Shown here: positions 1 to 64,000 of the stretch, in pieces
Layout of the letters: every line of letters begins with the position of its first letter
Position numbering within the stretch: position 1 is the stretch's first letter
From: Rubripirellula amarantea
GTDB taxonomy: Bacteria; Planctomycetota; Planctomycetia; Pirellulales; Pirellulaceae
Assembly: GCF_007859865.1 (NCBI RefSeq)
Contig: NZ_SJPI01000003.1
Span: forward strand, 806,001 to 870,000
DNA: 64,000 bases
Direction of reading: 5' to 3'
Made by a program: the position numbers and the translations under genes
The notes under the pieces: generated by a model
What the model saw: only the letters and a program-made list of their open reading frames with translations
Databases searched by the model: none
Told to the model about the DNA's origin: nothing

Positions 1-983
1 CATCCGCAAAGCTGTGATTGCCGAAAATAGGCTCTAGGCCCATTTCGGTTAATGCTTCGCCAAACTGCATACCTCGAGAATTGACCCGGCGTAGAGCAAG
101 CATTCCTGAGATCACGCAAAGCGCTAATACACCGACACCGACAACCGCGACAACGTTGATGGGCCGGATGCGGTTGATCAACACGCATGCCATGATCATC
201 GTCAAAACGACAATGCCTCGGCTCGATGCGACAAACGGCAATGCAATCGCGAGCACCGTAAAGGCGGCTAAAGAAAGCGTGACCACTAGTGACGTGCGTT
301 TTCGCATCATCCAAACGCCCACCAAGAACAGCAACACCATCTTGGGAAGTTCTTGCCCAATCAGACGGACATATCCCAATGACGAGTCAACGCCGTTGAT
401 CAAGACGCGACGTTTTTCGGAGATGCTGGAAAAACCGCTGAACTCGAACCCGGTCGCTTTCAAAAAGAAATACACGCCAACGGCTGAAATAGCGAACCAC
501 AAAGGCAGAAACGCGAGAAAGCGTTTTTGGTTGAAGGATTCAAACGTCCGAGTCAGCCAACGCAGTTTCAAGAACATCTCTTGCGGCACTAAGTACCCCG
601 CGCAAAACAGCACCGATCCCACAGCGGAAAGGATCGCGCCAGGAACCAAGGATTCCAAGGGTCGATCATCAAGCAACTCGGTGACGACTGGCGAATCAAC
701 GCTTAACACGTAGATGATCCGGCCGAACACACCAAAGAACAGCGACAAGGCGATGAAGTTGAGCGGATGAAAAATATCGTAAGGCCGCTTTAGCATCGCC
801 GTCAAAACAGGCGACGCAAGTGAAACGCTTGCGCATGAAACGAGGATCAAGTTCAACCGCGTTTGGTAGCTATTGCCACCCCAGCCAAACATCACCAAAC
901 CCGCGACGACGCCGACGAAGGCAAGCAGCAAGAATAAACCAACGGCCAGCAATGAGCTGTTCTTGGCGGCAGCGGTTCCCAAT
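1..983 (-). CDS. O-antigen polymerase/ligase-like multipass membrane protein (partial, 3' end outside window)
   Basis: The minus strand is open from position 983 to the left edge (about 327 codons) with no stop. It encodes a very hydrophobic protein with roughly seven membrane segments separated by short charged loops. Hydrophobic stretches such as LLAVGLFLLLAFVGVVAGLV near the start, and a late loop containing ASSRGIVVL, resemble Wzy/O-antigen polymerase or oligosaccharide repeat-unit polymerase proteins. No ATG lies near the start. TTG at 983 is chosen because GGAG (991-994) sits 7 nt upstream and an in-frame TGA lies just before it. It is transcribed in the same direction as the radical SAM gene, 256 nt downstream of that gene. 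The polymerase assignment rests on topology only; an exosortase-like or other polytopic protein is possible. Confidence 0.6.
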
Positions 984-990
984 CGATCAC

Positions 991-994
991 TCCA
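991..994 (-). promoter_or_regulatory. Shine-Dalgarno GGAG that sets a TTG start
   Basis: On the minus strand GGAG is followed by a 7-nt spacer and TTG at 983-981. It supports the non-ATG start of the polymerase-like membrane protein. Confidence 0.5.
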
Positions 995-1239
995 AATTTC
1001 AATTCAATCAGTTAGCAAAACGTTCACGTGCGTGACACCGGATAGTGTAACTAGTGTCACGAAAGACAGGTCGAACACCTGCCACAGTACCAAGCATGGC
1101 CCCGACTAGTGAGAGGCTTGTTCCAATTGGAACAATTCATTGGATTGCACCGCTTGTGGCAGTTCATCATCTGCGGCAACGCACCGATTTGGCAATCTAC
1201 CCATTCACCCAATCAAGGCTTCAGAACTACACCCAAGGA

Positions 1240-2976
1240 CTAAAACCCGTGGGCGACAGACTCTGAATCAACGCTCGAGCAACCGCCACACGATTCAGCG
1301 ATTGGCAACGAGTTCGAAGCTATCGCCGCTTGATACTTGGCATCCTTGATGCTGCGTGGATAGGGAGCATGGTTTTCGGCATAGTCGATCGAAACATCAA
1401 GCGTCTCGAGAATCTTGCGAGTCTGTAAATCAAAATGCAAGAAACTGCCCATGATCGTATGCGCATACTCAAATTTGGTCGGCCCCATCATTGCAGCGCG
1501 AATGAAGTTCTTGATGTACAACCAACGAGTCCGTTTGTCAGTTAACATCCGCCAAGCAATGGTTCGAAAACCCTTGAACATTCGGCGAAATTCCCAACCA
1601 TTGGGGATGTGTTTATTTTGAATATTCATCCGCTTGGTGGTATCCATCACGCGGGCCATGAATGCCTCTGGCGAATACACCGCCTCGATGATCGAACGAA
1701 GTTCCCGGTAGATTTCCACACGGTCTCGCGTGGTCACAAAATTAAGACCACTAATGGTTTGGTCTTTCGATTCGGTGCTGCGAAGTTCGTAGACAGCCCC
1801 CGGTTCACTAATCCAGTTATGCTCGGAATCGATTAGACGGCGTTCTTTGCTGAGTCGACGCGTGAGCTGAGTGTTGGGTAACGCGCTAAGCAGACCGACC
1901 ATCGAGAGAGAGATTCCACTTTCTTGGATAAACTTAATCATTGGCCCATCAGTGCCTGGCTTATCAGTATCGAAGCCAATGATGAGTCCAGCCGCGATCG
2001 AGATCCCGTGAGCGTAGATTTTTCGAACCCGCTCGATGATCGGTTGAACCGTGTTGATCCGCTTTTGAGTATGAATCAATGTCTCTTCGTCCGGTGATTC
2101 GATGCCCAAGAACACGTAGCGGAACTGAACGTCTTGCATCAACTGCAAGAGTTCGTCGTCATCAGCCAGGTTGATGCTCGCTTCGGTCGAAAAAACGAAT
2201 GGGTAGTTGTGCTCCTCGTTCCATTTTTTTAGTGCGACCAGCAACGGCTTAATGAGCTTACGATTGCCAATGAAATTGTCGTCGGTAAAGTCGACCCATC
2301 CTCGATAACCGAGGTCATAGAGTTTTTGTAGTTCCGCTATGAATTGGTCCGGTGTCTTTACTCTCGGTCGGCGACCGAAGAGTTCAATGATGTCGCAAAA
2401 CTCGCAGTTGTAAGGACAACCGCGAGACGACTGAACGCCGACGTGCAGATAATCGTTAAAATCGATCAATTCGAATCGAGGGACCGGCGTCGTCGTCACA
2501 TCGGGTTTCTCGACCGATTCAAACACGCCTCGCGGATTTCCATCTCGCCAAGAATCCATCCACATCGGAATCGTCATTTCTCCTTCACCCATGACCACCG
2601 CATCGGCCGCTTCATAAATTTGTGGCTGACTGGTTGGATCGGGTCCACCTACGGCGACAAACTTTTCGTCGGCTTTGGCTTTCGCGATCAGTTCAAGAAT
2701 GCCGGGTTGCTGCGGCAACATTCCTCCGGTGCAAACGACGTCTGCCCACTTCCAATCGTCTTCGGACAATGGACCAACATTAAGGTCCACTAAACGGAAT
2801 TCCCATTCATCGGGTAATAGAGCGGCCACCGTCATCAAGCCCAAAGGCGGAGCGGTTGCTTTGGCACCGATCGCCCGCGCACTCTCGACAAAGTTCCAAT
2901 AGTTCGTTTGCTCAAAGCAGGGCTGAATAAGCAAGCACCTTAAATGAGACTCGGGAATGTTGGGGAGCGCAACCAT
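1240..2976 (-). CDS. B12-binding radical SAM protein (DUF4070-type)
   Basis: A 578-residue cobalamin-dependent radical SAM enzyme. The N-terminal ~140 residues have the B12-binding Rossmann layout (LLIQPCFEQTNYWNF, TAPPLGLMTVAALLP, GGMLPQQPG, AVGGPDPTSQP). The radical SAM core follows, with the [4Fe-4S] motif CPYNCEFC at C187/C191/C194 and VFLGIESPDEETL further on. The C-terminal ~200 residues match the architecture of DUF4070-containing radical SAM proteins, the group that includes the hopanoid C-2 methylase HpnP, so a methylation of an unactivated carbon is plausible. The substrate cannot be read from sequence. The C-terminus ends in a Cys-rich CGGCS motif that could bind metal or be redox active. 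ATG at 2976 is the first start after a 423-nt non-coding stretch. No hopanoid genes lie in the window. Confidence 0.85.
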   Translation of the reverse strand: MVALPNIPESHLRCLLIQPCFEQTNYWNFVESARAIGAKATAPPLGLMTVAALLPDEWEFRLVDLNVGPLSEDDWKWADVVCTGGMLPQQPGILELIAKAKADEKFVAVGGPDPTSQPQIYEAADAVVMGEGEMTIPMWMDSWRDGNPRGVFESVEKPDVTTTPVPRFELIDFNDYLHVGVQSSRGCPYNCEFCDIIELFGRRPRVKTPDQFIAELQKLYDLGYRGWVDFTDDNFIGNRKLIKPLLVALKKWNEEHNYPFVFSTEASINLADDDELLQLMQDVQFRYVFLGIESPDEETLIHTQKRINTVQPIIERVRKIYAHGISIAAGLIIGFDTDKPGTDGPMIKFIQESGISLSMVGLLSALPNTQLTRRLSKERRLIDSEHNWISEPGAVYELRSTESKDQTISGLNFVTTRDRVEIYRELRSIIEAVYSPEAFMARVMDTTKRMNIQNKHIPNGWEFRRMFKGFRTIAWRMLTDKRTRWLYIKNFIRAAMMGPTKFEYAHTIMGSFLHFDLQTRKILETLDVSIDYAENHAPYPRSIKDAKYQAAIASNSLPIAESCGGCSSVDSESVAHGF

Positions 2977-3399
2977 AAGGGTCTTTGGGGTGTGAGAACG
3001 GCTGTTTTACCAGTCAATTGCAGTTCTAGCTTGATAGGAACCTAATTGAGTCGGGACCTATCTAAAAGTGTCAAATAGTGGGATTCGACCGGTTGGGCCG
3101 TTTTGGGTGGGAGGAATCCGATTTTACCGAATGGTTTTGCCAAAAATGACTGAGATTCCTAACAATCCTTTCTAAGGTGATTCGTGGCCTCCCAAGCTCG
3201 GCGCAAAGGCAAACGCGATCGCAACGCGACGTATTAGGCAGGCTAGCAACGCTCCCCCGACCGCTTCGCGAAGCTCGGCTGGGCTTTATGTGAGACCTAA
3301 TCAAAATAGACTATACCGATGGTAATTCTATGATTTTGGTATCTTGCATACGCTGCGTCTCGGCCCATCAGGCTCTCCTCATCGACTCTGCAATCATTC
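2977..3399. other. Divergent intergenic region
   Basis: 423 nt separate the minus-strand radical SAM gene from the plus-strand synthase, so promoters for both should lie here. The one ORF inside (3071-3304, minus) has no family resemblance and is Arg/Ser-rich, as antisense or random ORFs are. A perfect palindrome GCTTCGCGAAGC lies at 3263-3274 and could be an operator or hairpin. No convincing -35/-10 pair was identified. Confidence 0.5.
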
Positions 3400-6300
3400 A
3401 TGCCTGACCACACGACCTCTCGTTCTACTTTGCTCACTGGTGCCACTGGCATGGTGGGTTCGTACGTCATGGCAGAAATGCTACGACGCGGCATCCCAAT
3501 GGTTGTGACTGCTCGTTCCAAGGGTCGCCAATCCGCCGCCGAGCGTATCGAGAACATCCTGCAAGATTTTGAGCAAGCTTGGAATCAAACTCTGCCGCGT
3601 CCGCGAGTAGTTGAAGCCTCATTTGACCAGCCCGGCTTGGGTATCCCTCATCACGATCAACGTGCGATCGCTAATGACTGTGACCAAATCATCCATAGTG
3701 CAGCGAGCTTAAGCTTCGCTCCGGCGACCGAGAACGCTGACAACGAACCCTATCGAACGAACGTCGACGGCACGCGCCACCTAATCAAATTTTGTCAGCA
3801 GATTGGCATCAAACGTTGGCACCAAATTTCGACCGCCTACGTTTGCGGAACGCGATCAGGTACCGTTCGGGAAAACGAGAATGACGTCGGTCAATCCTTT
3901 GCGAATGACTACGAGCGAAGCAAATCAATTGCTGAGCAAATGGTCAACGATGCATTCAGAGAGTCCAACCTGACGATCTATCGGCCTTCGATTGTTATTG
4001 ATCGAACTGGCATCGCACCCGTATCAGGTGACCGTACCATCTATGGTGCGTTTTCCATGTACCAGATGTTGTCGGCGAAGTTTGGATTGCCTGATGATGG
4101 GGTTTGGTTCCGCAATCTTGGGTTCCGAGGCAACGAACGAAAGAACTTAGTCGACGTTGATTGGATCTCGCGTGCGGTTGCGACGATTGCAACGTCGCCA
4201 AAGTATCACGGTAAAACGTATCACCTGACGACACCAGACGGCACAGCAATCGAAACCCTCGATTCTGCGTTCCGCACGGCTACTCAAACATGGCTCGCAG
4301 GGCGACGTGTTCGATCAAACGGTTCCGCGAAGAAAGAAATATCCGCGGACCAGCAGAAAGAGATCGACCAAATGGCTGATCCATTTGTTCGCACCTTCTT
4401 ACCGTACTTCCGAGACGACCCCAAGTTTGACCGCACTCAGATTGATCGGGTGATCGCTGAAACCGATCTCGATCCAACGCCCTCCATAGCTCAAGATGAG
4501 CTATTGAGCATGATCCAGAATTGGTCGGCACCAGCGCCGCAGCGTCAGAAACTCAAACGACCGACATCACCCACCAATTCAACGCTGGCGAAACCATCCA
4601 TTCAAACCGTCAGCAGTGAACCCAACGATCCCGACGATGTGGTGATCTGCGGCTATTCGGTTCGCCTGCCCGGTAACGTCAACAATGTCGATGAGTTCGA
4701 GGAATTGTTGTTTCAAGGTCGTTCGGCGATCGACCTGATGCCTGCTGATCGCCTCGATCGTTCGTTGTACTTTGATAGTCGGCGTGGCGTTCCCGGCAAG
4801 ACGTATACGGAACTCGGTGGCTGCGTCGATCCGCTCCCGATCGACCAAAATATCCAACGCGAAATTGAAGCTCTCGGCGCCTACGATTTGACCCACCGTC
4901 AATTTGCACATGTCGCCACAGCCGCATTTCGGGCGGTTTTTGGGAATCGCAAGCTCCTTGAGGTGGACGGTCTGGACCCGCAACGCGGCGGCGTTTTTGT
5001 CGGTCACAGTGGAGGCACCGAACTTGGCGGTCCACTTGCCATGGCAACGATGGCCGAAACGGCGACTTGTTTGATCAATGAGACATCGGCTGCAGCTTCC
5101 CTTAGCATGCCGACGAAAGAACGCATGGTTCGTGAAGCGACCGAGGCAATCCGTCAATCGCGACCGCGTCGGCAAGACGATGGCGGACCTCACTTGAACG
5201 CCTATTCCGCTGCTTCGCTAGCCGCGAAACTTACCGGTATGCAGGGTCGCCGCGAAGTGATTGACGCTGCTTGCTCGTCTTCTCTTTTAGCCCTTCAGCA
5301 CGCAGCGTTGGCAATCGACGCCGATCATCTGGACTTGGCGATTGTCGGTGGAGCGACCTTTAATAACGTCGACAACTTAGCATTGTTTTCACAATCAGGA
5401 GCGTGCAGTGATTCGGGGTGCCACCCATTTGATCGTCGCGCCAGTGGATTGATCAGCAGCGAAGGCTATGTCGCGATCGTATTGGTGCGACGTCGTGTTG
5501 CGGAAGAATTGGGATTGCCGATTCACGCTGTGCTACGAGGGGTTGGCGTTGCTTCCGATGGAAAGGGCAAAGGATTATGGGCACCGCGCAGCGAGGGTCA
5601 ACAATTGGCGATGAAGCGGGCCAGAGTAAAACTCGATCGCGCTTTGCAAATCGACTATCTAGAATGCCACGCGACTAGCACGCAAGTTGGTGATGCCACT
5701 GAACTCGAAAGTTTGACGACGCTGCTGCGTGAAACCAATGACAACTCGTCGTCTCCTCAACCGCCCAACGAACAACTACCAATCGGCAGTGTCAAAAGCA
5801 ACCTTGGCCACCTGCTTGAAGCGGCTGGCTTGGTCGGGATGGTGAAAGTGTTGCTGTCGATGCGACGAGGACAAATTCCTCCGTCGATCAACTTTGCTGA
5901 ACCCACCGACCTGTATCAGTGGAACGATTCTCCCATCAAGATCGTGGACACCGTCTTGCCTTGGCCTAAGTCGCAATCGTCGCGAGTTGCCGGTGTCAAC
6001 GCTTTCGGCATTGGTGGACTCAATGCCCATGCGATCATCGAACAAGAAAACTCACCCGAGTCAGGCTCAAAACCGAAAGCGGTCGCGAAAACTCGGAAGG
6101 AATCACCACCGATTGCAATCGTTGGCCGCGGAGTGATCTTGCCGGGCGCCGATTCTATTGAAGCGTTTGGCGATTTGCTCGCAAGTCAAACGTGCCAAAT
6201 TACCGATCCGCCAGCAGATCGCTGGCTCGCCGATCCGTTTCATCCTGGCCAGATTCTCGGATGCAGCAACGATGGAAGTGAGTTTTCGACGCCTCATTGC

Positions 6301-9300
6301 CGAGGTGGTTACGTAACGAACTTTAAGTTTGACGCTCAGTCGTATCGAATTCCACCCAAGCTTGTGCGTAATGCCAATCCAGCGCAATTGATGTTGATTG
6401 AAGCGACTCGCCAAGCAATCGAGGAGTTCGACAACCATCAATGGACCGTTGACCGCAAACGCGTGGGAGTCGCGGTAGGAACGATCTTTGGCGGCGAGTT
6501 TAGCAATCAATTGCAAATCGGGCTGCGGCTCCCTGAAATCGGCAAGCACCTCGCCGAGGCAGCGGCCCGACACGGAATCGGTTCCCAAATCGTGTCCGAT
6601 TTGCTGCTGGAATACCGCGAATTGATTCTCGAGCGTTACCCGGCCCTACTGGATGAAACAGGTGGCTTCACAGCCAGCACGTTGGCATCAGCAATCGCAC
6701 GTGTATTCAATTTGATGGGTGGAGCCTACGCGGTGGACGCCGACGAGGCGTCGAGCGGTCTCGCATTGATGACAGCGATCGAGCGATTGAACACTCATGA
6801 TGTGGATGTCGCAATTTGCGGTGCAACGCATCGGGCGATGGACTTGGTGGCATTTGACCAGTTGTATCGAAAACACCAGTTAGTGGAGTCCGGCAGAGTC
6901 GAAGATCTGCCAAATAACGGTTCCCGAATCTTCCCGGGGGAGGGTGTGGCAAGCATGATATTGCAACGCCTCGACGATGCCATAACCCAGGGACGAAAGA
7001 TCTATGGCGTGATAGACGGCGTTAAAGAGAGTTGGTCAGACAATGTCCAACAATCAAGAAACGAGTCCTATCAACGTTCGATTAACCACGACAAAATATC
7101 TGGCTATCAGCTTGTTCGAACCATTGGACACCTCGGAGGTGCTCAGGGCTTAGTTCAAACGATTGCAGCCACCATTGCTGACCCTAACGAACTTAGTCAA
7201 CCGCGGGTCACATCCATTGAAGAGACCGCGGACGACGGCTACCAAATAAGCTACCGAGTGTCGCGCGGCACGAAGTCGCCGATCGCCGTGAACCATGACG
7301 CACAATCATCCTTTGATCCAATACCGGCTGTTTCCACTTTGATGCCCGCACGCGAATCCCAATCGAGTCATCCGATCACCAACGTGGAGAAAAAAGTTTC
7401 GTCTCGCATAGCGAGGGATCTGATCACGTTGCGTTTAGAAGCAGGGTCGCCCGAGCAGATGCAGGCGTCGCTTCAAAGCGTCATTAGCAGCGAACCTAAT
7501 CAATGGGTGGGCGAGGTATGTCACTTCAGCCATGATGCGACCGGCGTCATTCAAGCCGGTATCGTTGGCCAATCTTTTGATGAAGTTCGCGAAACTGCCA
7601 AGGCAATCCTTGAGGGTCCATTCGCAAGCTCAACCAGCAAAGCTTTGCCCCGTCATTGCGGTTGGATTCGTTTCCCAAGTTGCGGCTCAAGATCAGCCTG
7701 GCTGTTCCCCGGCCAAGGATCGCAGTATGCCGAGAAACCAGAACTGATTTGCAACAGCGAATTATCGCAAGGGTTCCTGGATGAGTTCGACGCACAATTG
7801 ACGGCAATGGGGTTAGAACCGGTCGGTCATCGGCTTGACGACCCCAGGAATGAGTTAGGACGTAACATTTGGTGGACTCAGCTTTGGGTCCTGGCCGTCG
7901 GAACGACGATGACTCAGTCGATGTTACAACGAGGTCATCGACCCGATGTTGTCCTCGGACACAGCTTTGGCGAATGCACCGCCGCATGGTGTGCCGGAGT
8001 TATGTCGACTCAACAAGCAATTCAGTTTGCGAAGTACCGCAGTGACGCGGTAATTACCGCAGCGGCTACCGGTGGTGAATTGTTGTCGGTACGTGCTGAA
8101 CCCGCTGCAATCGACGCTGCATTGAGCGGTCATGACATCACGTACTTCATCACCCACCACAATGCACCCGAGCAAACCGTAATCGCGGGTAGCAAGCCTC
8201 AGATTGCCAATGCGAAGGCGGTACTTGCCAGTGCCAACCTTGCTTCAATCGTCATCCCAGTGCCGGCAGCGTTTCATACACCTTCGATGAAGCCAGCGCA
8301 AGATTTGCTGCGAGTTCGATTCGGTTCACAAGTCGCCAAGCCACCTCGATTCGGGTTCTTGTCTGCGATCAGCAACCGCTACTTGGCTGAACCGCTCGAC
8401 ATTATCACTAATTTGATCGATCAACTTACTCGTCCAGTTTGTTTCACCAGTGCTGTCGAACGCTTGGCACACGATGGATGTGGATTGTTCATCGAAGTCG
8501 GTCCAAGCGACGTTCTGACGCGGTTGGCGAAGTCGACACTCACCAAAAACGCAATTTGCCTGTCTGCTGATGATCGCGGACGCCCTCTGCATTTGCGAAC
8601 GGCTTTAATTGACTTAGCCTGCGAAGCATTCACTGGATCAACCATACGCAGCGCAACATCGAACGATGTTCAACAGCCACCCAGCAGTGCAGCACTTACG
8701 TCCTCGCCTTCGAAGAATGGTTCTATCTTGGTTGACGGTGCACCATCATCCTCCGCTTCCAAGTTTGATGTCGTCGATGTCACACGTCGCAATCGTGGCG
8801 GCGACGAAACGATCGCGCCATCACCTGCGTCTCGCAACGGAAACGCTAACGGCGTCGTGCATCGAACCCCGAAACCCGGCGCTGCTCAACCCAACCGATA
8901 CCCAAGTGCCATTCGTACTACGAATGAAATCGCGAGCATTCCTGCGGTTGCTTCCAACCAGGCCAACCCTCAAGAAGTGAGAGCGACATCACCGGCATCA
9001 GTTGCTAAGGCTAGCGTAAGCAAACGCGAATCCGCCAAAGCATTCTTGTTTGACTTGGTCGTTGATTTGACCGGCTACGACCCTGAAATCATTGAGTTCG
9101 ACGCCGACCTCGAAGGTGAACTGGGTGTCGACAGCATCAAGAAAGCTCAATTGATTGGCGAAGTCGTTCAGTGGGGCAATCTGGAAATTGACATGCAGTC
9201 GATGCGGTTGGCGCAGTTTGCTTCGCTTGCGGATATCCTGGCTCTAGTTGGCGAAGACGACACAGCAGATAACGCAGTCAGCAGCGAGCTGAACACTCAT

Positions 9301-12246
9301 GTCGACGCACCGGCAAGCTCGAACGAAGATATTTCCGAATCGCTTCAACGAATGATCATCGACTTGGTGGTCGACCAGACGGGTTACGATGAAAGCATCA
9401 TCGACATGGATGCTGACCTGGAGGGTGAACTTGGCGTCGATTCTATTAAACGGGCACAATTGCTGGGTGAGCTTGAAACGCAGTACGAGTTGCAATCTAT
9501 CCGCGAACAGAATTTGCGGCTGTCTGATTTCCCGACCCTCGCGTCGATCCACGCGTATGTGCTTAAGCACTTGACCTCGGCCGATAGCGAAAAAGAGCAG
9601 CCCGCCAACCAAACCGCCAACCACAGCGGCGAAAAAAAAAAATCTCCTACCCTAACTGAGCAAGCGACCTATCAAACGGAGCCGGCACCGTTGAAGACGC
9701 CGGCCCAGGGTACTCACCGCTTCGTCCTGAGAACTTGCGAGGCTCCTCGGTACGAGGGCACGCCGAATCAGCCAAGGTTTAGCGGACCAGCATTGATTGT
9801 CGGGGACAATCCGATCGCTGACGCGATCATCAAGCGTTGGAAGATGACCGGATTGCCCTATCATCAAATCGGCTCTGATTTGAATTGGGACCAAATTGAT
9901 TCGATCATTCAATCGATTTGGAAAGACGGTGTATCCCAACATTTGTTTTTGACGACGCCCCACGACGCGGAAGCCAGTTGGTCGACGCTGGACGCTCGCG
10001 CATGGCAAGCAAGAAAAGTCGCAGCGCTTTCGATCCCGTATCGCGTGTGTCAATTATGGATGCAAAAAGTCATCGACGATGAATTGATGGATCAATCCTC
10101 GTTGGTCTCTTTTGTTCGCAATGGCGGCCAGTTTGGCTTTGATGCGGGCAGCGGCGAAAACCTAGCGAATCGTTCAGCCGAGTCGGGTGGAATTGCAGGA
10201 CTCACCAAAGCAATGCTGATTGAGGCTTGGATGCGTGGTTATCGTGACACTCCCATGCTGGTCGTCGACGGTGCAAAGAACGCTACCGCCGACGCAATCG
10301 TCGATGGCGGCTTCCGAGAACTTGCAGTGCCTTCCTACGACGAAGAAGTGATCGTGGATGGGCCTTTACGCCGAGCAACACGGGCCCAGTATCAACCGAT
10401 CCCTCAAGCAAACTTAGCCGCCGATCGCGTTCATTCGGTTAATATCACACCGGGTGGAGTCTGGCTTGTGGCGGGCGGCGGACGTGGCATCACCGCCATG
10501 ACGGCGATGGAATTAGCTCAGCGACACGGTCTTAAACTGCACTTGCTTGGTATGGCCAAAGCCGAACCGATCGATCCGCACACTCGCGAGCGAGCGCAAA
10601 TCGATCGGGCTCAACTGCGACGCGACACCATGAATCGCGTCCAGCAAAGCGGCGGCAACCCGGTCAAGCATTGGCGCAACTACGAAAAAGCGATCGAGAT
10701 TGACCAAACATTACAGCAATGTCGCGAGCGTGGTATTGAAGCAACTTATCACAGCGTGGATGTCTCCGACGCGCAAGACGTTGCCCAACTTGTTGCGAGT
10801 ATCCGCCGATCCGATGGTCCTATACGGGGTGTAATTCAGGGTGCTGGCTCCGGTCAAGACGCTCGATTTGATCGCAAACGTCCCGACAAAGTCCAACAAT
10901 GTTTAGATGCGAAGATTGACGGCTGTGTTTCCCTTGCCGCAGCCACGCAAGCTGACCCGCTTGAATGGTTTGTTGGCTTCGGTTCGATCAGCGGCCGGTT
11001 CGGCGCTAATGGGCACACCGATTACAGCGCCGCCAATGACATGCTTTCTAAGATAATTGGACGTCTTCGCGCCGAGCGTCCCCATACCAAATGCGTGACC
11101 TTTCATTGGCACGCGTGGGGTGATGTCGGGATGGCAACAAAACCAGAAGCCAAACTCGCGTTAGACATGATTGGCATGGAGTTCATGCCAGCTCAAGAGG
11201 GGTTGCAACACTTCCTGAACGAGATTGAAAACGGTGGCGATGATGCAGAAGTACTGATCACCGATCGTCGATACGTTCGCAAGTTTTTCCCCAACGAACA
11301 ACACACATCCACTGATGTTCTCGCCGCACCGGCAGCAATGCTAGATCCATCAGAGAATGGATGGTCCGATCACAACCTTCGCGATACGTCATTCAAGGTA
11401 ACCCTTGATCCCGAACGTGATCTATTCTTGAAAGAACACTTGGTTCAGGGACGACCGACATTGCCATTCGTGATGGCGATCGAAATGCTTAGCGAAGCCG
11501 CGTCGATTCATCAATCACTTTCATCAGGAAAGCCGCAACGTGTGAGTTCGCTACGTAACGTGCAAGCTATCCGGCCGTTGAAGTGCTTAACGGATGATGC
11601 GTTCGCAGTCGAATTGATCCCCGGCAATGATTCGCATTCTTGGAAATTGGTGAGTGACTTGCGTCGTCGCGACGGAAGGTTGGTGGAGGCTGCTCGCGAG
11701 CACTTTACCGCGAGTGTTGAATTAGAAGACGCGACCGCATGCAAACCTACGCGATACGATTCCGTGGACTTGCTTGACCACTTGCGAGTCGATGCAAAAG
11801 CGATCGAGTACATGCCCGAAGACGCGCCGGTATATCACGGCCCATCACTGCAGTGCCTTCGTGAGATCGAGTTTGCAATGGACGGCCAGATCCCGGTCGC
11901 GTTAGGAACGATCGTGGCCCCGAGTCCCGCACACCTTGCCGGTGAATCGCGGCCTTTAGTGGGTTGGACCATATCACCCGCGACGATGGATGCGGTCTTG
12001 TATGCCGCGGGAATGTTGGCATACCAAGTTGGCAATAGACCTAGTTTGCCAGTTCTCTTCGACGAAATTGAATTGGGACGACTACCCCATCCTGGCGAAC
12101 CGCTTCGCGTCGTTGTCCGCTGGGTAGACTCACTTGAAGAATCAACTAGCGAAATTGCTGGAGGACGTTTGTCAGCAGTCTTGGCCGGCCAAAATCGAGA
12201 TCTCATCTTGCGGCTCGATGGTTATCGAGTTGGATGGCTGAGTTAG
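3400..12246 (+). CDS. Giant iterative type I lipid/polyketide synthase: reductase-KS-KS(CLF)-AT-ACP-ACP-KR-DH
   Basis: 2948 residues. Domains: (1) 1-375, a thioester-reductase-like NAD(P) domain (LLTGATGMVGS at ~12-22; YERSK with Y171/K175). (2) KS1, ~412-877, with an intact triad: C625 in DAACSSSL, H757 in CHATST, H804 in SNLGHL. (3) KS2, ~903-1300, where the catalytic Cys is Glu1116 (VDADEASSG), the first His motif is absent and only GHLGG (H1244) remains, as in chain-length-factor or decarboxylating KS domains. (4) AT, ~1430-1720, with GQGSQ at 1438, GHSFGE (S1522) and AFHTP (H1626). (5) Two ACPs with LGVDSIK (S1912, S2015). (6) KR with GGGRGI at 2359 and YSAAN (Y2542). (7) DH hot-dog with H2680 and D2864. 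No ER or thioesterase domain is seen. The overall style resembles PUFA (Pfa) and heterocyst-glycolipid synthases, so the product is probably a long-chain lipid. It heads a tight operon. ATG 3400 is used; an A11 tract at 9632-9642 lies in the ACP2-KR linker. Confidence 0.9.
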   Translation: MPDHTTSRSTLLTGATGMVGSYVMAEMLRRGIPMVVTARSKGRQSAAERIENILQDFEQAWNQTLPRPRVVEASFDQPGLGIPHHDQRAIANDCDQIIHSAASLSFAPATENADNEPYRTNVDGTRHLIKFCQQIGIKRWHQISTAYVCGTRSGTVRENENDVGQSFANDYERSKSIAEQMVNDAFRESNLTIYRPSIVIDRTGIAPVSGDRTIYGAFSMYQMLSAKFGLPDDGVWFRNLGFRGNERKNLVDVDWISRAVATIATSPKYHGKTYHLTTPDGTAIETLDSAFRTATQTWLAGRRVRSNGSAKKEISADQQKEIDQMADPFVRTFLPYFRDDPKFDRTQIDRVIAETDLDPTPSIAQDELLSMIQNWSAPAPQRQKLKRPTSPTNSTLAKPSIQTVSSEPNDPDDVVICGYSVRLPGNVNNVDEFEELLFQGRSAIDLMPADRLDRSLYFDSRRGVPGKTYTELGGCVDPLPIDQNIQREIEALGAYDLTHRQFAHVATAAFRAVFGNRKLLEVDGLDPQRGGVFVGHSGGTELGGPLAMATMAETATCLINETSAAASLSMPTKERMVREATEAIRQSRPRRQDDGGPHLNAYSAASLAAKLTGMQGRREVIDAACSSSLLALQHAALAIDADHLDLAIVGGATFNNVDNLALFSQSGACSDSGCHPFDRRASGLISSEGYVAIVLVRRRVAEELGLPIHAVLRGVGVASDGKGKGLWAPRSEGQQLAMKRARVKLDRALQIDYLECHATSTQVGDATELESLTTLLRETNDNSSSPQPPNEQLPIGSVKSNLGHLLEAAGLVGMVKVLLSMRRGQIPPSINFAEPTDLYQWNDSPIKIVDTVLPWPKSQSSRVAGVNAFGIGGLNAHAIIEQENSPESGSKPKAVAKTRKESPPIAIVGRGVILPGADSIEAFGDLLASQTCQITDPPADRWLADPFHPGQILGCSNDGSEFSTPHCRGGYVTNFKFDAQSYRIPPKLVRNANPAQLMLIEATRQAIEEFDNHQWTVDRKRVGVAVGTIFGGEFSNQLQIGLRLPEIGKHLAEAAARHGIGSQIVSDLLLEYRELILERYPALLDETGGFTASTLASAIARVFNLMGGAYAVDADEASSGLALMTAIERLNTHDVDVAICGATHRAMDLVAFDQLYRKHQLVESGRVEDLPNNGSRIFPGEGVASMILQRLDDAITQGRKIYGVIDGVKESWSDNVQQSRNESYQRSINHDKISGYQLVRTIGHLGGAQGLVQTIAATIADPNELSQPRVTSIEETADDGYQISYRVSRGTKSPIAVNHDAQSSFDPIPAVSTLMPARESQSSHPITNVEKKVSSRIARDLITLRLEAGSPEQMQASLQSVISSEPNQWVGEVCHFSHDATGVIQAGIVGQSFDEVRETAKAILEGPFASSTSKALPRHCGWIRFPSCGSRSAWLFPGQGSQYAEKPELICNSELSQGFLDEFDAQLTAMGLEPVGHRLDDPRNELGRNIWWTQLWVLAVGTTMTQSMLQRGHRPDVVLGHSFGECTAAWCAGVMSTQQAIQFAKYRSDAVITAAATGGELLSVRAEPAAIDAALSGHDITYFITHHNAPEQTVIAGSKPQIANAKAVLASANLASIVIPVPAAFHTPSMKPAQDLLRVRFGSQVAKPPRFGFLSAISNRYLAEPLDIITNLIDQLTRPVCFTSAVERLAHDGCGLFIEVGPSDVLTRLAKSTLTKNAICLSADDRGRPLHLRTALIDLACEAFTGSTIRSATSNDVQQPPSSAALTSSPSKNGSILVDGAPSSSASKFDVVDVTRRNRGGDETIAPSPASRNGNANGVVHRTPKPGAAQPNRYPSAIRTTNEIASIPAVASNQANPQEVRATSPASVAKASVSKRESAKAFLFDLVVDLTGYDPEIIEFDADLEGELGVDSIKKAQLIGEVVQWGNLEIDMQSMRLAQFASLADILALVGEDDTADNAVSSELNTHVDAPASSNEDISESLQRMIIDLVVDQTGYDESIIDMDADLEGELGVDSIKRAQLLGELETQYELQSIREQNLRLSDFPTLASIHAYVLKHLTSADSEKEQPANQTANHSGEKKKSPTLTEQATYQTEPAPLKTPAQGTHRFVLRTCEAPRYEGTPNQPRFSGPALIVGDNPIADAIIKRWKMTGLPYHQIGSDLNWDQIDSIIQSIWKDGVSQHLFLTTPHDAEASWSTLDARAWQARKVAALSIPYRVCQLWMQKVIDDELMDQSSLVSFVRNGGQFGFDAGSGENLANRSAESGGIAGLTKAMLIEAWMRGYRDTPMLVVDGAKNATADAIVDGGFRELAVPSYDEEVIVDGPLRRATRAQYQPIPQANLAADRVHSVNITPGGVWLVAGGGRGITAMTAMELAQRHGLKLHLLGMAKAEPIDPHTRERAQIDRAQLRRDTMNRVQQSGGNPVKHWRNYEKAIEIDQTLQQCRERGIEATYHSVDVSDAQDVAQLVASIRRSDGPIRGVIQGAGSGQDARFDRKRPDKVQQCLDAKIDGCVSLAAATQADPLEWFVGFGSISGRFGANGHTDYSAANDMLSKIIGRLRAERPHTKCVTFHWHAWGDVGMATKPEAKLALDMIGMEFMPAQEGLQHFLNEIENGGDDAEVLITDRRYVRKFFPNEQHTSTDVLAAPAAMLDPSENGWSDHNLRDTSFKVTLDPERDLFLKEHLVQGRPTLPFVMAIEMLSEAASIHQSLSSGKPQRVSSLRNVQAIRPLKCLTDDAFAVELIPGNDSHSWKLVSDLRRRDGRLVEAAREHFTASVELEDATACKPTRYDSVDLLDHLRVDAKAIEYMPEDAPVYHGPSLQCLREIEFAMDGQIPVALGTIVAPSPAHLAGESRPLVGWTISPATMDAVLYAAGMLAYQVGNRPSLPVLFDEIELGRLPHPGEPLRVVVRWVDSLEESTSEIAGGRLSAVLAGQNRDLILRLDGYRVGWLS
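9632..9642 (+). other. A11 homopolymer in the ACP2-KR linker of the synthase
   Basis: GAA AAA AAA AAA TCT encodes EKKKS in a low-complexity linker. One extra A gives a TGA after five codons (ATC TCC TAC CCT AAC TGA). One A fewer gives TAA after AAT CTC CTA CCC. Slippage in either direction would therefore release a protein ending after the two ACPs. Whether this happens is unknown; Lys-rich linkers can carry A tracts by chance. Confidence 0.6.
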
Positions 12247-12250
12247 GCGA

Positions 12251-13381
12251 ATGTACCAAAGTGAAACCTCTCTGACCGCAGTCCTGCCGGCAAGTGACTA
12301 CGTTGACACGGCGGCATCCGAGCGCGACACGCACACCTTTCGCGAACAGAGTTGGCAACTTGTTGGCGTCACCGACATGCTTAAGAATGCTGGTGATTAT
12401 GTGGCCGACGAGCGAATGGGCGTTCCAATCCTGATACGTAATCACGATGGCCAACTGACAGCGTTGCACAACGTTTGCGCCCACCGCCATTGTCAATTGG
12501 TTGACCAAGGGTGTGGTCACGCCGAAGAACTTAAGTGTCCCTACCACGGATGGCGATATGGTGCCGACGGCCGGACCAGGAAATTGCCAGGCGCGTCAAA
12601 CTTCCCCAAGTTTGAGCGAGATGATTATCGGCTACCTCAATTTTCGCTAGAGCAGGTCGGTTCACTTGTGTTTGCTCACCTTGGCGGTCCGAACCGATCC
12701 ATGGACGACCAAGCTTCATGGAAGACCTTGTTTGCTGATCGAACAGATCCCAAGCGATGGCGATTCAGTTTCACCGATCAACTTGAATACCCGTGCGACT
12801 GGAAAATTGTGGTCGAAGGGTCGCTTGAAAGTTATCACCTGTCGGAAGTTCACGCCGAAACGTTTGGGAAGGATCCAGGTGAAGAAAACAGCGATCACGA
12901 ATTGCGAGACTGGGGAACCACGTTTTCTACTACGCTTCGGGATGACGCATTCTTGACACGTTTGGAAGAGCGCACGATACGGTACTTAACGGGTTCCTTT
13001 GACCCAACTTACCGGCATGTGCATGTTTTCCCCGGTGTGATGGCATCTTTGACGGATTCGCTGAGCTTAATCTACCAAGTGTATCCGACCGGTAATCAAA
13101 CCTGCGCGCTTCGGGTATTTGGATTCACGCCTCGGGTCACGTCTTCAAGTCCAATCAAGCGAAGCATCAGCGCGGCGCTGCGACGAACCGCCGAAGGCCT
13201 CGCTCGCAAAGTCCTAGATGAGGATGCAGCGATCTTTCCTAAGATTCAAGCCGGAATGGTCGCCGCTGCGAGTGTGCCCGAAACCGGTGGGCGAACCGTC
13301 AGCTCTCGAATTTTTGGTCGCTGTGAAGAGCGACTTCACGCGTTTCAAACCAATTGGGCCGAATTATCCCAGCCTTCCTGA
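12251..13381 (+). CDS. Rieske non-heme iron oxygenase, alpha-subunit type
   Basis: 376 residues, typical of ring-hydroxylating oxygenase large subunits. The Rieske [2Fe-2S] ligands are C76 and H78 (CAHRH) and C96 and H99 (CPYHGW). The catalytic domain contains WKIVVEGSLESYHLSEVH, the region that supplies the two His ligands of the mononuclear iron. The expected reaction is an O2- and electron-dependent hydroxylation or desaturation, with a separate reductase that is not in this window. The gene starts 4 nt after the synthase stop, so it is almost certainly co-transcribed, and the natural substrate would be the synthase product or a derivative. Not every Rieske oxygenase acts on aromatic rings; several act on lipid or sterol substrates, which fits here better. 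Confidence 0.88.
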   Translation: MYQSETSLTAVLPASDYVDTAASERDTHTFREQSWQLVGVTDMLKNAGDYVADERMGVPILIRNHDGQLTALHNVCAHRHCQLVDQGCGHAEELKCPYHGWRYGADGRTRKLPGASNFPKFERDDYRLPQFSLEQVGSLVFAHLGGPNRSMDDQASWKTLFADRTDPKRWRFSFTDQLEYPCDWKIVVEGSLESYHLSEVHAETFGKDPGEENSDHELRDWGTTFSTTLRDDAFLTRLEERTIRYLTGSFDPTYRHVHVFPGVMASLTDSLSLIYQVYPTGNQTCALRVFGFTPRVTSSSPIKRSISAALRRTAEGLARKVLDEDAAIFPKIQAGMVAAASVPETGGRTVSSRIFGRCEERLHAFQTNWAELSQPS

Positions 13382-13458
13382 CGCAACGAGCAGAATGATT
13401 GAATATGCTCTAGGGCAACCGACGTTCCACTGACACGACACAGACACATTCGGAAACG

Positions 13459-14226
13459 ATGAAAAACGATCTCCAAGGACGAACCGCATTGGTGACCGGC
13501 GCAAGCCGAGGGATTGGTCGCGCAATCGCGCTCGAACTGGCCCGCCAAGGCGCTCGCGTCGCCGTGAATTTCCTGAATTCACAAAGTGCCGCGGTTGAAG
13601 TAGCAAGGGCCATCGATCAAATGGGCGCCGACGTGATGTTGGTCAAAGCCGATATCTCATCAGCGGACGACATCGCTGCTATGGTTGCCGAGGTCGAACA
13701 TCAATTCGGTGCACTCGACACGATCGTTAGCAATGCTGCCGCGGGTGGGTTCCGTGATCTAGCGGACCTCACTCCGGTCAATTTTGAAGCCACCATTCGC
13801 AATAACTCCGCACCCGTGATTTGGTTAGCGCAAGCTGCCGCCAAAGCGTTGAAGTCCGCCAATCATCATGGCAAGATGGTTGCCGTTAGCAGTCACGGAT
13901 CTCGCTGGGCGGTGCCTCACTATGGAGCGATCGGTGCTTCCAAGGCAGCCCTGGAAAGTTTGATGCGCCACCTGGCGCTCGAACATGGGGACGATGGAGT
14001 GAATTTTAACTGTGTATTGCCGGGAATTATTGCTACCGACGCAATCGCCAGCATGCCGGGCGCCGATGCGTTGGTCGATGCTGCAACCGATCGCATGATG
14101 GTGGGCAAACGCAAGTTGTGCGAGCAAGACGTTGCCGAAGTAGTCGCGTTCCTATGTAGCGACGCTAGCGATTTAATCCAGGGGCAAACATTGATTGTCG
14201 ACGGTGGAGTTAGCATCCGTGCCTGA
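13459..14226 (+). CDS. SDR-family reductase with FabL-like enoyl-ACP-reductase active site
   Basis: 255 residues. The NAD(P)-binding motif TGASRGIG is near residue 15. NAAAGG and the C-terminal DLIQGQTLIVDGG are typical of FabG/FabL-like SDRs. The important detail is the active site: in HYGAIGASKAALE, Y155 and K162 are separated by six residues, the spacing of enoyl-ACP reductases (FabI, FabL), and the usual YxxxK tyrosine position is Ile. This favours enoyl reduction over ketoreduction. The gene sits between the Rieske oxygenase (78-nt gap) and the acyltransferase, whose GTG start overlaps its end by 8 nt. The upstream synthase has KR and DH but no ER domain, so this enzyme could supply that step in trans. 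A plain beta-ketoacyl reductase role is the alternative. Confidence 0.82.
   Translation: MKNDLQGRTALVTGASRGIGRAIALELARQGARVAVNFLNSQSAAVEVARAIDQMGADVMLVKADISSADDIAAMVAEVEHQFGALDTIVSNAAAGGFRDLADLTPVNFEATIRNNSAPVIWLAQAAAKALKSANHHGKMVAVSSHGSRWAVPHYGAIGASKAALESLMRHLALEHGDDGVNFNCVLPGIIATDAIASMPGADALVDAATDRMMVGKRKLCEQDVAEVVAFLCSDASDLIQGQTLIVDGGVSIRA
14206..14209 (+). promoter_or_regulatory. Shine-Dalgarno GGAG within the SDR gene
   Basis: GGAG lies 9 nt before GTG at 14219 and favours that start over the upstream TTG at 14195 for the acyltransferase. The two genes then overlap by 8 nt, which implies translational coupling. Confidence 0.5.
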
Positions 14227-15649
14227 TTCTGTCGCCGAATTGATTTCAGCGAAGAATTCCGAAGTCACATCTACCGTCGTTGAGCGTTACTTCGCGCGAC
14301 CGTGCCACGGTTCGGGAATGGTGTTCGATGGCGCGGTATCCGTCGAAGGCGAAATTGATCTTGAACGATTAACACAGTCGTGGCATTTGGTGGTTCAATT
14401 TCAACCGCGTCTGTTTGCAAGGCTGTCGGGCAAAGGAACGAAACAAAAATGGAACTTGCGTCCCTTTAGCGCAGACGAATGGAAGATCGAAATTGCCAAT
14501 GGATCAGCGTACAATCGTGATCAATTGATTGCCTCCATAGCGCCTCGACAAGGCATCGCTGGAAGGCTCGTGATTCATCAGGTCGAGACGAGCGAATGCG
14601 TTTCAAGACTGCATTTCTTCTTTCACCATTCGGCCATCGATGGCGTGGGTGCGATCCGAATCGTCACCGCTGTGCTTCGTCAGTATCAATCCGAATCGCT
14701 AGGCAGTCCGACCAAACGAATTGCAAATGATGCCGATACTGACGAGACATCGAAGCAATCCGATCGTCCAAGCGACAGCAATGCGAACGCAGCGGTTAAG
14801 CGACGTTTGATTAGCCTTCCCAACCCACGAAACGCCTGGGTAACCATTCGCGGGCACAACGCGATGCTGGATCGACATTCACACGACAGATTACCCAGTC
14901 TCGAATCGGACCATCTTCAACGATCGCTTGTTGAATCACACGGACCGTTCGTACGAACCACGCTAGGCCAGCACACCTCCTCGCGATTGCGACAGCATCT
15001 GCGTCGAAAGAGTGTCACTCTTAACGACTTCTCGGTCGCCATTACTCTTAAAGCGCTTAGCCAAATCATATCACCGAGGTGGGGCAGATACTTATGCGTG
15101 ATGAATCCTGTACAAACCCGTACTTGGAAACAACGCCGCGAAACGAACAACCATGTTGGCTTTGCTTTTGTCCGAAGGCGGCATGAAGAACTGGAATCGG
15201 TGGACCATTGCGTTGAAGGTGTACAGAAACAGTTGACCTATGTTCGAGAGCACGGAATCGCGCACGAACTAGCCGATGGCATGAAAATTCTTGAGTCCAT
15301 TCCGTTGGGATTTCCCACGGTTGAAAAGCTTCGCTGGTTTCTCCCTACTGCAAGCGTGACGTGTCTATCAAATTTGAAGTTTGGACGACGATTGGGACTG
15401 GAGTCCAGGACGAGCGATTTGAGCCCGCATGACCAGAAAAAAACGCATTTCATCGGAAATGCTAAGCTAAAAGACATCGAGTTCCTTGCCCCAATGCAGT
15501 CAAATGGGCAGCTAGCAATCACAATATGGGAAACAAGTGACAGTGTTTCGCTATCGTGGAGGCACGTCGGAACGGTCGCGGCGGCGGAGCGATGCTTGGC
15601 CTTGGCATCACTCTGGACGAGTCTGGTCGACGAGCAAATTTCAAAATGA
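14219..15649 (+). CDS. Condensation-domain-type acyltransferase (HHxxxDG)
   Basis: About 476 residues. The signature HHSAIDG (H136, H137, D141, G142) is the active-site motif of the CoA-dependent acyltransferase superfamily that includes NRPS condensation domains, PapA5-type acyltransferases and wax-ester synthases. The C-terminal half has SVTCLSNLKFGRR, which resembles the structural 'latch' region of condensation-like enzymes. As the last gene of the synthase operon it is a good candidate for releasing the ACP-bound chain by esterifying it to an alcohol or amine, since the synthase shows no thioesterase. GTG 14219 is chosen for its GGAG site; TTG 14195 would add eight residues. The acceptor cannot be predicted. 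The motif is clear but overall similarity to any named subfamily is not evident by eye. Confidence 0.8.
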   Translation: MPDSVAELISAKNSEVTSTVVERYFARPCHGSGMVFDGAVSVEGEIDLERLTQSWHLVVQFQPRLFARLSGKGTKQKWNLRPFSADEWKIEIANGSAYNRDQLIASIAPRQGIAGRLVIHQVETSECVSRLHFFFHHSAIDGVGAIRIVTAVLRQYQSESLGSPTKRIANDADTDETSKQSDRPSDSNANAAVKRRLISLPNPRNAWVTIRGHNAMLDRHSHDRLPSLESDHLQRSLVESHGPFVRTTLGQHTSSRLRQHLRRKSVTLNDFSVAITLKALSQIISPRWGRYLCVMNPVQTRTWKQRRETNNHVGFAFVRRRHEELESVDHCVEGVQKQLTYVREHGIAHELADGMKILESIPLGFPTVEKLRWFLPTASVTCLSNLKFGRRLGLESRTSDLSPHDQKKTHFIGNAKLKDIEFLAPMQSNGQLAITIWETSDSVSLSWRHVGTVAAAERCLALASLWTSLVDEQISK

Positions 15650-15697
15650 CTTCGCGGTTCATAGTGCCGCCTACGGAATCATCATCTGAGCAAGTTT

Positions 15698-17095
15698 ATG
15701 AACAACCAAGCTACATTGAAAATGGCGACCCTCGGAATGTTTGCTCTTGTTGCCGGGATGTTGGGATGGTCCCTAATGCAACAAGAACAGTCCCATTCAA
15801 CCGCTCACGCCGATGCGACGTCTAGCCAATCCAAAGTGAAGCCCACTCCGATCAGTGATCTTAGCCTTGGTAATTTCGGCGATGGTATTTCGCAGTCCGA
15901 TGAAAGTGACACAAACAAGACCACCAAGGTCGATTCGCCCGAACTTATATTGAAGGTTGGGAAAATTGGTTCCACGCCTGATCGCCAAGAAGTAACCACG
16001 ATCAGCCATTTGCCTTACACAGGTACCGAAATTCGCCGGATCTACACCGCGTCTGCGGATCGCGCATGCCGCATGTTGGTACCAGGTTCGCCAGTGGTTC
16101 CCGCTCGCACCGGTGCTCGACCAGGACGAGTCGGTACTTATGGTCGAATCCCGACGTTCACCATCGGCTTGACATTAGGCAGCGAGGGAATCGACAAGTT
16201 ACCCACCGTCACTCGCACGCAGGTTGAGAAGTACTTGCGAAAGCACAGACTTTCCGTGCAGCCGATTTTGTTCCACGACGAATCGGGACACTTGTACTTC
16301 GGTACCGATTGCCAAACAGCATTCTTTGAACTTGATCGACCCGGGGTCACCGTGGATGCCGAGCCGATGATCGAAACCGCCGTTCAACGTTTCCGAGCCT
16401 TAGGTATCGTCGGCGATGGCTCGAGCGCCCGAATTAGTTCGCCCGGTGGCATGCAAGAAACCAATACAGTTCTCGGCCGAACGCTAGCCATGGCGTTCAC
16501 TTTCGAGAAAGCGGAAGGCCTGCTTGCGCTTACCTCCACCAAGCCTAAAGTCACGACTGAGCTCTTGCTGCTGCATTTGCCTGCCGAATCAACCGTCGAC
16601 AATCCTGACGTGCGAGTCTTTATTACTAGCGACGATCGACAGACACTGCATCGTTTGGACGTCAGCAACGAACGCCTCCATTCGCCCATCCCTACCATCT
16701 CGGCCGAGATTCGGTTCGCCAAAACGGTCCTGATGGGAATGTATCCCGCTGGGCCAATTGTGACCGGAATACGTTTTCGCAGCGAAGGCGTCGTTCCCAT
16801 GGAAGCCGTCTTGCAAATGACCCGTGCCAGCAAGGAAACGGGTGCTTCGCCGATGTCAGTGACTGAGATTCTTGATCAGTTCGGCGATTTGTCACAACAA
16901 CTACCGACTGAATTCACGGATAGAAGCATGCGTCAAAGCGGCCAACGTCCTTCGATGATCGAAAATCGACTGGATCGTTTGATGCAGCAGCGTAGCAATT
17001 CTCGGACGGGATCCCCTAATCAGTCCACCGGTAGTGAGGTCAATGAAGAGCGTTCGCCCACCAAGGTCAAAATGATGACCGGTCTGGGTAAGTAA
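15698..17095 (+). CDS. Membrane-anchored protein of unknown function
   Basis: 465 residues. Residues ~8-26 (KMATLGMFALVAGMLGWSL) form one N-terminal membrane anchor, followed by a Ser/Thr-rich low-complexity stretch (to ~70) and a folded region of ~330 residues with no motif I recognise. The C-terminal ~50 residues are again Ser/Pro/Gln-rich. The topology suggests a short cytoplasmic end and a periplasmic body. It starts 48 nt after the acyltransferase and could be the last gene of the synthase operon, but nothing in its sequence links it to lipid synthesis. Coding appears genuine: the ORF is long, frame-consistent, and its antisense ORFs are typical shadows. Confidence 0.75.
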   Translation: MNNQATLKMATLGMFALVAGMLGWSLMQQEQSHSTAHADATSSQSKVKPTPISDLSLGNFGDGISQSDESDTNKTTKVDSPELILKVGKIGSTPDRQEVTTISHLPYTGTEIRRIYTASADRACRMLVPGSPVVPARTGARPGRVGTYGRIPTFTIGLTLGSEGIDKLPTVTRTQVEKYLRKHRLSVQPILFHDESGHLYFGTDCQTAFFELDRPGVTVDAEPMIETAVQRFRALGIVGDGSSARISSPGGMQETNTVLGRTLAMAFTFEKAEGLLALTSTKPKVTTELLLLHLPAESTVDNPDVRVFITSDDRQTLHRLDVSNERLHSPIPTISAEIRFAKTVLMGMYPAGPIVTGIRFRSEGVVPMEAVLQMTRASKETGASPMSVTEILDQFGDLSQQLPTEFTDRSMRQSGQRPSMIENRLDRLMQQRSNSRTGSPNQSTGSEVNEERSPTKVKMMTGLGK

Positions 17096-17438
17096 GACTC
17101 GGTGGCGTGCTTTCCTTTAGCGGTTCACTTCATTGGTAGTATCGAGTCGCAAGTGCCATTAGTAACAGGAAGGTAGCGAACCGGAGCGACTAACCTTCCG
17201 CACACTCGCTGGCAAAGTTAACGATCTTGGCCGGCGCGGATTCTGGCCTGTGCTAATCTTCTTTGTGCGTGCTGATCTTTGTGCGTGCTGATCTGGGTGC
17301 GAGCCGATCTTTGTCTACGCTGGCATGAAGTCACCAAGAAAATGCGTTGACATCCCCACCCAAAACAGACAGAATGTCTGAACAGAGCCATCGCTACGAT
17401 CCCGCACTCGCGGTTCCGCCATGCCTGGGGAAGTTCAA
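17096..17438. other. Intergenic region with hairpin and 16-bp tandem repeats
   Basis: The ~340 nt between the unknown membrane protein and the DUF1559 gene contain an inverted repeat GGAAGGT (17168-17174)/ACCTTCC (17193-17199) without a T tract, and the tandem repeat described separately. The minus-strand ORF here (17218-17454) arises from the repeat and is not considered a gene. Confidence 0.5.
17261..17324. repeat. 16-bp tandem repeat, about four units
   Basis: CTTTGTGCGTGCTGAT occurs exactly twice back to back (17261-17276, 17277-17292), followed by degenerate units CTGGGTGCGAGCCGAT (17293-17308) and CTTTGTCTACGCTGGC (17309-17324). It lies about 115 nt before the DUF1559 gene. It may be a slippage-generated minisatellite or repeated protein-binding sites. 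Confidence 0.75.
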
Positions 17439-18746
17439 GTGAATCTACTGACACACAAACCGATTTCGCGAGCCACGATTGCGCACGCCGGTTTTACGAT
17501 CGTTGAACTGCTTGCCGTTGTCGTTGTGATTGGAATGTTGGTGGGCTTGCTGCTACCGGCCGTCCAGAGTGCCCGCGAAGGAGCACGCCGAATTTCGTGC
17601 AGTTCTAATTTGGCTCAAATCGGCCTTGCGGTCACCGGATATCACGTCACTTTCGATCAGTTCCCGGTTCAATTGTCTGGTACCGACGGCAGTGAGGTAT
17701 TGCACCACGACAACGATCGCAGGCTAAGCATCTTCGTTGCCATACTTCCATTCATAAGCCAAGAGCAATTTGCCGACGCGATCGCACAGCCGCTACCTAA
17801 GCCGTCCTACGTGGCGTCTGGTTGGAACGATGGGTACGAGATGAGCGACATGGGCGATATGGGCAATATGGATTTCGAGGATGCGAAAGACGACGTTCAA
17901 GATGAGTTCTGGGGTGCTGGTGGCCCTGAACCTTTTGTCCATCAGTACAGACCCTGGGTCACCGAAATTCCTTCGTTCCGTTGCCCAAGCGATCCCGGAT
18001 ATGGGAGTCCATCGTTAGGACGCATCAACTACGCAGCATGCATTGGCGATGGCATCGTCGGTTCATCCACCGGTGCAATGAAGCTAGTGAATGGTCGCTA
18101 TGTTCACGACGATGAATTGCAAAAGACGATTGACGTTTCCATGCGAGGGATCTTCGTTCCTCGACAGGTCACACGGTTGAAGGACATAGATGACGGCAGA
18201 TCACAAACGATCTTGCTTGGTGAAATTGCGACCGGATTGAGTGACGGGGATTGGCGGACAACCCCAGCGATTGCATCACTCGTCGACTCGTCGGCTTCGC
18301 TGCGCGACCAGCCCAACATGGCTGAGACCAGCCCACTTGTTGATCCGGAACGACCTAACTTCTGGAATGATGAAGTCCAGCTCGGTAAGTCTTTAAGCCA
18401 ACTGGGCCAGCAACGTGGATACCGATGGGCTGATGGAATGCCACTCTATACATCATTCCAAACGATTTCGGCTCCTAACTTCGGGATCATTCTTGATGAG
18501 AACCGCGATGACAGCGACGGAGTTTTGCCATCTAGCAGTCGTCATGAAGGCGGTGTTCACGTTTGCTTGGCTGATGGTGCCGTGCGTTTCGTAACGGACT
18601 CGATCGATGCGGGAAACCCATCCGCCAAAACCGTCTACCCCGGCAGTTATCCCGATGTTAATCCACCGAGCCCTTACGGTTTGTGGGGGGCACTGGGCAC
18701 GCGTGGGTCCAGCGAGCTAGCAGCCTCTCAATTCGAATCGCTGTAG
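17439..18746 (+). CDS. DUF1559 prepilin-like protein
   Basis: About 435 residues. The N-terminus has a type IV pilin/type II pseudopilin methylation and cleavage motif, GFTIVELLAV, followed by a hydrophobic helix (VVVIGMLVGLLLPAVQSARE) and RRISCSSNLAQIGLAVTGYH. The end carries the H-x8-DG-type motif (HEGGVHVCLADGAVRF) usual in planctomycete DUF1559 proteins. This family is greatly expanded in Planctomycetes; members are presumed to be processed by a prepilin peptidase and placed at the cell surface, and their role is not established. GTG 17439 is preferred because GGGGA lies about 8 nt upstream; ATG 17421 would add six residues. A Met/Asp-rich insertion (EMSDMGDMGNMDFED) lies near residue 140. 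Confidence 0.9.
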   Translation: MNLLTHKPISRATIAHAGFTIVELLAVVVVIGMLVGLLLPAVQSAREGARRISCSSNLAQIGLAVTGYHVTFDQFPVQLSGTDGSEVLHHDNDRRLSIFVAILPFISQEQFADAIAQPLPKPSYVASGWNDGYEMSDMGDMGNMDFEDAKDDVQDEFWGAGGPEPFVHQYRPWVTEIPSFRCPSDPGYGSPSLGRINYAACIGDGIVGSSTGAMKLVNGRYVHDDELQKTIDVSMRGIFVPRQVTRLKDIDDGRSQTILLGEIATGLSDGDWRTTPAIASLVDSSASLRDQPNMAETSPLVDPERPNFWNDEVQLGKSLSQLGQQRGYRWADGMPLYTSFQTISAPNFGIILDENRDDSDGVLPSSSRHEGGVHVCLADGAVRFVTDSIDAGNPSAKTVYPGSYPDVNPPSPYGLWGALGTRGSSELAASQFESL

Positions 18747-18879
18747 GTCGACTACGACGTCCGACCTTCCCATAGCAACATCACAACCGGTTCGCCCTGG
18801 CGAGTCGAGCGCTTGCAACGTTAGAATCGTGGTTCAGCCACTTTACGTTGTATCGCTAGTGCCAGGACGGCAATTTTAT

Positions 18880-21075
18880 ATGAGCCAAGTCGAATCGTCA
18901 GACGAAGGCAACCAGTTTGGCACGATGAGTGGCGTCTTTACGCCGTGCGTGTTGACGATCCTGGGCGTCATCATGTTCCTGAGGTTTGGCTTCGTTGTTG
19001 GCCAGGCCGGCGTACTGATGACGTTGGGCATCGTCATCGCCAGCAAGCTGATCACGTTGTTGACCGCGTTGTCACTTTCGGCAATCGCCACAAACACCAA
19101 GGTCGAAGGTGGCGGAGCGTACTTTTTAATCAGTCGTTCGCTCGGGCCTGAGTTCGGTGGTGCGATTGGAATATTGTTCTTCTCTGCGCAAGCCCTTTCC
19201 GTGTCGATGTACGTGATGGGTTTTACCGAGGCCGCCGCCGGCTACTTGCCCGCCGGGATCTCTCCCACACTGGTCGCAACGCTAACCAATTTCGCAGTCT
19301 TCGCATGCGTGGTCATCGGCGCTGGATGGACCCTAAAGCTGCAATTTTTCATACTCGCGGCGATTGTCGCCTCGTTGGCCTCGTTCTACTTTGGCGCTTA
19401 TCAATCGTTCGACACTCACATGTTGAGCGAAAACTTTATGCCGCAGTTTGATCATGGCGAATCGTTCTGGACGATGTTTGCCTTGTTCTTCCCGGCGGTG
19501 ACCGGGATCATGGCGGGGGCGAACATGTCAGGTGACCTGCGTGATCCTGCGCGTTCGATTCCTCGCGGAACGTTGGCTGCGATTGGCGTCACAGCGGTTA
19601 TCTACTTGTCGCAAGCGTTCTTGCTTGCTGGATCACGCCCACGATCCGCGTTGGTCGAAAACGCGATGGTCATGTCCGACATTGCGATCCTGCCGGCCTT
19701 CATTGCCGCTGGTGTGTTCGCCGCCACCCTTTCGTCGGCTTTAGGCAGCATGATGGGAGCCCCACGCATTTTGCAATCACTCGCTCGTGATCGTTTGTAT
19801 CAAGTTCTCCAGCCCCTTGGTGTGGGTTCGGATCGAGATGGAGAGCCTCGACGCGCCATCCTGACCACGTTCCTAATTTCGCAAGCAGCGATCCTGTTGG
19901 CGGATCTCAATACGATTGCTCCTTTGATCACGATGGCTTTCCTAGTCACTTATGGGTTGTTGAACCTCGCCACGTTCTACGAGGCGATCACGAAGAACCC
20001 CAGCTACCGTCCTCAGTTCAAGCTTTGCCATTGGTCCACATCGCTTGCCGGTGCGATTGGCTGCGGACTTGTCATGGTCCTTATCGATTGGCGATGGGCG
20101 ATTGTGGCCATCGGTTTAGTCGCTGGTTTGCACGCCTATCTTTCGCGGATTGATGTGAAGTCGGACTGGGGCAACCTGCAAAGCGGCTTATTGTTTGAAC
20201 GCACACGTCGGAACTTACTTAAGCTCGAAGACGAACTGTATCACCCCAAGAACTGGCGTCCCTTTGTATTGGCACTCAGCGGGACAGGATTCAGTCGACC
20301 TCATTTGGTGGTGTTTGGAAGTTGGCTAACATCACAAACCGGCGTGTTAACCCTCGGACAAGTCATACCCGGTGAACTTGACGATCGGCACCGACGGCGA
20401 GATTCCCAGGAACGCATCCTGCACAGCATGATCAGCGAACACAACCTCAGCGCGTTCCCAGCCGTTGTCGTTGCAGCCGACTACATCGCGGGCGTCGAAG
20501 CCCTGGTCCAATGCCAAGGGCTCGGAAGATTGCGTCCCAATACTATCTTGCTGGGGTGCCCACTGACGGTCGACCGGATGCGAGTGTTTGGTGGACTGCT
20601 TCGCAATCTTGAAGGCCTCGGTCGTAGCGTAGTCGTGCTTCGCCGGATGGATGAACCTGACAATGATTGGGTGGCGCCACGCGGAACGATTGATGTTTGG
20701 TGGCGAGGTCGTGCGAACGGAGAGCTGATGGTGTTGCTGGCACACCTATTGTTGGAAAATCCTTCCTGGCAAAACCGAACGTTAAGGTTGCTTCGCGTGG
20801 TCGACACTGATGCGGGAATAAGTGAAGTACGTTCGCACCTCGATGGCCTTTTGCGTGAAGCTCGCATTGCCGGAAAGACTAAGGTCGTGGTATCAAGCGA
20901 CCCCGCATCGGCCATTCAGACAACCAGTCGCGACGCCGCTTTGGTGTTTCTTGGAATGGAACCTCCCGAGCCAGGTCAGGAAGACGAATTCTTCTTTCGT
21001 ACTGAACAGCTTGTTGGAAAATTACCGCGAGTGGCTTTGGTCCGAAGTGCGGGTGGAATGAGACTCGAAAGCTAG
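18880..21075 (+). CDS. SLC12-like amino acid/cation-chloride permease
   Basis: About 731 residues. The first ~430 form an APC-superfamily transporter with about 12 membrane segments. The start of TM1, GTMSGVFTPCVLTILGVIMF, is characteristic of cation-chloride cotransporters (SLC12), and VEGGGAYFLISRSLG follows in the TM2-TM3 region. The remaining ~300 residues are a soluble cytoplasmic domain, also as in SLC12 proteins. It probably moves Cl- with Na+/K+, or amino acids, across the inner membrane; the substrate cannot be decided here. ATG 18880 is preferred over an upstream GTG at 18829 because homologous sequence begins after it. It precedes a DUF2293 gene (26 nt) and a two-component system, all in one direction. 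Confidence 0.85.
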   Translation: MSQVESSDEGNQFGTMSGVFTPCVLTILGVIMFLRFGFVVGQAGVLMTLGIVIASKLITLLTALSLSAIATNTKVEGGGAYFLISRSLGPEFGGAIGILFFSAQALSVSMYVMGFTEAAAGYLPAGISPTLVATLTNFAVFACVVIGAGWTLKLQFFILAAIVASLASFYFGAYQSFDTHMLSENFMPQFDHGESFWTMFALFFPAVTGIMAGANMSGDLRDPARSIPRGTLAAIGVTAVIYLSQAFLLAGSRPRSALVENAMVMSDIAILPAFIAAGVFAATLSSALGSMMGAPRILQSLARDRLYQVLQPLGVGSDRDGEPRRAILTTFLISQAAILLADLNTIAPLITMAFLVTYGLLNLATFYEAITKNPSYRPQFKLCHWSTSLAGAIGCGLVMVLIDWRWAIVAIGLVAGLHAYLSRIDVKSDWGNLQSGLLFERTRRNLLKLEDELYHPKNWRPFVLALSGTGFSRPHLVVFGSWLTSQTGVLTLGQVIPGELDDRHRRRDSQERILHSMISEHNLSAFPAVVVAADYIAGVEALVQCQGLGRLRPNTILLGCPLTVDRMRVFGGLLRNLEGLGRSVVVLRRMDEPDNDWVAPRGTIDVWWRGRANGELMVLLAHLLLENPSWQNRTLRLLRVVDTDAGISEVRSHLDGLLREARIAGKTKVVVSSDPASAIQTTSRDAALVFLGMEPPEPGQEDEFFFRTEQLVGKLPRVALVRSAGGMRLES

Positions 21076-21101
21076 ATCAGGACAACCTTAAGAGACGTAA
21101 C

Positions 21102-21797
21102 TTGGCGAAAAAACAGGAAGCATTGGATGTCGGTCCCGGTCCCGACGAACGCAGCGTACGGTTCACCGATGGCACCATCAAACAGGTTCCCGCCGATTGG
21201 AGCCTGCTGCCGCCGGGCGACGCTGGCCTGACTCGCCGAGTCAAATCAACGGGGCCAACCTGGACCGTGAAAGAAAAAAAGGGACGCAAGGTTTTTTCGC
21301 ATGGCGTTTGGGCGCCATCGGCACAAATCGAAGCCGCGAAGCAATCGGTGGCAGCGGATCGTGCTGACCCGGCGTACGCTCGAAGGAAAGCTACTGACAC
21401 AGCTCGTCGCGAGAAAAAGCAAACTGCCTACGTGGAAGACTTTCACGGGGCGGTGCTGGACTTCCTAAGGTTCGACAAACGCTATCAATCCGTCGCCCAG
21501 AAGTTTGCGACCGCTGTCACAACGTTGGCAACCCCGGTCGGCAGCGGCACAGTGGCGAGGACTCAACGCATTCCGATCGAACGGCGAGCCGAGTCCGCGG
21601 TCATCGCTTGGATGCGTCATCAGACCACCGCCTACGACGACATGAAAATTCCTCGCGTCAAAGGAAAACGTCGTGAGGTGCGTCGAATGTTGGCCGAGGA
21701 ATCAAGAAAACGATTGGAAAACTACCGTCGTGGGCTCGATGTTCCGTCGAACTGCCCCCTAATGCAAGCAATTGCGACTCTTCAATCCACGCCTTGA
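21102..21797 (+). CDS. DUF2293-containing protein
   Basis: 231 residues, basic. The C-terminal half (AVIAWMRHQTTAYDDMKIPR, then a Lys/Arg-rich GKRREVRRMLAEESRKRLE) matches the DUF2293 pattern. The N-terminal half is rich in charged residues and has a KKGRKVF segment. Function is unknown; the basic character would fit nucleic-acid binding. A TTG at 21102 is the likely start, as no ATG exists until well into the conserved region; AAGAGA lies about 6 nt upstream. It follows the transporter gene by 26 nt and ends 85 nt before the sensor kinase start. Confidence 0.7.
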   Translation: MAKKQEALDVGPGPDERSVRFTDGTIKQVPADWSLLPPGDAGLTRRVKSTGPTWTVKEKKGRKVFSHGVWAPSAQIEAAKQSVAADRADPAYARRKATDTARREKKQTAYVEDFHGAVLDFLRFDKRYQSVAQKFATAVTTLATPVGSGTVARTQRIPIERRAESAVIAWMRHQTTAYDDMKIPRVKGKRREVRRMLAEESRKRLENYRRGLDVPSNCPLMQAIATLQSTP

Positions 21798-21869
21798 TTC
21801 ATCTTGCCCAAAGCCACTCGGCTCGATACTGTGTGGAATCGAGACAGGATGTTTCACGCACCGAGCTAG

Positions 21870-21874
21870 GGAGG
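21870..21874 (+). promoter_or_regulatory. Strong Shine-Dalgarno GGAGG before a GTG start
   Basis: AGGGAGGG (21868-21875) lies 8 nt before GTG at 21883 and fixes the start of the sensor kinase. The long upstream extension to 21772 would overlap the DUF2293 gene and is rejected. This is one of the few strong ribosome binding sites in the window. Confidence 0.65.
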
Positions 21875-21882
21875 GCAAGAGC

Positions 21883-23562
21883 GTGGTTAAACGTTGGCCA
21901 ATTCGTACGAAGCTTATCATCGCTCTGACATTGTTGTCGGCGGTGGTGCTGTTGCTGGCGTCTAGCGGTTTGTGGGGGCTCTATCAGTACCGCAAACTTG
22001 CCAATTCGATTAGCCAACGAGCAGTCGAAATTCCGCTGGCGAACGATCTGAGCCGACTAGCGCTCACGATTCGCGAGAGTCATATTCGCAGCAGTGAAAT
22101 TGACAACCAGGAACGCATGATCGAAACGTCTAGCTTTGATCCGTTGTTTGACATCGCAGCCCTTGAACGAGATCGTTTCACAGAAACGTTGCTCAGCTTC
22201 GATCTGGCCATCCGCAAGTATCAAACTCAAATTCAAGAAGCAACCGAACAGCAATCGTTGCTCGTCGACACCGCTCGCCAACAACGTAGCCTGGGTGAGA
22301 TCCGTGCGTCATTTGACTCACTTGAAGAATTCCTTCGAGCTCCGCTTCCCCTAGACTTTTCCCGGCGAGCTGAACTCGAAAAACGCCTCGATGGCCTTGT
22401 TGACCAAACTAATGATCACCTGACCGCCATCCATACGGGCATGGCTGAATTCAGCACTGAGGTTCGCGGCAAGTATCGCACCTCGATTGGGATTGCTTGG
22501 GTCAGTATCATTTGCGCGCTGCTAATCGTCGTGGTGTTCCTGATCGCGTTTCGATCACTTGTCGTTAAGCCTTTCCGGACATTGATCGTCGGCTCTCGGC
22601 TTGTTGCCGGCGGCGAATTCCACCATGTCATTGACTTGGGCACCGATGACGAACTGAGTGAACTTGCCTCGGCAATGAATGACATGACTCGTCGCTTCCG
22701 AAACGCACTACAGCAATCCGACAAGCTATGCGCCGAACTGGATCACCAAGTTCGCGAACGCACGCGTGAAGTCATTCAGAACGAACAACTTGCAAGCGTT
22801 GGGTTCTTGGCAGCCGGCGTTGCTCATGAGATCAACAACCCGCTCGCCACCATCGCCTGGAGTGCTGAATCACTGCAGTCCCGTTTGGTTGAAATGGCGG
22901 GTTCGGGTGATGGTTCCCAATCTTTCGCACCAGACCTAACCCAACAGCTTTCTGAAAACCTGCGTCGTATTGAAGATGAAGCCTATCGCTGCAAAGGCAT
23001 CACCGAGAAGCTGCTCGACTTCAGCAGACTTAGCGAAATTCGACGTGCGAAAACTGACTTGGTCGAATTGGTACACGACGTGGTCGCAATGGTGAGCACC
23101 GTCGGAAAATTTCGTTGCAAAACGATCCACGTGGATGCTCCCGAGCAGGCGTTCGCCCACGTCAACCCGCAAGAAATTCGCCAAGTGGTGCTGAACTTGG
23201 TTACCAATGCCCTCGAAAGCGTTGACACCAACGGTGCCGTCACGGTCTCCGTCAAGATGGATGACAATATCGCTACCGTTGTCGTCCAGGACGATGGATG
23301 CGGGATGACCCAAGAGGTCATGCAGCATCTATTCGAGCCATTCTTTACCCGACGACGCGATGGCACGGGTACGGGTCTTGGGTTAAGCATCACCTACCGA
23401 ATCGTGTCTCAACACGGCGGTTCCTTGATCCCGTACAGCGATGGTGAAGGCTGCGGATCGCGGATGGAGATGTCGCTACCGATTTCACCGGAATGCGAAG
23501 ACAACTTGGCGAGCCACCGGTTCAAAGTTCTTGCACCAGCCGCAACCAGTCATGCCGCCTAG
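21883..23562 (+). CDS. Membrane sensor histidine kinase, HAMP-HisKA-HATPase
   Basis: 559 residues. Membrane segment 1 lies at about 10-32 (LIIALTLLSAVVLLLASSGL). A ~150-residue, mostly helical periplasmic sensor region follows, then membrane segment 2 (VSIICALLIVVVFLIAF) and a HAMP linker. The HisKA domain has the phospho-accepting H315 in VAHEINNPL. The HATPase domain shows the N box NLVTNALESVD, G1 DDGCGM, the F box FEPFFTRR and G2 GTGLGLSI. This is the layout of NtrB-like kinases that pair with sigma54 activators. The next gene, 119 nt on, is such an activator, so the two form a two-component system. The signal is unknown. GTG 21883 is fixed by GGAGG. Confidence 0.93.
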   Translation: MVKRWPIRTKLIIALTLLSAVVLLLASSGLWGLYQYRKLANSISQRAVEIPLANDLSRLALTIRESHIRSSEIDNQERMIETSSFDPLFDIAALERDRFTETLLSFDLAIRKYQTQIQEATEQQSLLVDTARQQRSLGEIRASFDSLEEFLRAPLPLDFSRRAELEKRLDGLVDQTNDHLTAIHTGMAEFSTEVRGKYRTSIGIAWVSIICALLIVVVFLIAFRSLVVKPFRTLIVGSRLVAGGEFHHVIDLGTDDELSELASAMNDMTRRFRNALQQSDKLCAELDHQVRERTREVIQNEQLASVGFLAAGVAHEINNPLATIAWSAESLQSRLVEMAGSGDGSQSFAPDLTQQLSENLRRIEDEAYRCKGITEKLLDFSRLSEIRRAKTDLVELVHDVVAMVSTVGKFRCKTIHVDAPEQAFAHVNPQEIRQVVLNLVTNALESVDTNGAVTVSVKMDDNIATVVVQDDGCGMTQEVMQHLFEPFFTRRRDGTGTGLGLSITYRIVSQHGGSLIPYSDGEGCGSRMEMSLPISPECEDNLASHRFKVLAPAATSHAA

Positions 23563-23681
23563 CCGCGGCAAAACCAACGGCCAGAGCGGTTTGTCTCTGG
23601 TCACTCGAACTTAAATACAAGCGCGATTACAACGCGACTTAACTACAACGCTTCCTATCGACTCACTGCAAACTGATCGTC

Positions 23682-25061
23682 ATGACATCAACTAAAAACA
23701 AGAAGCCAGCGATGCACATTCTTTTTGCCGATGATGAGAAGAACTTGCAAGAACTCATGCGCACAGAACTGCCTCGCATGGGATATTCCGTCACGGTTTG
23801 CCCAGATGGGTTAACCGCAGTCGCAGCGTTGGAAAAGGAATCGTTCGACTGCATGATCGTCGACCTCGATATGCCGGGGATGAACGGAATCGAGGTGATC
23901 GAAAAGGCAAGAAGCCTGCGGCCCGAAATCGAAGCGGTCGTGATGACAGGAAAGCCGAGCCAAGAAACCGCGATCGCGGCGTTGCGTCATCAAGCGTTTG
24001 ACTATCTGACCAAACCATCGCGACTAGCCGACATCGCGGGCCTACTTGGACGAGTTGCCGAACGACGCCAGAGCAAACGAAAGTTGGCTGCTTTGTCTCA
24101 CCGAGTGAAAGCGGCTGAGGGGGGATCCACTTTGGTTGGATCCGGTAAGGCCATGAACGCAGTCAAGAATTTGATCTCAAAGGTTGCCCCCACCGACAGC
24201 TCGGTCTTGATACGCGGTGAAACCGGTTGTGGTAAAGAACTCGTCGCACGCGCGATCCACGACGCCAGCTTGCGAGCCGATCAGCCGTTGGTCCCTGTCA
24301 ACTGTGGTGCTCTCCCCGAGAATCTCATCGAGAGCGAACTGTTTGGTCATTGCAAGGGTGCCTTCACCGGTGCCGATGCAGCTCGCACGGGACTATTCGA
24401 AGTCGCCGAGGGTGGCACTATTTTCCTTGATGAGATTGGTGAACTTCCTTTGGCCATGCAAGCTAAGTTGCTGCGGGTTCTAGAAACAGGCGATATCCGA
24501 CGACTCGGCGATACCCAAACCGTACATGTCGACGTCCGAGTGGTGTGTGCCACGCACCGGGATCTTGAGCAAATGGTTGAAGACGGTACGTTCCGCGAAG
24601 ACTTGATGTTCCGCATCAACACCTTCGAGGTCAGCGTCCCCTCACTTCGACAACGCCCCGAAGATATTCCAACCCTTGCCAGGCACTTGTTGCGTCGGCA
24701 TCGCAGCGATGGTAGCGATGACAATCTATTCACTGATGAGGCAATGGAACAACTGCTTGCCCATCGCTGGCCTGGTAATGTTCGTGAGCTTGCCAACGTG
24801 ATCGAGCATGCCGCGATCCTGTGCGAATCGCTGCCCATCGGTGGTGACGACTTACCTCAACATTTCGGCAAACGCAAACTACGCAAAGAGATTGCGGAAT
24901 CGGGGCCGATGACATTGCGAGATCTCGAGATGCTCGCGATCAAGCGGGCAATCGAGCGGAATGATGGCAACAAACCTGCCGCCGCTGAAGAACTCGGCGT
25001 CAGCCTGAAGACGCTCTACAACAAAGTCAACGCTGCCGAGGAAAAGAAGCAAGCGGCGTAA
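23682..25061 (+). CDS. NtrC-family sigma54-dependent response regulator
   Basis: 459 residues. The receiver domain (~11-130) has phospho-acceptor D61 in VDLDMPGM and the conserved Lys in YLTKPS. The AAA+ domain has Walker A GETGCGKE, the sigma54-contacting loop GAFTGAD and the Walker B region [13 protein letters not shown] Fis-type helix-turn-helix ends the protein ([20 protein letters not shown]). It should activate sigma54 promoters when phosphorylated by the kinase encoded just upstream. Targets are not obvious: no clear TGGCAC-N5-TTGC element was spotted in the window. ATG 23682 gives an 11-residue lead before the receiver; ATG 23712 is possible. Confidence 0.94.
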
Positions 25062-25125
25062 GCTCTGGCTTGCCTCGTCTCAAGACATTGGTGTTCACCT
25101 TGATTGGCAAACGCCGTAGCGATGA

Positions 25126-25986
25126 CTACTGCTCGCGAACGAGTTTTCGAAACGCTTCGTTAAGCTTCGTCGTCACGGGACCAGGCTTACCGTTTCCGAT
25201 CACGCGATCATCGAGCTTAACGGCGGCAATCACTTCAGCAGCACTACCGGTTAAAAAACATTCGTCCGCGATAAAGATGTCGTGACGCGTAAGCGGCACT
25301 TCATGAGTCTTGATTCCGGCCGCTTTGGCGAGTTCTAACACGGCACCACGCGTGATGCCTTCAAGAATTCCGGCATCAATCGGCGGCGTTGAAAGTTCCC
25401 CGCGCCGCACGATGAAAAGATTGTCGCCGGTGCATTCCGCTACTTCACCTTTGGTGTTCAGCATCACTGCTTCGACACATCCGGCCTTCAAGCCTTCCAT
25501 CTTGGCCATGATGTTGTTGAGATAGTTCAGCGACTTGATTCGCGGGCTTAAGGCAGCAGGGTGATTACGGATCGTTGCCGCAGTCACCAGCTCCAAACCG
25601 TCTTCATACATTTGTTCCGGATAGAGACTGATCTTGTCCGCAATGATGATGATTTGTGGATTACTGCACTTGTAAGGATCAAGCCCTAACGGCCCGGCCC
25701 CACGAGTCACCACCAAACGAATGTACCCATCGTCGAGTGCGTTCTTAGCAACACACTCGTTTACATCGTCAGTGAGCTTTTCGATTGAGATGGGCATGGG
25801 CAACGCGATTGCAGCAGCAGATTCCCAAAGCCGAACAAGGTGCTGTTGCAAACGAAAGACGCGTCCACTGTAGATTCGCATTCCTTCGAAAACGCCATCG
25901 CCGTACAGCAGGCCATGATCGTAAACGCTAACCTTGGCATTCTCGCGCGAGAAGTACTCGCCGTTGATATAGATTTGTTGGCTCAT
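25126..25986 (-). CDS. ilvE: Branched-chain amino acid aminotransferase
   Basis: 286 residues, the normal length for class IV PLP aminotransferases. Landmarks are VSVYDHGLLYGDGVFEGMR near residues 19-37, the PLP lysine K151 in RIKSLNYLNN, EVAECTGDNLFIVRRG and GILEGITRGAVLELA. It transfers amino groups between glutamate and Val, Leu or Ile and their keto acids in the cytoplasm. D-amino-acid transaminase and 4-amino-4-deoxychorismate lyase share this fold, but the overall pattern fits IlvE best. It lies downstream of fabI on the same strand (62-nt gap), convergent with the response regulator. Confidence 0.9.
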   Translation of the reverse strand: MSQQIYINGEYFSRENAKVSVYDHGLLYGDGVFEGMRIYSGRVFRLQQHLVRLWESAAAIALPMPISIEKLTDDVNECVAKNALDDGYIRLVVTRGAGPLGLDPYKCSNPQIIIIADKISLYPEQMYEDGLELVTAATIRNHPAALSPRIKSLNYLNNIMAKMEGLKAGCVEAVMLNTKGEVAECTGDNLFIVRRGELSTPPIDAGILEGITRGAVLELAKAAGIKTHEVPLTRHDIFIADECFLTGSAAEVIAAVKLDDRVIGNGKPGPVTTKLNEAFRKLVREQ

Positions 25987-26048
25987 CGGAAAAATCTAAG
26001 AGTTATGCTTAAAAAGAAATAGATAGCTAGCTGCAAGAAGCGTTCATC

Positions 26049-26879
26049 TTAATCGACGTCGGCGGATGTCACAGCACTAACAACGGAGGCATCGAAATAG
26101 TTAATGGACATGCCTGCGTCAACGACCACGGACTGGGCCGTGATACCACTGCTACGTGGACTGATTAAAAAGACGGCCGTCGATGCGACCTCGTCAGTGG
26201 ACACTGCTCGGCCACGCGGGATGACTTTCTCGGCGTACAAATACGAATCAACGTAGCCGGGAATTCCAGCCGAAGCACTCGTCTTAAGCAAACCGGCCGC
26301 CACGGCATTGAAGCGCACTTCGCTAAATCGGCTGAACGACTTCGTTAAGAATGCAAGCGATGATTCAAGCGCCGCTTTGATCGGCGCCATGAAACCGTAG
26401 CTTTCGCTAGCCATGCGCGTGGTGCTAATTCCGATCGTGACGACGGATGCATCGTTCGCAAAACAGTCCTTCAATGCATTGCAAACACTCGTCAAAGAGA
26501 ATGCTGAAATGTCGATCGCTTGCAAGAACTGTTGGCGTGTCGTTTCGTGAAACGGACGAATCCCTTCGGGATAATCCGCAAATGCAATCGAGTGAACCAA
26601 GCCGGCCAACTCGACGCCGTCGGACTTCAGCTTCGCCGCCATCGCATCAATCTGGGCCTGGTCTTCGACATCGCAAATTAGTGTTGTCCGGCCAGCGAGC
26701 AGCTTAGCGAGACTTTCTCGACGGGCTTCGCTTCGCAGGGTGTAGATCACGTTGACGCCGCAGCTTTCAAGAATATTGGCGATCCGATAGGCCACACTTT
26801 TCTTGTTAGCCACTCCCATTACCAGAACCGTCTTGTCAGACAGACTCAAAAAATCGAAAGCGGGTTCACGCTCGCTCAT
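26049..26879 (-). CDS. fabI: Enoyl-ACP reductase (NADH)
   Basis: 276 residues. The FabI form of the nucleotide-binding motif, [15 protein letters not shown], starts near residue 20. The active site is YGFMAPIK, the Tyr-x6-Lys spacing of enoyl-ACP reductases. The C-terminus has [14 protein letters not shown]. It reduces trans-2-enoyl-ACP in the final step of each fatty-acid elongation round. Its ATG overlaps the fabZ stop (ATGA at 26876-26879), so dehydratase and enoyl reductase, consecutive steps of the cycle, are translationally coupled. Confidence 0.93.
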
Positions 26880-27316
26880 ACTGAAACCTCGGGCTCACTC
26901 ATCGTGACGGTAAAATCCAAACGTGCCGCCAGCTTGCCAGCAACCTTCAATTTGCCGGTGAGATAGTACGCATTGCTGACCTGCTCGTTTAGCGTGACCT
27001 CGATCTCAGCCGTGTCGCCTGGACGAACCATCTTCTTGAACTTGACCGAGTCCATCCGAGTGGCCACAGGCAAAGCTGTACTGCTTGCGGATTCACTGGC
27101 TTTGGAAAGCAGCACAGCACCGGCTTGCAGGCAGCATTCGCACTGAATCACGCCCGGCACGATTGGCGAATCGGGGAAATGCCCGTGAAAGAAGAATTCG
27201 TCCGCCGAAAAGGACTTTCGGCATACAATCGACGAGTCCGTTTCGGACACAATTTCGTCCACCAAGAGCATGGGAGCTCGATGGGGGATACGGTTCATGA
27301 TTTCTTGTTCGCTCAT
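26876..27316 (-). CDS. fabZ: 3-hydroxyacyl-ACP dehydratase
   Basis: About 146 residues, typical of FabZ. The hot-dog active site has [16 protein letters not shown] with the catalytic His, followed by [10 protein letters not shown] carrying the catalytic Glu. [15 protein letters not shown] near the start is the usual FabZ N-terminal motif. It dehydrates beta-hydroxyacyl-ACP. The start at 27316 (MSEQEIMNR) matches family length; an in-frame start at 27352 would add 12 residues. It overlaps fabI by 4 nt and is divergent from the LarA-like gene with about 100 nt between them. Confidence 0.92.
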
Positions 27317-27418
27317 TCGCTTATAAGACGCCAAACGCGGGCCCGAAGTCAAGCCGTAGCGAATTTGCTAGGCTGATAGAGAGTTGATTAACCACCGTCC
27401 TTTTCCCAGACCTAATTC

Positions 27419-28684
27419 ATGACCACTTATTACGCTCGCGGCAGCGAAACGACGTCTCTGACTAACGAAGATTTGCGGGCAGCTATTGTCGATACATTTG
27501 CCAAGATTGGCGAGCGAAACAAGGTTCTGTTGCTGCCGCCCGATCAAACTCGGATGTTCAGCCGCGCCGGGGAAATGACCGCGATTTGTTACGAACTGCT
27601 CGGCGACAAGGTGAAGGACATCATGCCTGCCTTGGGCACGCATTCGCCAATGAAGCCGGGACAACTCGACCATATGTTCCCAGGAGTTCCTCACGAACTT
27701 TTCCGTCCGCATCGCTGGCGTGATGACGTAGTGACGCTTGGCGAAGTCCCCGCGGAATTCGTATCCGAGGTTACCGAAGGAGTCTATACGTCGGCTTGGA
27801 AAGCCCAGGTCAACAAGCTGCTTCGTGATGGCGGCCACGATCTGATCTTTTCGTTGGGGCAAGTCGTCCCCCATGAAGTGATTGGAATGGCCAATTACAA
27901 CAAGAATGTGTTTGTCGGAACTGGCGGCGTCGAAGGCATTAACGAGAGCCACTACCTGAGCGCCATTTGCGGAATTGAACAAACGCTCGGTCGTGCGGAC
28001 ACTCCGCTGCGAAAGATACTCAACTACGCTCAAGATCACTTTTGCAAAGACATGCCGCTTCTTTATGCGTTGACAGTCGTGCAACAGATGCCCGATGGAA
28101 CGCTGCATACGCGGGGTTTGTACATTGGTGATGATCACGAAACTTTTTTCCAAGCCGCTGATTTGGCGTACCAAGTCAACATTACGCATCTCGATCGTGC
28201 TCCACAGCATGTCGTGGCGTATCTCGACCCTAGCGAATTCAAGAGCACTTGGCTGGGAAACAAGTCGATCTATCGAACACGACTAGCCATCGCGACCGGT
28301 GGAAAGTTGACTGTGCTAGGCCCCGCAGTCGAAGAGTTTGGCGAGGATGCGCAAATCGATAAACTGATTCGCAAGTACGGCTATCGGACCAAGGAAGAGG
28401 TGGTCAAGCTGGTCGCGGAAAACGAAGACCTTGCCGCCAACCCGTCGGCCGCAGCTCACCTTGTTCACGGTTCACCGGAAAATCGTTTTCGCGTGATCTA
28501 TGGTGCTGGAAAACTGTCCGCCGAGGAAGTTGAGTCGGTCGGCTACGAATACGGCGACGTCAACGAACTGATGAAGCGGTACGATGTGAGCAAATTAGAT
28601 GACGGGTTCCACATGGACACCGATGGGACCGAATTCTACTTCATCCGCAATCCAGCCCTAGGACTGTGGCAAGCGCCTATCTGA
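27419..28684 (+). CDS. LarA-like (DUF2088) protein, lactate-racemase family
   Basis: 421 residues. It shares the LarA motifs DQTR (42-45) near the N-terminus and GTHSPM, with H75 in the position of a LarA active-site His, then VPHEVIGMANYNKNVFVG in the place of the second His region. LarA racemises lactate with a nickel-pincer nucleotide made by LarB, LarC and LarE. None of those genes is in this window, and many DUF2088 proteins act on other 2-hydroxy acids, so the substrate is open. The gene stands alone: it is divergent from fabZ, and a possible terminator hairpin follows at 28688-28714. ATG 27419 fits family length. Confidence 0.82.
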   Translation: MTTYYARGSETTSLTNEDLRAAIVDTFAKIGERNKVLLLPPDQTRMFSRAGEMTAICYELLGDKVKDIMPALGTHSPMKPGQLDHMFPGVPHELFRPHRWRDDVVTLGEVPAEFVSEVTEGVYTSAWKAQVNKLLRDGGHDLIFSLGQVVPHEVIGMANYNKNVFVGTGGVEGINESHYLSAICGIEQTLGRADTPLRKILNYAQDHFCKDMPLLYALTVVQQMPDGTLHTRGLYIGDDHETFFQAADLAYQVNITHLDRAPQHVVAYLDPSEFKSTWLGNKSIYRTRLAIATGGKLTVLGPAVEEFGEDAQIDKLIRKYGYRTKEEVVKLVAENEDLAANPSAAAHLVHGSPENRFRVIYGAGKLSAEEVESVGYEYGDVNELMKRYDVSKLDDGFHMDTDGTEFYFIRNPALGLWQAPI

Positions 28685-28687
28685 GCG

Positions 28688-28714
28688 AAAAAGCTGCTTT
28701 CGACACAGCCTTTT
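28688..28714 (+). terminator. Possible Rho-independent terminator after the LarA-like gene
   Basis: AAAAGCTG, a loop, then CAGC-C-TTTT immediately after the stop codon form a short GC-poor hairpin ending in four T. A second inverted repeat TTTACGG (28712-28718)/CCGTAAA (28731-28737) follows directly. Both are modest structures, so confidence is limited. Confidence 0.35.
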
Positions 28715-28780
28715 ACGGAAGCTTACCCACCCGTAAACGTCCCTGCGGAAAAAATCGAAACCCAAATTTGGCAGCAGGCC

Positions 28781-28788
28781 GTATAATG
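28781..28788 (+). promoter_or_regulatory. -10-like GTATAATG
   Basis: A consensus TATAAT hexamer in the 300-nt gap before the acyl-CoA ligase operon (28685-28984). The same octamer GTATAATG occurs in the gaps before the DUF2617 gene (47035) and the sulfatase gene (54857). No clear -35 at the right spacing is visible. Apart from this and the two hairpins just after the LarA-like gene, the gap holds nothing recognisable. Confidence 0.4.
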
Positions 28789-28984
28789 GGCTAGGTGGCG
28801 TCGGCTGGTCCGGCTCACGATGTCGGCCGTCTGCTGCCTGGGAAAGTTAGAGGTGAGTCTCGCAAGATCGCGGCTAACTTCCCGCATTATTTCGGTTCAC
28901 CCCACACGGTGACTGAGAGCCGGCAACACCGTCGTACAACGAACGGTGCACGGACGTGCCAATCGGAATCGGAACAGATCCATC

Positions 28985-30823
28985 ATGGGTTTTTTGCCAC
29001 TCGATTCACCTGGCCGTGATGCGCAGCCCGACTACAATCCGTCGAAGGATTTTCCGGGTACGCTCGACTCACTGTCTTCGTCAACGCTTCCGGTCACTCA
29101 TACCGATGACCATGGTCAAGCGACACCCCGAGGCATTTCGACCTATCGCGGACTCGCTGCGTTCGAGCTGTTAACTCACGCGGCTAACCAAGTTCCCGAC
29201 CGTACGGCAATCGTCCAGGGTGACCAAGCATGGACATACGGGCAACTCGAGCAGTTGTCCCAACAAGCTGCTGCCATGCTGACAAGGAAGGGAATTCAAC
29301 CGGGCGACCGTGTTGGCATCCTGTTGCCGAACACTGCTGAATACATCATTGCAGTGAACGCTATCTGGCGCTGTGAAGCAGTCGCTGTAGCAATTAGTCC
29401 TTTGATGGTTTCATCAGAGATTGAGTCTCTGTTGAAGCATACGGATTGTCATTGGGTAATTTGTCTCGATGTGTTGGCCAGCACGATTACTTGCCCGAGT
29501 GTCAAGTTGCTGCTGGTGTCCATTCGTGAGCAATTATCGACGGTCAACCAGCTCGGCTACCTCTGGATGAGACGGCAAAGCATCGGAGCTTGGACATTGG
29601 TGGGGGACGAACGACATCATGGATTTTGGCGTGAGACTCATGCCACCTCGGACGCAGCTCCGCAGGTAAGTTTCGACCCCGCCAAAACTCCTGCGTACAT
29701 TCTTCCGACCGGCGGAACCACGGGAGCCGCTAAGTCCGTCACCCTGACGCACGAGAACATGGTAGCCAACGCGTGGCAACAATACATGTGGACGGGTCAG
29801 TCATTTGGCGTAGAAACCATGTTGGCCGTTTTGCCCTTCTTTCACAGCTACGGTATGTCGGCCATCGTGATGGCGGGAACTGCGATGGCGGCCACGCTCG
29901 TTTCTCATCACCGATACAACACCCACAAAACGATCGAGTTGCTCAACCAATTCGAACCGACGGTTTTTCATGCGGTGCCGGCGATGCTGGTGGCGATGAA
30001 CGAAAAATTCCGGTCGCATCCCTTGCATTCTCGCTCGTTGAAATGGGTCATTTCCGGGGGAGCGTCGCTCGATGCGGCGGTGGCTGACGAATTTGCTCAA
30101 CATTCCGGGGCGTTGGTTGTCGAAGGCTACGGCCTAAGTGAAGCATCACCGGTGACTCACGTCGGCGACCTATTCGGACCGCCTCACTATGGAACGATTG
30201 GCTATCCGCTGCCCGAAACCGCTTGCAAGATAGCGTCGCCGACCCATTTAGACCAAGCCGTCGCGCCGGGATCAATCGGCGAATTATTGATTCGTGGGCC
30301 GCAAGTCATGCAGGGCTACTGGAACGACCAGGATTCTACTGAAAAAGCATTTCACAACGGTTGGCTTTGCACGGGCGACCTAGCCGTGCAGCACGATGAT
30401 GGCACTTATGAGATCGTTGGGCGAAAGAAAAACTTGATCATAACGTCCGGATTCAACGTCTACCCCAGCGAAGTCGAAGCCGTTCTTCGTTCGGCCCCCG
30501 GGGTTGCTGATGCGGCTGTGATCGGAATATCAGACGACAAGCGGGGTGAAGTTGTCAAAGCGTTCATTGTGGCAACAACGAAAGCCAAGTGGGACGAATC
30601 CGCCGTTCGGTCTTGGTGCCACGACCGATTGTCGAAACATAAGCAACCTCGTGTCTACGAGCTGGTAACCGGCGACCTTCCTCGCAATTTTTTGGGCAAG
30701 GTCATCCATCGATCTTTGCGAGAGGACAGTCGCCACGACCCTGGCGTTCAACACCCCGGTAAGGACGGTTCAGCTGATTCACCGGTGGACATCCCTGATT
30801 CGAAAAACGAGGTTGCATCATGA
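28985..30823 (+). CDS. Long-chain acyl-CoA ligase (AMP-forming)
   Basis: About 612 residues. ANL-superfamily motifs occur in order: the P-loop PTGGTTGAAKSVTLTH, GYGLSEASPVT, GELLIRGPQVMQGYWN, GWLCTGDLAVQ, GRKKNLIITSGFNVYPSEVE, and the catalytic Lys in PRNFLGKVIHRSLR near the C-terminus. It activates a fatty acid to acyl-CoA via an acyl-adenylate. It heads a four-gene run joined by ATGA overlaps with thiolase, FadJ-like and acyl-CoA dehydrogenase genes, so it most likely feeds beta-oxidation (FadD role). The start at 28985 (MGFLPLDSPG) is chosen over GTG 28946, whose extension is Arg/Asn-rich and unlike the family. Confidence 0.9.
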   Translation: MGFLPLDSPGRDAQPDYNPSKDFPGTLDSLSSSTLPVTHTDDHGQATPRGISTYRGLAAFELLTHAANQVPDRTAIVQGDQAWTYGQLEQLSQQAAAMLTRKGIQPGDRVGILLPNTAEYIIAVNAIWRCEAVAVAISPLMVSSEIESLLKHTDCHWVICLDVLASTITCPSVKLLLVSIREQLSTVNQLGYLWMRRQSIGAWTLVGDERHHGFWRETHATSDAAPQVSFDPAKTPAYILPTGGTTGAAKSVTLTHENMVANAWQQYMWTGQSFGVETMLAVLPFFHSYGMSAIVMAGTAMAATLVSHHRYNTHKTIELLNQFEPTVFHAVPAMLVAMNEKFRSHPLHSRSLKWVISGGASLDAAVADEFAQHSGALVVEGYGLSEASPVTHVGDLFGPPHYGTIGYPLPETACKIASPTHLDQAVAPGSIGELLIRGPQVMQGYWNDQDSTEKAFHNGWLCTGDLAVQHDDGTYEIVGRKKNLIITSGFNVYPSEVEAVLRSAPGVADAAVIGISDDKRGEVVKAFIVATTKAKWDESAVRSWCHDRLSKHKQPRVYELVTGDLPRNFLGKVIHRSLREDSRHDPGVQHPGKDGSADSPVDIPDSKNEVAS

Positions 30824-32121
30824 ACACGCATTCGCCGATCGCTGTACTCGATGCTGTAAGGACTCCGTTCGCCAAAGCGTTCACCGACCTAAGTGGCGTT
30901 TCCGCAGTCGAACTCGGACGCACCGCGATGACCGGACTGCTAACGAAGCTCTCTTGCCGATGCCAAGATGTGGATGAAGTGATCTTCGGTAACGTGGGAT
31001 CACCCGCTGATGCAGCCAACATCGCACGCGTGATCGCGTTGCGTTCAGGGCTGTCCTATCACACGATCGCGCACACCGTTCACCGCAACTGCGGGTCTGG
31101 GATGGAAGCAATTCTGGGTGGCTGGCAAGCAATCAATCATCGCGGATCGAAACTAGTGATCACCGGTGGAACCGAATCCATGTCGTCGATCCCGCTTTTC
31201 TTTTCGAAAGACGCGCAAGCCTATTTCACTCAACTGGGACGCTCTAAATCCTGGCTGCAAAAGCTTCGAACCATCCGAGGATTCCGACCGAGCTTCATGC
31301 GTCCCATTGCTGGGTTGCGGCTGGGCCTCACTGATCCAGTTTGCCATATGAACATGGGAGAAACCGCCGAACTGCTGGCAAAAGAATTCCGGATCAGCCG
31401 CGAAGATCAAGATCGGTTTGCACTGGAAAGCCATCATAAGGCTGAAGCCGCGTTCGAAGCGTGCTACCTGACCAGCGAGGTCACGCCAGTGGAACTGGAA
31501 AACGGGAAGAAGGTTGAACGCGACAACACTATTCGTGTCGGCCAAACCATGCAAGCACTTGCAAAACTCAAGCCTGTGTTCGCTAAACAAGGCAGTGTCA
31601 CGGCGGGCAACAGCAGCCCGCTTACCGACGGCGCAGCGGCACTAGCACTTTGCTTACCCGAGCACGTGTCGGAGTATACCGACCAACCGCTGGGTTACGT
31701 GACCGCTTATTCGATCGCGGGATGCGATCCGTCGCGAATGGGGCTGGGCCCCGTGTACGCGATTGCCAAATTGATGGATCAGACGGGTTACACACTCAAT
31801 GACTTTGATCTGATTGAAATCAACGAGGCCTTTGCTGCGCAAGTGATTGCCTGCCGCAAAGCGATCGAGTCACGACATTTCGCCGCAGATTATCTGAACC
31901 GTCGTCAAGCGCTCGGCGAGTGGCCTGAACCTAAAGTCAATGTGCTGGGAGGAGCGATTGCGTTGGGGCATCCTGTGGGTGCGACCGGCGCGAGATTGGT
32001 CCTAACACTTCTTCGAACGTTAAAAGCACGCGGCCTTCATCGTGGCCTTGCTACCCTCTGCATCGGAGGCGGCCAGGGAATGGCTATGGTTGTCGAAACC
32101 CAAATAGGATCTGAATCATGA
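30820..32121 (+). CDS. Acetyl-CoA acyltransferase (thiolase), FadI-like
   Basis: 433 residues, in the longer FadI-like size range. The nucleophilic Cys is in HRNCGSGMEA. The C-terminal motifs are NEAFAAQ, ALGHPVGATGARL (catalytic His) and CIGGGQGMAM (second Cys). It cleaves 3-ketoacyl-CoA to acetyl-CoA and a shortened acyl-CoA. ATG 30820 overlaps the ligase stop (ATGA) and its own stop overlaps the FadJ-like start in the same way, consistent with a coupled multienzyme complex of FadIJ type. Confidence 0.92.
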   Translation: MNTHSPIAVLDAVRTPFAKAFTDLSGVSAVELGRTAMTGLLTKLSCRCQDVDEVIFGNVGSPADAANIARVIALRSGLSYHTIAHTVHRNCGSGMEAILGGWQAINHRGSKLVITGGTESMSSIPLFFSKDAQAYFTQLGRSKSWLQKLRTIRGFRPSFMRPIAGLRLGLTDPVCHMNMGETAELLAKEFRISREDQDRFALESHHKAEAAFEACYLTSEVTPVELENGKKVERDNTIRVGQTMQALAKLKPVFAKQGSVTAGNSSPLTDGAAALALCLPEHVSEYTDQPLGYVTAYSIAGCDPSRMGLGPVYAIAKLMDQTGYTLNDFDLIEINEAFAAQVIACRKAIESRHFAADYLNRRQALGEWPEPKVNVLGGAIALGHPVGATGARLVLTLLRTLKARGLHRGLATLCIGGGQGMAMVVETQIGSES

Positions 32122-34298
32122 AACTAAAGAATTCCTATCGTCATTTCCAACTCACGACCGATGAAAGCGGCGTCGTCACGCTTGCACTCAACGTGGTCGA
32201 CCGCCCCTTGAACGTCCTGAATGCTGAGGTGATCGCCGAGCTTGCGGACATCGTGACGCAGTTGGAACAAAGTCACGGTCGTGAAATAAGTGCGGTCGTT
32301 ATTCGTAGCAGCAAAGAGAGCGGATTCCTGGCCGGTGCCGATGTCAACGCGATTGCTGAGATCGCCGACCGCCATGAGGCTGGCAAAGTGATCGAGCTGG
32401 GCCAAATGCTGTTTCAGAGAGTCGAGAACCTTCCATTTCCAACCATAGCCGTCATCGACGGTCCCTGCATGGGCGGCGGTCTTGAGCTGGCTTTGGCATG
32501 TCGCTATCGAATCGCTCGCAACGTTGCCAGCACGCAGCTCGGCTTGCCTGAAATTAAACTTGGCCTGATCCCCGGCTGGGGCGGAACCCAACGACTGCCC
32601 CGGCTGATCGGGTTGCATCTAGCACTTCCTATGATCCTGACCGGGAAATCGGTTCGCCCGGCGGAAGCACTTCAAATCGGACTGATCGACGAGGCTATCG
32701 AAGCGGATCAATGGGAGGAAGGAATCGATGCGTTCATTTCGCAAATCATCGTAAACAACATAAACGGTCGTCGTTCGTTCACGCAGCGATTGAAACGATT
32801 CATCACGGACACTGCAATCGTTCGTGCTTTGGTCGTTCGCAAAGCGGAAAGTTCGATCCATCGTCGAGCAAAACACTATCCCGCATTGCCCGCCGCCGTC
32901 CGTGCAGCGGCGATTTCGTTCGACCCAGCGTTTGACGGCTATTTAGTGGAACGCGCCGAATTCCTGGATCTGCTCTATACGCCTACCTGTCGCAATCTGC
33001 TCGGCTTGTATTTGTCTCGCACGCGAGCGCAAAAGGTAACGACTTGGATTTCATCTGGACCCCAAAGCCCACTGCCACGCCGGCCCATCCAGAATGTCGC
33101 GGTGATTGGCGCGGGCGTGATGGGAGCAGGAATTGGTCAGTGGGCTGCAATACGCGGTTTCAACGTGGTTTTGAAGGAGGTCGATCAGGACATTGCGGCG
33201 TCTGCCCAAGATCGCATTCATCGGTCAATCCACTCCTTGGCCCAGCGGCAAAACTGGTCGAGCACAAAAACCGCCGACGTGAAATCGCGAATTTCTGTCA
33301 CGGCTACTCTTGGCGATATCGCTGATGCCAACCTCGTGATCGAAGCGGTTGCTGAAAACATGAAGATCAAGTCCGCAGTCTTCCAGGATATAGAAAGCAT
33401 CGTTCGGCCCAGCACCTTGGTCGTGTCCAACACATCGTCGTTGTCGATTGATGATATGGCGAGCAATCTGATGCATCCCAACCGGTTTGCCGGACTACAT
33501 TTCTTCAATCCGGTTCACCGAATGGATTTGGTCGAAGTGGTCCGTGGCACGAAATCGGATGAGGCTGCGATGGGCGATTTGATCACGTTTGTTCGTTCCC
33601 TTGGGAAAGTTCCAGTAGTCACCAACGACTCACCCGGATTCGTGGTCAACCGCATCTTGTTCCCCTACCTCAGTGAAGCGATGCGAATGGTGATGGAGCG
33701 AATCGCACCGGAAACGATTGATGCCGAGGCTCGTGATTTTGGAATGCCAATGGGACCAATCGAACTGCTTGACCAAGTTGGTTTGGACGTAGCACTGCAA
33801 GTGGCACGATCACTCGGCGAGATTCAGGAAGAGAACTCGGCGACTCAAACGATGCTTGCTCGGATGGTCGAGCGACGTGAACTAGGGCAAAAAGTTGGCA
33901 AAGGGTTTTACCACTATCACAAAGGCAAAAAGACGACATCGCGTGAGAGCTCGATCGCGGGTTTGGCCATTGGAAATCGCTTGGCTCCGCCAGCAATACT
34001 CGCAGATCGCGATGATGGAATGACGGCCATCCAGCGTCGGCTGATCTACCCCATGTTGATCGAAGCGAAACGTTGTGTGGACGAACGCGTGGTTGAGTTC
34101 CCATGGGCGATTGATTTGGCGATGGTTTTGGGCACGGGATTTGCGCCGCACCTAGGTGGCCCTTTGTCGGTAATTAAGCAAATTGGCTTCGAAACCTTTG
34201 ATGCCCAGAGAACCAATTTGGAACGTCACTTCGGGGAACGCTTCTCACTAGGTCCAGCGACGGACCCTCTTACTCAAACTGTCAGGGAAATGTCATGA
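32118..34298 (+). CDS. Bifunctional enoyl-CoA hydratase/3-hydroxyacyl-CoA dehydrogenase, FadJ-like
   Basis: 726 residues. The crotonase half (~1-300) has DGPCMGGGLELALACRYRIA and KLGLIPGWGGTQRLPRLIG with the oxyanion and acid-base region. The dehydrogenase half has the NAD motif GAGVMGAGIG near residue 337, NTSSLSIDDM, HFFNPVHRMDLVEVV and the C-terminal helical domain (NDSPGFVVNRILFPY). Together they convert enoyl-CoA to 3-ketoacyl-CoA. It is the partner of the preceding thiolase; ATGA overlaps link it on both sides. I call it FadJ-like rather than FadB-like because the neighbouring thiolase is of the longer FadI size. Confidence 0.92.
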   Translation: MKLKNSYRHFQLTTDESGVVTLALNVVDRPLNVLNAEVIAELADIVTQLEQSHGREISAVVIRSSKESGFLAGADVNAIAEIADRHEAGKVIELGQMLFQRVENLPFPTIAVIDGPCMGGGLELALACRYRIARNVASTQLGLPEIKLGLIPGWGGTQRLPRLIGLHLALPMILTGKSVRPAEALQIGLIDEAIEADQWEEGIDAFISQIIVNNINGRRSFTQRLKRFITDTAIVRALVVRKAESSIHRRAKHYPALPAAVRAAAISFDPAFDGYLVERAEFLDLLYTPTCRNLLGLYLSRTRAQKVTTWISSGPQSPLPRRPIQNVAVIGAGVMGAGIGQWAAIRGFNVVLKEVDQDIAASAQDRIHRSIHSLAQRQNWSSTKTADVKSRISVTATLGDIADANLVIEAVAENMKIKSAVFQDIESIVRPSTLVVSNTSSLSIDDMASNLMHPNRFAGLHFFNPVHRMDLVEVVRGTKSDEAAMGDLITFVRSLGKVPVVTNDSPGFVVNRILFPYLSEAMRMVMERIAPETIDAEARDFGMPMGPIELLDQVGLDVALQVARSLGEIQEENSATQTMLARMVERRELGQKVGKGFYHYHKGKKTTSRESSIAGLAIGNRLAPPAILADRDDGMTAIQRRLIYPMLIEAKRCVDERVVEFPWAIDLAMVLGTGFAPHLGGPLSVIKQIGFETFDAQRTNLERHFGERFSLGPATDPLTQTVREMS

Positions 34299-36229
34299 GT
34301 ACCGATATCAAAAAAACCAACGTCGACAAAGAAGCTACGTCATTTGCGGAAATGGCACTCACACTCGGTGGGGCTAGTGCGGATGAAGCAAAACGCACCG
34401 GAGTGCTCGACACCGCAGATGATCAAGTGGAGGGTTTCTTCGCACCTCAGTACCAAACGCGATTGAGTCCGGTTCACCGCGCGGTTTGGGATTCTCATTT
34501 GCCAACCGAATTGTTCGTTCCTGCCTCTGCGGAAGCATCGAACGCGGTGGAAAAGGTGACACACGATTCCCTTGACGTGGTTCTGCGTCATCAGAAGGCG
34601 AACTCTTTGTATGACGATCGTGGAAAAGTCAGCGAATCCGTGCTAGCGGAACTGGGCGCAGCAGGATACTTCGGGTTGCTAGTCGATCCGAAGTATGGAG
34701 GTAGCGGCGCGACAATGACTCAGTTCGCAAAGATGATCACTCGCATGGCAATGATTGAGCCAACCATTGCGGGTTTGGCGTCGGTACATGGCTGCATCGG
34801 TGCGGTTGACCCAGTGCGTTCGTTTGGAACCGATGAACAAAAACAACGGTTTCTTCCCAGCTTAGCGAGCGGCCAACGGTTATCAGGCTTTGCTTTGACC
34901 GAACCGGGTGCCGGCAGCGATCTTACGGCACTGCGAACGGTGGCGGTACGCGAGGGAGATTACTACTACGTCACCGGTGAGAAACTTTTCATCACGAATG
35001 CGACCAACGGCCGAACGGTGGGATTGGTGTGCAAGATCAAAGACAAACCGAGTGTCCTTGTCATTGATCTTCCCGAACAAGAAGACGAAACGTTTCAAAT
35101 TCGCCGTTACGGCATCTATGCTTTGCGACGTGCTCACAACAACGGATTGATCTTCCGCAACTTCCGTGTGCCAGTCGAGAATTTGCTCACACCCGCGATG
35201 GGTGATGGATTGACGATCGCCTATCACGGGCTAAATCTCGGTCGAGTTGCACTATGTGCGAATGCGGCTGGAACAATGCGGGCTATGCTCGCGGAAATGC
35301 TTCCTTGGGCGGCGATGCGAGTAACCTATGGACAACCTATTGATCGACGGGAGCTAGTGCGTCGCCGAATTGGGCATTTGGCCGGGGCAATCGTCTCTGC
35401 TGATGCACTCACGGCTTGGTGCTCAGGTTTGCTCGATCAGGGCTATCGAGGAGAGATGGAATGCATCGTGGCAAAGATCTACGGCAGCGAAGCTCAAAAG
35501 GAAGCCGCCATCGAATGGTTCATGAAAACGCACGGAGGCCGCTCGTTCTTGCATGGGCACACGTTCGGTGACAACGTGCACGATTTCTTAGCGCCGTGCA
35601 TTTACGAAGGCGAAGGAGAAATGCTGGGCATGGCATTCTTCAAATCTCTCGTTAAGCATCATGGCAAAGAGTACTTCGAATCGATTGGCAAAACGCTACA
35701 CGAACGGGGAGTACGAAAACCGAATCTAGCCAACCCAAGCCATGTGTGGATGTTGCGTCGGCCGATGATGAATTACGCTCGCTGGTATTTGGGACGCAAA
35801 TTCGCAAGGAGCTCCGCGACGGCATTGCCACCTTTGCCTGATGGAATGGCAAATCATGCGAAGTATGCGATGAAAGTACTCTCGCGTAGTGGCATGGCGA
35901 TTAGTGCCGTCATGCGTCAGCATCAACTAAAACTCGCTGACCGACAGTGCCGCATGTCTGCGTTGTCGTCTCAATTGCAGGATGCGATTGTGATCTTGGT
36001 AACCGCGTTGCACACCACTTCTTTCCAATCTTCCTCCATGGACGATCAAATCTTGGTAGCTGCTAGTGACGCGCTGTGCCGGCGACTGAGATCACGACTC
36101 ACGGGTCGCAGTCCGAGCGATGCTGATTTCCGCCAAGTCACCGATCTTGGCAAAATGATCGCCGAGCACGGTTGGAAGGAAATCGAGTTTGCGAAACCGA
36201 ACGAGATAATGATGCGATACAACGACTAA
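34295..36229 (+). CDS. Acyl-CoA dehydrogenase with C-terminal extension
   Basis: 644 residues, well above the ~380 of classical acyl-CoA dehydrogenases. The core spans ~90-470, with FALTEPGAGSDLTALRT (FAD and substrate loop), MKTHGGRSFLHG and CIYEGEGEMLGM, where the usual YEG-x-x-E pattern is kept. The last ~170 residues are helical and have no catalytic motif; the first ~85 include a short acidic lead. Extended dehydrogenases of this kind (mitochondrial VLCAD-like) often act on very long chains, which is inference here. It carries out the first oxidative step of beta-oxidation and needs an electron-transfer flavoprotein, which is not in the window. It is the fourth gene in the ATGA-linked operon. 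Confidence 0.9.
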   Translation: MSTDIKKTNVDKEATSFAEMALTLGGASADEAKRTGVLDTADDQVEGFFAPQYQTRLSPVHRAVWDSHLPTELFVPASAEASNAVEKVTHDSLDVVLRHQKANSLYDDRGKVSESVLAELGAAGYFGLLVDPKYGGSGATMTQFAKMITRMAMIEPTIAGLASVHGCIGAVDPVRSFGTDEQKQRFLPSLASGQRLSGFALTEPGAGSDLTALRTVAVREGDYYYVTGEKLFITNATNGRTVGLVCKIKDKPSVLVIDLPEQEDETFQIRRYGIYALRRAHNNGLIFRNFRVPVENLLTPAMGDGLTIAYHGLNLGRVALCANAAGTMRAMLAEMLPWAAMRVTYGQPIDRRELVRRRIGHLAGAIVSADALTAWCSGLLDQGYRGEMECIVAKIYGSEAQKEAAIEWFMKTHGGRSFLHGHTFGDNVHDFLAPCIYEGEGEMLGMAFFKSLVKHHGKEYFESIGKTLHERGVRKPNLANPSHVWMLRRPMMNYARWYLGRKFARSSATALPPLPDGMANHAKYAMKVLSRSGMAISAVMRQHQLKLADRQCRMSALSSQLQDAIVILVTALHTTSFQSSSMDDQILVAASDALCRRLRSRLTGRSPSDADFRQVTDLGKMIAEHGWKEIEFAKPNEIMMRYND

Positions 36230-36277
36230 GTCTTAGGGGAACAGGCATCACGCAATCACCGCTACGGATTTTCGACT

Positions 36278-37234
36278 ATGAATTGGCTTCGCTATCTAGG
36301 AATCGACAATCGCGAGAATCATCCTCGCGATCGAGTCACTGTAGTTTTGGGTGGTGGTGGGGCGCGCGGACTTTCCCACCTCGGAGTTCTGCGTGCCATG
36401 GAGGCGAGGTCCATCGCAATCGACCGCATTTTGGGTGTCAGTATTGGTGCATTGGTAGGGGCTTTGCACGCAACGAGTGACAATGCGCACGATGCCCAGC
36501 AAAAAGCGTTCACACTGCTCAAATCAAAGTCATTCGCTCGCACGAAGTCAGAATTAGCGATGGCGTCAGGTCCATCAAAGCCAGACCACACCGAAAGCTA
36601 CTTTCAATGGTTTGCTCAAGCCAAACGAATGGTTGCCGCTCATCGACGCCTTTCGCGTGGCCTGACCAGTGCAGGGCTATTGTCCGACATTTGGTTACGC
36701 GAAGCGATTGACCACCTGTTGCCCGACATCGACATAGCCCAAACACGCGTTCCCATTTCTATTGCGGCGATTGACTTGTTGTCGGGAAGGCGAGTGACGC
36801 TCGATCGAGGGCCGCTCAGGCTAGCCGTCCGCGCATCGATGTCTATCCCAGGAATCTTTCCGCCTGTCCGTTGGCAAAGCAACAAGCTTCAGCGAGGACA
36901 CAACCTGCTGCTTTGCGATTTGGGTGTGATCGAGTCAGCCCCGGTTGAATTGGCGCGCCAGCACGGAGCCAAGTATGTCGTAGCCGTTGACGTCGCGCAA
37001 GAGTTGCCCCCCATCGTCAAGTGCGACTCCGCGATGGAGATCACCATGCGAGTGGGCGACATCAGCGAGCAACTGATGCGACCTTACCAGACCACCAAAG
37101 CTGATCTGGTGATTCGTCCGGACGTCGGGCACGTATCCTGGTTTGACTTCAGCCAACCGGCCACCCTAATTCGAGCGGGTTTCAAAGCTGGACAGGATGC
37201 AATGACCGGATTCTCTTTCGACAAAGCTGCGTAA
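36278..37234 (+). CDS. Patatin-like phospholipase
   Basis: 318 residues. The oxyanion loop is GGGGARGLSHLGVL (25-38) and the nucleophile elbow GVSIG has S55. The second dyad residue is probably the Asp in LLCDLGVIESAP, where the usual DGG is DLG. There is no signal peptide, so it is probably cytoplasmic or delivered by another route. It follows the beta-oxidation operon by 48 nt on the same strand; releasing fatty acids from membrane lipid for that operon would be a natural role, but this is inference from position. Confidence 0.88.
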   Translation: MNWLRYLGIDNRENHPRDRVTVVLGGGGARGLSHLGVLRAMEARSIAIDRILGVSIGALVGALHATSDNAHDAQQKAFTLLKSKSFARTKSELAMASGPSKPDHTESYFQWFAQAKRMVAAHRRLSRGLTSAGLLSDIWLREAIDHLLPDIDIAQTRVPISIAAIDLLSGRRVTLDRGPLRLAVRASMSIPGIFPPVRWQSNKLQRGHNLLLCDLGVIESAPVELARQHGAKYVVAVDVAQELPPIVKCDSAMEITMRVGDISEQLMRPYQTTKADLVIRPDVGHVSWFDFSQPATLIRAGFKAGQDAMTGFSFDKAA

Positions 37235-37245
37235 GACAATTTTAT

Positions 37246-37809
37246 CTAACCAGCAATGATCAAGAGCAAAGCGATCACCACCAACAGGACGAAGCTAGCG
37301 ACAACCCACATCTTGGGAACTCGCCTTGGAACCGTCACACCGTCTACAGATGTGTCATGATCCGCTGGAATCAAGACCGGCAGATAAGGATTCGACTGAG
37401 GTTCGGTTTGAATGAGTTTCGCTTCGGATTCTTGCGCATAGGTTGGCGGTTGCAAGGGATTCGCATCGGGCACTAGGTCACCTGAACCGTCGGATCGAGG
37501 AGCCTGGCAATTCCAGCACAGCTCGAACGCTGGCTCGTTCGGCTCACCGCACTCGCCGCAAGTCCAGTCGCCCGCGAGTTCAAGAGTTTCTTGATCACGT
37601 TTGAGAATGGCAACAGCACGATCGTAATCCTCGACCGCTACCTCTAATCGTGCCCCCTGTCGAATCGCAGATTCACCAATTCCAATATCCGCCGCATGGG
37701 TGACGTTATGCAAAGTGGCATTAATATTCTCCACAGCTAAACGACTGCGTATTAGTTCCGCTTCGATGACATCACCGAAGTATCGAAGCGTTACGTTCGT
37801 AGCATGCAT
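37246..37809 (-). CDS. DUF2007-like protein with zinc ribbon and C-terminal membrane anchor
   Basis: About 187 residues. Residues 1-75 resemble the DUF2007 ferredoxin-like signal-transduction domain (VTLRYFGDVIEAELIRSRLA). A RanBP2-type zinc finger with four Cys (WTCGECGEP and CWNCQAP) follows near 80-105. A Pro-rich linker leads to a C-terminal membrane helix (MWVVASFVLLVVIALLLII). It is likely an inner-membrane protein with its domains in the cytoplasm. Function is unknown. ATG 37809 is chosen over TTG 37815 because GGTGA precedes it at suitable spacing. It is convergent with the patatin gene. Confidence 0.75.
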   Translation of the reverse strand: MHATNVTLRYFGDVIEAELIRSRLAVENINATLHNVTHAADIGIGESAIRQGARLEVAVEDYDRAVAILKRDQETLELAGDWTCGECGEPNEPAFELCWNCQAPRSDGSGDLVPDANPLQPPTYAQESEAKLIQTEPQSNPYLPVLIPADHDTSVDGVTVPRRVPKMWVVASFVLLVVIALLLIIAG

Positions 37810-37946
37810 GAGCAAGTCACCTTAACTGGATAACCGGGGTGTTAACACAGGCTCCATTATAGATAGACCCAGGGCGCGGAATATCTAAGGATTCTAGGGT
37901 TCGCTCTCAATGCACCAATTTGGCCGAAGCGTGGTCTCTGATACGT

Positions 37947-38666
37947 CTAAGCAACGCGCGCTTGTGCCGCATGCCGGACATACATCGACTCACAATGCTC
38001 GATCCATCGCTTTAGCCTGCGGACGCTGGGTAGACGTCGGCCACGAAGCTGAGATTGACCAGTTGAACTTTCGGCAAAACGTTCAAGGTCTCGATGAAGA
38101 ACAACCGGTTTTTCGTGTGCTAGGCCACGGACGCTGCGGCGATGGATGCAAACTAACAACATGGCGTCACGAGGCATCATTCCGGGAACGGACGCCGCCA
38201 ATCGAACAGCCCGCCGATACTGACGAAGAATATGAGCAGCCTTCTTAGGCGAACCGAACTTCTTGGCGATCCGATCCGGATCACAGTTCGCCAAATCGCC
38301 AGCGGTCTCGATCCCTAGTTCAGCGAGTCGTTCCGCACGCCGAGGGCTACAGATTCGCGTGTGTTCAAGCTTCATCGACAACAAACGCTGGCGATGGGTG
38401 CTTACCGTGGGAACATGGGGAACAGGTTGGGGTTGGTTCTGCAACAACCCTCGCGATTGCGTTTTTGGGGTGGCCTGCGGTGCATGAAGGTCGACCGGCT
38501 TAGGCACTTTTGCGTAAAGAGTGACGTTGGGGAGGCCACTTTCAATTTTCCGTGGCGGCTGAGGCGAGGAAAACAGACGCAGAAAAGACTGGAGCATGAC
38601 GTGAAACCAAAGAAAAGATTGAGAAGAGTTGTCAGCGAGCCTATGGTCTAGACAATCTTGCCCCAT
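37947..38666 (-). CDS. DUF4332-like helix-hairpin-helix protein
   Basis: Up to 239 residues, basic. The segment ICSPRRAERLAELGIETAGD and following LANCDPDRIAKKFGSP has the helix-hairpin-helix pattern of DUF4332/RecA-N-terminal-like modules, which bind DNA or mediate protein contacts. The first ~90 residues are Pro/Gln-rich and probably disordered. Function is unknown. The start is uncertain: ATG 38666 or ATG 38597 (MLQSFLRLF), neither with a good ribosome binding site. The plus-strand ORFs in this interval are shadows. Confidence 0.6.
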   Translation of the reverse strand: MGQDCLDHRLADNSSQSFLWFHVMLQSFLRLFSSPQPPRKIESGLPNVTLYAKVPKPVDLHAPQATPKTQSRGLLQNQPQPVPHVPTVSTHRQRLLSMKLEHTRICSPRRAERLAELGIETAGDLANCDPDRIAKKFGSPKKAAHILRQYRRAVRLAASVPGMMPRDAMLLVCIHRRSVRGLAHEKPVVLHRDLERFAESSTGQSQLRGRRLPSVRRLKRWIEHCESMYVRHAAQARVA

Positions 38667-38702
38667 CGATGCCAGAGAAAAAACATGACACTAGCATGAC
38701 AC

Positions 38703-39173
38703 TTAAGAGTTCCGGTCCCATCGTTTGAGGGCCTTGGCTAATGTCCGATCGAACGAGGCGGCAAATTCTTTCTTGTCACGGTCTCCGTACGGAGCGGCTC
38801 CGCTGGTTTGCACGCCGGTGCCTCGCAATTCATCCATGAAGTTCCGCATCGACAAACGCCCCGCGATGTTGTCGGGCGTGAACAGGTCGCCTCGCGGGTC
38901 GATAACGTGAACTCCTTTGTCGACCAACTCCGCGGCCAGCGGTAAATCCGCCGTAATGGCCAGCTCACCACTCAAAGCATTCTGAACAATGTACTGGTCG
39001 GCGACATTAGCACCATCGACAACCACCACGGATCGCACCATGGGTGCATCGGCGGGAGTGGCAAGTCTTCGGTTTGCGACCAACAACGTTTCGATTTCCA
39101 ATCGCTTGGCGGCTCGAAAGACGACGTCTTTAACGTCTCGCGGGGCCGCGTCAGCGTCAATCCAAATTCTCAT
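38703..39173 (-). CDS. YaiI/YqxD family protein (UPF0178, DUF188)
   Basis: About 156 residues, the family's size. It starts [15 protein letters not shown], the conserved opening of UPF0178 proteins, and has [29 protein letters not shown] and [18 protein letters not shown], all signature blocks. The Asp-rich pattern suggests a PIN-like metal-binding fold. The cellular role is not established. ATG 39173 gives the usual N-terminus; TTG 39179 would add two residues. It lies 18 nt after parA on the same strand and may be co-transcribed with it. Confidence 0.85.
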
Positions 39174-39191
39174 GCCCAAATCATAACCTGA

Positions 39192-40016
39192 TTAGGCCGC
39201 TGCTCGGACAACTTGCCCATTCTTGACGCATTCTTGCTGCAGCACTTCCTCAGCCAACGCAAGGTAGTCTGTGGCACCATTGCTTTCGGGAGCATAGTCA
39301 AAAATTGACTTCCCAAAACTGGGCGCTTCTGCCAAGCGAATATTGCGTCGCACTCGAGTGTCGAAGAACTTTGCACCACGAAAGAATTCGCGACCGTTTT
39401 GACCAGCTTGGAAGAATTCATCCAAATCGTTGCTCACTTCGGCAGCTAAACGGGTGTTGGAATCATACATGCACAACATGACGCCCGATAAACGCAGATC
39501 GCTGTTGAGTCGTCGCGAGACAACTTCGATGGTTCGAAGCAGTTTGCTTAGTCCGTGCAGGGCTAAGAAATGCGGTTGCAGGGGAAGAAAGACCTCACCT
39601 ACCGCAACAAGCGCGTTGACCGTCAGCACTCCTAGACTTGGTGGACAATCCAAAACCATGTAGTCGAACTTTTCGCTATCGTCTTCGACACGGTCTCGCA
39701 GGATCATTTCACGACCGACTTCACCGGCGAGTTCAAGTTCGGCCGCCGCCAAATCCAGGTTAGCCGGGACCACGGACAAGTTGCTGGTAACAACACGACG
39801 AGCTTGCTCCAGCGATGCTTCGCCGCACAGCACTTCGTACATCGTCGCATCGCCATCCACCGCGCTAATACCGAGGTGCAGTGACGCGTGAGCTTGAGGA
39901 TCAAGGTCCATCAAACACACTCGCTTTCCCGTATTGGCAAGTGCCGCAGCGAGGTTGACGGAGCTGGTGGTTTTACCAACGCCGCCTTTTTGATTGATCA
40001 CAGCTATTGAACGCAT
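39192..40016 (-). CDS. ParA/Soj/MinD-type ATPase
   Basis: 274 residues. The deviant Walker A motif is [14 protein letters not shown] near residue 10, followed by [17 protein letters not shown] and the Walker B region [18 protein letters not shown]. This is the chromosome/plasmid partition or positioning ATPase family. No parB follows, so it may be an orphan ParA that positions another cargo, or its partner may lie elsewhere. A small acidic protein is encoded 50 nt upstream on the same strand and could be its regulator or adaptor. Confidence 0.88.
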
Positions 40017-40066
40017 GGTGATTCCTTTCGTGCCTAATTCCGTGGAAGAAAAAACTGACTAACGCA

Positions 40067-40327
40067 CTAGGCAGCCGCAGTCCCACGCATGGAGTGATAC
40101 GCCATTAGAACGTCGAACAAATCCGAATCGATCTCAATTGTGTCGTTCGCAAAGTCATGCAACCAAGCACGATTGCTTTCCGCCGCTTCCATCAATAACG
40201 GCACCATCTTCGACAATGGCACCGAAACGCGTTTCGGCTCTGCCATGCCCGTCACCTGATCAAGTTCGCGTTGTCGACGACGATCAAGATGGTTCGTTGG
40301 GTAGATGCGTAGGGAAGGTTGCGACAT
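40067..40327 (-). CDS. Small protein upstream of parA, unknown function
   Basis: 86 residues. An Arg-rich N-terminus (LDRRRQRELDQ) precedes a helical acidic part ending in IDSDLFDVLMAYHSMRG. No recognised motif. Coding is supported by its position 50 nt before parA on the same strand and the lack of a better ORF; length and composition are plausible for an adaptor. ATG 40327 is used. The opposite-strand ORF at 40138-40443 is less convincing. Confidence 0.5.
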   Translation of the reverse strand: MSQPSLRIYPTNHLDRRRQRELDQVTGMAEPKRVSVPLSKMVPLLMEAAESNRAWLHDFANDTIEIDSDLFDVLMAYHSMRGTAAA

Positions 40328-40731
40328 CAGGAAGAACTTTCAAATCGAGAACATATATCGTGGGGAGGTTGCGATCATCCATCCGGGAAGATCGATCATC
40401 GCTATCAAGGTATCGACCTTACCGGTTAGGCAAATTGAACTGAATTTTCAATTTTTCTTCATGCTCGTGTTTCACTAACGCGTTAGCCAGAGTCAAAACC
40501 GAGAAGCATCAATTTGATGTCCCACGTGTTCGAACTGATACACAGCGATCGAGATTCATTGCAACGGGATGTCGACACGTTTGGACGCAGAGAAGAAATT
40601 TCCCTTGATAAACATGCACATCGCGGCTGTGAAACGCAAGTTTTTGCGAACACCCGCCCAATGGCACGCACGATGCATGGCGATTCACGCCAACGCAACT
40701 CACAATCTTCAACACGCAAAATGTCATTGTC
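40328..40731. other. Divergent intergenic region
   Basis: 404 nt between the small parA-linked gene (minus) and a secreted-protein gene (plus). The ORFs inside have no family features. A perfect 12-bp palindrome CTAACGCGTTAG lies at 40475-40486, directly after TGTTTCAC, which matches one half of the parS consensus, but the second half is missing. The region should hold promoters for both flanking genes. Confidence 0.45.
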
Positions 40732-41337
40732 ATGAAACTCAGATCAACCAAGTCGGCCGGCCTCATCATCTTGGCTCTCATCACCCTCGGACTATCCAAC
40801 ACTGCAGCCTCGGCTTCGCATGGCACGCCCCTAGAATGTGCTGCAGATGAGTACCGGGATGCGATGTTGAGATTTGAACGTGAAGTGAACCAAGCTCGCG
40901 AGTTCGGACGTGCCTATGAGCGACTTGCCGATGATCTTGAAGACGCCAGCGGCAGACTGCGAAGCGCATCGCGAAACTTGAAGCATCCCGAACGACTCTT
41001 GCGGGCATGGGCAGAAGTTCAGTTCTTACACCCTCGAGTTGAACAGACTTTTTTCTCGCTACCACCCACACGCACGCTTTCTATCCTGGCTGTTCACTGG
41101 GACCGCGTTGCCTGCGCGTATGAATCACTTGCTGTTGAATTGCAATGTGTCAACCATCCCCACCGTTATGCCGCAGGCCGTTTCGATACACCGCTTGTTC
41201 CTCGTACTTTTGATTACCAGACTAGGTACGGTTCCCCGTCAATTACACAAGGATTATCTCGGGATCGTTCCACTTTGATGATGCGACATCTGGGGAATGC
41301 GAAGATCGGGGCAACCTTGCAGAGACGTCTCGATTGA
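40732..41337 (+). CDS. Secreted protein of unknown function
   Basis: 201 residues. A signal peptide is clear: basic start MKLRSTKSAG, hydrophobic LIILALITLGLS, and a likely cleavage after ASA near residue 24. The mature part begins with a helical segment (AADEYRDAMLRFEREVNQ, continuing to ~90) that may form a coiled coil. Two Cys are left in the body. No family recognised. ATG 40732 is the natural start. Confidence 0.65.
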   Translation: MKLRSTKSAGLIILALITLGLSNTAASASHGTPLECAADEYRDAMLRFEREVNQAREFGRAYERLADDLEDASGRLRSASRNLKHPERLLRAWAEVQFLHPRVEQTFFSLPPTRTLSILAVHWDRVACAYESLAVELQCVNHPHRYAAGRFDTPLVPRTFDYQTRYGSPSITQGLSRDRSTLMMRHLGNAKIGATLQRRLD

Positions 41338-41365
41338 CGGTAGCGAGTTACGATAGAATCATGGC

Positions 41366-41614
41366 ATGAGTTACAAACATAATGACGAGGACGACTACCG
41401 AGACGATCAACACAACGACGATGAGTACAACAACGATGAGTACCAGGACGAATATGAAGACGACTTTGACTACGAAGAGTTTGTAAGCGAAAACTACGGC
41501 ACTTCGATTAGCAACACTCAAACGAAAATGATTTGGCGTCTTGTGGCAGTGGTCCTGTTGCTCGTCTTCGCCGGTCCCGTAGTAATATCGTTGTTGCAAG
41601 CGTTCTCACAATGA
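41366..41614 (+). CDS. Small acidic membrane protein
   Basis: 82 residues. The first ~45 are almost entirely Asp, Glu, Asn and Tyr (for example DDEYNNDEYQDEYEDDFDYE); the rest is one C-terminal membrane helix (IWRLVAVVLLLVFAGPVVISLL). It is a tail-anchored topology with an acidic cytoplasmic domain. Its stop overlaps the birA start (ATGA at 41611-41614), which supports real translation. Function unknown. TAGAAT at 41354-41359 could be its -10 element. Confidence 0.65.
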   Translation: MSYKHNDEDDYRDDQHNDDEYNNDEYQDEYEDDFDYEEFVSENYGTSISNTQTKMIWRLVAVVLLLVFAGPVVISLLQAFSQ

Positions 41615-42402
41615 CAGACTTGCTGACGATTCAAGGGCAAGCGGACGTTCGCGGCTCACGCGTACTTTCGCAACTGATTAGCGACGGAGTGTGTCGGTCA
41701 GCGTGGCATGCTGATCGAGCGCTTTCGACCAACACAACGGCTCTGGACCAAATTCACAAAGGTGAATTATTGCCGACAGATTGTCCAAGGGTCTTTTTAG
41801 CGGACATTCAAACTGCAGGCCGAGGCCGACACGGGCGGCAATGGATCAGTGAGACCGACAATCTTGCGGTCTCAATGGTGGTCGATGCGGGCGAGGTCGC
41901 GAGTCCATCGGCGAAACTGCTTCCGATAAGCGTAGGCGTTGCCATCGCTCAAGCCATCGAACACCAAATTGCACCCATGCGGGTGCAGTTGAAGTGGCCG
42001 AATGACATTTGGCTCAACAATTCCAAGCTAGCGGGCATTTTGATTGAACGCAGTTCCGTCGCCCCCGAACTAGCCGTGGTGGGAATGGGTATCAATGTCG
42101 GCAGCGCTCCCGAGCAAGCCGTTTCGCTCATGTCCGCAACGGGGCGTCCCATCGACAAGCTAGAAGTGCTCGAATCAATAATCATTCAAGTCAGCGACAT
42201 AATGAAGAGTCACGATGATCACGTCATCAACGAATTCCGATCGCGATGCTTACTTACGCGGAAACGTATCACATTCCAGTATCATGGCATGGATCGGTCA
42301 GGCGAATGTTTGGGTATTGATGAACATGGCCGAATGAACGTTCAAACAGAGGACGGAATGACTACGATTGAAAGCGGGGAAGTGAGCTTGGTCCGTTTTT
42401 GA
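41611..42402 (+). CDS. birA: Biotin--[acetyl-CoA-carboxylase] ligase
   Basis: 263 residues. The biotin-binding/adenylation motif is TAGRGRHGRQW, followed by LKWPNDIWLNNSKLAGILIE and GMGINVG, all standard for biotin protein ligases. The C-terminal domain is short (ECLGIDEHGRM). There is no N-terminal helix-turn-helix, so it is a ligase without the repressor function of E. coli BirA. It attaches biotin to carboxylases such as AccB. ATG 41611 overlaps the upstream small membrane gene by 4 nt; the longer ORF start at 41533 is internal to that gene and rejected. Confidence 0.92.
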   Translation: MTDLLTIQGQADVRGSRVLSQLISDGVCRSAWHADRALSTNTTALDQIHKGELLPTDCPRVFLADIQTAGRGRHGRQWISETDNLAVSMVVDAGEVASPSAKLLPISVGVAIAQAIEHQIAPMRVQLKWPNDIWLNNSKLAGILIERSSVAPELAVVGMGINVGSAPEQAVSLMSATGRPIDKLEVLESIIIQVSDIMKSHDDHVINEFRSRCLLTRKRITFQYHGMDRSGECLGIDEHGRMNVQTEDGMTTIESGEVSLVRF

Positions 42403-42525
42403 TCTGGTTTTCTTTTTCGAAACGCTTCGTTCTTCGCTTGTTCGCAACTTCGCTATTTGCTTCGACGCTTCACAGCTTGTGTTGCCTCCCATATCCCGAC
42501 TATTTGAACTACCACCACCTGACCT

Positions 42526-43278
42526 ATGACCTCACAAAACAATCCTGTCGCGATCGTAACCGGCGGCGCCACGGGCGTTGGGCGTGCTTGCGTGCTTCAA
42601 CTCGCAAAGCGTGGCTTTGATGTATTCCTAAATTATTCGCGCAGCGAGTCCGACGCTTTGCAAACCGCGAGCGATGCGGGTGCTTTTGGGACCACAATCA
42701 CACCGGTGAAGTGTGATGTTTCGCAAGATGCTGAGGTTCGAGCGATGCTCGATCGACTACGCCAGCAGCATGGTCGCTTGGATGTCGTCGTAAATAATGC
42801 GGCGATGACGGACTTCGTACCCTATTCAGATTTAGAGGGGCTCACTGAAGCGAAATGGGATCGCGTACTCGCGGTCAATCTGAAAGGTACTTTTTTTGTT
42901 TCTCGTGCTGCGGCTGAGTTGTTAACGGCGGGGCAGGGCGGTGCCATCGTGAACGTTAGTTCGGTGGCGGCGATCACAGGAATGGGTTCGTCGATTGCAT
43001 ACGCTGCTTCGAAGGCAGGCGTGAACTCGATGACGAAGTCGCTGGCCAAAACGTTGGCTCCAAAGGTTCGGGTCAATGCGGTTTGCCCCGGTCCGATTGA
43101 TAGTCGCTGGATCCGCGAGGGGATTCCGGGCTGGAGCATCGACGAGATGGTCGCTGACTATCCTATCCCCAAGCCATCCAGTCCCGATGACATTGCCGAC
43201 GCCGTGATATTTTTCGCGTTAGGAACTTCCATGACCACCGGACAAATTTTGTCTGTCGACGGAGGACAAACGTTGTGA
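42526..43278 (+). CDS. SDR-family reductase, FabG-like
   Basis: 250 residues. The NADP motif is TGGATGVGRA, the catalytic residues lie in NVSSVAAI and YAASK (the regular Tyr-x3-Lys), and TGQILSVDGGQ closes the protein. This is the ketoreductase-type active site, in contrast to the Tyr-x6-Lys SDR at 13459. Likely 3-oxoacyl-ACP reductase or a related alcohol dehydrogenase. Its stop overlaps the GTG start of the ATPase gene that follows. Confidence 0.87.
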   Translation: MTSQNNPVAIVTGGATGVGRACVLQLAKRGFDVFLNYSRSESDALQTASDAGAFGTTITPVKCDVSQDAEVRAMLDRLRQQHGRLDVVVNNAAMTDFVPYSDLEGLTEAKWDRVLAVNLKGTFFVSRAAAELLTAGQGGAIVNVSSVAAITGMGSSIAYAASKAGVNSMTKSLAKTLAPKVRVNAVCPGPIDSRWIREGIPGWSIDEMVADYPIPKPSSPDDIADAVIFFALGTSMTTGQILSVDGGQTL

Positions 43279-44456
43279 GTGAGCTCTCTGGGTTGCGAGA
43301 CCAGTGTTTGCAAGGGCTGAACGAGTCGGATGCGAACTTTGCGGTAGCATTCATTGACCGCTTGCTTCCGCTTGCCGTTCAAGCACGCGCTTCAGACATC
43401 CATTTGCAACCCGCCCACGGTCGCTGGGAAGTCATGCTGCGAGTGGACGGGGTGCTCTCTTCGCTTGGCTACATCCAGAAATCTGGCGAAAGCGACTTGG
43501 TGTCTCGACTGATGGTGATGGCTCGTCTGCCAACCTACCGATCGGGCCAACCGATGGAAGGTCGTATCTCAATTCCTGGGAACGAAGCAGATTCAACTTT
43601 GCCCGCTCGCCTAGGCGTATTCCCGACGGTGCATGGAGCTCGAGCAGTCGTTCGAATTCTACGCAATGACGAACAACCACACTCACTTGATCACTTGGGT
43701 TTTGATCCATCCGTCGTTCAACAGGTACAAGACCTTTGCCAGCAGAACGACGGTGCCCTACTGCTAACCGGACCTGCGGGCAGCGGCAAGACGACAACGA
43801 TGTATGCAATGCTTCGCCAAATCGCAGCGAGTGTGCCCAAACGCAGCGTGCTGACGATCGAGGATCCTGTGGAAGCCGAGATTCGTGGGGTTTGTCAAAG
43901 TGAACTTGATTTAAGCCAAGGTATGACGTTGGCATCCGCATTGCGAAGTGCTGTGCGGCAAGATAGCGAGGTGTTATTAGTTAGCGAAGTACGCGATCCT
44001 GAAACTGCCGAAGCCGTGATGCAAGCTTCGATGACGGGACACCTCATCTTTTCATCGGTACATTCGACTGATGTTGCGGCGACATTGAAACGTCTCGTTG
44101 CTTACGGAATTCCCACTCATGTCGTTCGCAGCGGATTGCGAGCCGTCATCTCACAGCGTCTGCTTCGCGTTTTTTGCACCCAGTGCGATCATTCACCCGC
44201 AGCGACGGCTACTTGCCAAAGCTGCTGGGGCACGCGGTACCATGGCCGCACGGCAGTGGCACAATGCGTGAGGTTTGATGGCAGCGACCAGGTTGGCGAA
44301 GCTTTCGCAGTGAGTCTTGAGGCGGGCCATTCCACCTATCAAATGACCAGGGCAGCCTGCGAAGCCGGTTACGTTTCGTTGCGAGATCAAGCGAACGAAC
44401 TGGTCAAACAAGGCATCACCGACGAAGCGGAAGTCTACCGCGTGCTGGGTAGCTAG
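43275..44456 (+). CDS. GspE/PilB-type secretion ATPase, short form
   Basis: 393 residues. Motifs: ASDIHLQP and MLRVDGVL of the N2 domain, Walker A GPAGSGKTTTMYAML, Asp box LTIEDPVE, a Walker B-like SEVRDPETAEAVM (usually GEIRDxET), His box HLIFSSVHS, and a four-Cys zinc site (CTQC and CQSC). The first N-terminal domain of PilB/GspE is absent, so it is PilT-like in length but has the PilB zinc site. It may drive type IV pilus or type II secretion assembly. It starts at GTG 43275, coupled to the SDR gene by a 4-nt overlap, which is an odd pairing. No other pilus genes are nearby. Confidence 0.85.
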   Translation: MSELSGLRDQCLQGLNESDANFAVAFIDRLLPLAVQARASDIHLQPAHGRWEVMLRVDGVLSSLGYIQKSGESDLVSRLMVMARLPTYRSGQPMEGRISIPGNEADSTLPARLGVFPTVHGARAVVRILRNDEQPHSLDHLGFDPSVVQQVQDLCQQNDGALLLTGPAGSGKTTTMYAMLRQIAASVPKRSVLTIEDPVEAEIRGVCQSELDLSQGMTLASALRSAVRQDSEVLLVSEVRDPETAEAVMQASMTGHLIFSSVHSTDVAATLKRLVAYGIPTHVVRSGLRAVISQRLLRVFCTQCDHSPAATATCQSCWGTRYHGRTAVAQCVRFDGSDQVGEAFAVSLEAGHSTYQMTRAACEAGYVSLRDQANELVKQGITDEAEVYRVLGS

Positions 44457-44479
44457 CGGTCGCCGGATAAATCGTCCCG

Positions 44480-44812
44480 CTACATGAAGAACATCACGGC
44501 GACGATGATGCCGAAAATCACGCCGACTCCAAGATAGATCGAAATCCCCAGCGTGTTTGAACCGCCAGTCTTGCCGTTGTACTTATGCCCGCAGAATCCA
44601 CACTTGACGTGGGTAAGCAATTTCGGCCCCAACACACCGCCCCACCACGAAAACGAAACGGCGTTGGCGACTTGTTGCTGACATTGAGGACAGGGTGCAA
44701 AGTTGGCTCCCGTCGGGGAAACACCCGGCGGCAAAACACCTTCATTCATCGGAGCCTGATACGGATTCGCTGAGTCGCGAAAATTCGGTGGAATGTTGCT
44801 GGGATCACTCAT
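44480..44812 (-). CDS. Small zinc-ribbon membrane protein
   Basis: About 110 residues. A Pro/Asn-rich start, then two CxxC pairs (CPQC and CGFC) forming a zinc ribbon around ~45-75, and one C-terminal membrane segment (LGISIYLGVGVIFGIIVAVM). Similar small proteins are common in Planctomycetes and have no known function. ATG 44812 (MSDPSNIPPNF) is chosen; 44845 would add 11 residues. Convergent with the ATPase gene. Confidence 0.65.
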   Translation of the reverse strand: MSDPSNIPPNFRDSANPYQAPMNEGVLPPGVSPTGANFAPCPQCQQQVANAVSFSWWGGVLGPKLLTHVKCGFCGHKYNGKTGGSNTLGISIYLGVGVIFGIIVAVMFFM

Positions 44813-45080
44813 GAAACGGTGACGGTGTGAGTTCGGCGGGAGCAAATATCGTGATCAATGATACCTCAACGCGACCTCATAATGATCGCACTATTACTCT
44901 GACCACGAGTTTTCGAATTTTGCGTAAGTGTTTTACAGGCCTCGGATTACACGATCATCGAAGAGAATCCGATTGAATTTGGTCCAAACGATGCACAGGT
45001 TAAGTTCGGTGCTTGGCGTCGACGGAAAGTCGAGTGTGACGCAAAGCAACCAGAATCCCTCCCTCGTCTAAGGACAACTT

Positions 45081-45440
45081 ATGATTAAGTCTCTCTGCTT
45101 GGCGGCAACGGTCGCTGTGACTGGTGCATTTGCATCAATCTCAAGTGAAGCAATGGCAGGTGACTGCTACAGCCGTAGTCATGGTCACAATCGGTCCCAT
45201 CACGGATCGTACTATGGATCACGCTATCGCAGTCCAGTGCCACCCTACCGCAGTCCAGTCGTTCGCTACAGTTCGGGTTATCGTGGCGGCTATGTGCCTA
45301 GCCCATACCGATCCTATGGCTATGGCTCGCCATCGTTTGGTTCACGGTATGGCGGTTTCGGATACTCAGGATTTGGTTATGGTCGCGGAACTTCGATCGG
45401 TGTCGGTCGTCGTGGCGTATCCATCGGTATTGGTTTCTGA
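45081..45440 (+). CDS. Small secreted Gly/Tyr/Ser/Arg-rich protein
   Basis: 119 residues. A signal peptide (MIKSLCLAATVAVTGAFASI, cleavage probably after AMA near 27) is followed by a repetitive sequence rich in Tyr, Gly, Ser, Arg and His (SRYRSPVPPYRSPV and later GYGSPSFGSRYGGFGYSGFG). It contains one Cys near the cleavage site. Such composition suits a surface or cell-wall structural protein. Homology cannot be judged because of the low complexity. A hairpin at 45472-45506 may end the transcript. Confidence 0.65.
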   Translation: MIKSLCLAATVAVTGAFASISSEAMAGDCYSRSHGHNRSHHGSYYGSRYRSPVPPYRSPVVRYSSGYRGGYVPSPYRSYGYGSPSFGSRYGGFGYSGFGYGRGTSIGVGRRGVSIGIGF

Positions 45441-45471
45441 GGAAGTCTTTCCAAGTGACGTAGCTGAACTT

Positions 45472-45506
45472 CACCGCCTTGCGTGATCGAACGCGTTGAG
45501 GCGGTG
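45472..45506 (+). terminator. Hairpin after the Gly/Tyr-rich secreted protein gene
   Basis: CACCGCCT (45472-45479) pairs with AGGCGGTG (45499-45506); inner bases can extend the stem with one mismatch. No T tract follows, so it may be a transcript-stabilising structure or a factor-assisted terminator. Confidence 0.4.
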
Positions 45507-45611
45507 GTGGTCAAAGGCGTGCGCGTTAGAAGCTATGAAGGTCCTGTGGAGTGAGCCAGATTACAGGATTGTTTCCGACCGCGGTCCGGCCGATCGTTAG
45601 TGATCGCTTAG

Positions 45612-45645
45612 CCCACCCGCGGTAATTTCCCACCCGTGGTAATTT
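45612..45645. repeat. 17-bp direct repeat, two tandem copies
   Basis: CCCACCCGCGGTAATTT (45612-45628) is followed at once by CCCACCCGTGGTAATTT (45629-45645), 16 of 17 identical. It lies in the convergent gap 45441-45753, where otherwise only the two hairpins are seen. Confidence 0.75.
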
Positions 45646-45670
45646 TTGGGCGTCGCTTCCAATCGGGTTG

Positions 45671-45718
45671 AAAAAGAAAAGGGAACCTTCCACCGAGTTA
45701 TCGGAAGAAGATTCCCTT
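45671..45718 (-). terminator. Rho-independent terminator for the minus-strand secreted-protein gene
   Basis: On the minus strand AAGGGAA and the following TTCTTCC pair with GGAAG and TTCCCTT, then a run TTCTTTTT follows (A-rich 45671-45680 on the plus strand). It sits 36 nt after the stop at 45754, the right place and orientation. Confidence 0.7.
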
Positions 45719-45753
45719 GCATGGATTATCAAACGCTCACAACGAGCAGTGGA

Positions 45754-46239
45754 CTAAGGGTTCACTCGATCTTGTCGCAGGAAATCGGTGACCGTTTCTG
45801 GCTCTTTCGTTTCGGCGGGTCCCATGAATAGCGACTGGAAGAACCCCGGCTTGGTTTCTTCGGTTTCCGTAGAAGGCGTTTTCGATGACGCCGTGAAGAA
45901 CCGAGTTGGATTGAGCTTTTGCGGGTTCAATGCTTCCTTGGTTCGGTTCCAGCTATCGGAGGCCGTTTGAGTGACTTCCGAAAATAGTCCGTCTTTCTTG
46001 GTCTTGATACGGGTCTTTTCTTCTTCACCTGGAAGCAGTGCTTTGAAAGACGGCATCTTGAATTCGGGCATCTTCCAGTTCATGGGATTGAGAGGTCCCA
46101 TCGGAGCCGCTTCTTCTGCCGAAACGATAGTGGCGGGCGAGGCCAAGCAAAGGGTGCTCACAATCATGGCTGCGCAAAGCAGATGACGAGAGGTAGCTAA
46201 CAGGTGAGGGCGTTGTGTTCGTGACAGCATCGAAGTCAT
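45754..46239 (-). CDS. Secreted protein of unknown function
   Basis: About 161 residues. Long signal peptide: RTQRPHLLATSRHLL precedes a hydrophobic core (CAAMIVSTLCLASPATIVSA) with likely cleavage after VSA. The mature part is charged and Pro/Met-rich (NPMNWKMPEFKMPSFKALLP, then GEEEKTRIKTKKDG), without motif matches. ATG 46239 is preferred because GGAGA lies about 9 nt upstream; an upstream start at 46335 would put 32 non-hydrophobic residues before the signal peptide. A clear terminator follows at 45671-45718. Confidence 0.65.
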   Translation of the reverse strand: MTSMLSRTQRPHLLATSRHLLCAAMIVSTLCLASPATIVSAEEAAPMGPLNPMNWKMPEFKMPSFKALLPGEEEKTRIKTKKDGLFSEVTQTASDSWNRTKEALNPQKLNPTRFFTASSKTPSTETEETKPGFFQSLFMGPAETKEPETVTDFLRQDRVNP

Positions 46240-46347
46240 CGCTGAAGGTCTCCAGAAAGTATCCTCGCGGGCATCACTTACGCCGGCGAGTCGATATTCC
46301 ATCTGGCTATCGCAAGTTTCTTCAACTGGCTGCAAGACCGATTTGGG

Positions 46348-46926
46348 CTACCAATGCAAAAAGCGACGAATCAGTTCGATGCCCGGCTGAGTCAGGAAAC
46401 TTTCGGGGTGAAACTGCCACCCTTCAAGTTTGTGTTCTCGATGCCGCACCCCCATGATTTGCCGCGTGCCGCCGGTGTCCGTCCATGCCGAAACTTCTAA
46501 GCATTCCGGCAAACTCGATGGTTCGATGACAAGCGAGTGATAACGTGTAGCAACAAAGGGATTGTCCAAACCTGCGAACAAACCTTTTTGGTCGTGCCAT
46601 ATCTCGTCGGTCTTGCCGTGCATCAACTCAGGTGCACGCACAATTTTACCGCCAAAGCACTGTCCAATCGATTGATGCCCCAAACAGACTCCCAGAATGG
46701 GAATCTTTCCGATGAACGCTTCGACGCTACCGACGCTGATGCCGGCTTCGTTGGGGGTGCAAGGACCGGGCGATATCAGAAGTCGCGAAGGCTGAAGTTT
46801 TGCGATCTGTTCAACGTCGATCTCGTCGTTTCGGAAGACTCGCACATCCAAAGACGAATCGATCTCGCCCATTCGTTGAACGAGGTTGAAGGTAAACGAA
46901 TCGTAGTTGTCAATGACGACGACCAT
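46348..46926 (-). CDS. pabA: Anthranilate/aminodeoxychorismate synthase component II (glutamine amidotransferase)
   Basis: About 192 residues. Class I glutamine amidotransferase: the start VVIDNYDSFTFNLVQ, SPGPCTP, the catalytic Cys in GVCLGHQSIGQ, and the His-Glu pair in WQFHPESFLT. It provides ammonia from glutamine to the chorismate-using subunit for p-aminobenzoate or anthranilate. PabA and TrpG cannot be told apart reliably; no trp or pabB gene is adjacent. Divergent from the DUF2617 gene, with 366 nt between. ATG 46926 gives the standard N-terminus. Confidence 0.88.
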   Translation of the reverse strand: MVVVIDNYDSFTFNLVQRMGEIDSSLDVRVFRNDEIDVEQIAKLQPSRLLISPGPCTPNEAGISVGSVEAFIGKIPILGVCLGHQSIGQCFGGKIVRAPELMHGKTDEIWHDQKGLFAGLDNPFVATRYHSLVIEPSSLPECLEVSAWTDTGGTRQIMGVRHREHKLEGWQFHPESFLTQPGIELIRRFLHW

Positions 46927-47292
46927 GGGTGAGTTCCGACTTAGAATGTCAATGCAAATTTGCGTCAAAAAATGAAAAAACAGTTTCTACAATTCAACAG
47001 CTTAAACGCTCTTTAGCCAGTTGCGATACGGTGCGTATAATGAAGTCGGCGAAAGCGCGATTAGAGTGTCTCAGCATCTATCTGAACTTCAATCAAAGCA
47101 ACCGCCCAGGCTTCAAAATCGCCATTGATTCGTCGAGCTACCCCAATACTTGAGCACTGCCCCGCGTAATTCGAAGTGAGACCCCTGATCAGATCGGTCT
47201 CTGCCCGCAATCGCCCGTCGAGCTCTTGTCCTATTTCCCCGACTCAAGTTGAGTTGAATTTTTCATAGTCGCTTCAGTAACGGTACACGATT
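46927..47292. other. Divergent intergenic region
   Basis: 366 nt between pabA and the DUF2617 gene. It contains GTATAATG at 47035. The plus-strand ORF at 46929-47153 (74 residues) lacks any family feature and is not called. Confidence 0.45.
47035..47042 (+). promoter_or_regulatory. -10-like GTATAATG
   Basis: Consensus TATAAT with a weak TTTAGC 18 nt upstream (47012-47017). It is about 250 nt before the DUF2617 gene, so a long leader would be needed; the shared octamer with two other gaps raises confidence slightly. Confidence 0.35.
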
Positions 47293-47922
47293 GTGCTCTC
47301 GGTTCGCCCCAAAGTTGCGGAACTCGCCTTCCACGTCTTTTCTCGTTCGCTCCATCCCGAGCTCTACACCATTCACCAATCTCGGTGCATTGAACGCGAA
47401 AATTATCGTGCTCGAATCGACATTACTAATTGCGGTCATGTGGTGACGTGGAACGCGCACATGCCGACCGCCAATGACAATCCATTTGGCAATTCGGATC
47501 CTGAAATTTGCGCCAACGCTGATGGTGTGGCCTGCAAAAGCACACTCACACTCTGCGAGGTCGCAACGAGCGCACAACAGCCGTTGCCCAAACGTCGGTT
47601 GCTGCTATCCAAAGCCCTGAAAGGTAGCCGTACCGAACGAGCCGATTGCCGCGGCGAAGTGAGCTATCGGACCCACTTTCAGTTGGAACCGGTCAGCCCC
47701 GATATGTTTTGGATGGTCCAGCAACAACTGGGTAATGGCCCCACCGAAGGACTGCTGCACAAATTCGACGCAAGTGGCAGAATGGCTTTGGGAGCCCTGA
47801 GCTACGTCAGCATCGAAACTCGTTTACGTTCGATGCGCATTCAAGCGATTCACACATTTCCTGATGACTATGCAATTGTCAAAGTAGAATCGCTGTTCTC
47901 CATTGGCGACGACTCACACTGA
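47293..47922 (+). CDS. DUF2617 family protein
   Basis: 209 residues. The opening LSVRPKVAELAFHVFSRSLH and following PELYTI is the characteristic DUF2617 start, and CGHVVTWNAHMP and RADCRGEVSYRTHFQLE fit the remainder. Function unknown. GTG 47293 is the only reasonable start. It precedes the HisA-like gene by 5 nt, so the two are likely co-translated. Confidence 0.75.
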   Translation: MLSVRPKVAELAFHVFSRSLHPELYTIHQSRCIERENYRARIDITNCGHVVTWNAHMPTANDNPFGNSDPEICANADGVACKSTLTLCEVATSAQQPLPKRRLLLSKALKGSRTERADCRGEVSYRTHFQLEPVSPDMFWMVQQQLGNGPTEGLLHKFDASGRMALGALSYVSIETRLRSMRIQAIHTFPDDYAIVKVESLFSIGDDSH

Positions 47923-47927
47923 TCCCA

Positions 47928-48677
47928 GTGTCGTCACACAATCTTTGCAGTCATACCGATCGCTTGGTCGGTGTCATCGACTTAAAAGCTGGCCAAGCTG
48001 TCCATGCCGTTCGCGGTGAACGAACATGTTACGAAGCGGTCAAATTCTGTAACGGTGACGCAGCGATTCTTGCTGCCCACTATGCATCCGTTGGCATACG
48101 TCGGCTGTACATAGCCGATCTCGATGGCATTTGTCACGACTCCGTTAGCGAACGGGACATTGAAAGGACCGCAGCCGAATTCGTTCGCAACTGTAACGGT
48201 CAACCATTAGAGATCCTCGTCGATATCGGATGGAATGATTCCACCGTGGCCGAAGACATTAACCGTATCGTTCGACTAAACGAAACTTATCCTTCAATGC
48301 GGTGGATCGCTGCCACTGAAACGATGCTCAATAAGGAATCGCTCCGTCGTCTGACCGAAACCATTGCCGCGGATGAATGCGTATTGAGTCTCGATTATCG
48401 CGGGGGCATTCTTCAAAGTCGGCAAGACGACGAGCCAACTTGGATCGAGACTGCTAAACGATTGGGTTTGCGAGAGATTATCGTGCTCGACTTGCACGCC
48501 GTAGGTGCTAAGTCAGGTGTTTGCACCGCCGAAATTTGTCACCGAGTAAAAAAACGATTCCCCCATTCAAAGCTCTTTTCGGGTGGCGGCGTGCGACATT
48601 CGGATGACGTGGACGTTCTGACGACCGCAGGGTGCGATTATGTATTGGTCGCGACGGCCTTGCATCCGCAACCTTAA
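47928..48677 (+). CDS. HisA/HisF-like TIM-barrel protein
   Basis: 249 residues. It follows the HisA barrel: VGVIDLKAGQAVHAVRGE at strand 1 with the catalytic Asp position, RRLYIADLDGI, then a second Asp region VLSLDYRGG and FSGGGVRHSDDV near the phosphate-binding end. The sequence is clearly off the main HisA line (no typical phosphate-binding second half) and no other his gene is nearby. HisA-like proteins of this kind occur beside tetrahydromethanopterin C1 genes in some bacteria, which may be its true context; this is inference. GTG 47928 start, 5 nt after the DUF2617 gene. Confidence 0.72.
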   Translation: MSSHNLCSHTDRLVGVIDLKAGQAVHAVRGERTCYEAVKFCNGDAAILAAHYASVGIRRLYIADLDGICHDSVSERDIERTAAEFVRNCNGQPLEILVDIGWNDSTVAEDINRIVRLNETYPSMRWIAATETMLNKESLRRLTETIAADECVLSLDYRGGILQSRQDDEPTWIETAKRLGLREIIVLDLHAVGAKSGVCTAEICHRVKKRFPHSKLFSGGGVRHSDDVDVLTTAGCDYVLVATALHPQP

Positions 48678-48964
48678 TCTCCATAGCGACGCTAATCTCG
48701 ATAGTGACGCCGGTCTCGGTTGTCAGGAGTTTTTGCGACAATGCATTCTAATTCGGCGGGCTCGACTTCGGCGGGGTGACCTTGCTTTGGGTTCGCAAAA
48801 ATTGATACCTCCGAGTTGCCAAGATGGTCTTCGCAAACGCGACAAACGGCTCTGCAGTTTCACGATCGATTGCGAGAACAAACTTCATCGCCCGTTGATT
48901 CGATTGAAGCGAATCAACGTCAACGCTTGGCTGGTCGAAGCAAAACAACGCCAAAAGAAGTGTT

Positions 48965-49843
48965 ATGGACCACGACTCCACTCATCGACTCAATCGCGTT
49001 CGTCGCGAGCCATCGCGTCTGCTTAGCTCGCGTCCCACTCATTCGCTAGTCGGAAGCCCTGACAGCTTCAAAATGGTCAGCCTCTTGTGGGTAGCGACGA
49101 TCACTTTGTTGATGGTTCCGATGACAACATTGATCGACGTGCCCGTTGCCAGGTGGATCAATGCGCAAGAGTTCCCGGAATGGTCGTCGCATTTGCTTGA
49201 CTTATCAGTCTTCTATTCCCACGGCACTGGCGTGTTCATTGTCCTGGCTCTATTGATCGCATTGTCGCCAAAGCGGCGATGGTACGTGCCACGATTGGCA
49301 ACCCTAGCCGTTGGTGGTGCCGTAGTGGCAACGTTAACCAAGCTATTTATTCTGCGACCACGTCCCGGCAGTTTGTATTTGGACGCGGCTAACTTTGAAT
49401 ATGCGTGGATCTGGCAATTCGATTGGACGTTGTCGCAGGTCGCGACATTCGATCCGGCGACTCGTGCATTCCCTAGCGCTTCACTGGCAACCGCAACGGC
49501 GCTAACCGCTGGATTGTGGGTGATCGCGCCGCGCGTCCGCTGGTTGGCGTGTTTGCTTTGCGTGGGAACGATGGTGCAGCGAGCATTTTGCGGTGCTCAC
49601 TTTACGAGCGATTTATTTGGATCGGCGTCCGTGGGCCTCGCATGGGCCTACGTTTGTTTCCATCCAAGTTTGATGGGTGCGGTGTTCGATCGGATCGAAC
49701 CCGACTATTCGCTTGAACCAATGTCACCACGCGATGAAAACGAGGATGACAACGAGATCGTCGATGAGACGACGATCGCGGATGAACCAAACGCAGACTC
49801 TCAAGTCGTCGAAACGGTCCAAGACGAACGACGGGCCGCTTAA
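48965..49843 (+). CDS. PAP2-superfamily membrane phosphatase
   Basis: 292 residues. About five membrane segments and the PAP2 catalytic blocks: KLFILRPRP (block 1), FPSASLATATAL (block 2, with the usual PSGH changed to PSAS) and RAFCGAHFTSDLFGS (block 3, R-x5-H-x3-D). The usual His of block 2 appears to be missing. A highly acidic C-terminal tail of ~50 residues follows. It may dephosphorylate undecaprenyl pyrophosphate or lipid phosphates in the inner membrane; the altered block 2 lowers certainty of activity. Its stop overlaps the coaD stop region by 4 nt, convergently. Confidence 0.8.
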   Translation: MDHDSTHRLNRVRREPSRLLSSRPTHSLVGSPDSFKMVSLLWVATITLLMVPMTTLIDVPVARWINAQEFPEWSSHLLDLSVFYSHGTGVFIVLALLIALSPKRRWYVPRLATLAVGGAVVATLTKLFILRPRPGSLYLDAANFEYAWIWQFDWTLSQVATFDPATRAFPSASLATATALTAGLWVIAPRVRWLACLLCVGTMVQRAFCGAHFTSDLFGSASVGLAWAYVCFHPSLMGAVFDRIEPDYSLEPMSPRDENEDDNEIVDETTIADEPNADSQVVETVQDERRAA

Positions 49844-50352
49844 GCGTCCCCCCGCATTCTCGCACGCAAAGGAGCGATGATTTCAGGGGGAACAAACTTT
49901 GCGAGCTGTTCATCGTCGTCGCTCAATGCCGCGATTTGCTTCAACAGCGAACTGCTCACGTGAGCAAATCGGTCGGCTGCCATTAAGAAAAGGGTTTCGA
50001 TCCCTGGGTCGAGTTGATGGTTCGCCATCATCATTGTGAATTCGCCTGCGATATCAGTCAGCGGTCGAATTCCGCGAATCATCACGTGCGCGTCGACGCT
50101 GCGAACGTAGTCGACCGCTAACCCTTCGAAAGTTGAGACTTCGACGTTGTCTAGGTCTCCGGTCACCTGTTGAACCAACTCAACACGTTCATTGGGAGCA
50201 AAGAGCGACTTCTTTTCTGCGTTGATACCGATGCCGATCACCAACCGGTCGAACAAGGGTGCTGCGCGCTCGATAATGTGCAAGTGTCCCAGCGTGATTG
50301 GGTCAAACGACCCCGTGTAGACAGCGACGCGAGTTGGCATAGAAACGGACAT
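49840..50352 (-). CDS. coaD: Pantetheine-phosphate adenylyltransferase
   Basis: 170 residues. Nucleotidyltransferase motif GSFDPITLGHLHIIERA, then RVELVQQ, MIRGIRPLTDIAGEF and SSSLLKQIAAL, all CoaD signatures. It makes dephospho-CoA in coenzyme A biosynthesis. ATG 50352 is used; ATG 50340 would also fit. It ends within the last codons of the convergent PAP2 gene. Confidence 0.95.
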   Translation of the reverse strand: MSVSMPTRVAVYTGSFDPITLGHLHIIERAAPLFDRLVIGIGINAEKKSLFAPNERVELVQQVTGDLDNVEVSTFEGLAVDYVRSVDAHVMIRGIRPLTDIAGEFTMMMANHQLDPGIETLFLMAADRFAHVSSSLLKQIAALSDDDEQLAKFVPPEIIAPLRARMRGDA

Positions 50353-50537
50353 CCAAGTATGGTGGCGACGAAATGAACGTCAGAATTGTAATCGCCAACT
50401 CGATCGTCCGCTCACAGACTGGCCTTATGTCGCCCAGGTTTTTTGGCGAGCCCGTTGCCGATAAGATGACGCAAGTGATTGCGACGGGTAGGGACAGCCC
50501 GCTGCATCCCCATTTTCTCAATTATGACTAGGCATTC

Positions 50538-52592
50538 ATGAGCAAACCGACACTTCAATGCTCGATCATCAGCATCGCCATCATTTGGTGCGGGTTGCCA
50601 CTTCAAGCCAACGCCGATGATACGGCGCGAGCGAGAAGCGATAGTAATGCCCGCTACCTGCACCACATCGACCTTTACGACACGGCAAATCGCAAGATCA
50701 CGGCGGAATCCCAGACGCCTTATTCGCCCAAAAACACATGCGGCCGATGCCACAGCTACGAAACGATTTCACATGGATGGCACTTTAATGCCTTTGACGT
50801 AGAGGCCGATGCGGGTCGCAAAGGGGAACCGTGGATTTGGACCGATCCTCGTACGGGGACCCAGCTTCCTTTGTCCTATCGACCTTGGCCGCACACGTTT
50901 GATCCGCGAGACCTAGGGCTATCCGAATGGTCAATGACGGCACACTTCGGAGCAAGGATTCCAGGCGGTGGGATCGGCGAGCCACAGGAAGGCGAGCTAC
51001 GGGAAGGCGAATCAGCCCCAGGTGGAGCAGAGGAAATCGCTGAAACCTCTCGTTGGCTATTAACGGGCAATCTGGAAATTGACTGCTTAGCCTGCCATGC
51101 AGTCGATGGCGTTTATGACATGAACGCGAGACGCGAACAAATTGAACGCCAGAATTTCGCCTGGGCTCCAACTGCAGCTTTGCGAATGGGCGAGATTAAG
51201 GGTGATGTCTCACGTATCAAGGATGGATCCTCACCGGACGATGAAGCGACTAAGAAAAAGTTACCCACGGTCACCTACGATTCGCGCCGTTTCAACCTCG
51301 ACGGTTCTGTTTTCATCGACCTAGTGCGTGAACCAACATCCAACGCTTGTTATCAATGCCATAGCCAACGATCAATTAACGAAAATGGCATTGAAGAACG
51401 TTGGATTCATGACGAGGATGTTCACTTGCGGGCGGGGATGCAGTGCGTGGATTGCCATCGCAACGGTATAGACCACGACATGGCGCGAGGGTTTGTCGAT
51501 CAGGTAGCGACCGGTGGCCAGTCATTCGAAACGCTGTCATGTGAAGGGTGTCACCTAGGCGGCGACGACAGCACAAGCATTACCTCGCGAGCGGGTCGAC
51601 TAGGATCACCTCAACCGCTGCATGAAGGATTACCGCCGGTTCATTTTGAAAAGCTTTCGTGCACCGCGTGCCATGGTGGTCCAGCTCCACGCGAGGAAGC
51701 CGTACGTATCATGACCTCGCTCGCACACGGTCTGGGTGAAAAGGGGCATCGAACGGGCGAAGAGTTGCCTGCGATCCTGGCCCCCGTGTTTGCCAAAGCG
51801 GACGATGGAAAGATTTACCCTCATAAGGTCATGTGGCCCGCCTACTGGGCAGAATTGACCGACGACAAAAAGCTCAAGCCTCTCGTTCCCGACCAAGTTT
51901 ACGACTGGACTCGCAAATCGCTTCGCGTTCGCAGGAGCTTCATCGAGGAAATCATGCTTCCCAAACTAAAGTCCAGTGAGCTCAACGCATTGCTAGGACC
52001 AGAAAGAGGGAAGCTCAAACCAGACGAGTGGACCACCTCGGAGGTCGACAAAGTTAATGCAAGACAGCGTGAACTCGGTGATGCTGATTTTAAAGAGAAA
52101 GTTGCCAAGAGCTTGAATGCGATTGAGAAGGAACTCGGGATCTCTAACGCGGTTTATGTTTCAACGGGTAAAGTCTACGCCGCGACGGGCGACGGTGATT
52201 CTCTTCGAATTCTCGAGGATGTTGCGACATCGTCGGTCGATATGATCACTTGGCCCATGGCTCACAATGTCCGCCCAGCGGGCTGGTCCCTTGGCAAGGA
52301 AGGATGTGTCGAATGCCATAACGACGATGGACTAATCTTTGCTTCCACTGTTTCGGCCGATGGGCCTGTCCCAGGTGAGGGAACGACCGTCAGCATGGCG
52401 ACGATCCAGGGCAGCGATGCTATCGAACGGAAGGCGTGGAACCAACTCTTCGGTGGGCGGGCAACTTTCAAATACGTTATCGCTGGTTCGTTGATAATGC
52501 TCTTCTTTACCTTTGTATTTGGGCTCGCAGTGTTTGCTTCGTCGTTAACCAAACTATCGGGAAGCACGACACGAAAAGGAGATGCATCATGA
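50538..52592 (+). CDS. Heptaheme c-type cytochrome with C-terminal membrane anchor
   Basis: 684 residues. A signal peptide (LQCSIISIAIIWCGLPLQANA) and seven CxxCH heme sites: CGRCH, CLACH, CYQCH, CVDCH, CEGCH, CTACH and CVECH. A C-terminal membrane helix (YVIAGSLIMLFFTFVFGLAV) precedes a short tail. The mature protein is thus periplasmic and anchored. The following gene encodes a four-helix membrane protein starting in the ATGA overlap, so the pair probably forms a complex that passes electrons between quinone and the hemes. It is not a close match by eye to nitrite-reductase NrfA (no CxxCK) or NapC/NrfH types. Electron donor and acceptor are unknown. Confidence 0.88.
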   Translation: MSKPTLQCSIISIAIIWCGLPLQANADDTARARSDSNARYLHHIDLYDTANRKITAESQTPYSPKNTCGRCHSYETISHGWHFNAFDVEADAGRKGEPWIWTDPRTGTQLPLSYRPWPHTFDPRDLGLSEWSMTAHFGARIPGGGIGEPQEGELREGESAPGGAEEIAETSRWLLTGNLEIDCLACHAVDGVYDMNARREQIERQNFAWAPTAALRMGEIKGDVSRIKDGSSPDDEATKKKLPTVTYDSRRFNLDGSVFIDLVREPTSNACYQCHSQRSINENGIEERWIHDEDVHLRAGMQCVDCHRNGIDHDMARGFVDQVATGGQSFETLSCEGCHLGGDDSTSITSRAGRLGSPQPLHEGLPPVHFEKLSCTACHGGPAPREEAVRIMTSLAHGLGEKGHRTGEELPAILAPVFAKADDGKIYPHKVMWPAYWAELTDDKKLKPLVPDQVYDWTRKSLRVRRSFIEEIMLPKLKSSELNALLGPERGKLKPDEWTTSEVDKVNARQRELGDADFKEKVAKSLNAIEKELGISNAVYVSTGKVYAATGDGDSLRILEDVATSSVDMITWPMAHNVRPAGWSLGKEGCVECHNDDGLIFASTVSADGPVPGEGTTVSMATIQGSDAIERKAWNQLFGGRATFKYVIAGSLIMLFFTFVFGLAVFASSLTKLSGSTTRKGDAS

Positions 52593-53008
52593 GTATCTGG
52601 ATCGATCGAGTTTTAACAGCAGGGTTGCTCGTAATCATTGCCCTGCTAACCATTACCGCGATCCCAGTGATCGGTGGCGGTCATTTGGAAGGCCGTTGGC
52701 TGCTCGCACACATGATGGCCAGCGGAGCGATGGTGTTTGTGCTTCCGGCGTTCGGAATCACCGGACTTGTTCGCGCGGTTCGAAGCGAGCGTTTCCCTAA
52801 AATCCGCCGCGCCGCGTTCTGGATTATTCTGGTCGCAGGATTCTTCACCATTGCGACCGTATTCTTGTGCATGTTGCCGCTTCCATCGACCGATCAAATG
52901 CATCAATTGATTTTCTGGCACGCCTTTGCAGGCTTTGTTACAACCGCTTCGGCGATTCTCTTCACGCTGGGTCTGGTGATGAGCAGGCGAACCGAAACAA
53001 CGAACTAG
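52589..53008 (+). CDS. Four-helix membrane protein, cytochrome b-like partner
   Basis: 139 residues with four membrane helices (LLVIIALLTITAIPV, MVFVLPAFGITGLV, FWIILVAGFFTIATVFLCML, AFAGFVTTASAILFTLGLVM). Several His lie at helix ends (GGGHLEG, LAHMMAS, MHQLIFWHAF) and could bind b heme. Its ATG overlaps the cytochrome stop. It is the natural membrane partner of the multiheme protein. It ends with a 4-nt convergent overlap with the methyltransferase gene. No named family recognised. Confidence 0.78.
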   Translation: MSIWIDRVLTAGLLVIIALLTITAIPVIGGGHLEGRWLLAHMMASGAMVFVLPAFGITGLVRAVRSERFPKIRRAAFWIILVAGFFTIATVFLCMLPLPSTDQMHQLIFWHAFAGFVTTASAILFTLGLVMSRRTETTN

Positions 53009-54747
53009 AAATCGCAATTCCAAAGTGGCTTGTACCACTTCACAAGATATCCTTGGCGAGCGAGCCGCGCGTCTGAAACCGTTGGTAGGTGCAGCGTGCA
53101 AACCTCAAGAGATTTTGCAGCCGGAGTTCCCGGCAGCCAGCCTTGCCTCGATGAGTCCGCAAGCTGCAAAGCGAGACGCGACTGCAAGTCGCTCGATTCG
53201 CCCACGTACAAGTACGCTGACTCATCCTTGGCTCGAATCGCGTACACTCCCGGGCCACCCTCGATCTTGTCAGCCTTAAACTTTTTGATCGATATCGCGT
53301 CCTTGGGTTTGAACTTCCGAAGTCCCAAGTCTTTGGCTGAAGCATTCTCCATCCGTTTTTGAACTTGGTGTCGTTCTTTTCGAAGCTTCAACGCTGCCCA
53401 GCGATATTCGAGTTGCAAGAACCCGGGCGCTATCGCCGACGCGTACTGGTCGAACTGCTCGGCCATCCGCGGATCACAAAGAATTTCATCGAGACTCGTC
53501 TCGGGATACAAGTCGCTTAATCGACGCCACGCAATTTCGGACGCATACAAGAATGGATCAAGTTGTTCCCAAGAAAACGCGGTGCGTTTTGACGTTTCAA
53601 TTCCGGATGCTTTTAATTGCCCTGATTTGCGTACACGAAACAGCATCCGATTACGTTCTGCGGTCGTCCCTGCCACGGCACCGCGATCACATTGCAGTTG
53701 GAAGTCTTCATTCAGCAAAGGATCAGCCACCACTCGGTCGACCGAGTAGCCTCGATTGGCTTTTGCAAACGCTTCGATGATTGCAGGGAAATGAGAATCA
53801 TCGAGATTCAATCCCTTAGCTAGGTTATCGAATCCACGTTCATTGTGCGGTGCCGTCGGAAGTCGTCTCGCTTGCTTAGACGATGTCGCCGGGGCGCTGG
53901 CTTTTGGTTCAGCGGCGCCTTCCAGCAGATCGCCAACGCTGCACGAATGTAGTCGCTCGTTCCCAAGCTTCGCGTAGTCCTGAGACATTTCAAAACCGAA
54001 AAACTGGCGGCCCAGTTTCTTGGCGACAGTCAGAGTCGTCGAACTTCCCGAAAACGGATCAAGCACCGTATCGCCCGGATTCGAACAAGACCGCACGATG
54101 CGTCCGAGAAGTTGTTCGGGCATTTGGCAACCATGAAAGCCAGCCCGTTCTTTAAACGTTCCCGCCACGCGTGGAAAGTACCAAGTGTCCTCGTCGGGTG
54201 TGAAGCCATCGACACAATCCTGCGGTCGCAAGATCCATGTGTCATCAGGACTTCGTCCTTTTGGATTCGCCCTTTTGTCACCATAAACCAACTGACGCGC
54301 CGAAGGGACAGCCACTTCGGATGGATGGTACGTGAAGCTCTTTTCGTCTTTGATAAAATGAAACAGGTGAGCGTGAGACCGCGTAAACTTCGCTGTGCAA
54401 TGAACGCCAAAGGTGTAGTACCAGACAACCCAGCTACGAGTCTTGAAGCCTATTTTTTGGGCCTCGACTTTAAGCTCGGCCGCGTACTCATCGCCGATCG
54501 CAAGCCAGAAAGCTCCCGAAGCATCGAGCACTCGGTAGACCTCGCTCATCCACTGCGCCGACCATTCGATGTACTGCTGCGACTCAAGTCGGTCATCGTA
54601 CTCGTCGTACGCATAGCCGATATTAAATGGCGGGTCCGCAAACACGAGTTGGACCGAACTATCGGGCAACTGGCCCATTGCTTCCACGCAATCGCCCAAA
54701 TGAACCTGTCCTAGCCATTTCGAAAGATCCTGGTCCGTTGAAATCAT
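53005..54747 (-). CDS. DNA methyltransferase fused to degenerate GIY-YIG domain
   Basis: 580 residues. The N-terminal ~280 residues are a beta-class N4-cytosine/N6-adenine methyltransferase: catalytic motif DPPF (38-41), then the AdoMet-binding DPFSGSSTT (230 on) near the end of the domain, the order typical of that class. Residues ~300-480 have no recognisable motif. Residues ~497-580 follow GIY-YIG: G500-V-Y (GVYAIR), Y514-V-G (YLYVGESSDL), R524 at the catalytic Arg position, and a C-terminal YLVKWYKPLWN block. The acidic residue expected 12 positions before the final Asn is Gln565, so nuclease activity is doubtful. No restriction enzyme or specificity gene is adjacent. ATG 54747 start. Confidence 0.85.
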   Translation of the reverse strand: MISTDQDLSKWLGQVHLGDCVEAMGQLPDSSVQLVFADPPFNIGYAYDEYDDRLESQQYIEWSAQWMSEVYRVLDASGAFWLAIGDEYAAELKVEAQKIGFKTRSWVVWYYTFGVHCTAKFTRSHAHLFHFIKDEKSFTYHPSEVAVPSARQLVYGDKRANPKGRSPDDTWILRPQDCVDGFTPDEDTWYFPRVAGTFKERAGFHGCQMPEQLLGRIVRSCSNPGDTVLDPFSGSSTTLTVAKKLGRQFFGFEMSQDYAKLGNERLHSCSVGDLLEGAAEPKASAPATSSKQARRLPTAPHNERGFDNLAKGLNLDDSHFPAIIEAFAKANRGYSVDRVVADPLLNEDFQLQCDRGAVAGTTAERNRMLFRVRKSGQLKASGIETSKRTAFSWEQLDPFLYASEIAWRRLSDLYPETSLDEILCDPRMAEQFDQYASAIAPGFLQLEYRWAALKLRKERHQVQKRMENASAKDLGLRKFKPKDAISIKKFKADKIEGGPGVYAIRAKDESAYLYVGESSDLQSRLALQLADSSRQGWLPGTPAAKSLEVCTLHLPTVSDARLARQGYLVKWYKPLWNCDF

Positions 54748-54856
54748 GACGCCGTCGACAGGTTTACGAGTGAACGAGAAAAGATGGAACTGATCAAATT
54801 GGGTTGGTCGAGAGGCAAGTTATAAACCAAACCGACAACCTCGAAGCTCTGGGTAC

Positions 54857-54864
54857 GTATAATG
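54857..54864 (+). promoter_or_regulatory. -10-like GTATAATG
   Basis: TATAAT at 54858-54863, about 60 nt upstream of the sulfatase start and the best placed of the three GTATAATG copies. The -35 region is not obvious. Confidence 0.42.
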
Positions 54865-54924
54865 GCGGGCAAATCGCTCCTGCGCAAGGGGCGAAAGTCC
54901 CACCACTCCTTCCCTTCGCTTGAA

Positions 54925-56343
54925 ATGACAATGTCTCGCTATTGCTCGCTCGTATTGGCAGTTCTGCTGTTTGGTGTCTCATCTCCCTTTTGTCTCGCAA
55001 ATAAGCCGAACGTAATTTTTGTGATGGCGGATGACCTGGGATACGGTGACTTGGGTTGCTATGGACAATCGGTCATTCAAACCCCGCGTTTGGATCAGAT
55101 GGCCGCGCAGGGAATGAAGTTCACGCAGTTCTACGCGGGAAACACGGTTTGCGCACCGAGTCGCAGTGTATTGATGACTGGCCAGCACATGGGTCACACT
55201 CACGTTCGGGGCAATGCTGGTCGTTCAGATATGTCGGCCCAGACGCTTCGTGAGCAGGACGTTACTGTGGCCGAGGTTATTGGTGCAGCCGGTTACACGA
55301 GCGGACTGATTGGCAAATGGGGCTTAGGAGAACTCCACAGCCCAGGGCATCCATTGGATCAAGGGTTCGATCGTTTCTTCGGATACCTCAATCAAACACA
55401 CGCGCACAATTATTACCCCGAGTTTCTTTGGGATGGCGTAGAGAAAATCTCGCTCCGCAATCAGGTCGATCCTTCTCCCAAATCCTACGGCGCTTTCACC
55501 GGCGGTACGGCAACTAAAAGAATCGACTACTCCCATGATCTATTTGCTGATGAGGCACTGACCTTCATTGACGACCACCAAGACGGTCCCTTCTTCTTGT
55601 ACTTGGCACTCACCATCCCGCACGCCAACAATGAAGGTTCGCAAATGACAGGTGATGGTGCTGAGGTTCCCGACTACGGCATCTACCAAACGAAAGATTG
55701 GCCCAACCCTGACAAGGGCCAAGCCGCAATGATTACTCGAATGGACAGCGACGTGGGACGGATCTTGGATCGCTTGACCGAGTTGGCGATCGCCGAAAAC
55801 ACGCTTGTGTTTTTTACCAGTGACAACGGCCCTCACAACGAGGCCAGCCACAACACGAAACGATTCAATCCCTCAGGTCCGCTGCGAGGAATCAAACGAG
55901 CGTTGTATGAAGGCGGCATTCGCGTTCCCGCGATCGCTTGGTGGCCCGGAACAATTGCCGCTGGTTCGACGACGGATCACATCGCGTACTTTGGCGATTT
56001 CATGGCAACAATGTGCGAACTAACGGGTACGGAAGTACCGGCCCACATAGATAGCATCAGCTTCTTGCCCACGCTGAAAGGTGATGCCAACGAGCAGGAC
56101 GAACACGAATACTTGTATTGGGAATTTTACGAGCAGGGGAGTCGCCAGGCAGTTCGTTTTGGTGACTGGAAAGCAATCCGTCAGCCAATGATGACCGGTA
56201 AAATCGAGCTCTTTAACTTGTCCGAAGACATCGGTGAAACGAAAGACGTAGCCAATGACCATCCTGACTTGGTCAAGAAAGCTGCTGCGATGATGGCAGA
56301 AGCTCACGTTCCGAATCCCAACTGGAAAGTCGCCGGCAAGTAA
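54925..56343 (+). CDS. Secreted sulfatase (arylsulfatase type)
   Basis: About 472 residues. A signal peptide (MTMSRYCSLVLAVLLFGVSS, cleavage near FCLA) precedes KPNVIFVMADDLGYGDLGCY with the first metal-binding Asp pair. The formylglycine site is VCAPSRSVLMTG, with the Cys-type C-x-P-S-R motif. GKWGLGELHSPGHPLDQGF and FTSDNGPHNEASH supply other metal and substrate residues. It hydrolyses sulfate esters, probably of marine polysaccharides, after activation by a formylglycine-generating enzyme or anaerobic maturase elsewhere. Planctomycetes carry many of these. ATG 54925 is chosen over an upstream 54862, whose extension is charged and would mask the signal peptide. Confidence 0.93.
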   Translation: MTMSRYCSLVLAVLLFGVSSPFCLANKPNVIFVMADDLGYGDLGCYGQSVIQTPRLDQMAAQGMKFTQFYAGNTVCAPSRSVLMTGQHMGHTHVRGNAGRSDMSAQTLREQDVTVAEVIGAAGYTSGLIGKWGLGELHSPGHPLDQGFDRFFGYLNQTHAHNYYPEFLWDGVEKISLRNQVDPSPKSYGAFTGGTATKRIDYSHDLFADEALTFIDDHQDGPFFLYLALTIPHANNEGSQMTGDGAEVPDYGIYQTKDWPNPDKGQAAMITRMDSDVGRILDRLTELAIAENTLVFFTSDNGPHNEASHNTKRFNPSGPLRGIKRALYEGGIRVPAIAWWPGTIAAGSTTDHIAYFGDFMATMCELTGTEVPAHIDSISFLPTLKGDANEQDEHEYLYWEFYEQGSRQAVRFGDWKAIRQPMMTGKIELFNLSEDIGETKDVANDHPDLVKKAAAMMAEAHVPNPNWKVAGK

Positions 56344-56358
56344 GCCTGAGCGAACTCG

Positions 56359-58176
56359 CTAGCGTTGCCGGTCAATGCGAACAATTTCAGCACCAAGCAT
56401 TTCGATACAAGACTGAACGAGTTCGTTTGATTCGATCTCTTTCATTCGTTGCATGCGAGAGGGCGCCTTCACGGTTGGCTCGGCTTCTTTCACGACCGCA
56501 ACTGGGGCCGCAGCACGCAGTTCGACGTGGACGGCCATTCCCGCGTGTCGCGAGACTGCTTCCACGATCTTGCCAAAATGCTCGGGCGCCTCGCAGCGCC
56601 GGAGTGCAAGTGCCGACTCGGCGGGGAAGATCAAGTCTAGCCTTCCCGGTCCAGACGCCTCTACCGCCATCACGCTGTTGGCAAGCGTTGCGGTCATGTC
56701 TTCCATTTCGGCAAGTGCGTTTTTCCAAACGGTTTCAGCTTGCGTCCGTGACATCGTCACCTTGGGTGCCGATGCAAGATCTGGTTGTGGCGATGCTTTT
56801 TCGGCTGGTGCTGCAACCGCGACTGACTGCGACGCAACCTCCGATGCGGGAGTTGGTACAACCGCTTTATCAGCATTGGCTTTGTTCACTGACGCTTCCG
56901 GAACTGCGGCGGCGGGGGTCCCGGAAGAGGCAACCGCAGCAGGACGATCAAGCGTTAGCTTTTTTTTTTCGGCGGCCGATGCTGCAGAAATTTTGCCACC
57001 GCCGGATTGCTTGGCCGCAGAAGCCAGGTCGGCGATCTGCTGCAGGTCGGGCAGATTGCAGATTTGGATCAACGTGGCTTCTAACAACACTCGCGAATAA
57101 ACGCTGTGGCGAATTCGGACGAGTGTTTGATCCACCAGTCCCACCACGGCCAACACCGTTTGCAGTCCCCAACGATTGCCAAGTTCAGCAAGGTCCTCTC
57201 GCATTGAAGCGGAAGTGTGCCTTAACAAACTAGGATCACAACCTACCGTGACCGCCATCAGATCTCGGAAGTACCCCAGCAATTGTTCGGCAAGGCGACC
57301 TGCGTCCACGCCGGCATCGATCGCTGCATCGATTTGCCGCATTGCATCGGCCGAATTTCGATCAGCCATCGCGGTAGCCAATTCGTGCAATCTCGCATCG
57401 TCCGCAGTTCCCAACATGGAATGGACGGCGTCAGCGGTAAGCTTGCCATCGCTGAAGCTGAGGACTTGTTCAAGCAGTGATTGGCTGTCTCGCATCGACC
57501 CCGCAGCACGGCGCGCAATCAATTCAAGAGCCGCTTCGTCTGCTTCAGCGCCTTCGGCCGTGATGATCTCAGATAACCGTTGAACAATCTTCTGAACTTC
57601 TACGGGTGCAAAGTCGAATCGCTGGCAACGACTCAACACGGTGATCGGAATCTTTTCGGGATCCGTCGTGCAGAAAATAAACTTAACGTGTTCAGGAGGC
57701 TCTTCGAGAGTCTTCAGCAGCGCGTTGAAGGCTGCGCCGGTCAGCATGTGGACTTCGTCGATGATGTAAATCTTGTACCGCGAACGACTCGGTCGAACAC
57801 CAACGTTTGCACGCAACGACCGGATCTCGTCGATACCGCGATTGCTCGCACCGTCGATTTCAATCACGTCCACGTCTTCGCCCGAGTCGATTGCTTGCGC
57901 TATATCCGACTCGGGATCGGGACTGGCGGTTGGACCACCCGGGGCGTTAAGAGCCTTGGCAAAAATCCGAGCCGTGCTTGTCTTGCCGACTCCACGGGCA
58001 CCGGTGAACAGGTAAGCGTGCCCAACCCGAGATGTTTCGATCGCGTTCTTTAGCGCGCGGCCAACGTGCTCTTGTCCCACCAATTCGTCGAAGGCTCGCG
58101 GTCGATAGCGACGGGCGACGACGACGTAGTTGCCGCCGTTGTTGGAATCACCATCGGAGCGTGCGGCTGCGGACAT
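56359..58176 (-). CDS. dnaX: DNA polymerase III subunit gamma/tau
   Basis: 605 residues from ATG 58176. The AAA+ clamp-loader core has RPRAFDELVGQEHVGRAL, Walker A GARGVGKTSTARI, IDEVHMLTGAAFNALLKTLE (DExH-type Walker B) and the sensor region FCTTDPEKIPITVLSRCQRF. The tau part begins around ~400 with an Ala/Pro/Lys-rich linker and ends in a C-terminal domain (SRMQRMKEIESNELVQSCIE). It loads the sliding clamp and, as tau, links polymerase cores. An A10 tract at 56960-56969 probably yields the shorter gamma form. The zinc-binding Cys cluster of E. coli DnaX is not apparent. The ORF could extend upstream to 58311 but this would overlap the SRP RNA gene. Confidence 0.95.
   Translation of the reverse strand: MSAAARSDGDSNNGGNYVVVARRYRPRAFDELVGQEHVGRALKNAIETSRVGHAYLFTGARGVGKTSTARIFAKALNAPGGPTASPDPESDIAQAIDSGEDVDVIEIDGASNRGIDEIRSLRANVGVRPSRSRYKIYIIDEVHMLTGAAFNALLKTLEEPPEHVKFIFCTTDPEKIPITVLSRCQRFDFAPVEVQKIVQRLSEIITAEGAEADEAALELIARRAAGSMRDSQSLLEQVLSFSDGKLTADAVHSMLGTADDARLHELATAMADRNSADAMRQIDAAIDAGVDAGRLAEQLLGYFRDLMAVTVGCDPSLLRHTSASMREDLAELGNRWGLQTVLAVVGLVDQTLVRIRHSVYSRVLLEATLIQICNLPDLQQIADLASAAKQSGGGKISAASAAEKKKLTLDRPAAVASSGTPAAAVPEASVNKANADKAVVPTPASEVASQSVAVAAPAEKASPQPDLASAPKVTMSRTQAETVWKNALAEMEDMTATLANSVMAVEASGPGRLDLIFPAESALALRRCEAPEHFGKIVEAVSRHAGMAVHVELRAAAPVAVVKEAEPTVKAPSRMQRMKEIESNELVQSCIEMLGAEIVRIDRQR
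56960..56969 (-). promoter_or_regulatory. A10 slippery tract in dnaX (probable gamma/tau switch)
   Basis: On the coding strand G-A10-G reads GAA AAA AAA AAG (codons for EKKK, near residue 403 of 605) and contains the in-frame heptamer A AAA AAG used for frameshifting in E. coli dnaX. One extra A, or a -1 shift, gives GCT AAC GCT TGA, a stop after three codons. The product would end at the clamp-loader/tau boundary, as gamma does. Confidence 0.7.
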
Positions 58177-58277
58177 AAAACCGGAATTCAACTCTAAGGG
58201 GAATGCTCTGGGCTGCGTCACTCGCGACGGGTAACTTCCAGTCGATAGGTGTGCTTCCTCTTGAAGCATCATGGGCG

Positions 58278-58285
58278 AAAAAAAA
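58278..58285 (-). terminator. T8 tract ending the SRP RNA gene
   Basis: Eight T on the minus strand directly follow the base of the SRP RNA stem (GACTG/CAGTC), forming an intrinsic terminator with the RNA's own terminal helix. Confidence 0.7.
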
Positions 58286-58399
58286 GACTGCTCGGAGGCG
58301 GCGACCCTCACACAAAGCTACACCGCTTATGGCTGCTCCAGTTAAGGCCTGACCAGGTTCACGACTCACAGTCGCAAGGGCCGCCACCTCCAAACAGTC
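58286..58399 (-). ncRNA. ffs: Bacterial signal recognition particle RNA (small, 4.5S type)
   Basis: About 114 nt. The 5' end GACTG and GGAGGTGGCGGCCCT pair with AGGGTCGCCGCCTCC and CAGTC at the 3' end, forming the long rod. The conserved SRP core is GAACCTGGTCAGGCC and GGAGCAGCCATAAGCGG, close to the consensus around helix 8. The apical loop is unusual: where most bacteria have GGAA, the sequence between CC and GG is TTAACT. A T8 tract follows. It sits directly upstream of dnaX on the same strand, a familiar arrangement in bacteria. The RNA binds Ffh and targets membrane proteins. Confidence 0.9.
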
Positions 58400-58567
58400 G
58401 TTTTCGCACTTCTTCGCTGGTAGCCGGGTCGCTTGTTGGGGTCATTCGACCCGTCGCAAGCGATTAAGCACCGCGTCCTTCATGATAAGGGCAATCCCAC
58501 TGATTGCGGAAGCCGACAGAACAAAATTCACGTGAATGAATTCACATCGACGCCGGCTTTGGATCCA

Positions 58568-60334
58568 CTAGCGACGCCGTCCTCGGCCGCCACCACCGTT
58601 TCCGCTGCCATTGTTGTTTCCGCCGCCGCCACGACCACCACGGTTCTTCTTGTGGTTTTCGATGTTGTTCTCGACGAAGATGTCAATCGTTTCGAGCCAC
58701 GTCGGCGCGTTGGCGCGACGACGTGGCGGCTCACGATCGCTTGATCCTTCGTCACTGTCTCGGCTCGGACCACGATCTCTGCCTCGAGGGCGATCATCGC
58801 GTTCTTGATCTCGACCTTCCTGATCGCGACCTCGGCCGCCGCGTCCACGTCCACGACGCGGAGTGCGGCCTTCGGAATCATCTTCGCTAGATCGGGAACG
58901 AGGCTCGCTATCCGAACGCGATGACTCATCACGTGATCGACCACCGCCTCGTTGCGGACGACGGTCACTTTGCACTTCCTCAACATCCCCATCGTCATCG
59001 TCGCCAAACGCGGACGAACGCAGCAATGGATCATCGGAATCGTCACTCGACTTTTCGTTGGACTCGGTGTTCGTGCCTTCATCGCGGCCTCGGCCTCGCC
59101 CACGCCCACGCCGACCACGTCGTCGTGAACGACTTCGTGGTGCATCGTCATCACTTGCGGGTCCGCGGTCATCACCACCGTCGCTATCGCTGGACGATAG
59201 TAATCCTGAACCGAAGCCATCATCATCGTCGTCATCACGAGGAGCAGGGCGACGCGGGCGATCACCACGGGAAACCGTTTCGCTTTCGTCGCGACCACGT
59301 GGACGTCTAGATCGCTCGGAAGCACCATCAGCGTCGCTTCCTGAACGCTCACCGCGAGCAGGCTCTCGCCGTGCGGATTCACCCCGTCCAGATTCGCCCC
59401 GTCCAGATTCACCCCGCCCAGATTCGCTACGGGCTGGCTCATCGCGTCCGGAATCTGCACGACCCGACTCGCCACGGGGCGAGTCACCGCGACTAGAATC
59501 GTTGTCTCCTCGTGGTCCGCGTCCACGGCCACCACGTCCACCCCGACGTCCACGGCCTCGCCGAGGCTCTGATTCGCCGTCACGATCTGATTCGTCGTCG
59601 TCGCGATCAGTCACGAACTCGCTGACGACTTCTTCATCGTCTAGCGACTCGTTCGACTCGCTACCGAGATCTTGCTCACTGGCCCGCTGGCGAGCGCCGC
59701 GACGGCCTCGTCGACCACGGCGCGGCCGATCTTCCGAGTCACTTGATTTCTTACCAAAACTGCTATCCGTCGATTCTTCTGAACCGTCGTCCTGAGCTAC
59801 TTGTTCGCTGCGAACTGAGCGATCTTCGCGTGATGGACGCTCATCGCGAGCGGGACGTCGCGAGTCATTTCGAGATGACTCGGACGAACGTTCTGGACTA
59901 CCGACCACCGCATCGAGGTCTTTAGCATCAGCGACCGGACGCTCTGGTCTTTCGTAGCTGGATTGGCCTTCCTTACGAGTCGGTGCACCGAAACCAGGTA
60001 AGACAGCGGGCGGGGTTACAGCCGCGAGTGCTTGCAACACGTCGCCGGTGTCAATTTCTTCAATCCCACCGTCATCGGTGTCATCGGTGTCCTCGGGCGC
60101 CTTGCTGGCGACAGCGGGCTCATCCGCGTCTTCCACTTTAAAACCGCCAAATATCTCATCAGCCTTGGTTGGCTCGATGGCAGCGTCACTTGGACTTGGA
60201 TCAGCTTTGTCTTCGGTGGTTTCTTGTTTCGGGGATTCTTCTTTTGCGGGCTTCTCTTCCTTCGCTTTAGGAGGTTGAGCCGGCCCAGGGGTTCCCAGCA
60301 GATTGGCTAGGAAATTCCAATGATCTGAACGCAT
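58568..60334 (-). CDS. Disordered Arg/Asp/Ser/Gly-rich protein with RGG repeats
   Basis: 588 residues, mostly low complexity. Residues 1-170 are Glu/Pro/Lys/Asp-rich. The middle is long mixed-charge sequence (RPRRGRRGRRGARQRASEQ, DDDDGFGSGLLSSSDSD, an array of GRGES/GRAES-type units around 300-330). The C-terminus has a short ordered patch (APTWLETIDIFVENNIENHK) and then GRGGGGNNNGSGNGGGGRG. Such RGG/RD-rich proteins bind RNA and may form condensates, but function cannot be read. The frame is chosen because it starts at ATG 60334 with a sensible ordered beginning (RSDHWNFLANLL) and ends near the ordered patch; other long ORFs here are shadows. Confidence 0.7.
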   Translation of the reverse strand: MRSDHWNFLANLLGTPGPAQPPKAKEEKPAKEESPKQETTEDKADPSPSDAAIEPTKADEIFGGFKVEDADEPAVASKAPEDTDDTDDGGIEEIDTGDVLQALAAVTPPAVLPGFGAPTRKEGQSSYERPERPVADAKDLDAVVGSPERSSESSRNDSRRPARDERPSREDRSVRSEQVAQDDGSEESTDSSFGKKSSDSEDRPRRGRRGRRGARQRASEQDLGSESNESLDDEEVVSEFVTDRDDDESDRDGESEPRRGRGRRGGRGGRGRGPRGDNDSSRGDSPRGESGRADSGRDEPARSESGRGESGRGESGRGESARREPARGERSGSDADGASERSRRPRGRDESETVSRGDRPRRPAPRDDDDDDGFGSGLLSSSDSDGGDDRGPASDDDAPRSRSRRRGRRGRGRGRGRDEGTNTESNEKSSDDSDDPLLRSSAFGDDDDGDVEEVQSDRRPQRGGGRSRDESSRSDSEPRSRSSEDDSEGRTPRRGRGRGGRGRDQEGRDQERDDRPRGRDRGPSRDSDEGSSDREPPRRRANAPTWLETIDIFVENNIENHKKNRGGRGGGGNNNGSGNGGGGRGRRR

Positions 60335-60619
60335 GGAGTGATTTCTTCAACAGGAAGGGACGGGGCATTTCACGCCGCGTCGGGTGGAAAAGGCGATGGC
60401 CAGACCCGAGAGGTTGGCGGGCATGTCAGCTCGGCCAAATTGGGTAGGTGGGGCGATCGCGGGAGTTTTTCTGTGAATATAGGGCAACCCGACCGAAGAT
60501 TTTCGGTGGCAATTCGTAAAGCTGCCGTTGCCGAGCTATATGTATAGCCCCAGATCATTTATCACCCAAGGCCAAGCCTGCTTCTTAGCCACCGAAATAG
60601 CCCGAAAACAACATTGCAG

Positions 60620-61795
60620 ATGACTTTAAAACCGTCCAACCCCGCCCGATCCGCTCCCCTACGTCCTCTTGTCGTATTCGGCACTCGTCCCGAAGCGATC
60701 AAGATGTGCCCGATTTTGATCGAATGTCAAAAACGGCCCACGGAAATCGCTCCCATTATCTGCAGCACCGGCCAACACCGCGAAATGCTCGCTCAGGTGT
60801 TGGGCTACTTCGGAATCCAACCGGATATAGACCTCGGTCTGATGAAACCAGGCCAAACACTCACTGGGCTGACGGCAGCCTGTTTGACGGCGGTCGACCA
60901 AGTGATCCAGGACCAGAAACCGGATTGTGTCGTCGTCCAGGGTGACACCACGACCGTGATGGCCTCGGCCATGGCGGCCTTTTACCACCAAATCCCCGTC
61001 GTTCACGTCGAGGCGGGCCTACGCACCGGCGACCTGATGGCTCCATGGCCCGAAGAGTTTAATCGCCGGGTGGCTGGAATTGTCACCGAACTGCATTGCG
61101 CCCCAACAGAGCGAAGCGCTGATGCGTTGCGGCGTGAAGGAGTGCCCGAAAGCCAAATACGTGTCACCGGCAACACCGTCATCGATGCGCTTTTGCACAC
61201 GGTGGCAAAAGAACGCAGCGATGATGCGGCGCTAAGAGAAAAGTATCCTGCCGCAACTGCCGATTCAGTGGTGCTTATCACCGGACATCGACGCGAGAAC
61301 TTCGGTGGCGGGCTAGCCGATACCTGCGACGCGATCATGGAACTGGCCAAGACCCACGCAGAAACTCAGTTCATTTATCCGGTTCACCTGAACCCCAACG
61401 TGCAGGGCCCCGTCCATGAACGACTTGGTGGACTGCCTAATGTTCACTTAGTGAAACCAGCCGACTATCCCGAATTTGTCTGGCTAATGGACCGAGCGTC
61501 CGTCGTCCTTACTGACTCGGGCGGCGTGCAAGAAGAAGCGCCGTCGTTGCACTGTGCGGTATTGGTGACTCGCGAGAAAACGGAACGCCCCGAGGCTGTT
61601 GATGCAGGACTGGCTGAGTTGGTAGGAACCGACAAGCAAAAAATCATATCGCGAGTGAGCCACGCGATCGCCGAGCGTTCGAAAAACGCGAAGAACAGCC
61701 AAGGCAATCGCGACGAAATCGTCCTTAATCCGTACGGCGATGGAAAAGCATCCCAGCGCATCGTCGATTGGATGCTCGAGCGATGGCCTAGCTGA
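60620..61795 (+). CDS. wecB: UDP-N-acetylglucosamine 2-epimerase (non-hydrolysing)
   Basis: About 391 residues. Motifs VFGTRPEAIKMCPIL, VVQGDTTTVMASAMAAF, VHVEAGLRTGDLMAPWPEEF with NRR, GHRRENFGGGL, and DSGGVQEEAPSL, all diagnostic of WecB. It interconverts UDP-GlcNAc and UDP-ManNAc for surface polysaccharides. ATG 60620 is chosen over TTG 60614. No other sugar-nucleotide genes are adjacent. It converges with pyrF across the 13-bp repeat array. Confidence 0.95.
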   Translation: MTLKPSNPARSAPLRPLVVFGTRPEAIKMCPILIECQKRPTEIAPIICSTGQHREMLAQVLGYFGIQPDIDLGLMKPGQTLTGLTAACLTAVDQVIQDQKPDCVVVQGDTTTVMASAMAAFYHQIPVVHVEAGLRTGDLMAPWPEEFNRRVAGIVTELHCAPTERSADALRREGVPESQIRVTGNTVIDALLHTVAKERSDDAALREKYPAATADSVVLITGHRRENFGGGLADTCDAIMELAKTHAETQFIYPVHLNPNVQGPVHERLGGLPNVHLVKPADYPEFVWLMDRASVVLTDSGGVQEEAPSLHCAVLVTREKTERPEAVDAGLAELVGTDKQKIISRVSHAIAERSKNAKNSQGNRDEIVLNPYGDGKASQRIVDWMLERWPS

Positions 61796-61844
61796 ATCGC
61801 TTTTTTAAGAACGGTCAATCGAACGTCCAAAATCTTGCTACCCA

Positions 61845-61922
61845 GTGCAACGATTTAGTGCAACGATTTAGTGCAACGATTTAGTGCAACGATTTAGTGC
61901 AACGATTTAGTGCAACGATTTA
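61845..61922. repeat. 13-bp tandem repeat, six perfect copies
   Basis: GTGCAACGATTTA is repeated six times without a change from 61845 to 61922, between convergent wecB and pyrF. The last copy includes the pyrF stop codon (TAA on the minus strand at 61920-61922). Perfect identity points to recent expansion. Confidence 0.92.
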
Positions 61923-62837
61923 GAATCGAAGTTGCTGATTCATTTCGTCAACGGCAGCACAGACGGCATCCTGCCATTGGCCATCTTGGAAACGATCTTT
62001 GAACTCAGGTCGTTGATGAGCGAAGATGATGTTTCGCGAATTGTTCACTACGGCTCCGAGTCCCGAATCGTCAAAGCCGGCCTTCACATCGTCTGCACCG
62101 CCGCCTTGGGCACCGAAGCCTGGAATCAAAATCCAGCTTGTCGGCATCGCTGCACGCAGTTCCGCCAATTGATCTGGATAGGTCGCGCCGACAACCGCAC
62201 CAACGGGCCCGTAGCCGCACTTACCCAGTCGCGTTTCATTCAAACGGCGCACCAAACTAGCGACTGACTGATACACCGTTTCATCACCGGTTTTGCGATC
62301 CTGTAGAAAGCCACCCCCGGGGTTCGATGTCTTGACGAGTACGAATATGCCCGCGTTTCGCTCGTCACACACCTTCACAAAGGGCTCTAGGCTGTCTTCA
62401 CCAAGATAGGGACTAACCGTTAGCGAATCGCCACCCCATGGGCTCGCCGCGCCCATGTAAGCATCCGCATAGGCCTCGGCGGTGCTACCAATGTCGTTGC
62501 GTTTGGCGTCAACAATGACTAGCAACTCCTTCGAACGTGCATAGCGAATCACCTCGCCCAGCGCAATGCAGCCCGCTGGTCCAAGCTGCTCAAAGAACGC
62601 GACCTGTGGTTTGACGCACGCGACCTTGCCAGCGACAACGTCAATGATTTCGGTGCAAAATTGCGTGTAGGCGGCTGCCCACGCGTCCGCCGATCCAGCG
62701 CCCGAAGTCACGAGGTCTTTCGTGATCGCAGGTGGAAGACTTGCCTTGCGAGGATCAAGCCCCACGCAAGTGACCGAACGAGTAGCTTGGACGGCTTGGG
62801 CCAACGAATCGGCAAAGGTCGAATCAGCGAGCGACAT
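61920..62837 (-). CDS. pyrF: Orotidine 5'-phosphate decarboxylase (type 2)
   Basis: About 305 residues, the length of type 2 OMP decarboxylases. The catalytic motif VIVDAKRNDIGSTAEAYADA has the D-x-K-R-x-D-I pattern; CVGLDPRK lies near the start, FVLVKTSNPGGG in the middle and GFGAQGGGADDV near the C-terminus binds phosphate. It forms UMP in pyrimidine synthesis. ATG 62837 (MSLADSTFADS) is chosen over the upstream 62891, because conserved sequence starts there and GGA precedes it. Its stop lies in the last unit of the 13-bp repeat. Confidence 0.93.
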   Translation of the reverse strand: MSLADSTFADSLAQAVQATRSVTCVGLDPRKASLPPAITKDLVTSGAGSADAWAAAYTQFCTEIIDVVAGKVACVKPQVAFFEQLGPAGCIALGEVIRYARSKELLVIVDAKRNDIGSTAEAYADAYMGAASPWGGDSLTVSPYLGEDSLEPFVKVCDERNAGIFVLVKTSNPGGGFLQDRKTGDETVYQSVASLVRRLNETRLGKCGYGPVGAVVGATYPDQLAELRAAMPTSWILIPGFGAQGGGADDVKAGFDDSGLGAVVNNSRNIIFAHQRPEFKDRFQDGQWQDAVCAAVDEMNQQLRF

Positions 62838-63002
62838 GGTGAGATTCCAGCGTGAACAGACAACATTTGCCTCCAATCTGAAGCCCTGCAAGCCGCATCG
62901 TCAATGTCACCTAGCGAACCGCCGACGCGTTGATTAGCATCTGGATTGTGAGAGAAAAACTCGGACGGATTTTCGTTCCGGACAGTGAGTTTGCCTTACA
63001 AA

Positions 63003-63077
63003 CGGGCCGTAGCGCAGTCTGGCTAGCGCGCCACCTTGGGGTGGTGGAGGTCGCAGGTTCAAGTCCTGTCGGCCCGA
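63003..63077 (+). tRNA. tRNA-Pro, anticodon GGG
   Basis: 75 nt. Acceptor stem CGGGCCG pairs with CGGCCCG, D arm GCGC/GCGC, anticodon stem CCACC/GGTGG with loop TTGGGGT (anticodon GGG), T arm GCAGG-TTCAAGT-CCTGT, discriminator A. All stems are well paired. CCA is not encoded. A strong terminator follows 7 nt later. Confidence 0.95.
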
Positions 63078-63084
63078 TCAATCT

Positions 63085-63126
63085 AAAAAGCCTCTTGGTG
63101 AACTCGATCACTAAGAGGCTTTTTTT
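63085..63126 (+). terminator. Rho-independent terminator after tRNA-Pro
   Basis: AAAAAGCCTCTT and AAGAGGCTTTTTTT form a long perfect stem with a T7 tail on the plus strand; the A-rich left arm makes it bidirectional, so it may also serve the minus-strand permease gene. Confidence 0.9.
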
Positions 63127-63264
63127 GTGAAATGGCTGGTGTTGGCAAAGCGAAAGACCACGCGGCACCAAAGCCTACACGGCACCAGAGCCTAAAACGG
63201 GCGTTTAGAAAGCGCACGGCGAAATGGCGTTTGAACCATCCCGCCGGAACCAACTCGTCCCCGC

Positions 63265-64000
63265 TCAATAGCGTCGCACACGGGCAATCAAAACGGTCCC
63301 GATTGCGCCTAGGATGATGTTTCCCAACCACACCCCGTAGGGCGGAACATTACCATCCTTGGCTTGCTCAAGCCCCAAAATGAAGAGCGGGTAGTACAGG
63401 ATCAGGGTCGGCAAAAAGCAAAGCCCAAACGTCGTCCAGTAGTCACTGGTCTTGGCGATCATCGCCAGCGGGGCTCCTACGACCACAAAGAAAAAGCAAC
63501 TGAACCCCCACGCCCAACGACGCCAAGGTTCCGTTTGCAACTTCGTCAGCCGGCGTTTGCTTTGATGCAACTCGTTGGTGATCAAGCGTCCGCCAGGCCC
63601 CTCAATTTCTTCGCTGCGGGACGTCAGGATGGCGAAGCCTGTGTGAGCCGCCAATCGTCCCGTCGCCGCATGCGTGCGACTTTCTTGACGGATTCGTTCA
63701 CTGCTAATCAATCGCAGCGGCAATTCGCTAGGACTGCGAGTGCTGATGTCCCGTTCCGCCATCGCTTCGGCCAGCGGGATGCGAATGACTTCCTCACCAG
63801 GCATGATGCTTTGAAACGACGTTCCCGCGGTGACCTGGCTGTCGACGACTCGAAGCAGCAACATTTGCGTGTCTGGATCAAGACTTAACTCGCCCTCGCG
63901 AGCCGTCAATTTCATCGGCCCATTCTTGCTGCCATTGTGCAGCGTCACCTCAGGCTGGATTAGACGTCTGCCCACCACTTCGCGAACGTGGATCGAAAAA
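63265..64000 (-). CDS. LptF/LptG-family permease (partial, 5' end outside window)
   Basis: The minus strand stays open to the right edge, so the start lies outside; the visible C-terminal ~245 residues include three membrane helices (WAWGFSCFFFVVVGAPLAMI, TFGLCFLPTLILYYPLFILG, WLGNIILGAIGTVLI) after a soluble beta-rich domain. This matches the end of YjgP/YjgQ (LptF/LptG) proteins, which form the inner-membrane part of the lipopolysaccharide exporter. Which of the two it is cannot be told. The GTG at 63978 is only an internal codon. Confidence 0.75.
   Translation of the reverse strand, partial: FSIHVREVVGRRLIQPEVTLHNGSKNGPMKLTAREGELSLDPDTQMLLLRVVDSQVTAGTSFQSIMPGEEVIRIPLAEAMAERDISTRSPSELPLRLISSERIRQESRTHAATGRLAAHTGFAILTSRSEEIEGPGGRLITNELHQSKRRLTKLQTEPWRRWAWGFSCFFFVVVGAPLAMIAKTSDYWTTFGLCFLPTLILYYPLFILGLEQAKDGNVPPYGVWLGNIILGAIGTVLIARVRRY

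Follow-up and report, generated by a model that had tools for sequence, protein, structure and literature searches.

Among described systems, the heterocyst-glycolipid (hgl) islands of cyanobacteria and the PUFA synthases (PfaA-D) are two of those closest to the locus reported here. The hgl islands encode PUFA-like synthase domains, including a chain-length factor (CLF), together with a thioester reductase (TR), and are associated with long-chain lipids, as set out in the relevant sections of two papers (PMC11804610; PMC13291983); in the corresponding section of the former, genes for a glycosyl transferase, an ABC transporter, an enoyl reductase and a phosphopantetheinyl transferase (PPTase) are also listed (PMC11804610). 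A cluster in Rubripirellula amarantea, contained in the stretch of 64,000 nucleotides that we analyzed (the window), is a variant of these PUFA/heterocyst-glycolipid-type systems. It likewise combines TR and CLF with a lipid synthase, a likeness in domain description (the sequence collections that we consulted yielded no named HglE, and searching plasmids for named references returned three weak matches, all without annotation), but it has no glycosyl transferase, ABC transporter or PPTase gene, and its TR is fused N-terminally to the synthase. The missing PPTase had been pointed out in a preliminary description of this DNA: none lies in the cluster (two are found elsewhere in the genome), but the lack does not characterize the wider family, because the related operon of genome G339 includes one.

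With the PUFA synthases the cluster shares ketosynthase (KS), acyltransferase (AT), tandem ACP, ketoreductase (KR) and dehydratase (DH) domains and a KS-CLF pair, whereas here one polypeptide holds KS-CLF-AT-ACP-KR-DH. Membership in PfaA itself was rejected, as the synthase scored 549 bits with TIGR02813 against a cut-off of 1010.1; related synthases from G537, G411 and G339 scored 545.4, 636.2 and 929.5 against the same cut-off, and three controls exceeded it (L097, 1201.4; L113, 1580.2; L117, 1621.3). The best PfaD match in the R. amarantea genome reached 21.2 bits against a cut-off of 449.25, in agreement with the earlier statement that a PfaD-like enoyl reductase is missing. That the product is not obvious from known clusters also held, since none was found in print in our searches, and that on planctomycete alcohol or hydroxy lipids found no relevant paper. 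According to the pertinent part of a 2025 review (PMC12078418), only one predicted gene cluster of planctomycetes, that of a type III PKS, had so far received a targeted study, so that, as far as we found, planctomycete type I synthases are still without a product.

The locus and its synthase

Four genes lie on the forward strand: an iterative lipid synthase (3400-12246), a Rieske non-haem iron oxygenase (12251-13381), a FabL-like SDR (13459-14226) and an HHxxxDG condensation-type acyltransferase (14195-15649, starting at TTG 14195 or GTG 14219). The gaps between them are 4, 77 and -8 nt with the GTG start, the last becoming -32 nt with the TTG start; the preliminary description had recognized the genes and their strand but had given the second gap as 78 nt. 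The same order recurs in Aporhodopirellula aestuarii (L047) and Neorhodopirellula pilleata (L048), and the arrangement is therefore not due to chance; in Rhodopirellula europaea (L045) the contig stops after the SDR gene. Upstream, across a divergent intergenic region of 423 nt (2977-3399), the reverse strand carries a gene for a B12-binding/radical SAM/DUF4070 protein (1240-2976), and downstream, 48 nt past the acyltransferase gene, the forward strand encodes a protein with a predicted N-terminal membrane helix (15698-17095). Both of these genes, like the TR domain, were absent from the preliminary description. In the other synthase-positive species of the genus, the flanking amino-acid permease gene lies on a different contig from the cluster.

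The synthase (2948 aa) has the order TR-KS-CLF-AT-ACP-ACP-KR-DH, from alignment rows and from Pfam and NCBIfam matches to ketoacyl-synthase (two stretches), AT, PP-binding (two stretches), KR and PS-DH. The TR domain (NAD_binding_4, residues 12-259; 3433-4176) matches most closely the reductase domain of MxaA (4u7w, E=5.7e-24), and its GxxGxxG and YxxxK motifs are kept in all 17 alignment rows spanning them, which points to reductive release and hence to an alcohol or aldehyde. The KS (residues 412-893; 4633-6078) has its Cys-His-His intact in 21 of 21 rows spanning the site, while the second, CLF-like KS (6112-7389) has Glu or Asp at the Cys position in 20/20 window-type rows, and the KS-CLF structure 6riw aligns over residues 599-1209. 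An AT domain (residues 1434-1716; 7699-8547) is followed by tandem ACPs carrying LGVDSIK, of which the first has the motif LEGELGVDSIKKA (residues 1904-1916; 9109-9147) and the second covers residues 1986-2050 (9355-9549), and then by KR (residues 2353-2574; 10456-11121) and DH domains (PKS_DH_N and PS-DH, residues 2661-2944; 11380-12231). By its KS-CLF pair, tandem ACPs, KR and DH, the protein belongs to the PUFA/secondary-lipid synthases in the wide sense, much as had been described at first.

Reductase, oxygenase and acyltransferase

The SDR is probably an enoyl reductase acting in trans, judging from its closest relatives and its active site. The FabL model PRK08063 was the best of 235 NCBIfam families (238.1 bits), and FabL was also the closest PDB relative (169.4 bits against 128.4 for the next), so that the name FabL-like given to it earlier proved apt. 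SDRs are versatile enzymes, and the FabL score falls below the NCBIfam cut-off of 328; the protein might instead be a ketoreductase, or an alcohol dehydrogenase that works on the product once it has been released, leaving an unsaturated or polyhydroxylated chain. We consider this very unlikely in view of the 41-bit lead of FabL in the PDB and of the Y-x6-K spacing, a mark of FabI/FabL-type enoyl reductases, which is present in all 72 homologous matches covering the site.

The oxygenase has a Rieske domain and a ring-hydroxylase alpha catalytic domain (Pfam), with the CxH...CxxH cluster and the 2-His-1-Asp iron site kept in 18/18 rows; homologues at 29-32% occur in G152, G216, G307 and G369, which have no such synthase. 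The acyltransferase gave zero Pfam matches. In the PDB, the profile of its family finds condensation domains and PapA5 (PapA5, 7.5e-11; WSD, 3.9e-6), a fold search returned a condensation-type fold (233 PDB matches at E<=0.001), and HHxxxDG is present in 14/14 window-type rows and in 18 of 19 over all rows. Motif and fold together place it in the condensation/PapA acyltransferase superfamily, bearing out the original assignment. It resembles PapA5 and the wax-ester synthases in both respects but differs from them in evolving fast, in not being beside the synthase in five genomes, and in scoring far below the WS/DGAT cut-off (TIGR02946, 24.9 bits against 309.95), so that WS/DGAT membership was rejected. 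A search of the phylum sample with the acyltransferase alone recovered it in only 3 of 392 genomes because its sequence diverges fast.

Distribution of the cluster and the radical SAM gene

The synthase is patchily distributed, being found in 56 of 241 genomes of the family and in 2/22 of the genus. Thresholds (E-values of 1e-80, 1e-150 and 1e-10) were each fixed ahead of their search, and no more than five or six first-look candidates per genome were scored in these searches. Gene neighborhoods were sampled in 46 of the 56 synthase-positive genomes (the window, five and forty others; G121, G418, G419, G421, G424, G426, G469, G479, G482 and G580 were left out). The SDR gene adjoins the synthase in all 20 genomes that have this type of synthase (the window-type genomes), the Rieske gene in 14/20 and the acyltransferase gene in 14 of the 19 assessable; these counts cover the synthase neighborhood, so that absence (six and five genomes, respectively) means not beside the synthase. 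In the G537 type, the acyltransferase is not beside it. The 'oxidised, esterified' lipid first proposed therefore fits some members only. Conservation of the four genes together, the test put forward in the preliminary description, failed: the full order is kept in just 8 of 19 assessable window-type genomes, and the radical SAM and 15698-17095 genes track the synthase more closely, so we reject the four genes as a conserved unit.

Such patchiness might suggest a specialized secreted metabolite (a zeamine-like amino-lipid or a polyene) serving defense or signaling and not the cell envelope. The zeamine/fabclavine-type systems also combine a lipid synthase with a TR, and in the section devoted to them zeamine synthases are described as recruiting an aminotransferase as well (PMC13291983); the related G339 operon likewise adds an aminotransferase, together with an AMP-ligase and a condensation enzyme. 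The window cluster differs, however, in lacking NRPS, aminotransferase and PfaD; among the genes scanned from 1240 to 23562 there is no aminotransferase, ligase or NRPS module, and the conserved trans enoyl reductase speaks against a simple polyene. We regard a secreted product as doubtful.

The B12-binding, radical SAM and DUF4070 domains of the 1240-2976 protein all exceed Pfam cut-offs, and CxxxCxxC is present in its translation. The same three domains are described for HpnP and HpnP-like proteins, methyltransferase activity being confirmed solely inside the HpnP clade, in the part of that study which deals with them (PMC10697835). Having the three domains together, the protein is HpnP-like by domain content; among NCBIfam models a hypothetical family scored best, and HpnR reached only 59.5 bits of 650. 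It differs from HpnP, the hopanoid C-2 methylase, in its place beside a lipid synthase and in the rarity of squalene-hopene cyclase, which exceeds the cut-off in only one (G410) of the 22 genomes with the gene and misses it in R. amarantea (83.2 of 431.1 bits), and a role as hopanoid methylase was rejected on that count. The surroundings of the gene in G406 (L228), and of a 42% homologue in the synthase-negative G575 (L224), gave no hint of a substrate, and our search of the literature on B12 radical SAM enzymes and branched lipids found no relevant paper.

The radical SAM gene occurs in 22/241 family genomes, every one synthase-positive, and is below threshold in 34 of the 56 synthase-positive genomes. 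It adjoins the synthase divergently in 16 of the 20 window-type genomes and was not found in three (G540, G546 and G598). The 15698-17095 gene is present in 20/20 window-type genomes (directly downstream in 15) and in 0/221 others; a fold search with its protein model gave zero matches at E<=0.001, and the membrane-anchored protein may have a role in localization or export. Possibly both genes accompany the cluster through common descent or linkage and act in other pathways, as divergent transcription of the radical SAM gene and its position on a separate contig from the synthase in G399, G406, G410, G411 and G608 would allow. Neither gene, however, passes the thresholds used in any of the 185 synthase-negative genomes, although the genomes counted are not independent and p-values overstate the association; the two genes span 7 and 5 genera, respectively. 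In G460, moreover, the radical SAM gene shares the strand of the synthase and is located downstream of it, so that orientation varies while linkage is kept. Identity correlates with that of the synthase (r 0.94 for the radical SAM protein, 0.96 for the 15698-17095 protein). Independent pathways thus seem unlikely to us.

A putative pathway and its significance

In some aquatic planctomycetes, a conserved gene set, with the radical SAM and 15698-17095 genes included, probably serves to make and modify a long-chain lipid alcohol. On balance, we somewhat favor a secondary-lipid pathway of PUFA/heterocyst-glycolipid type, in which a long-chain alcohol or aldehyde would be released and modified at carbon by a radical enzyme, with oxygenation and acylation in some species only. 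From the families, catalytic residues and gene association given above, we infer the order of reactions, the substrates and the product as follows. On its tandem ACPs the synthase would iteratively extend a chain with malonyl units, chain length being fixed by the KS-CLF pair and every unit processed by KR and DH; the SDR would act in trans as the enoyl reductase, a part that PfaD plays in classical systems, so that the long chain ends up saturated or partly unsaturated; and the fused TR would release it reductively, either as an aldehyde or as a primary alcohol. The radical SAM enzyme, which depends on B12, would then modify an unactivated carbon; C-methylation is the likeliest reaction, by analogy with its relative HpnP acting on hopanoids. 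In some species, the Rieske enzyme may oxygenate the chain and the HHxxxDG enzyme acylate a hydroxyl.

The locus is present in cultured, named strains and is now defined enough for knock-out lipidomics, and it offers an HpnP-like enzyme a genomic context and hence a testable substrate. More tentatively, the product could be a new class of planctomycete lipid: an alcohol of very long chain, either free or acylated, in which the B12-dependent radical SAM enzyme has introduced methyl branches or rings into an unactivated chain. If this is true, an HpnP-like enzyme would have a non-hopanoid substrate, a PUFA-type pathway would be joined to radical carbon modification, and the lipid would be a possible sedimentary biomarker for the family.

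Architecture of the synthase and its locus

The four genes that the preliminary description grouped as a lipid-synthase cluster are all present on the forward strand: a synthase (3400-12246), a Rieske oxygenase (12251-13381), a FabL-like SDR (13459-14226) and an acyltransferase (14195-15649), with gaps of 4, 77 and -8 nt (the last counted from the GTG at 14219). Pfam and NCBIfam back the first three assignments; the fourth ORF had no match in the Pfam scan and a weak WS/DGAT match only in NCBIfam (24.9 bits). The domain list originally proposed for the synthase omitted an N-terminal NAD_binding_4 (thioester-reductase) domain, which the scan places at residues 12-259; among solved structures, the reductase domain of MxaA (PDB 4u7w, 5.7e-24) comes closest to it. 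It is followed by a KS, a second KS, an AT, two ACPs, a KR and a PS-DH.

Across 26 aligned rows, several of them incomplete, the Cys-His-His set of the KS is intact in all 21 covering rows, as are the AT, ACP and KR motifs wherever they are covered; in four genomes (G601, G411, G405 and G460) the DH motif HxxxGxxxxP has another residue in place of its Gly. The second KS carries Glu or Asp at the Cys position in 20/20 rows of the window's synthase type, as expected of a chain-length factor (CLF), and we read it as one; the alignment to PDB entry 6riw (ORF10) spans both domains (residues 599-1209). The synthase frame is broken into two ORFs in genomes G538 (locus L156) and G595 (L171), through either an assembly error or a real break. 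In G546 (L183:7246-16884) a window-type synthase of 3212 aa has its DH match interrupted by about 600 nt.

In agreement with the first description, no PfaD scores above cut-off and the cluster lacks a PPTase; two PPTases are located elsewhere. Nor did a product assignment for the cluster turn up in the literature searched, which included PMC13291983, PMC11804610, PMC2649909, PMC12078418, PMC10896814 and PMC9902471 and had most subscription journals outside its coverage. Counts of type I PKS and hglE-KS in Pirellulaceae are given in PMC13190842, and according to PMC4982196 two monomodular PKSs of unknown product had been reported earlier from R. baltica.

Conservation and co-occurrence of neighbouring genes

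Gene order was compared across 20 genomes with a window-type synthase, the window included. The four genes do not hold together as the joint unit initially proposed, the complete order synthase-Rieske-SDR-acyltransferase occurring in only 8 of 19 assessable genomes. The SDR adjoins the synthase in all 20, the Rieske gene in 14 (exceptions G540, G546, G556, G595, G598 and G600), and the acyltransferase in 14 of 19 (exceptions G536, G537, G539, G541 and G547; G538 was left out because the contig edge is reached).

Two further genes accompany the synthase. A radical SAM gene (1240-2976, reverse strand) is divergent from and adjoins it in 16/20 genomes; it lies on a different contig in G608, and none was found in G540, G546 or G598, the contig of the last beginning within the synthase. 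The gene at 15698-17095 (forward strand) is present in 20/20 and immediately downstream in 15; G535, G540, G543 and G546 have it about 3-5 kb past the start of the synthase, and in G538 it sits on a different contig, at the edge. Beyond the cluster by 325 nt, 17421-18746 encodes a DUF1559 pseudopilin-like protein with an H-X9-DG C-terminus, an ordinary family.

Among 241 genomes of the family, the synthase KR-DH profile is found in 56 (2/22 in the window's own genus; E<=1e-80), the radical SAM orthologue in 22 (E<=1e-150) and the 15698-17095 gene in 20 (E<=1e-10). All carriers of either partner belong to the 56 synthase-positive genomes (0/185 synthase-negatives), and the 15698-17095 gene separates window-type genomes (20/20) from all others (0/221). 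Fisher tests of co-occurrence with the synthase give 2.6e-16 for the radical SAM gene and 9.8e-15 for the 15698-17095 gene, values that overstate the association because genomes are not independent; counted by genus (n=68), the radical SAM gene occurs in 7, the 15698-17095 gene in 5 and the synthase in 19. In five genomes the radical SAM gene occurs with another synthase type, the two being linked in G460 and on separate contigs in G399, G406, G410 and G411. A loose radical SAM search of the window's genus returned a match of 87% identity from the second synthase-positive species and one of 42% from a single genome that is synthase-negative; seven more genomes gave 25-30%. Pairwise identities of all partners correlate with those of the synthase (r 0.90-0.96; 13-19 taxa), a correlation reached by 0/999 permutations and to which the organisms' common descent contributes.

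Predicted functions of the partners

The radical SAM protein, the best conserved of six compared (mean pairwise identity 0.80; synthase 0.56), combines B12-binding, radical SAM and DUF4070 domains according to Pfam, the set that PMC10697835 gives for HpnP and for HpnP-like proteins, the latter uncharacterised. Its PDB relatives are distant (9ccb, 4.5e-12; AprD4, 1.5e-5), and all NCBIfam matches fall far under cut-off. We infer that it would carry out C-methylation. Squalene-hopene cyclase exceeds its cut-off in only 1/22 radical-SAM-positive genomes, which makes a hopanoid an unlikely substrate in the other 21. An operon-like run in G558, of the window's genus (L225:2167-10206), encodes two B12 radical SAM homologues (both found by tblastn, one confirmed by Pfam) with GNAT, GH3, SnoaL-like and Rieske proteins, and is another pathway without an assigned product.

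The 15698-17095 protein has a predicted N-terminal helix and soluble domain, with 53 invariant columns among 13 aligned sequences. Pfam matches in the family are weak (FluMu_N in 4/13, best 0.0029; BatA in 1/13, 0.22), and the window's own protein has none; its model (pLDDT 69.6) returned no PDB fold match at E<=0.001. A role in localisation or export would be a guess.

The SDR is closest in the PDB to FabL (3oic, 169.4 bits; runner-up 128.4) and retains Y-x6-K in 72/72 homologous matches covering the site; against the NCBIfam FabL model it scores 238.1 bits, below the 328 cut-off. The Rieske oxygenase, whose closest PDB relative is carnitine monooxygenase (2e-17), keeps its cluster and iron ligands in 18/18 rows; homologues of 29-32% identity occur in four genomes with no window-like synthase nearby. 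HHxxxDG is intact in 14/14 window-type acyltransferase rows (18/19 overall). Searched against the PDB, the acyltransferase profile finds NRPS condensation domains as well as PapA5 (7.5e-11) and WSD (3.9e-6), and the AlphaFold model (pLDDT 81.1) adopts the condensation fold.

Related loci and a possible origin of the fused reductase

A scan of named genomes found synthase orthologues (63-69%) in Rhodopirellula europaea, Rubripirellula obstinata, Aporhodopirellula aestuarii, Neorhodopirellula pilleata and Rhodopirellula solitaria. Five other genomes of the family (G205, G327, G333, G339 and G381) combine synthase, Rieske and SDR genes with a separate thioester reductase. The G339 operon (L021:6957-19648 and L022:1-7367) has a KS-CLF-AT-ACP3-KR-KR-DH synthase with PPTase, Rieske, SDR, thioester reductase, class III aminotransferase, AMP-ligase and condensation enzyme, and looks like an N-acyl amino-lipid pathway; most of its genes were found by tblastn in G423 (L193) and G496 (L155), with no Rieske seen in the latter. 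G369, which belongs to a different family, has a stand-alone reductase gene immediately next to the start of its synthase, and the N-terminal reductase of the window synthase therefore looks like a neighbouring gene that became fused.

In a midpoint-rooted FastTree of 168 KS and CLF domains from the collected loci (some genomes represented twice; named HglE and PfaC not included), one KS clade of 68 tips (support 1.0) contains all 28 window-type KS, which form their own clade (0.998), and 38/39 KS of other related loci, mostly from planctomycetes with a few MAGs labelled otherwise; it also takes in L113 (Singulisphaera) and L107 (Opitutus). Three loci of other types, planctomycete L113 included, exceed the PfaA cut-off, which four synthases from the family under study fail to reach. 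A MAG labelled Acidobacteria (L064:3944-17878) carries a related synthase accompanied by reductase, SDR, Rieske and condensation-type genes, reflecting either transfer or a mislabelled MAG.

The cluster is real and conserved, and its earlier reading partly wrong. It represents a variant within the secondary-lipid synthases, with two unexpected tight partners.
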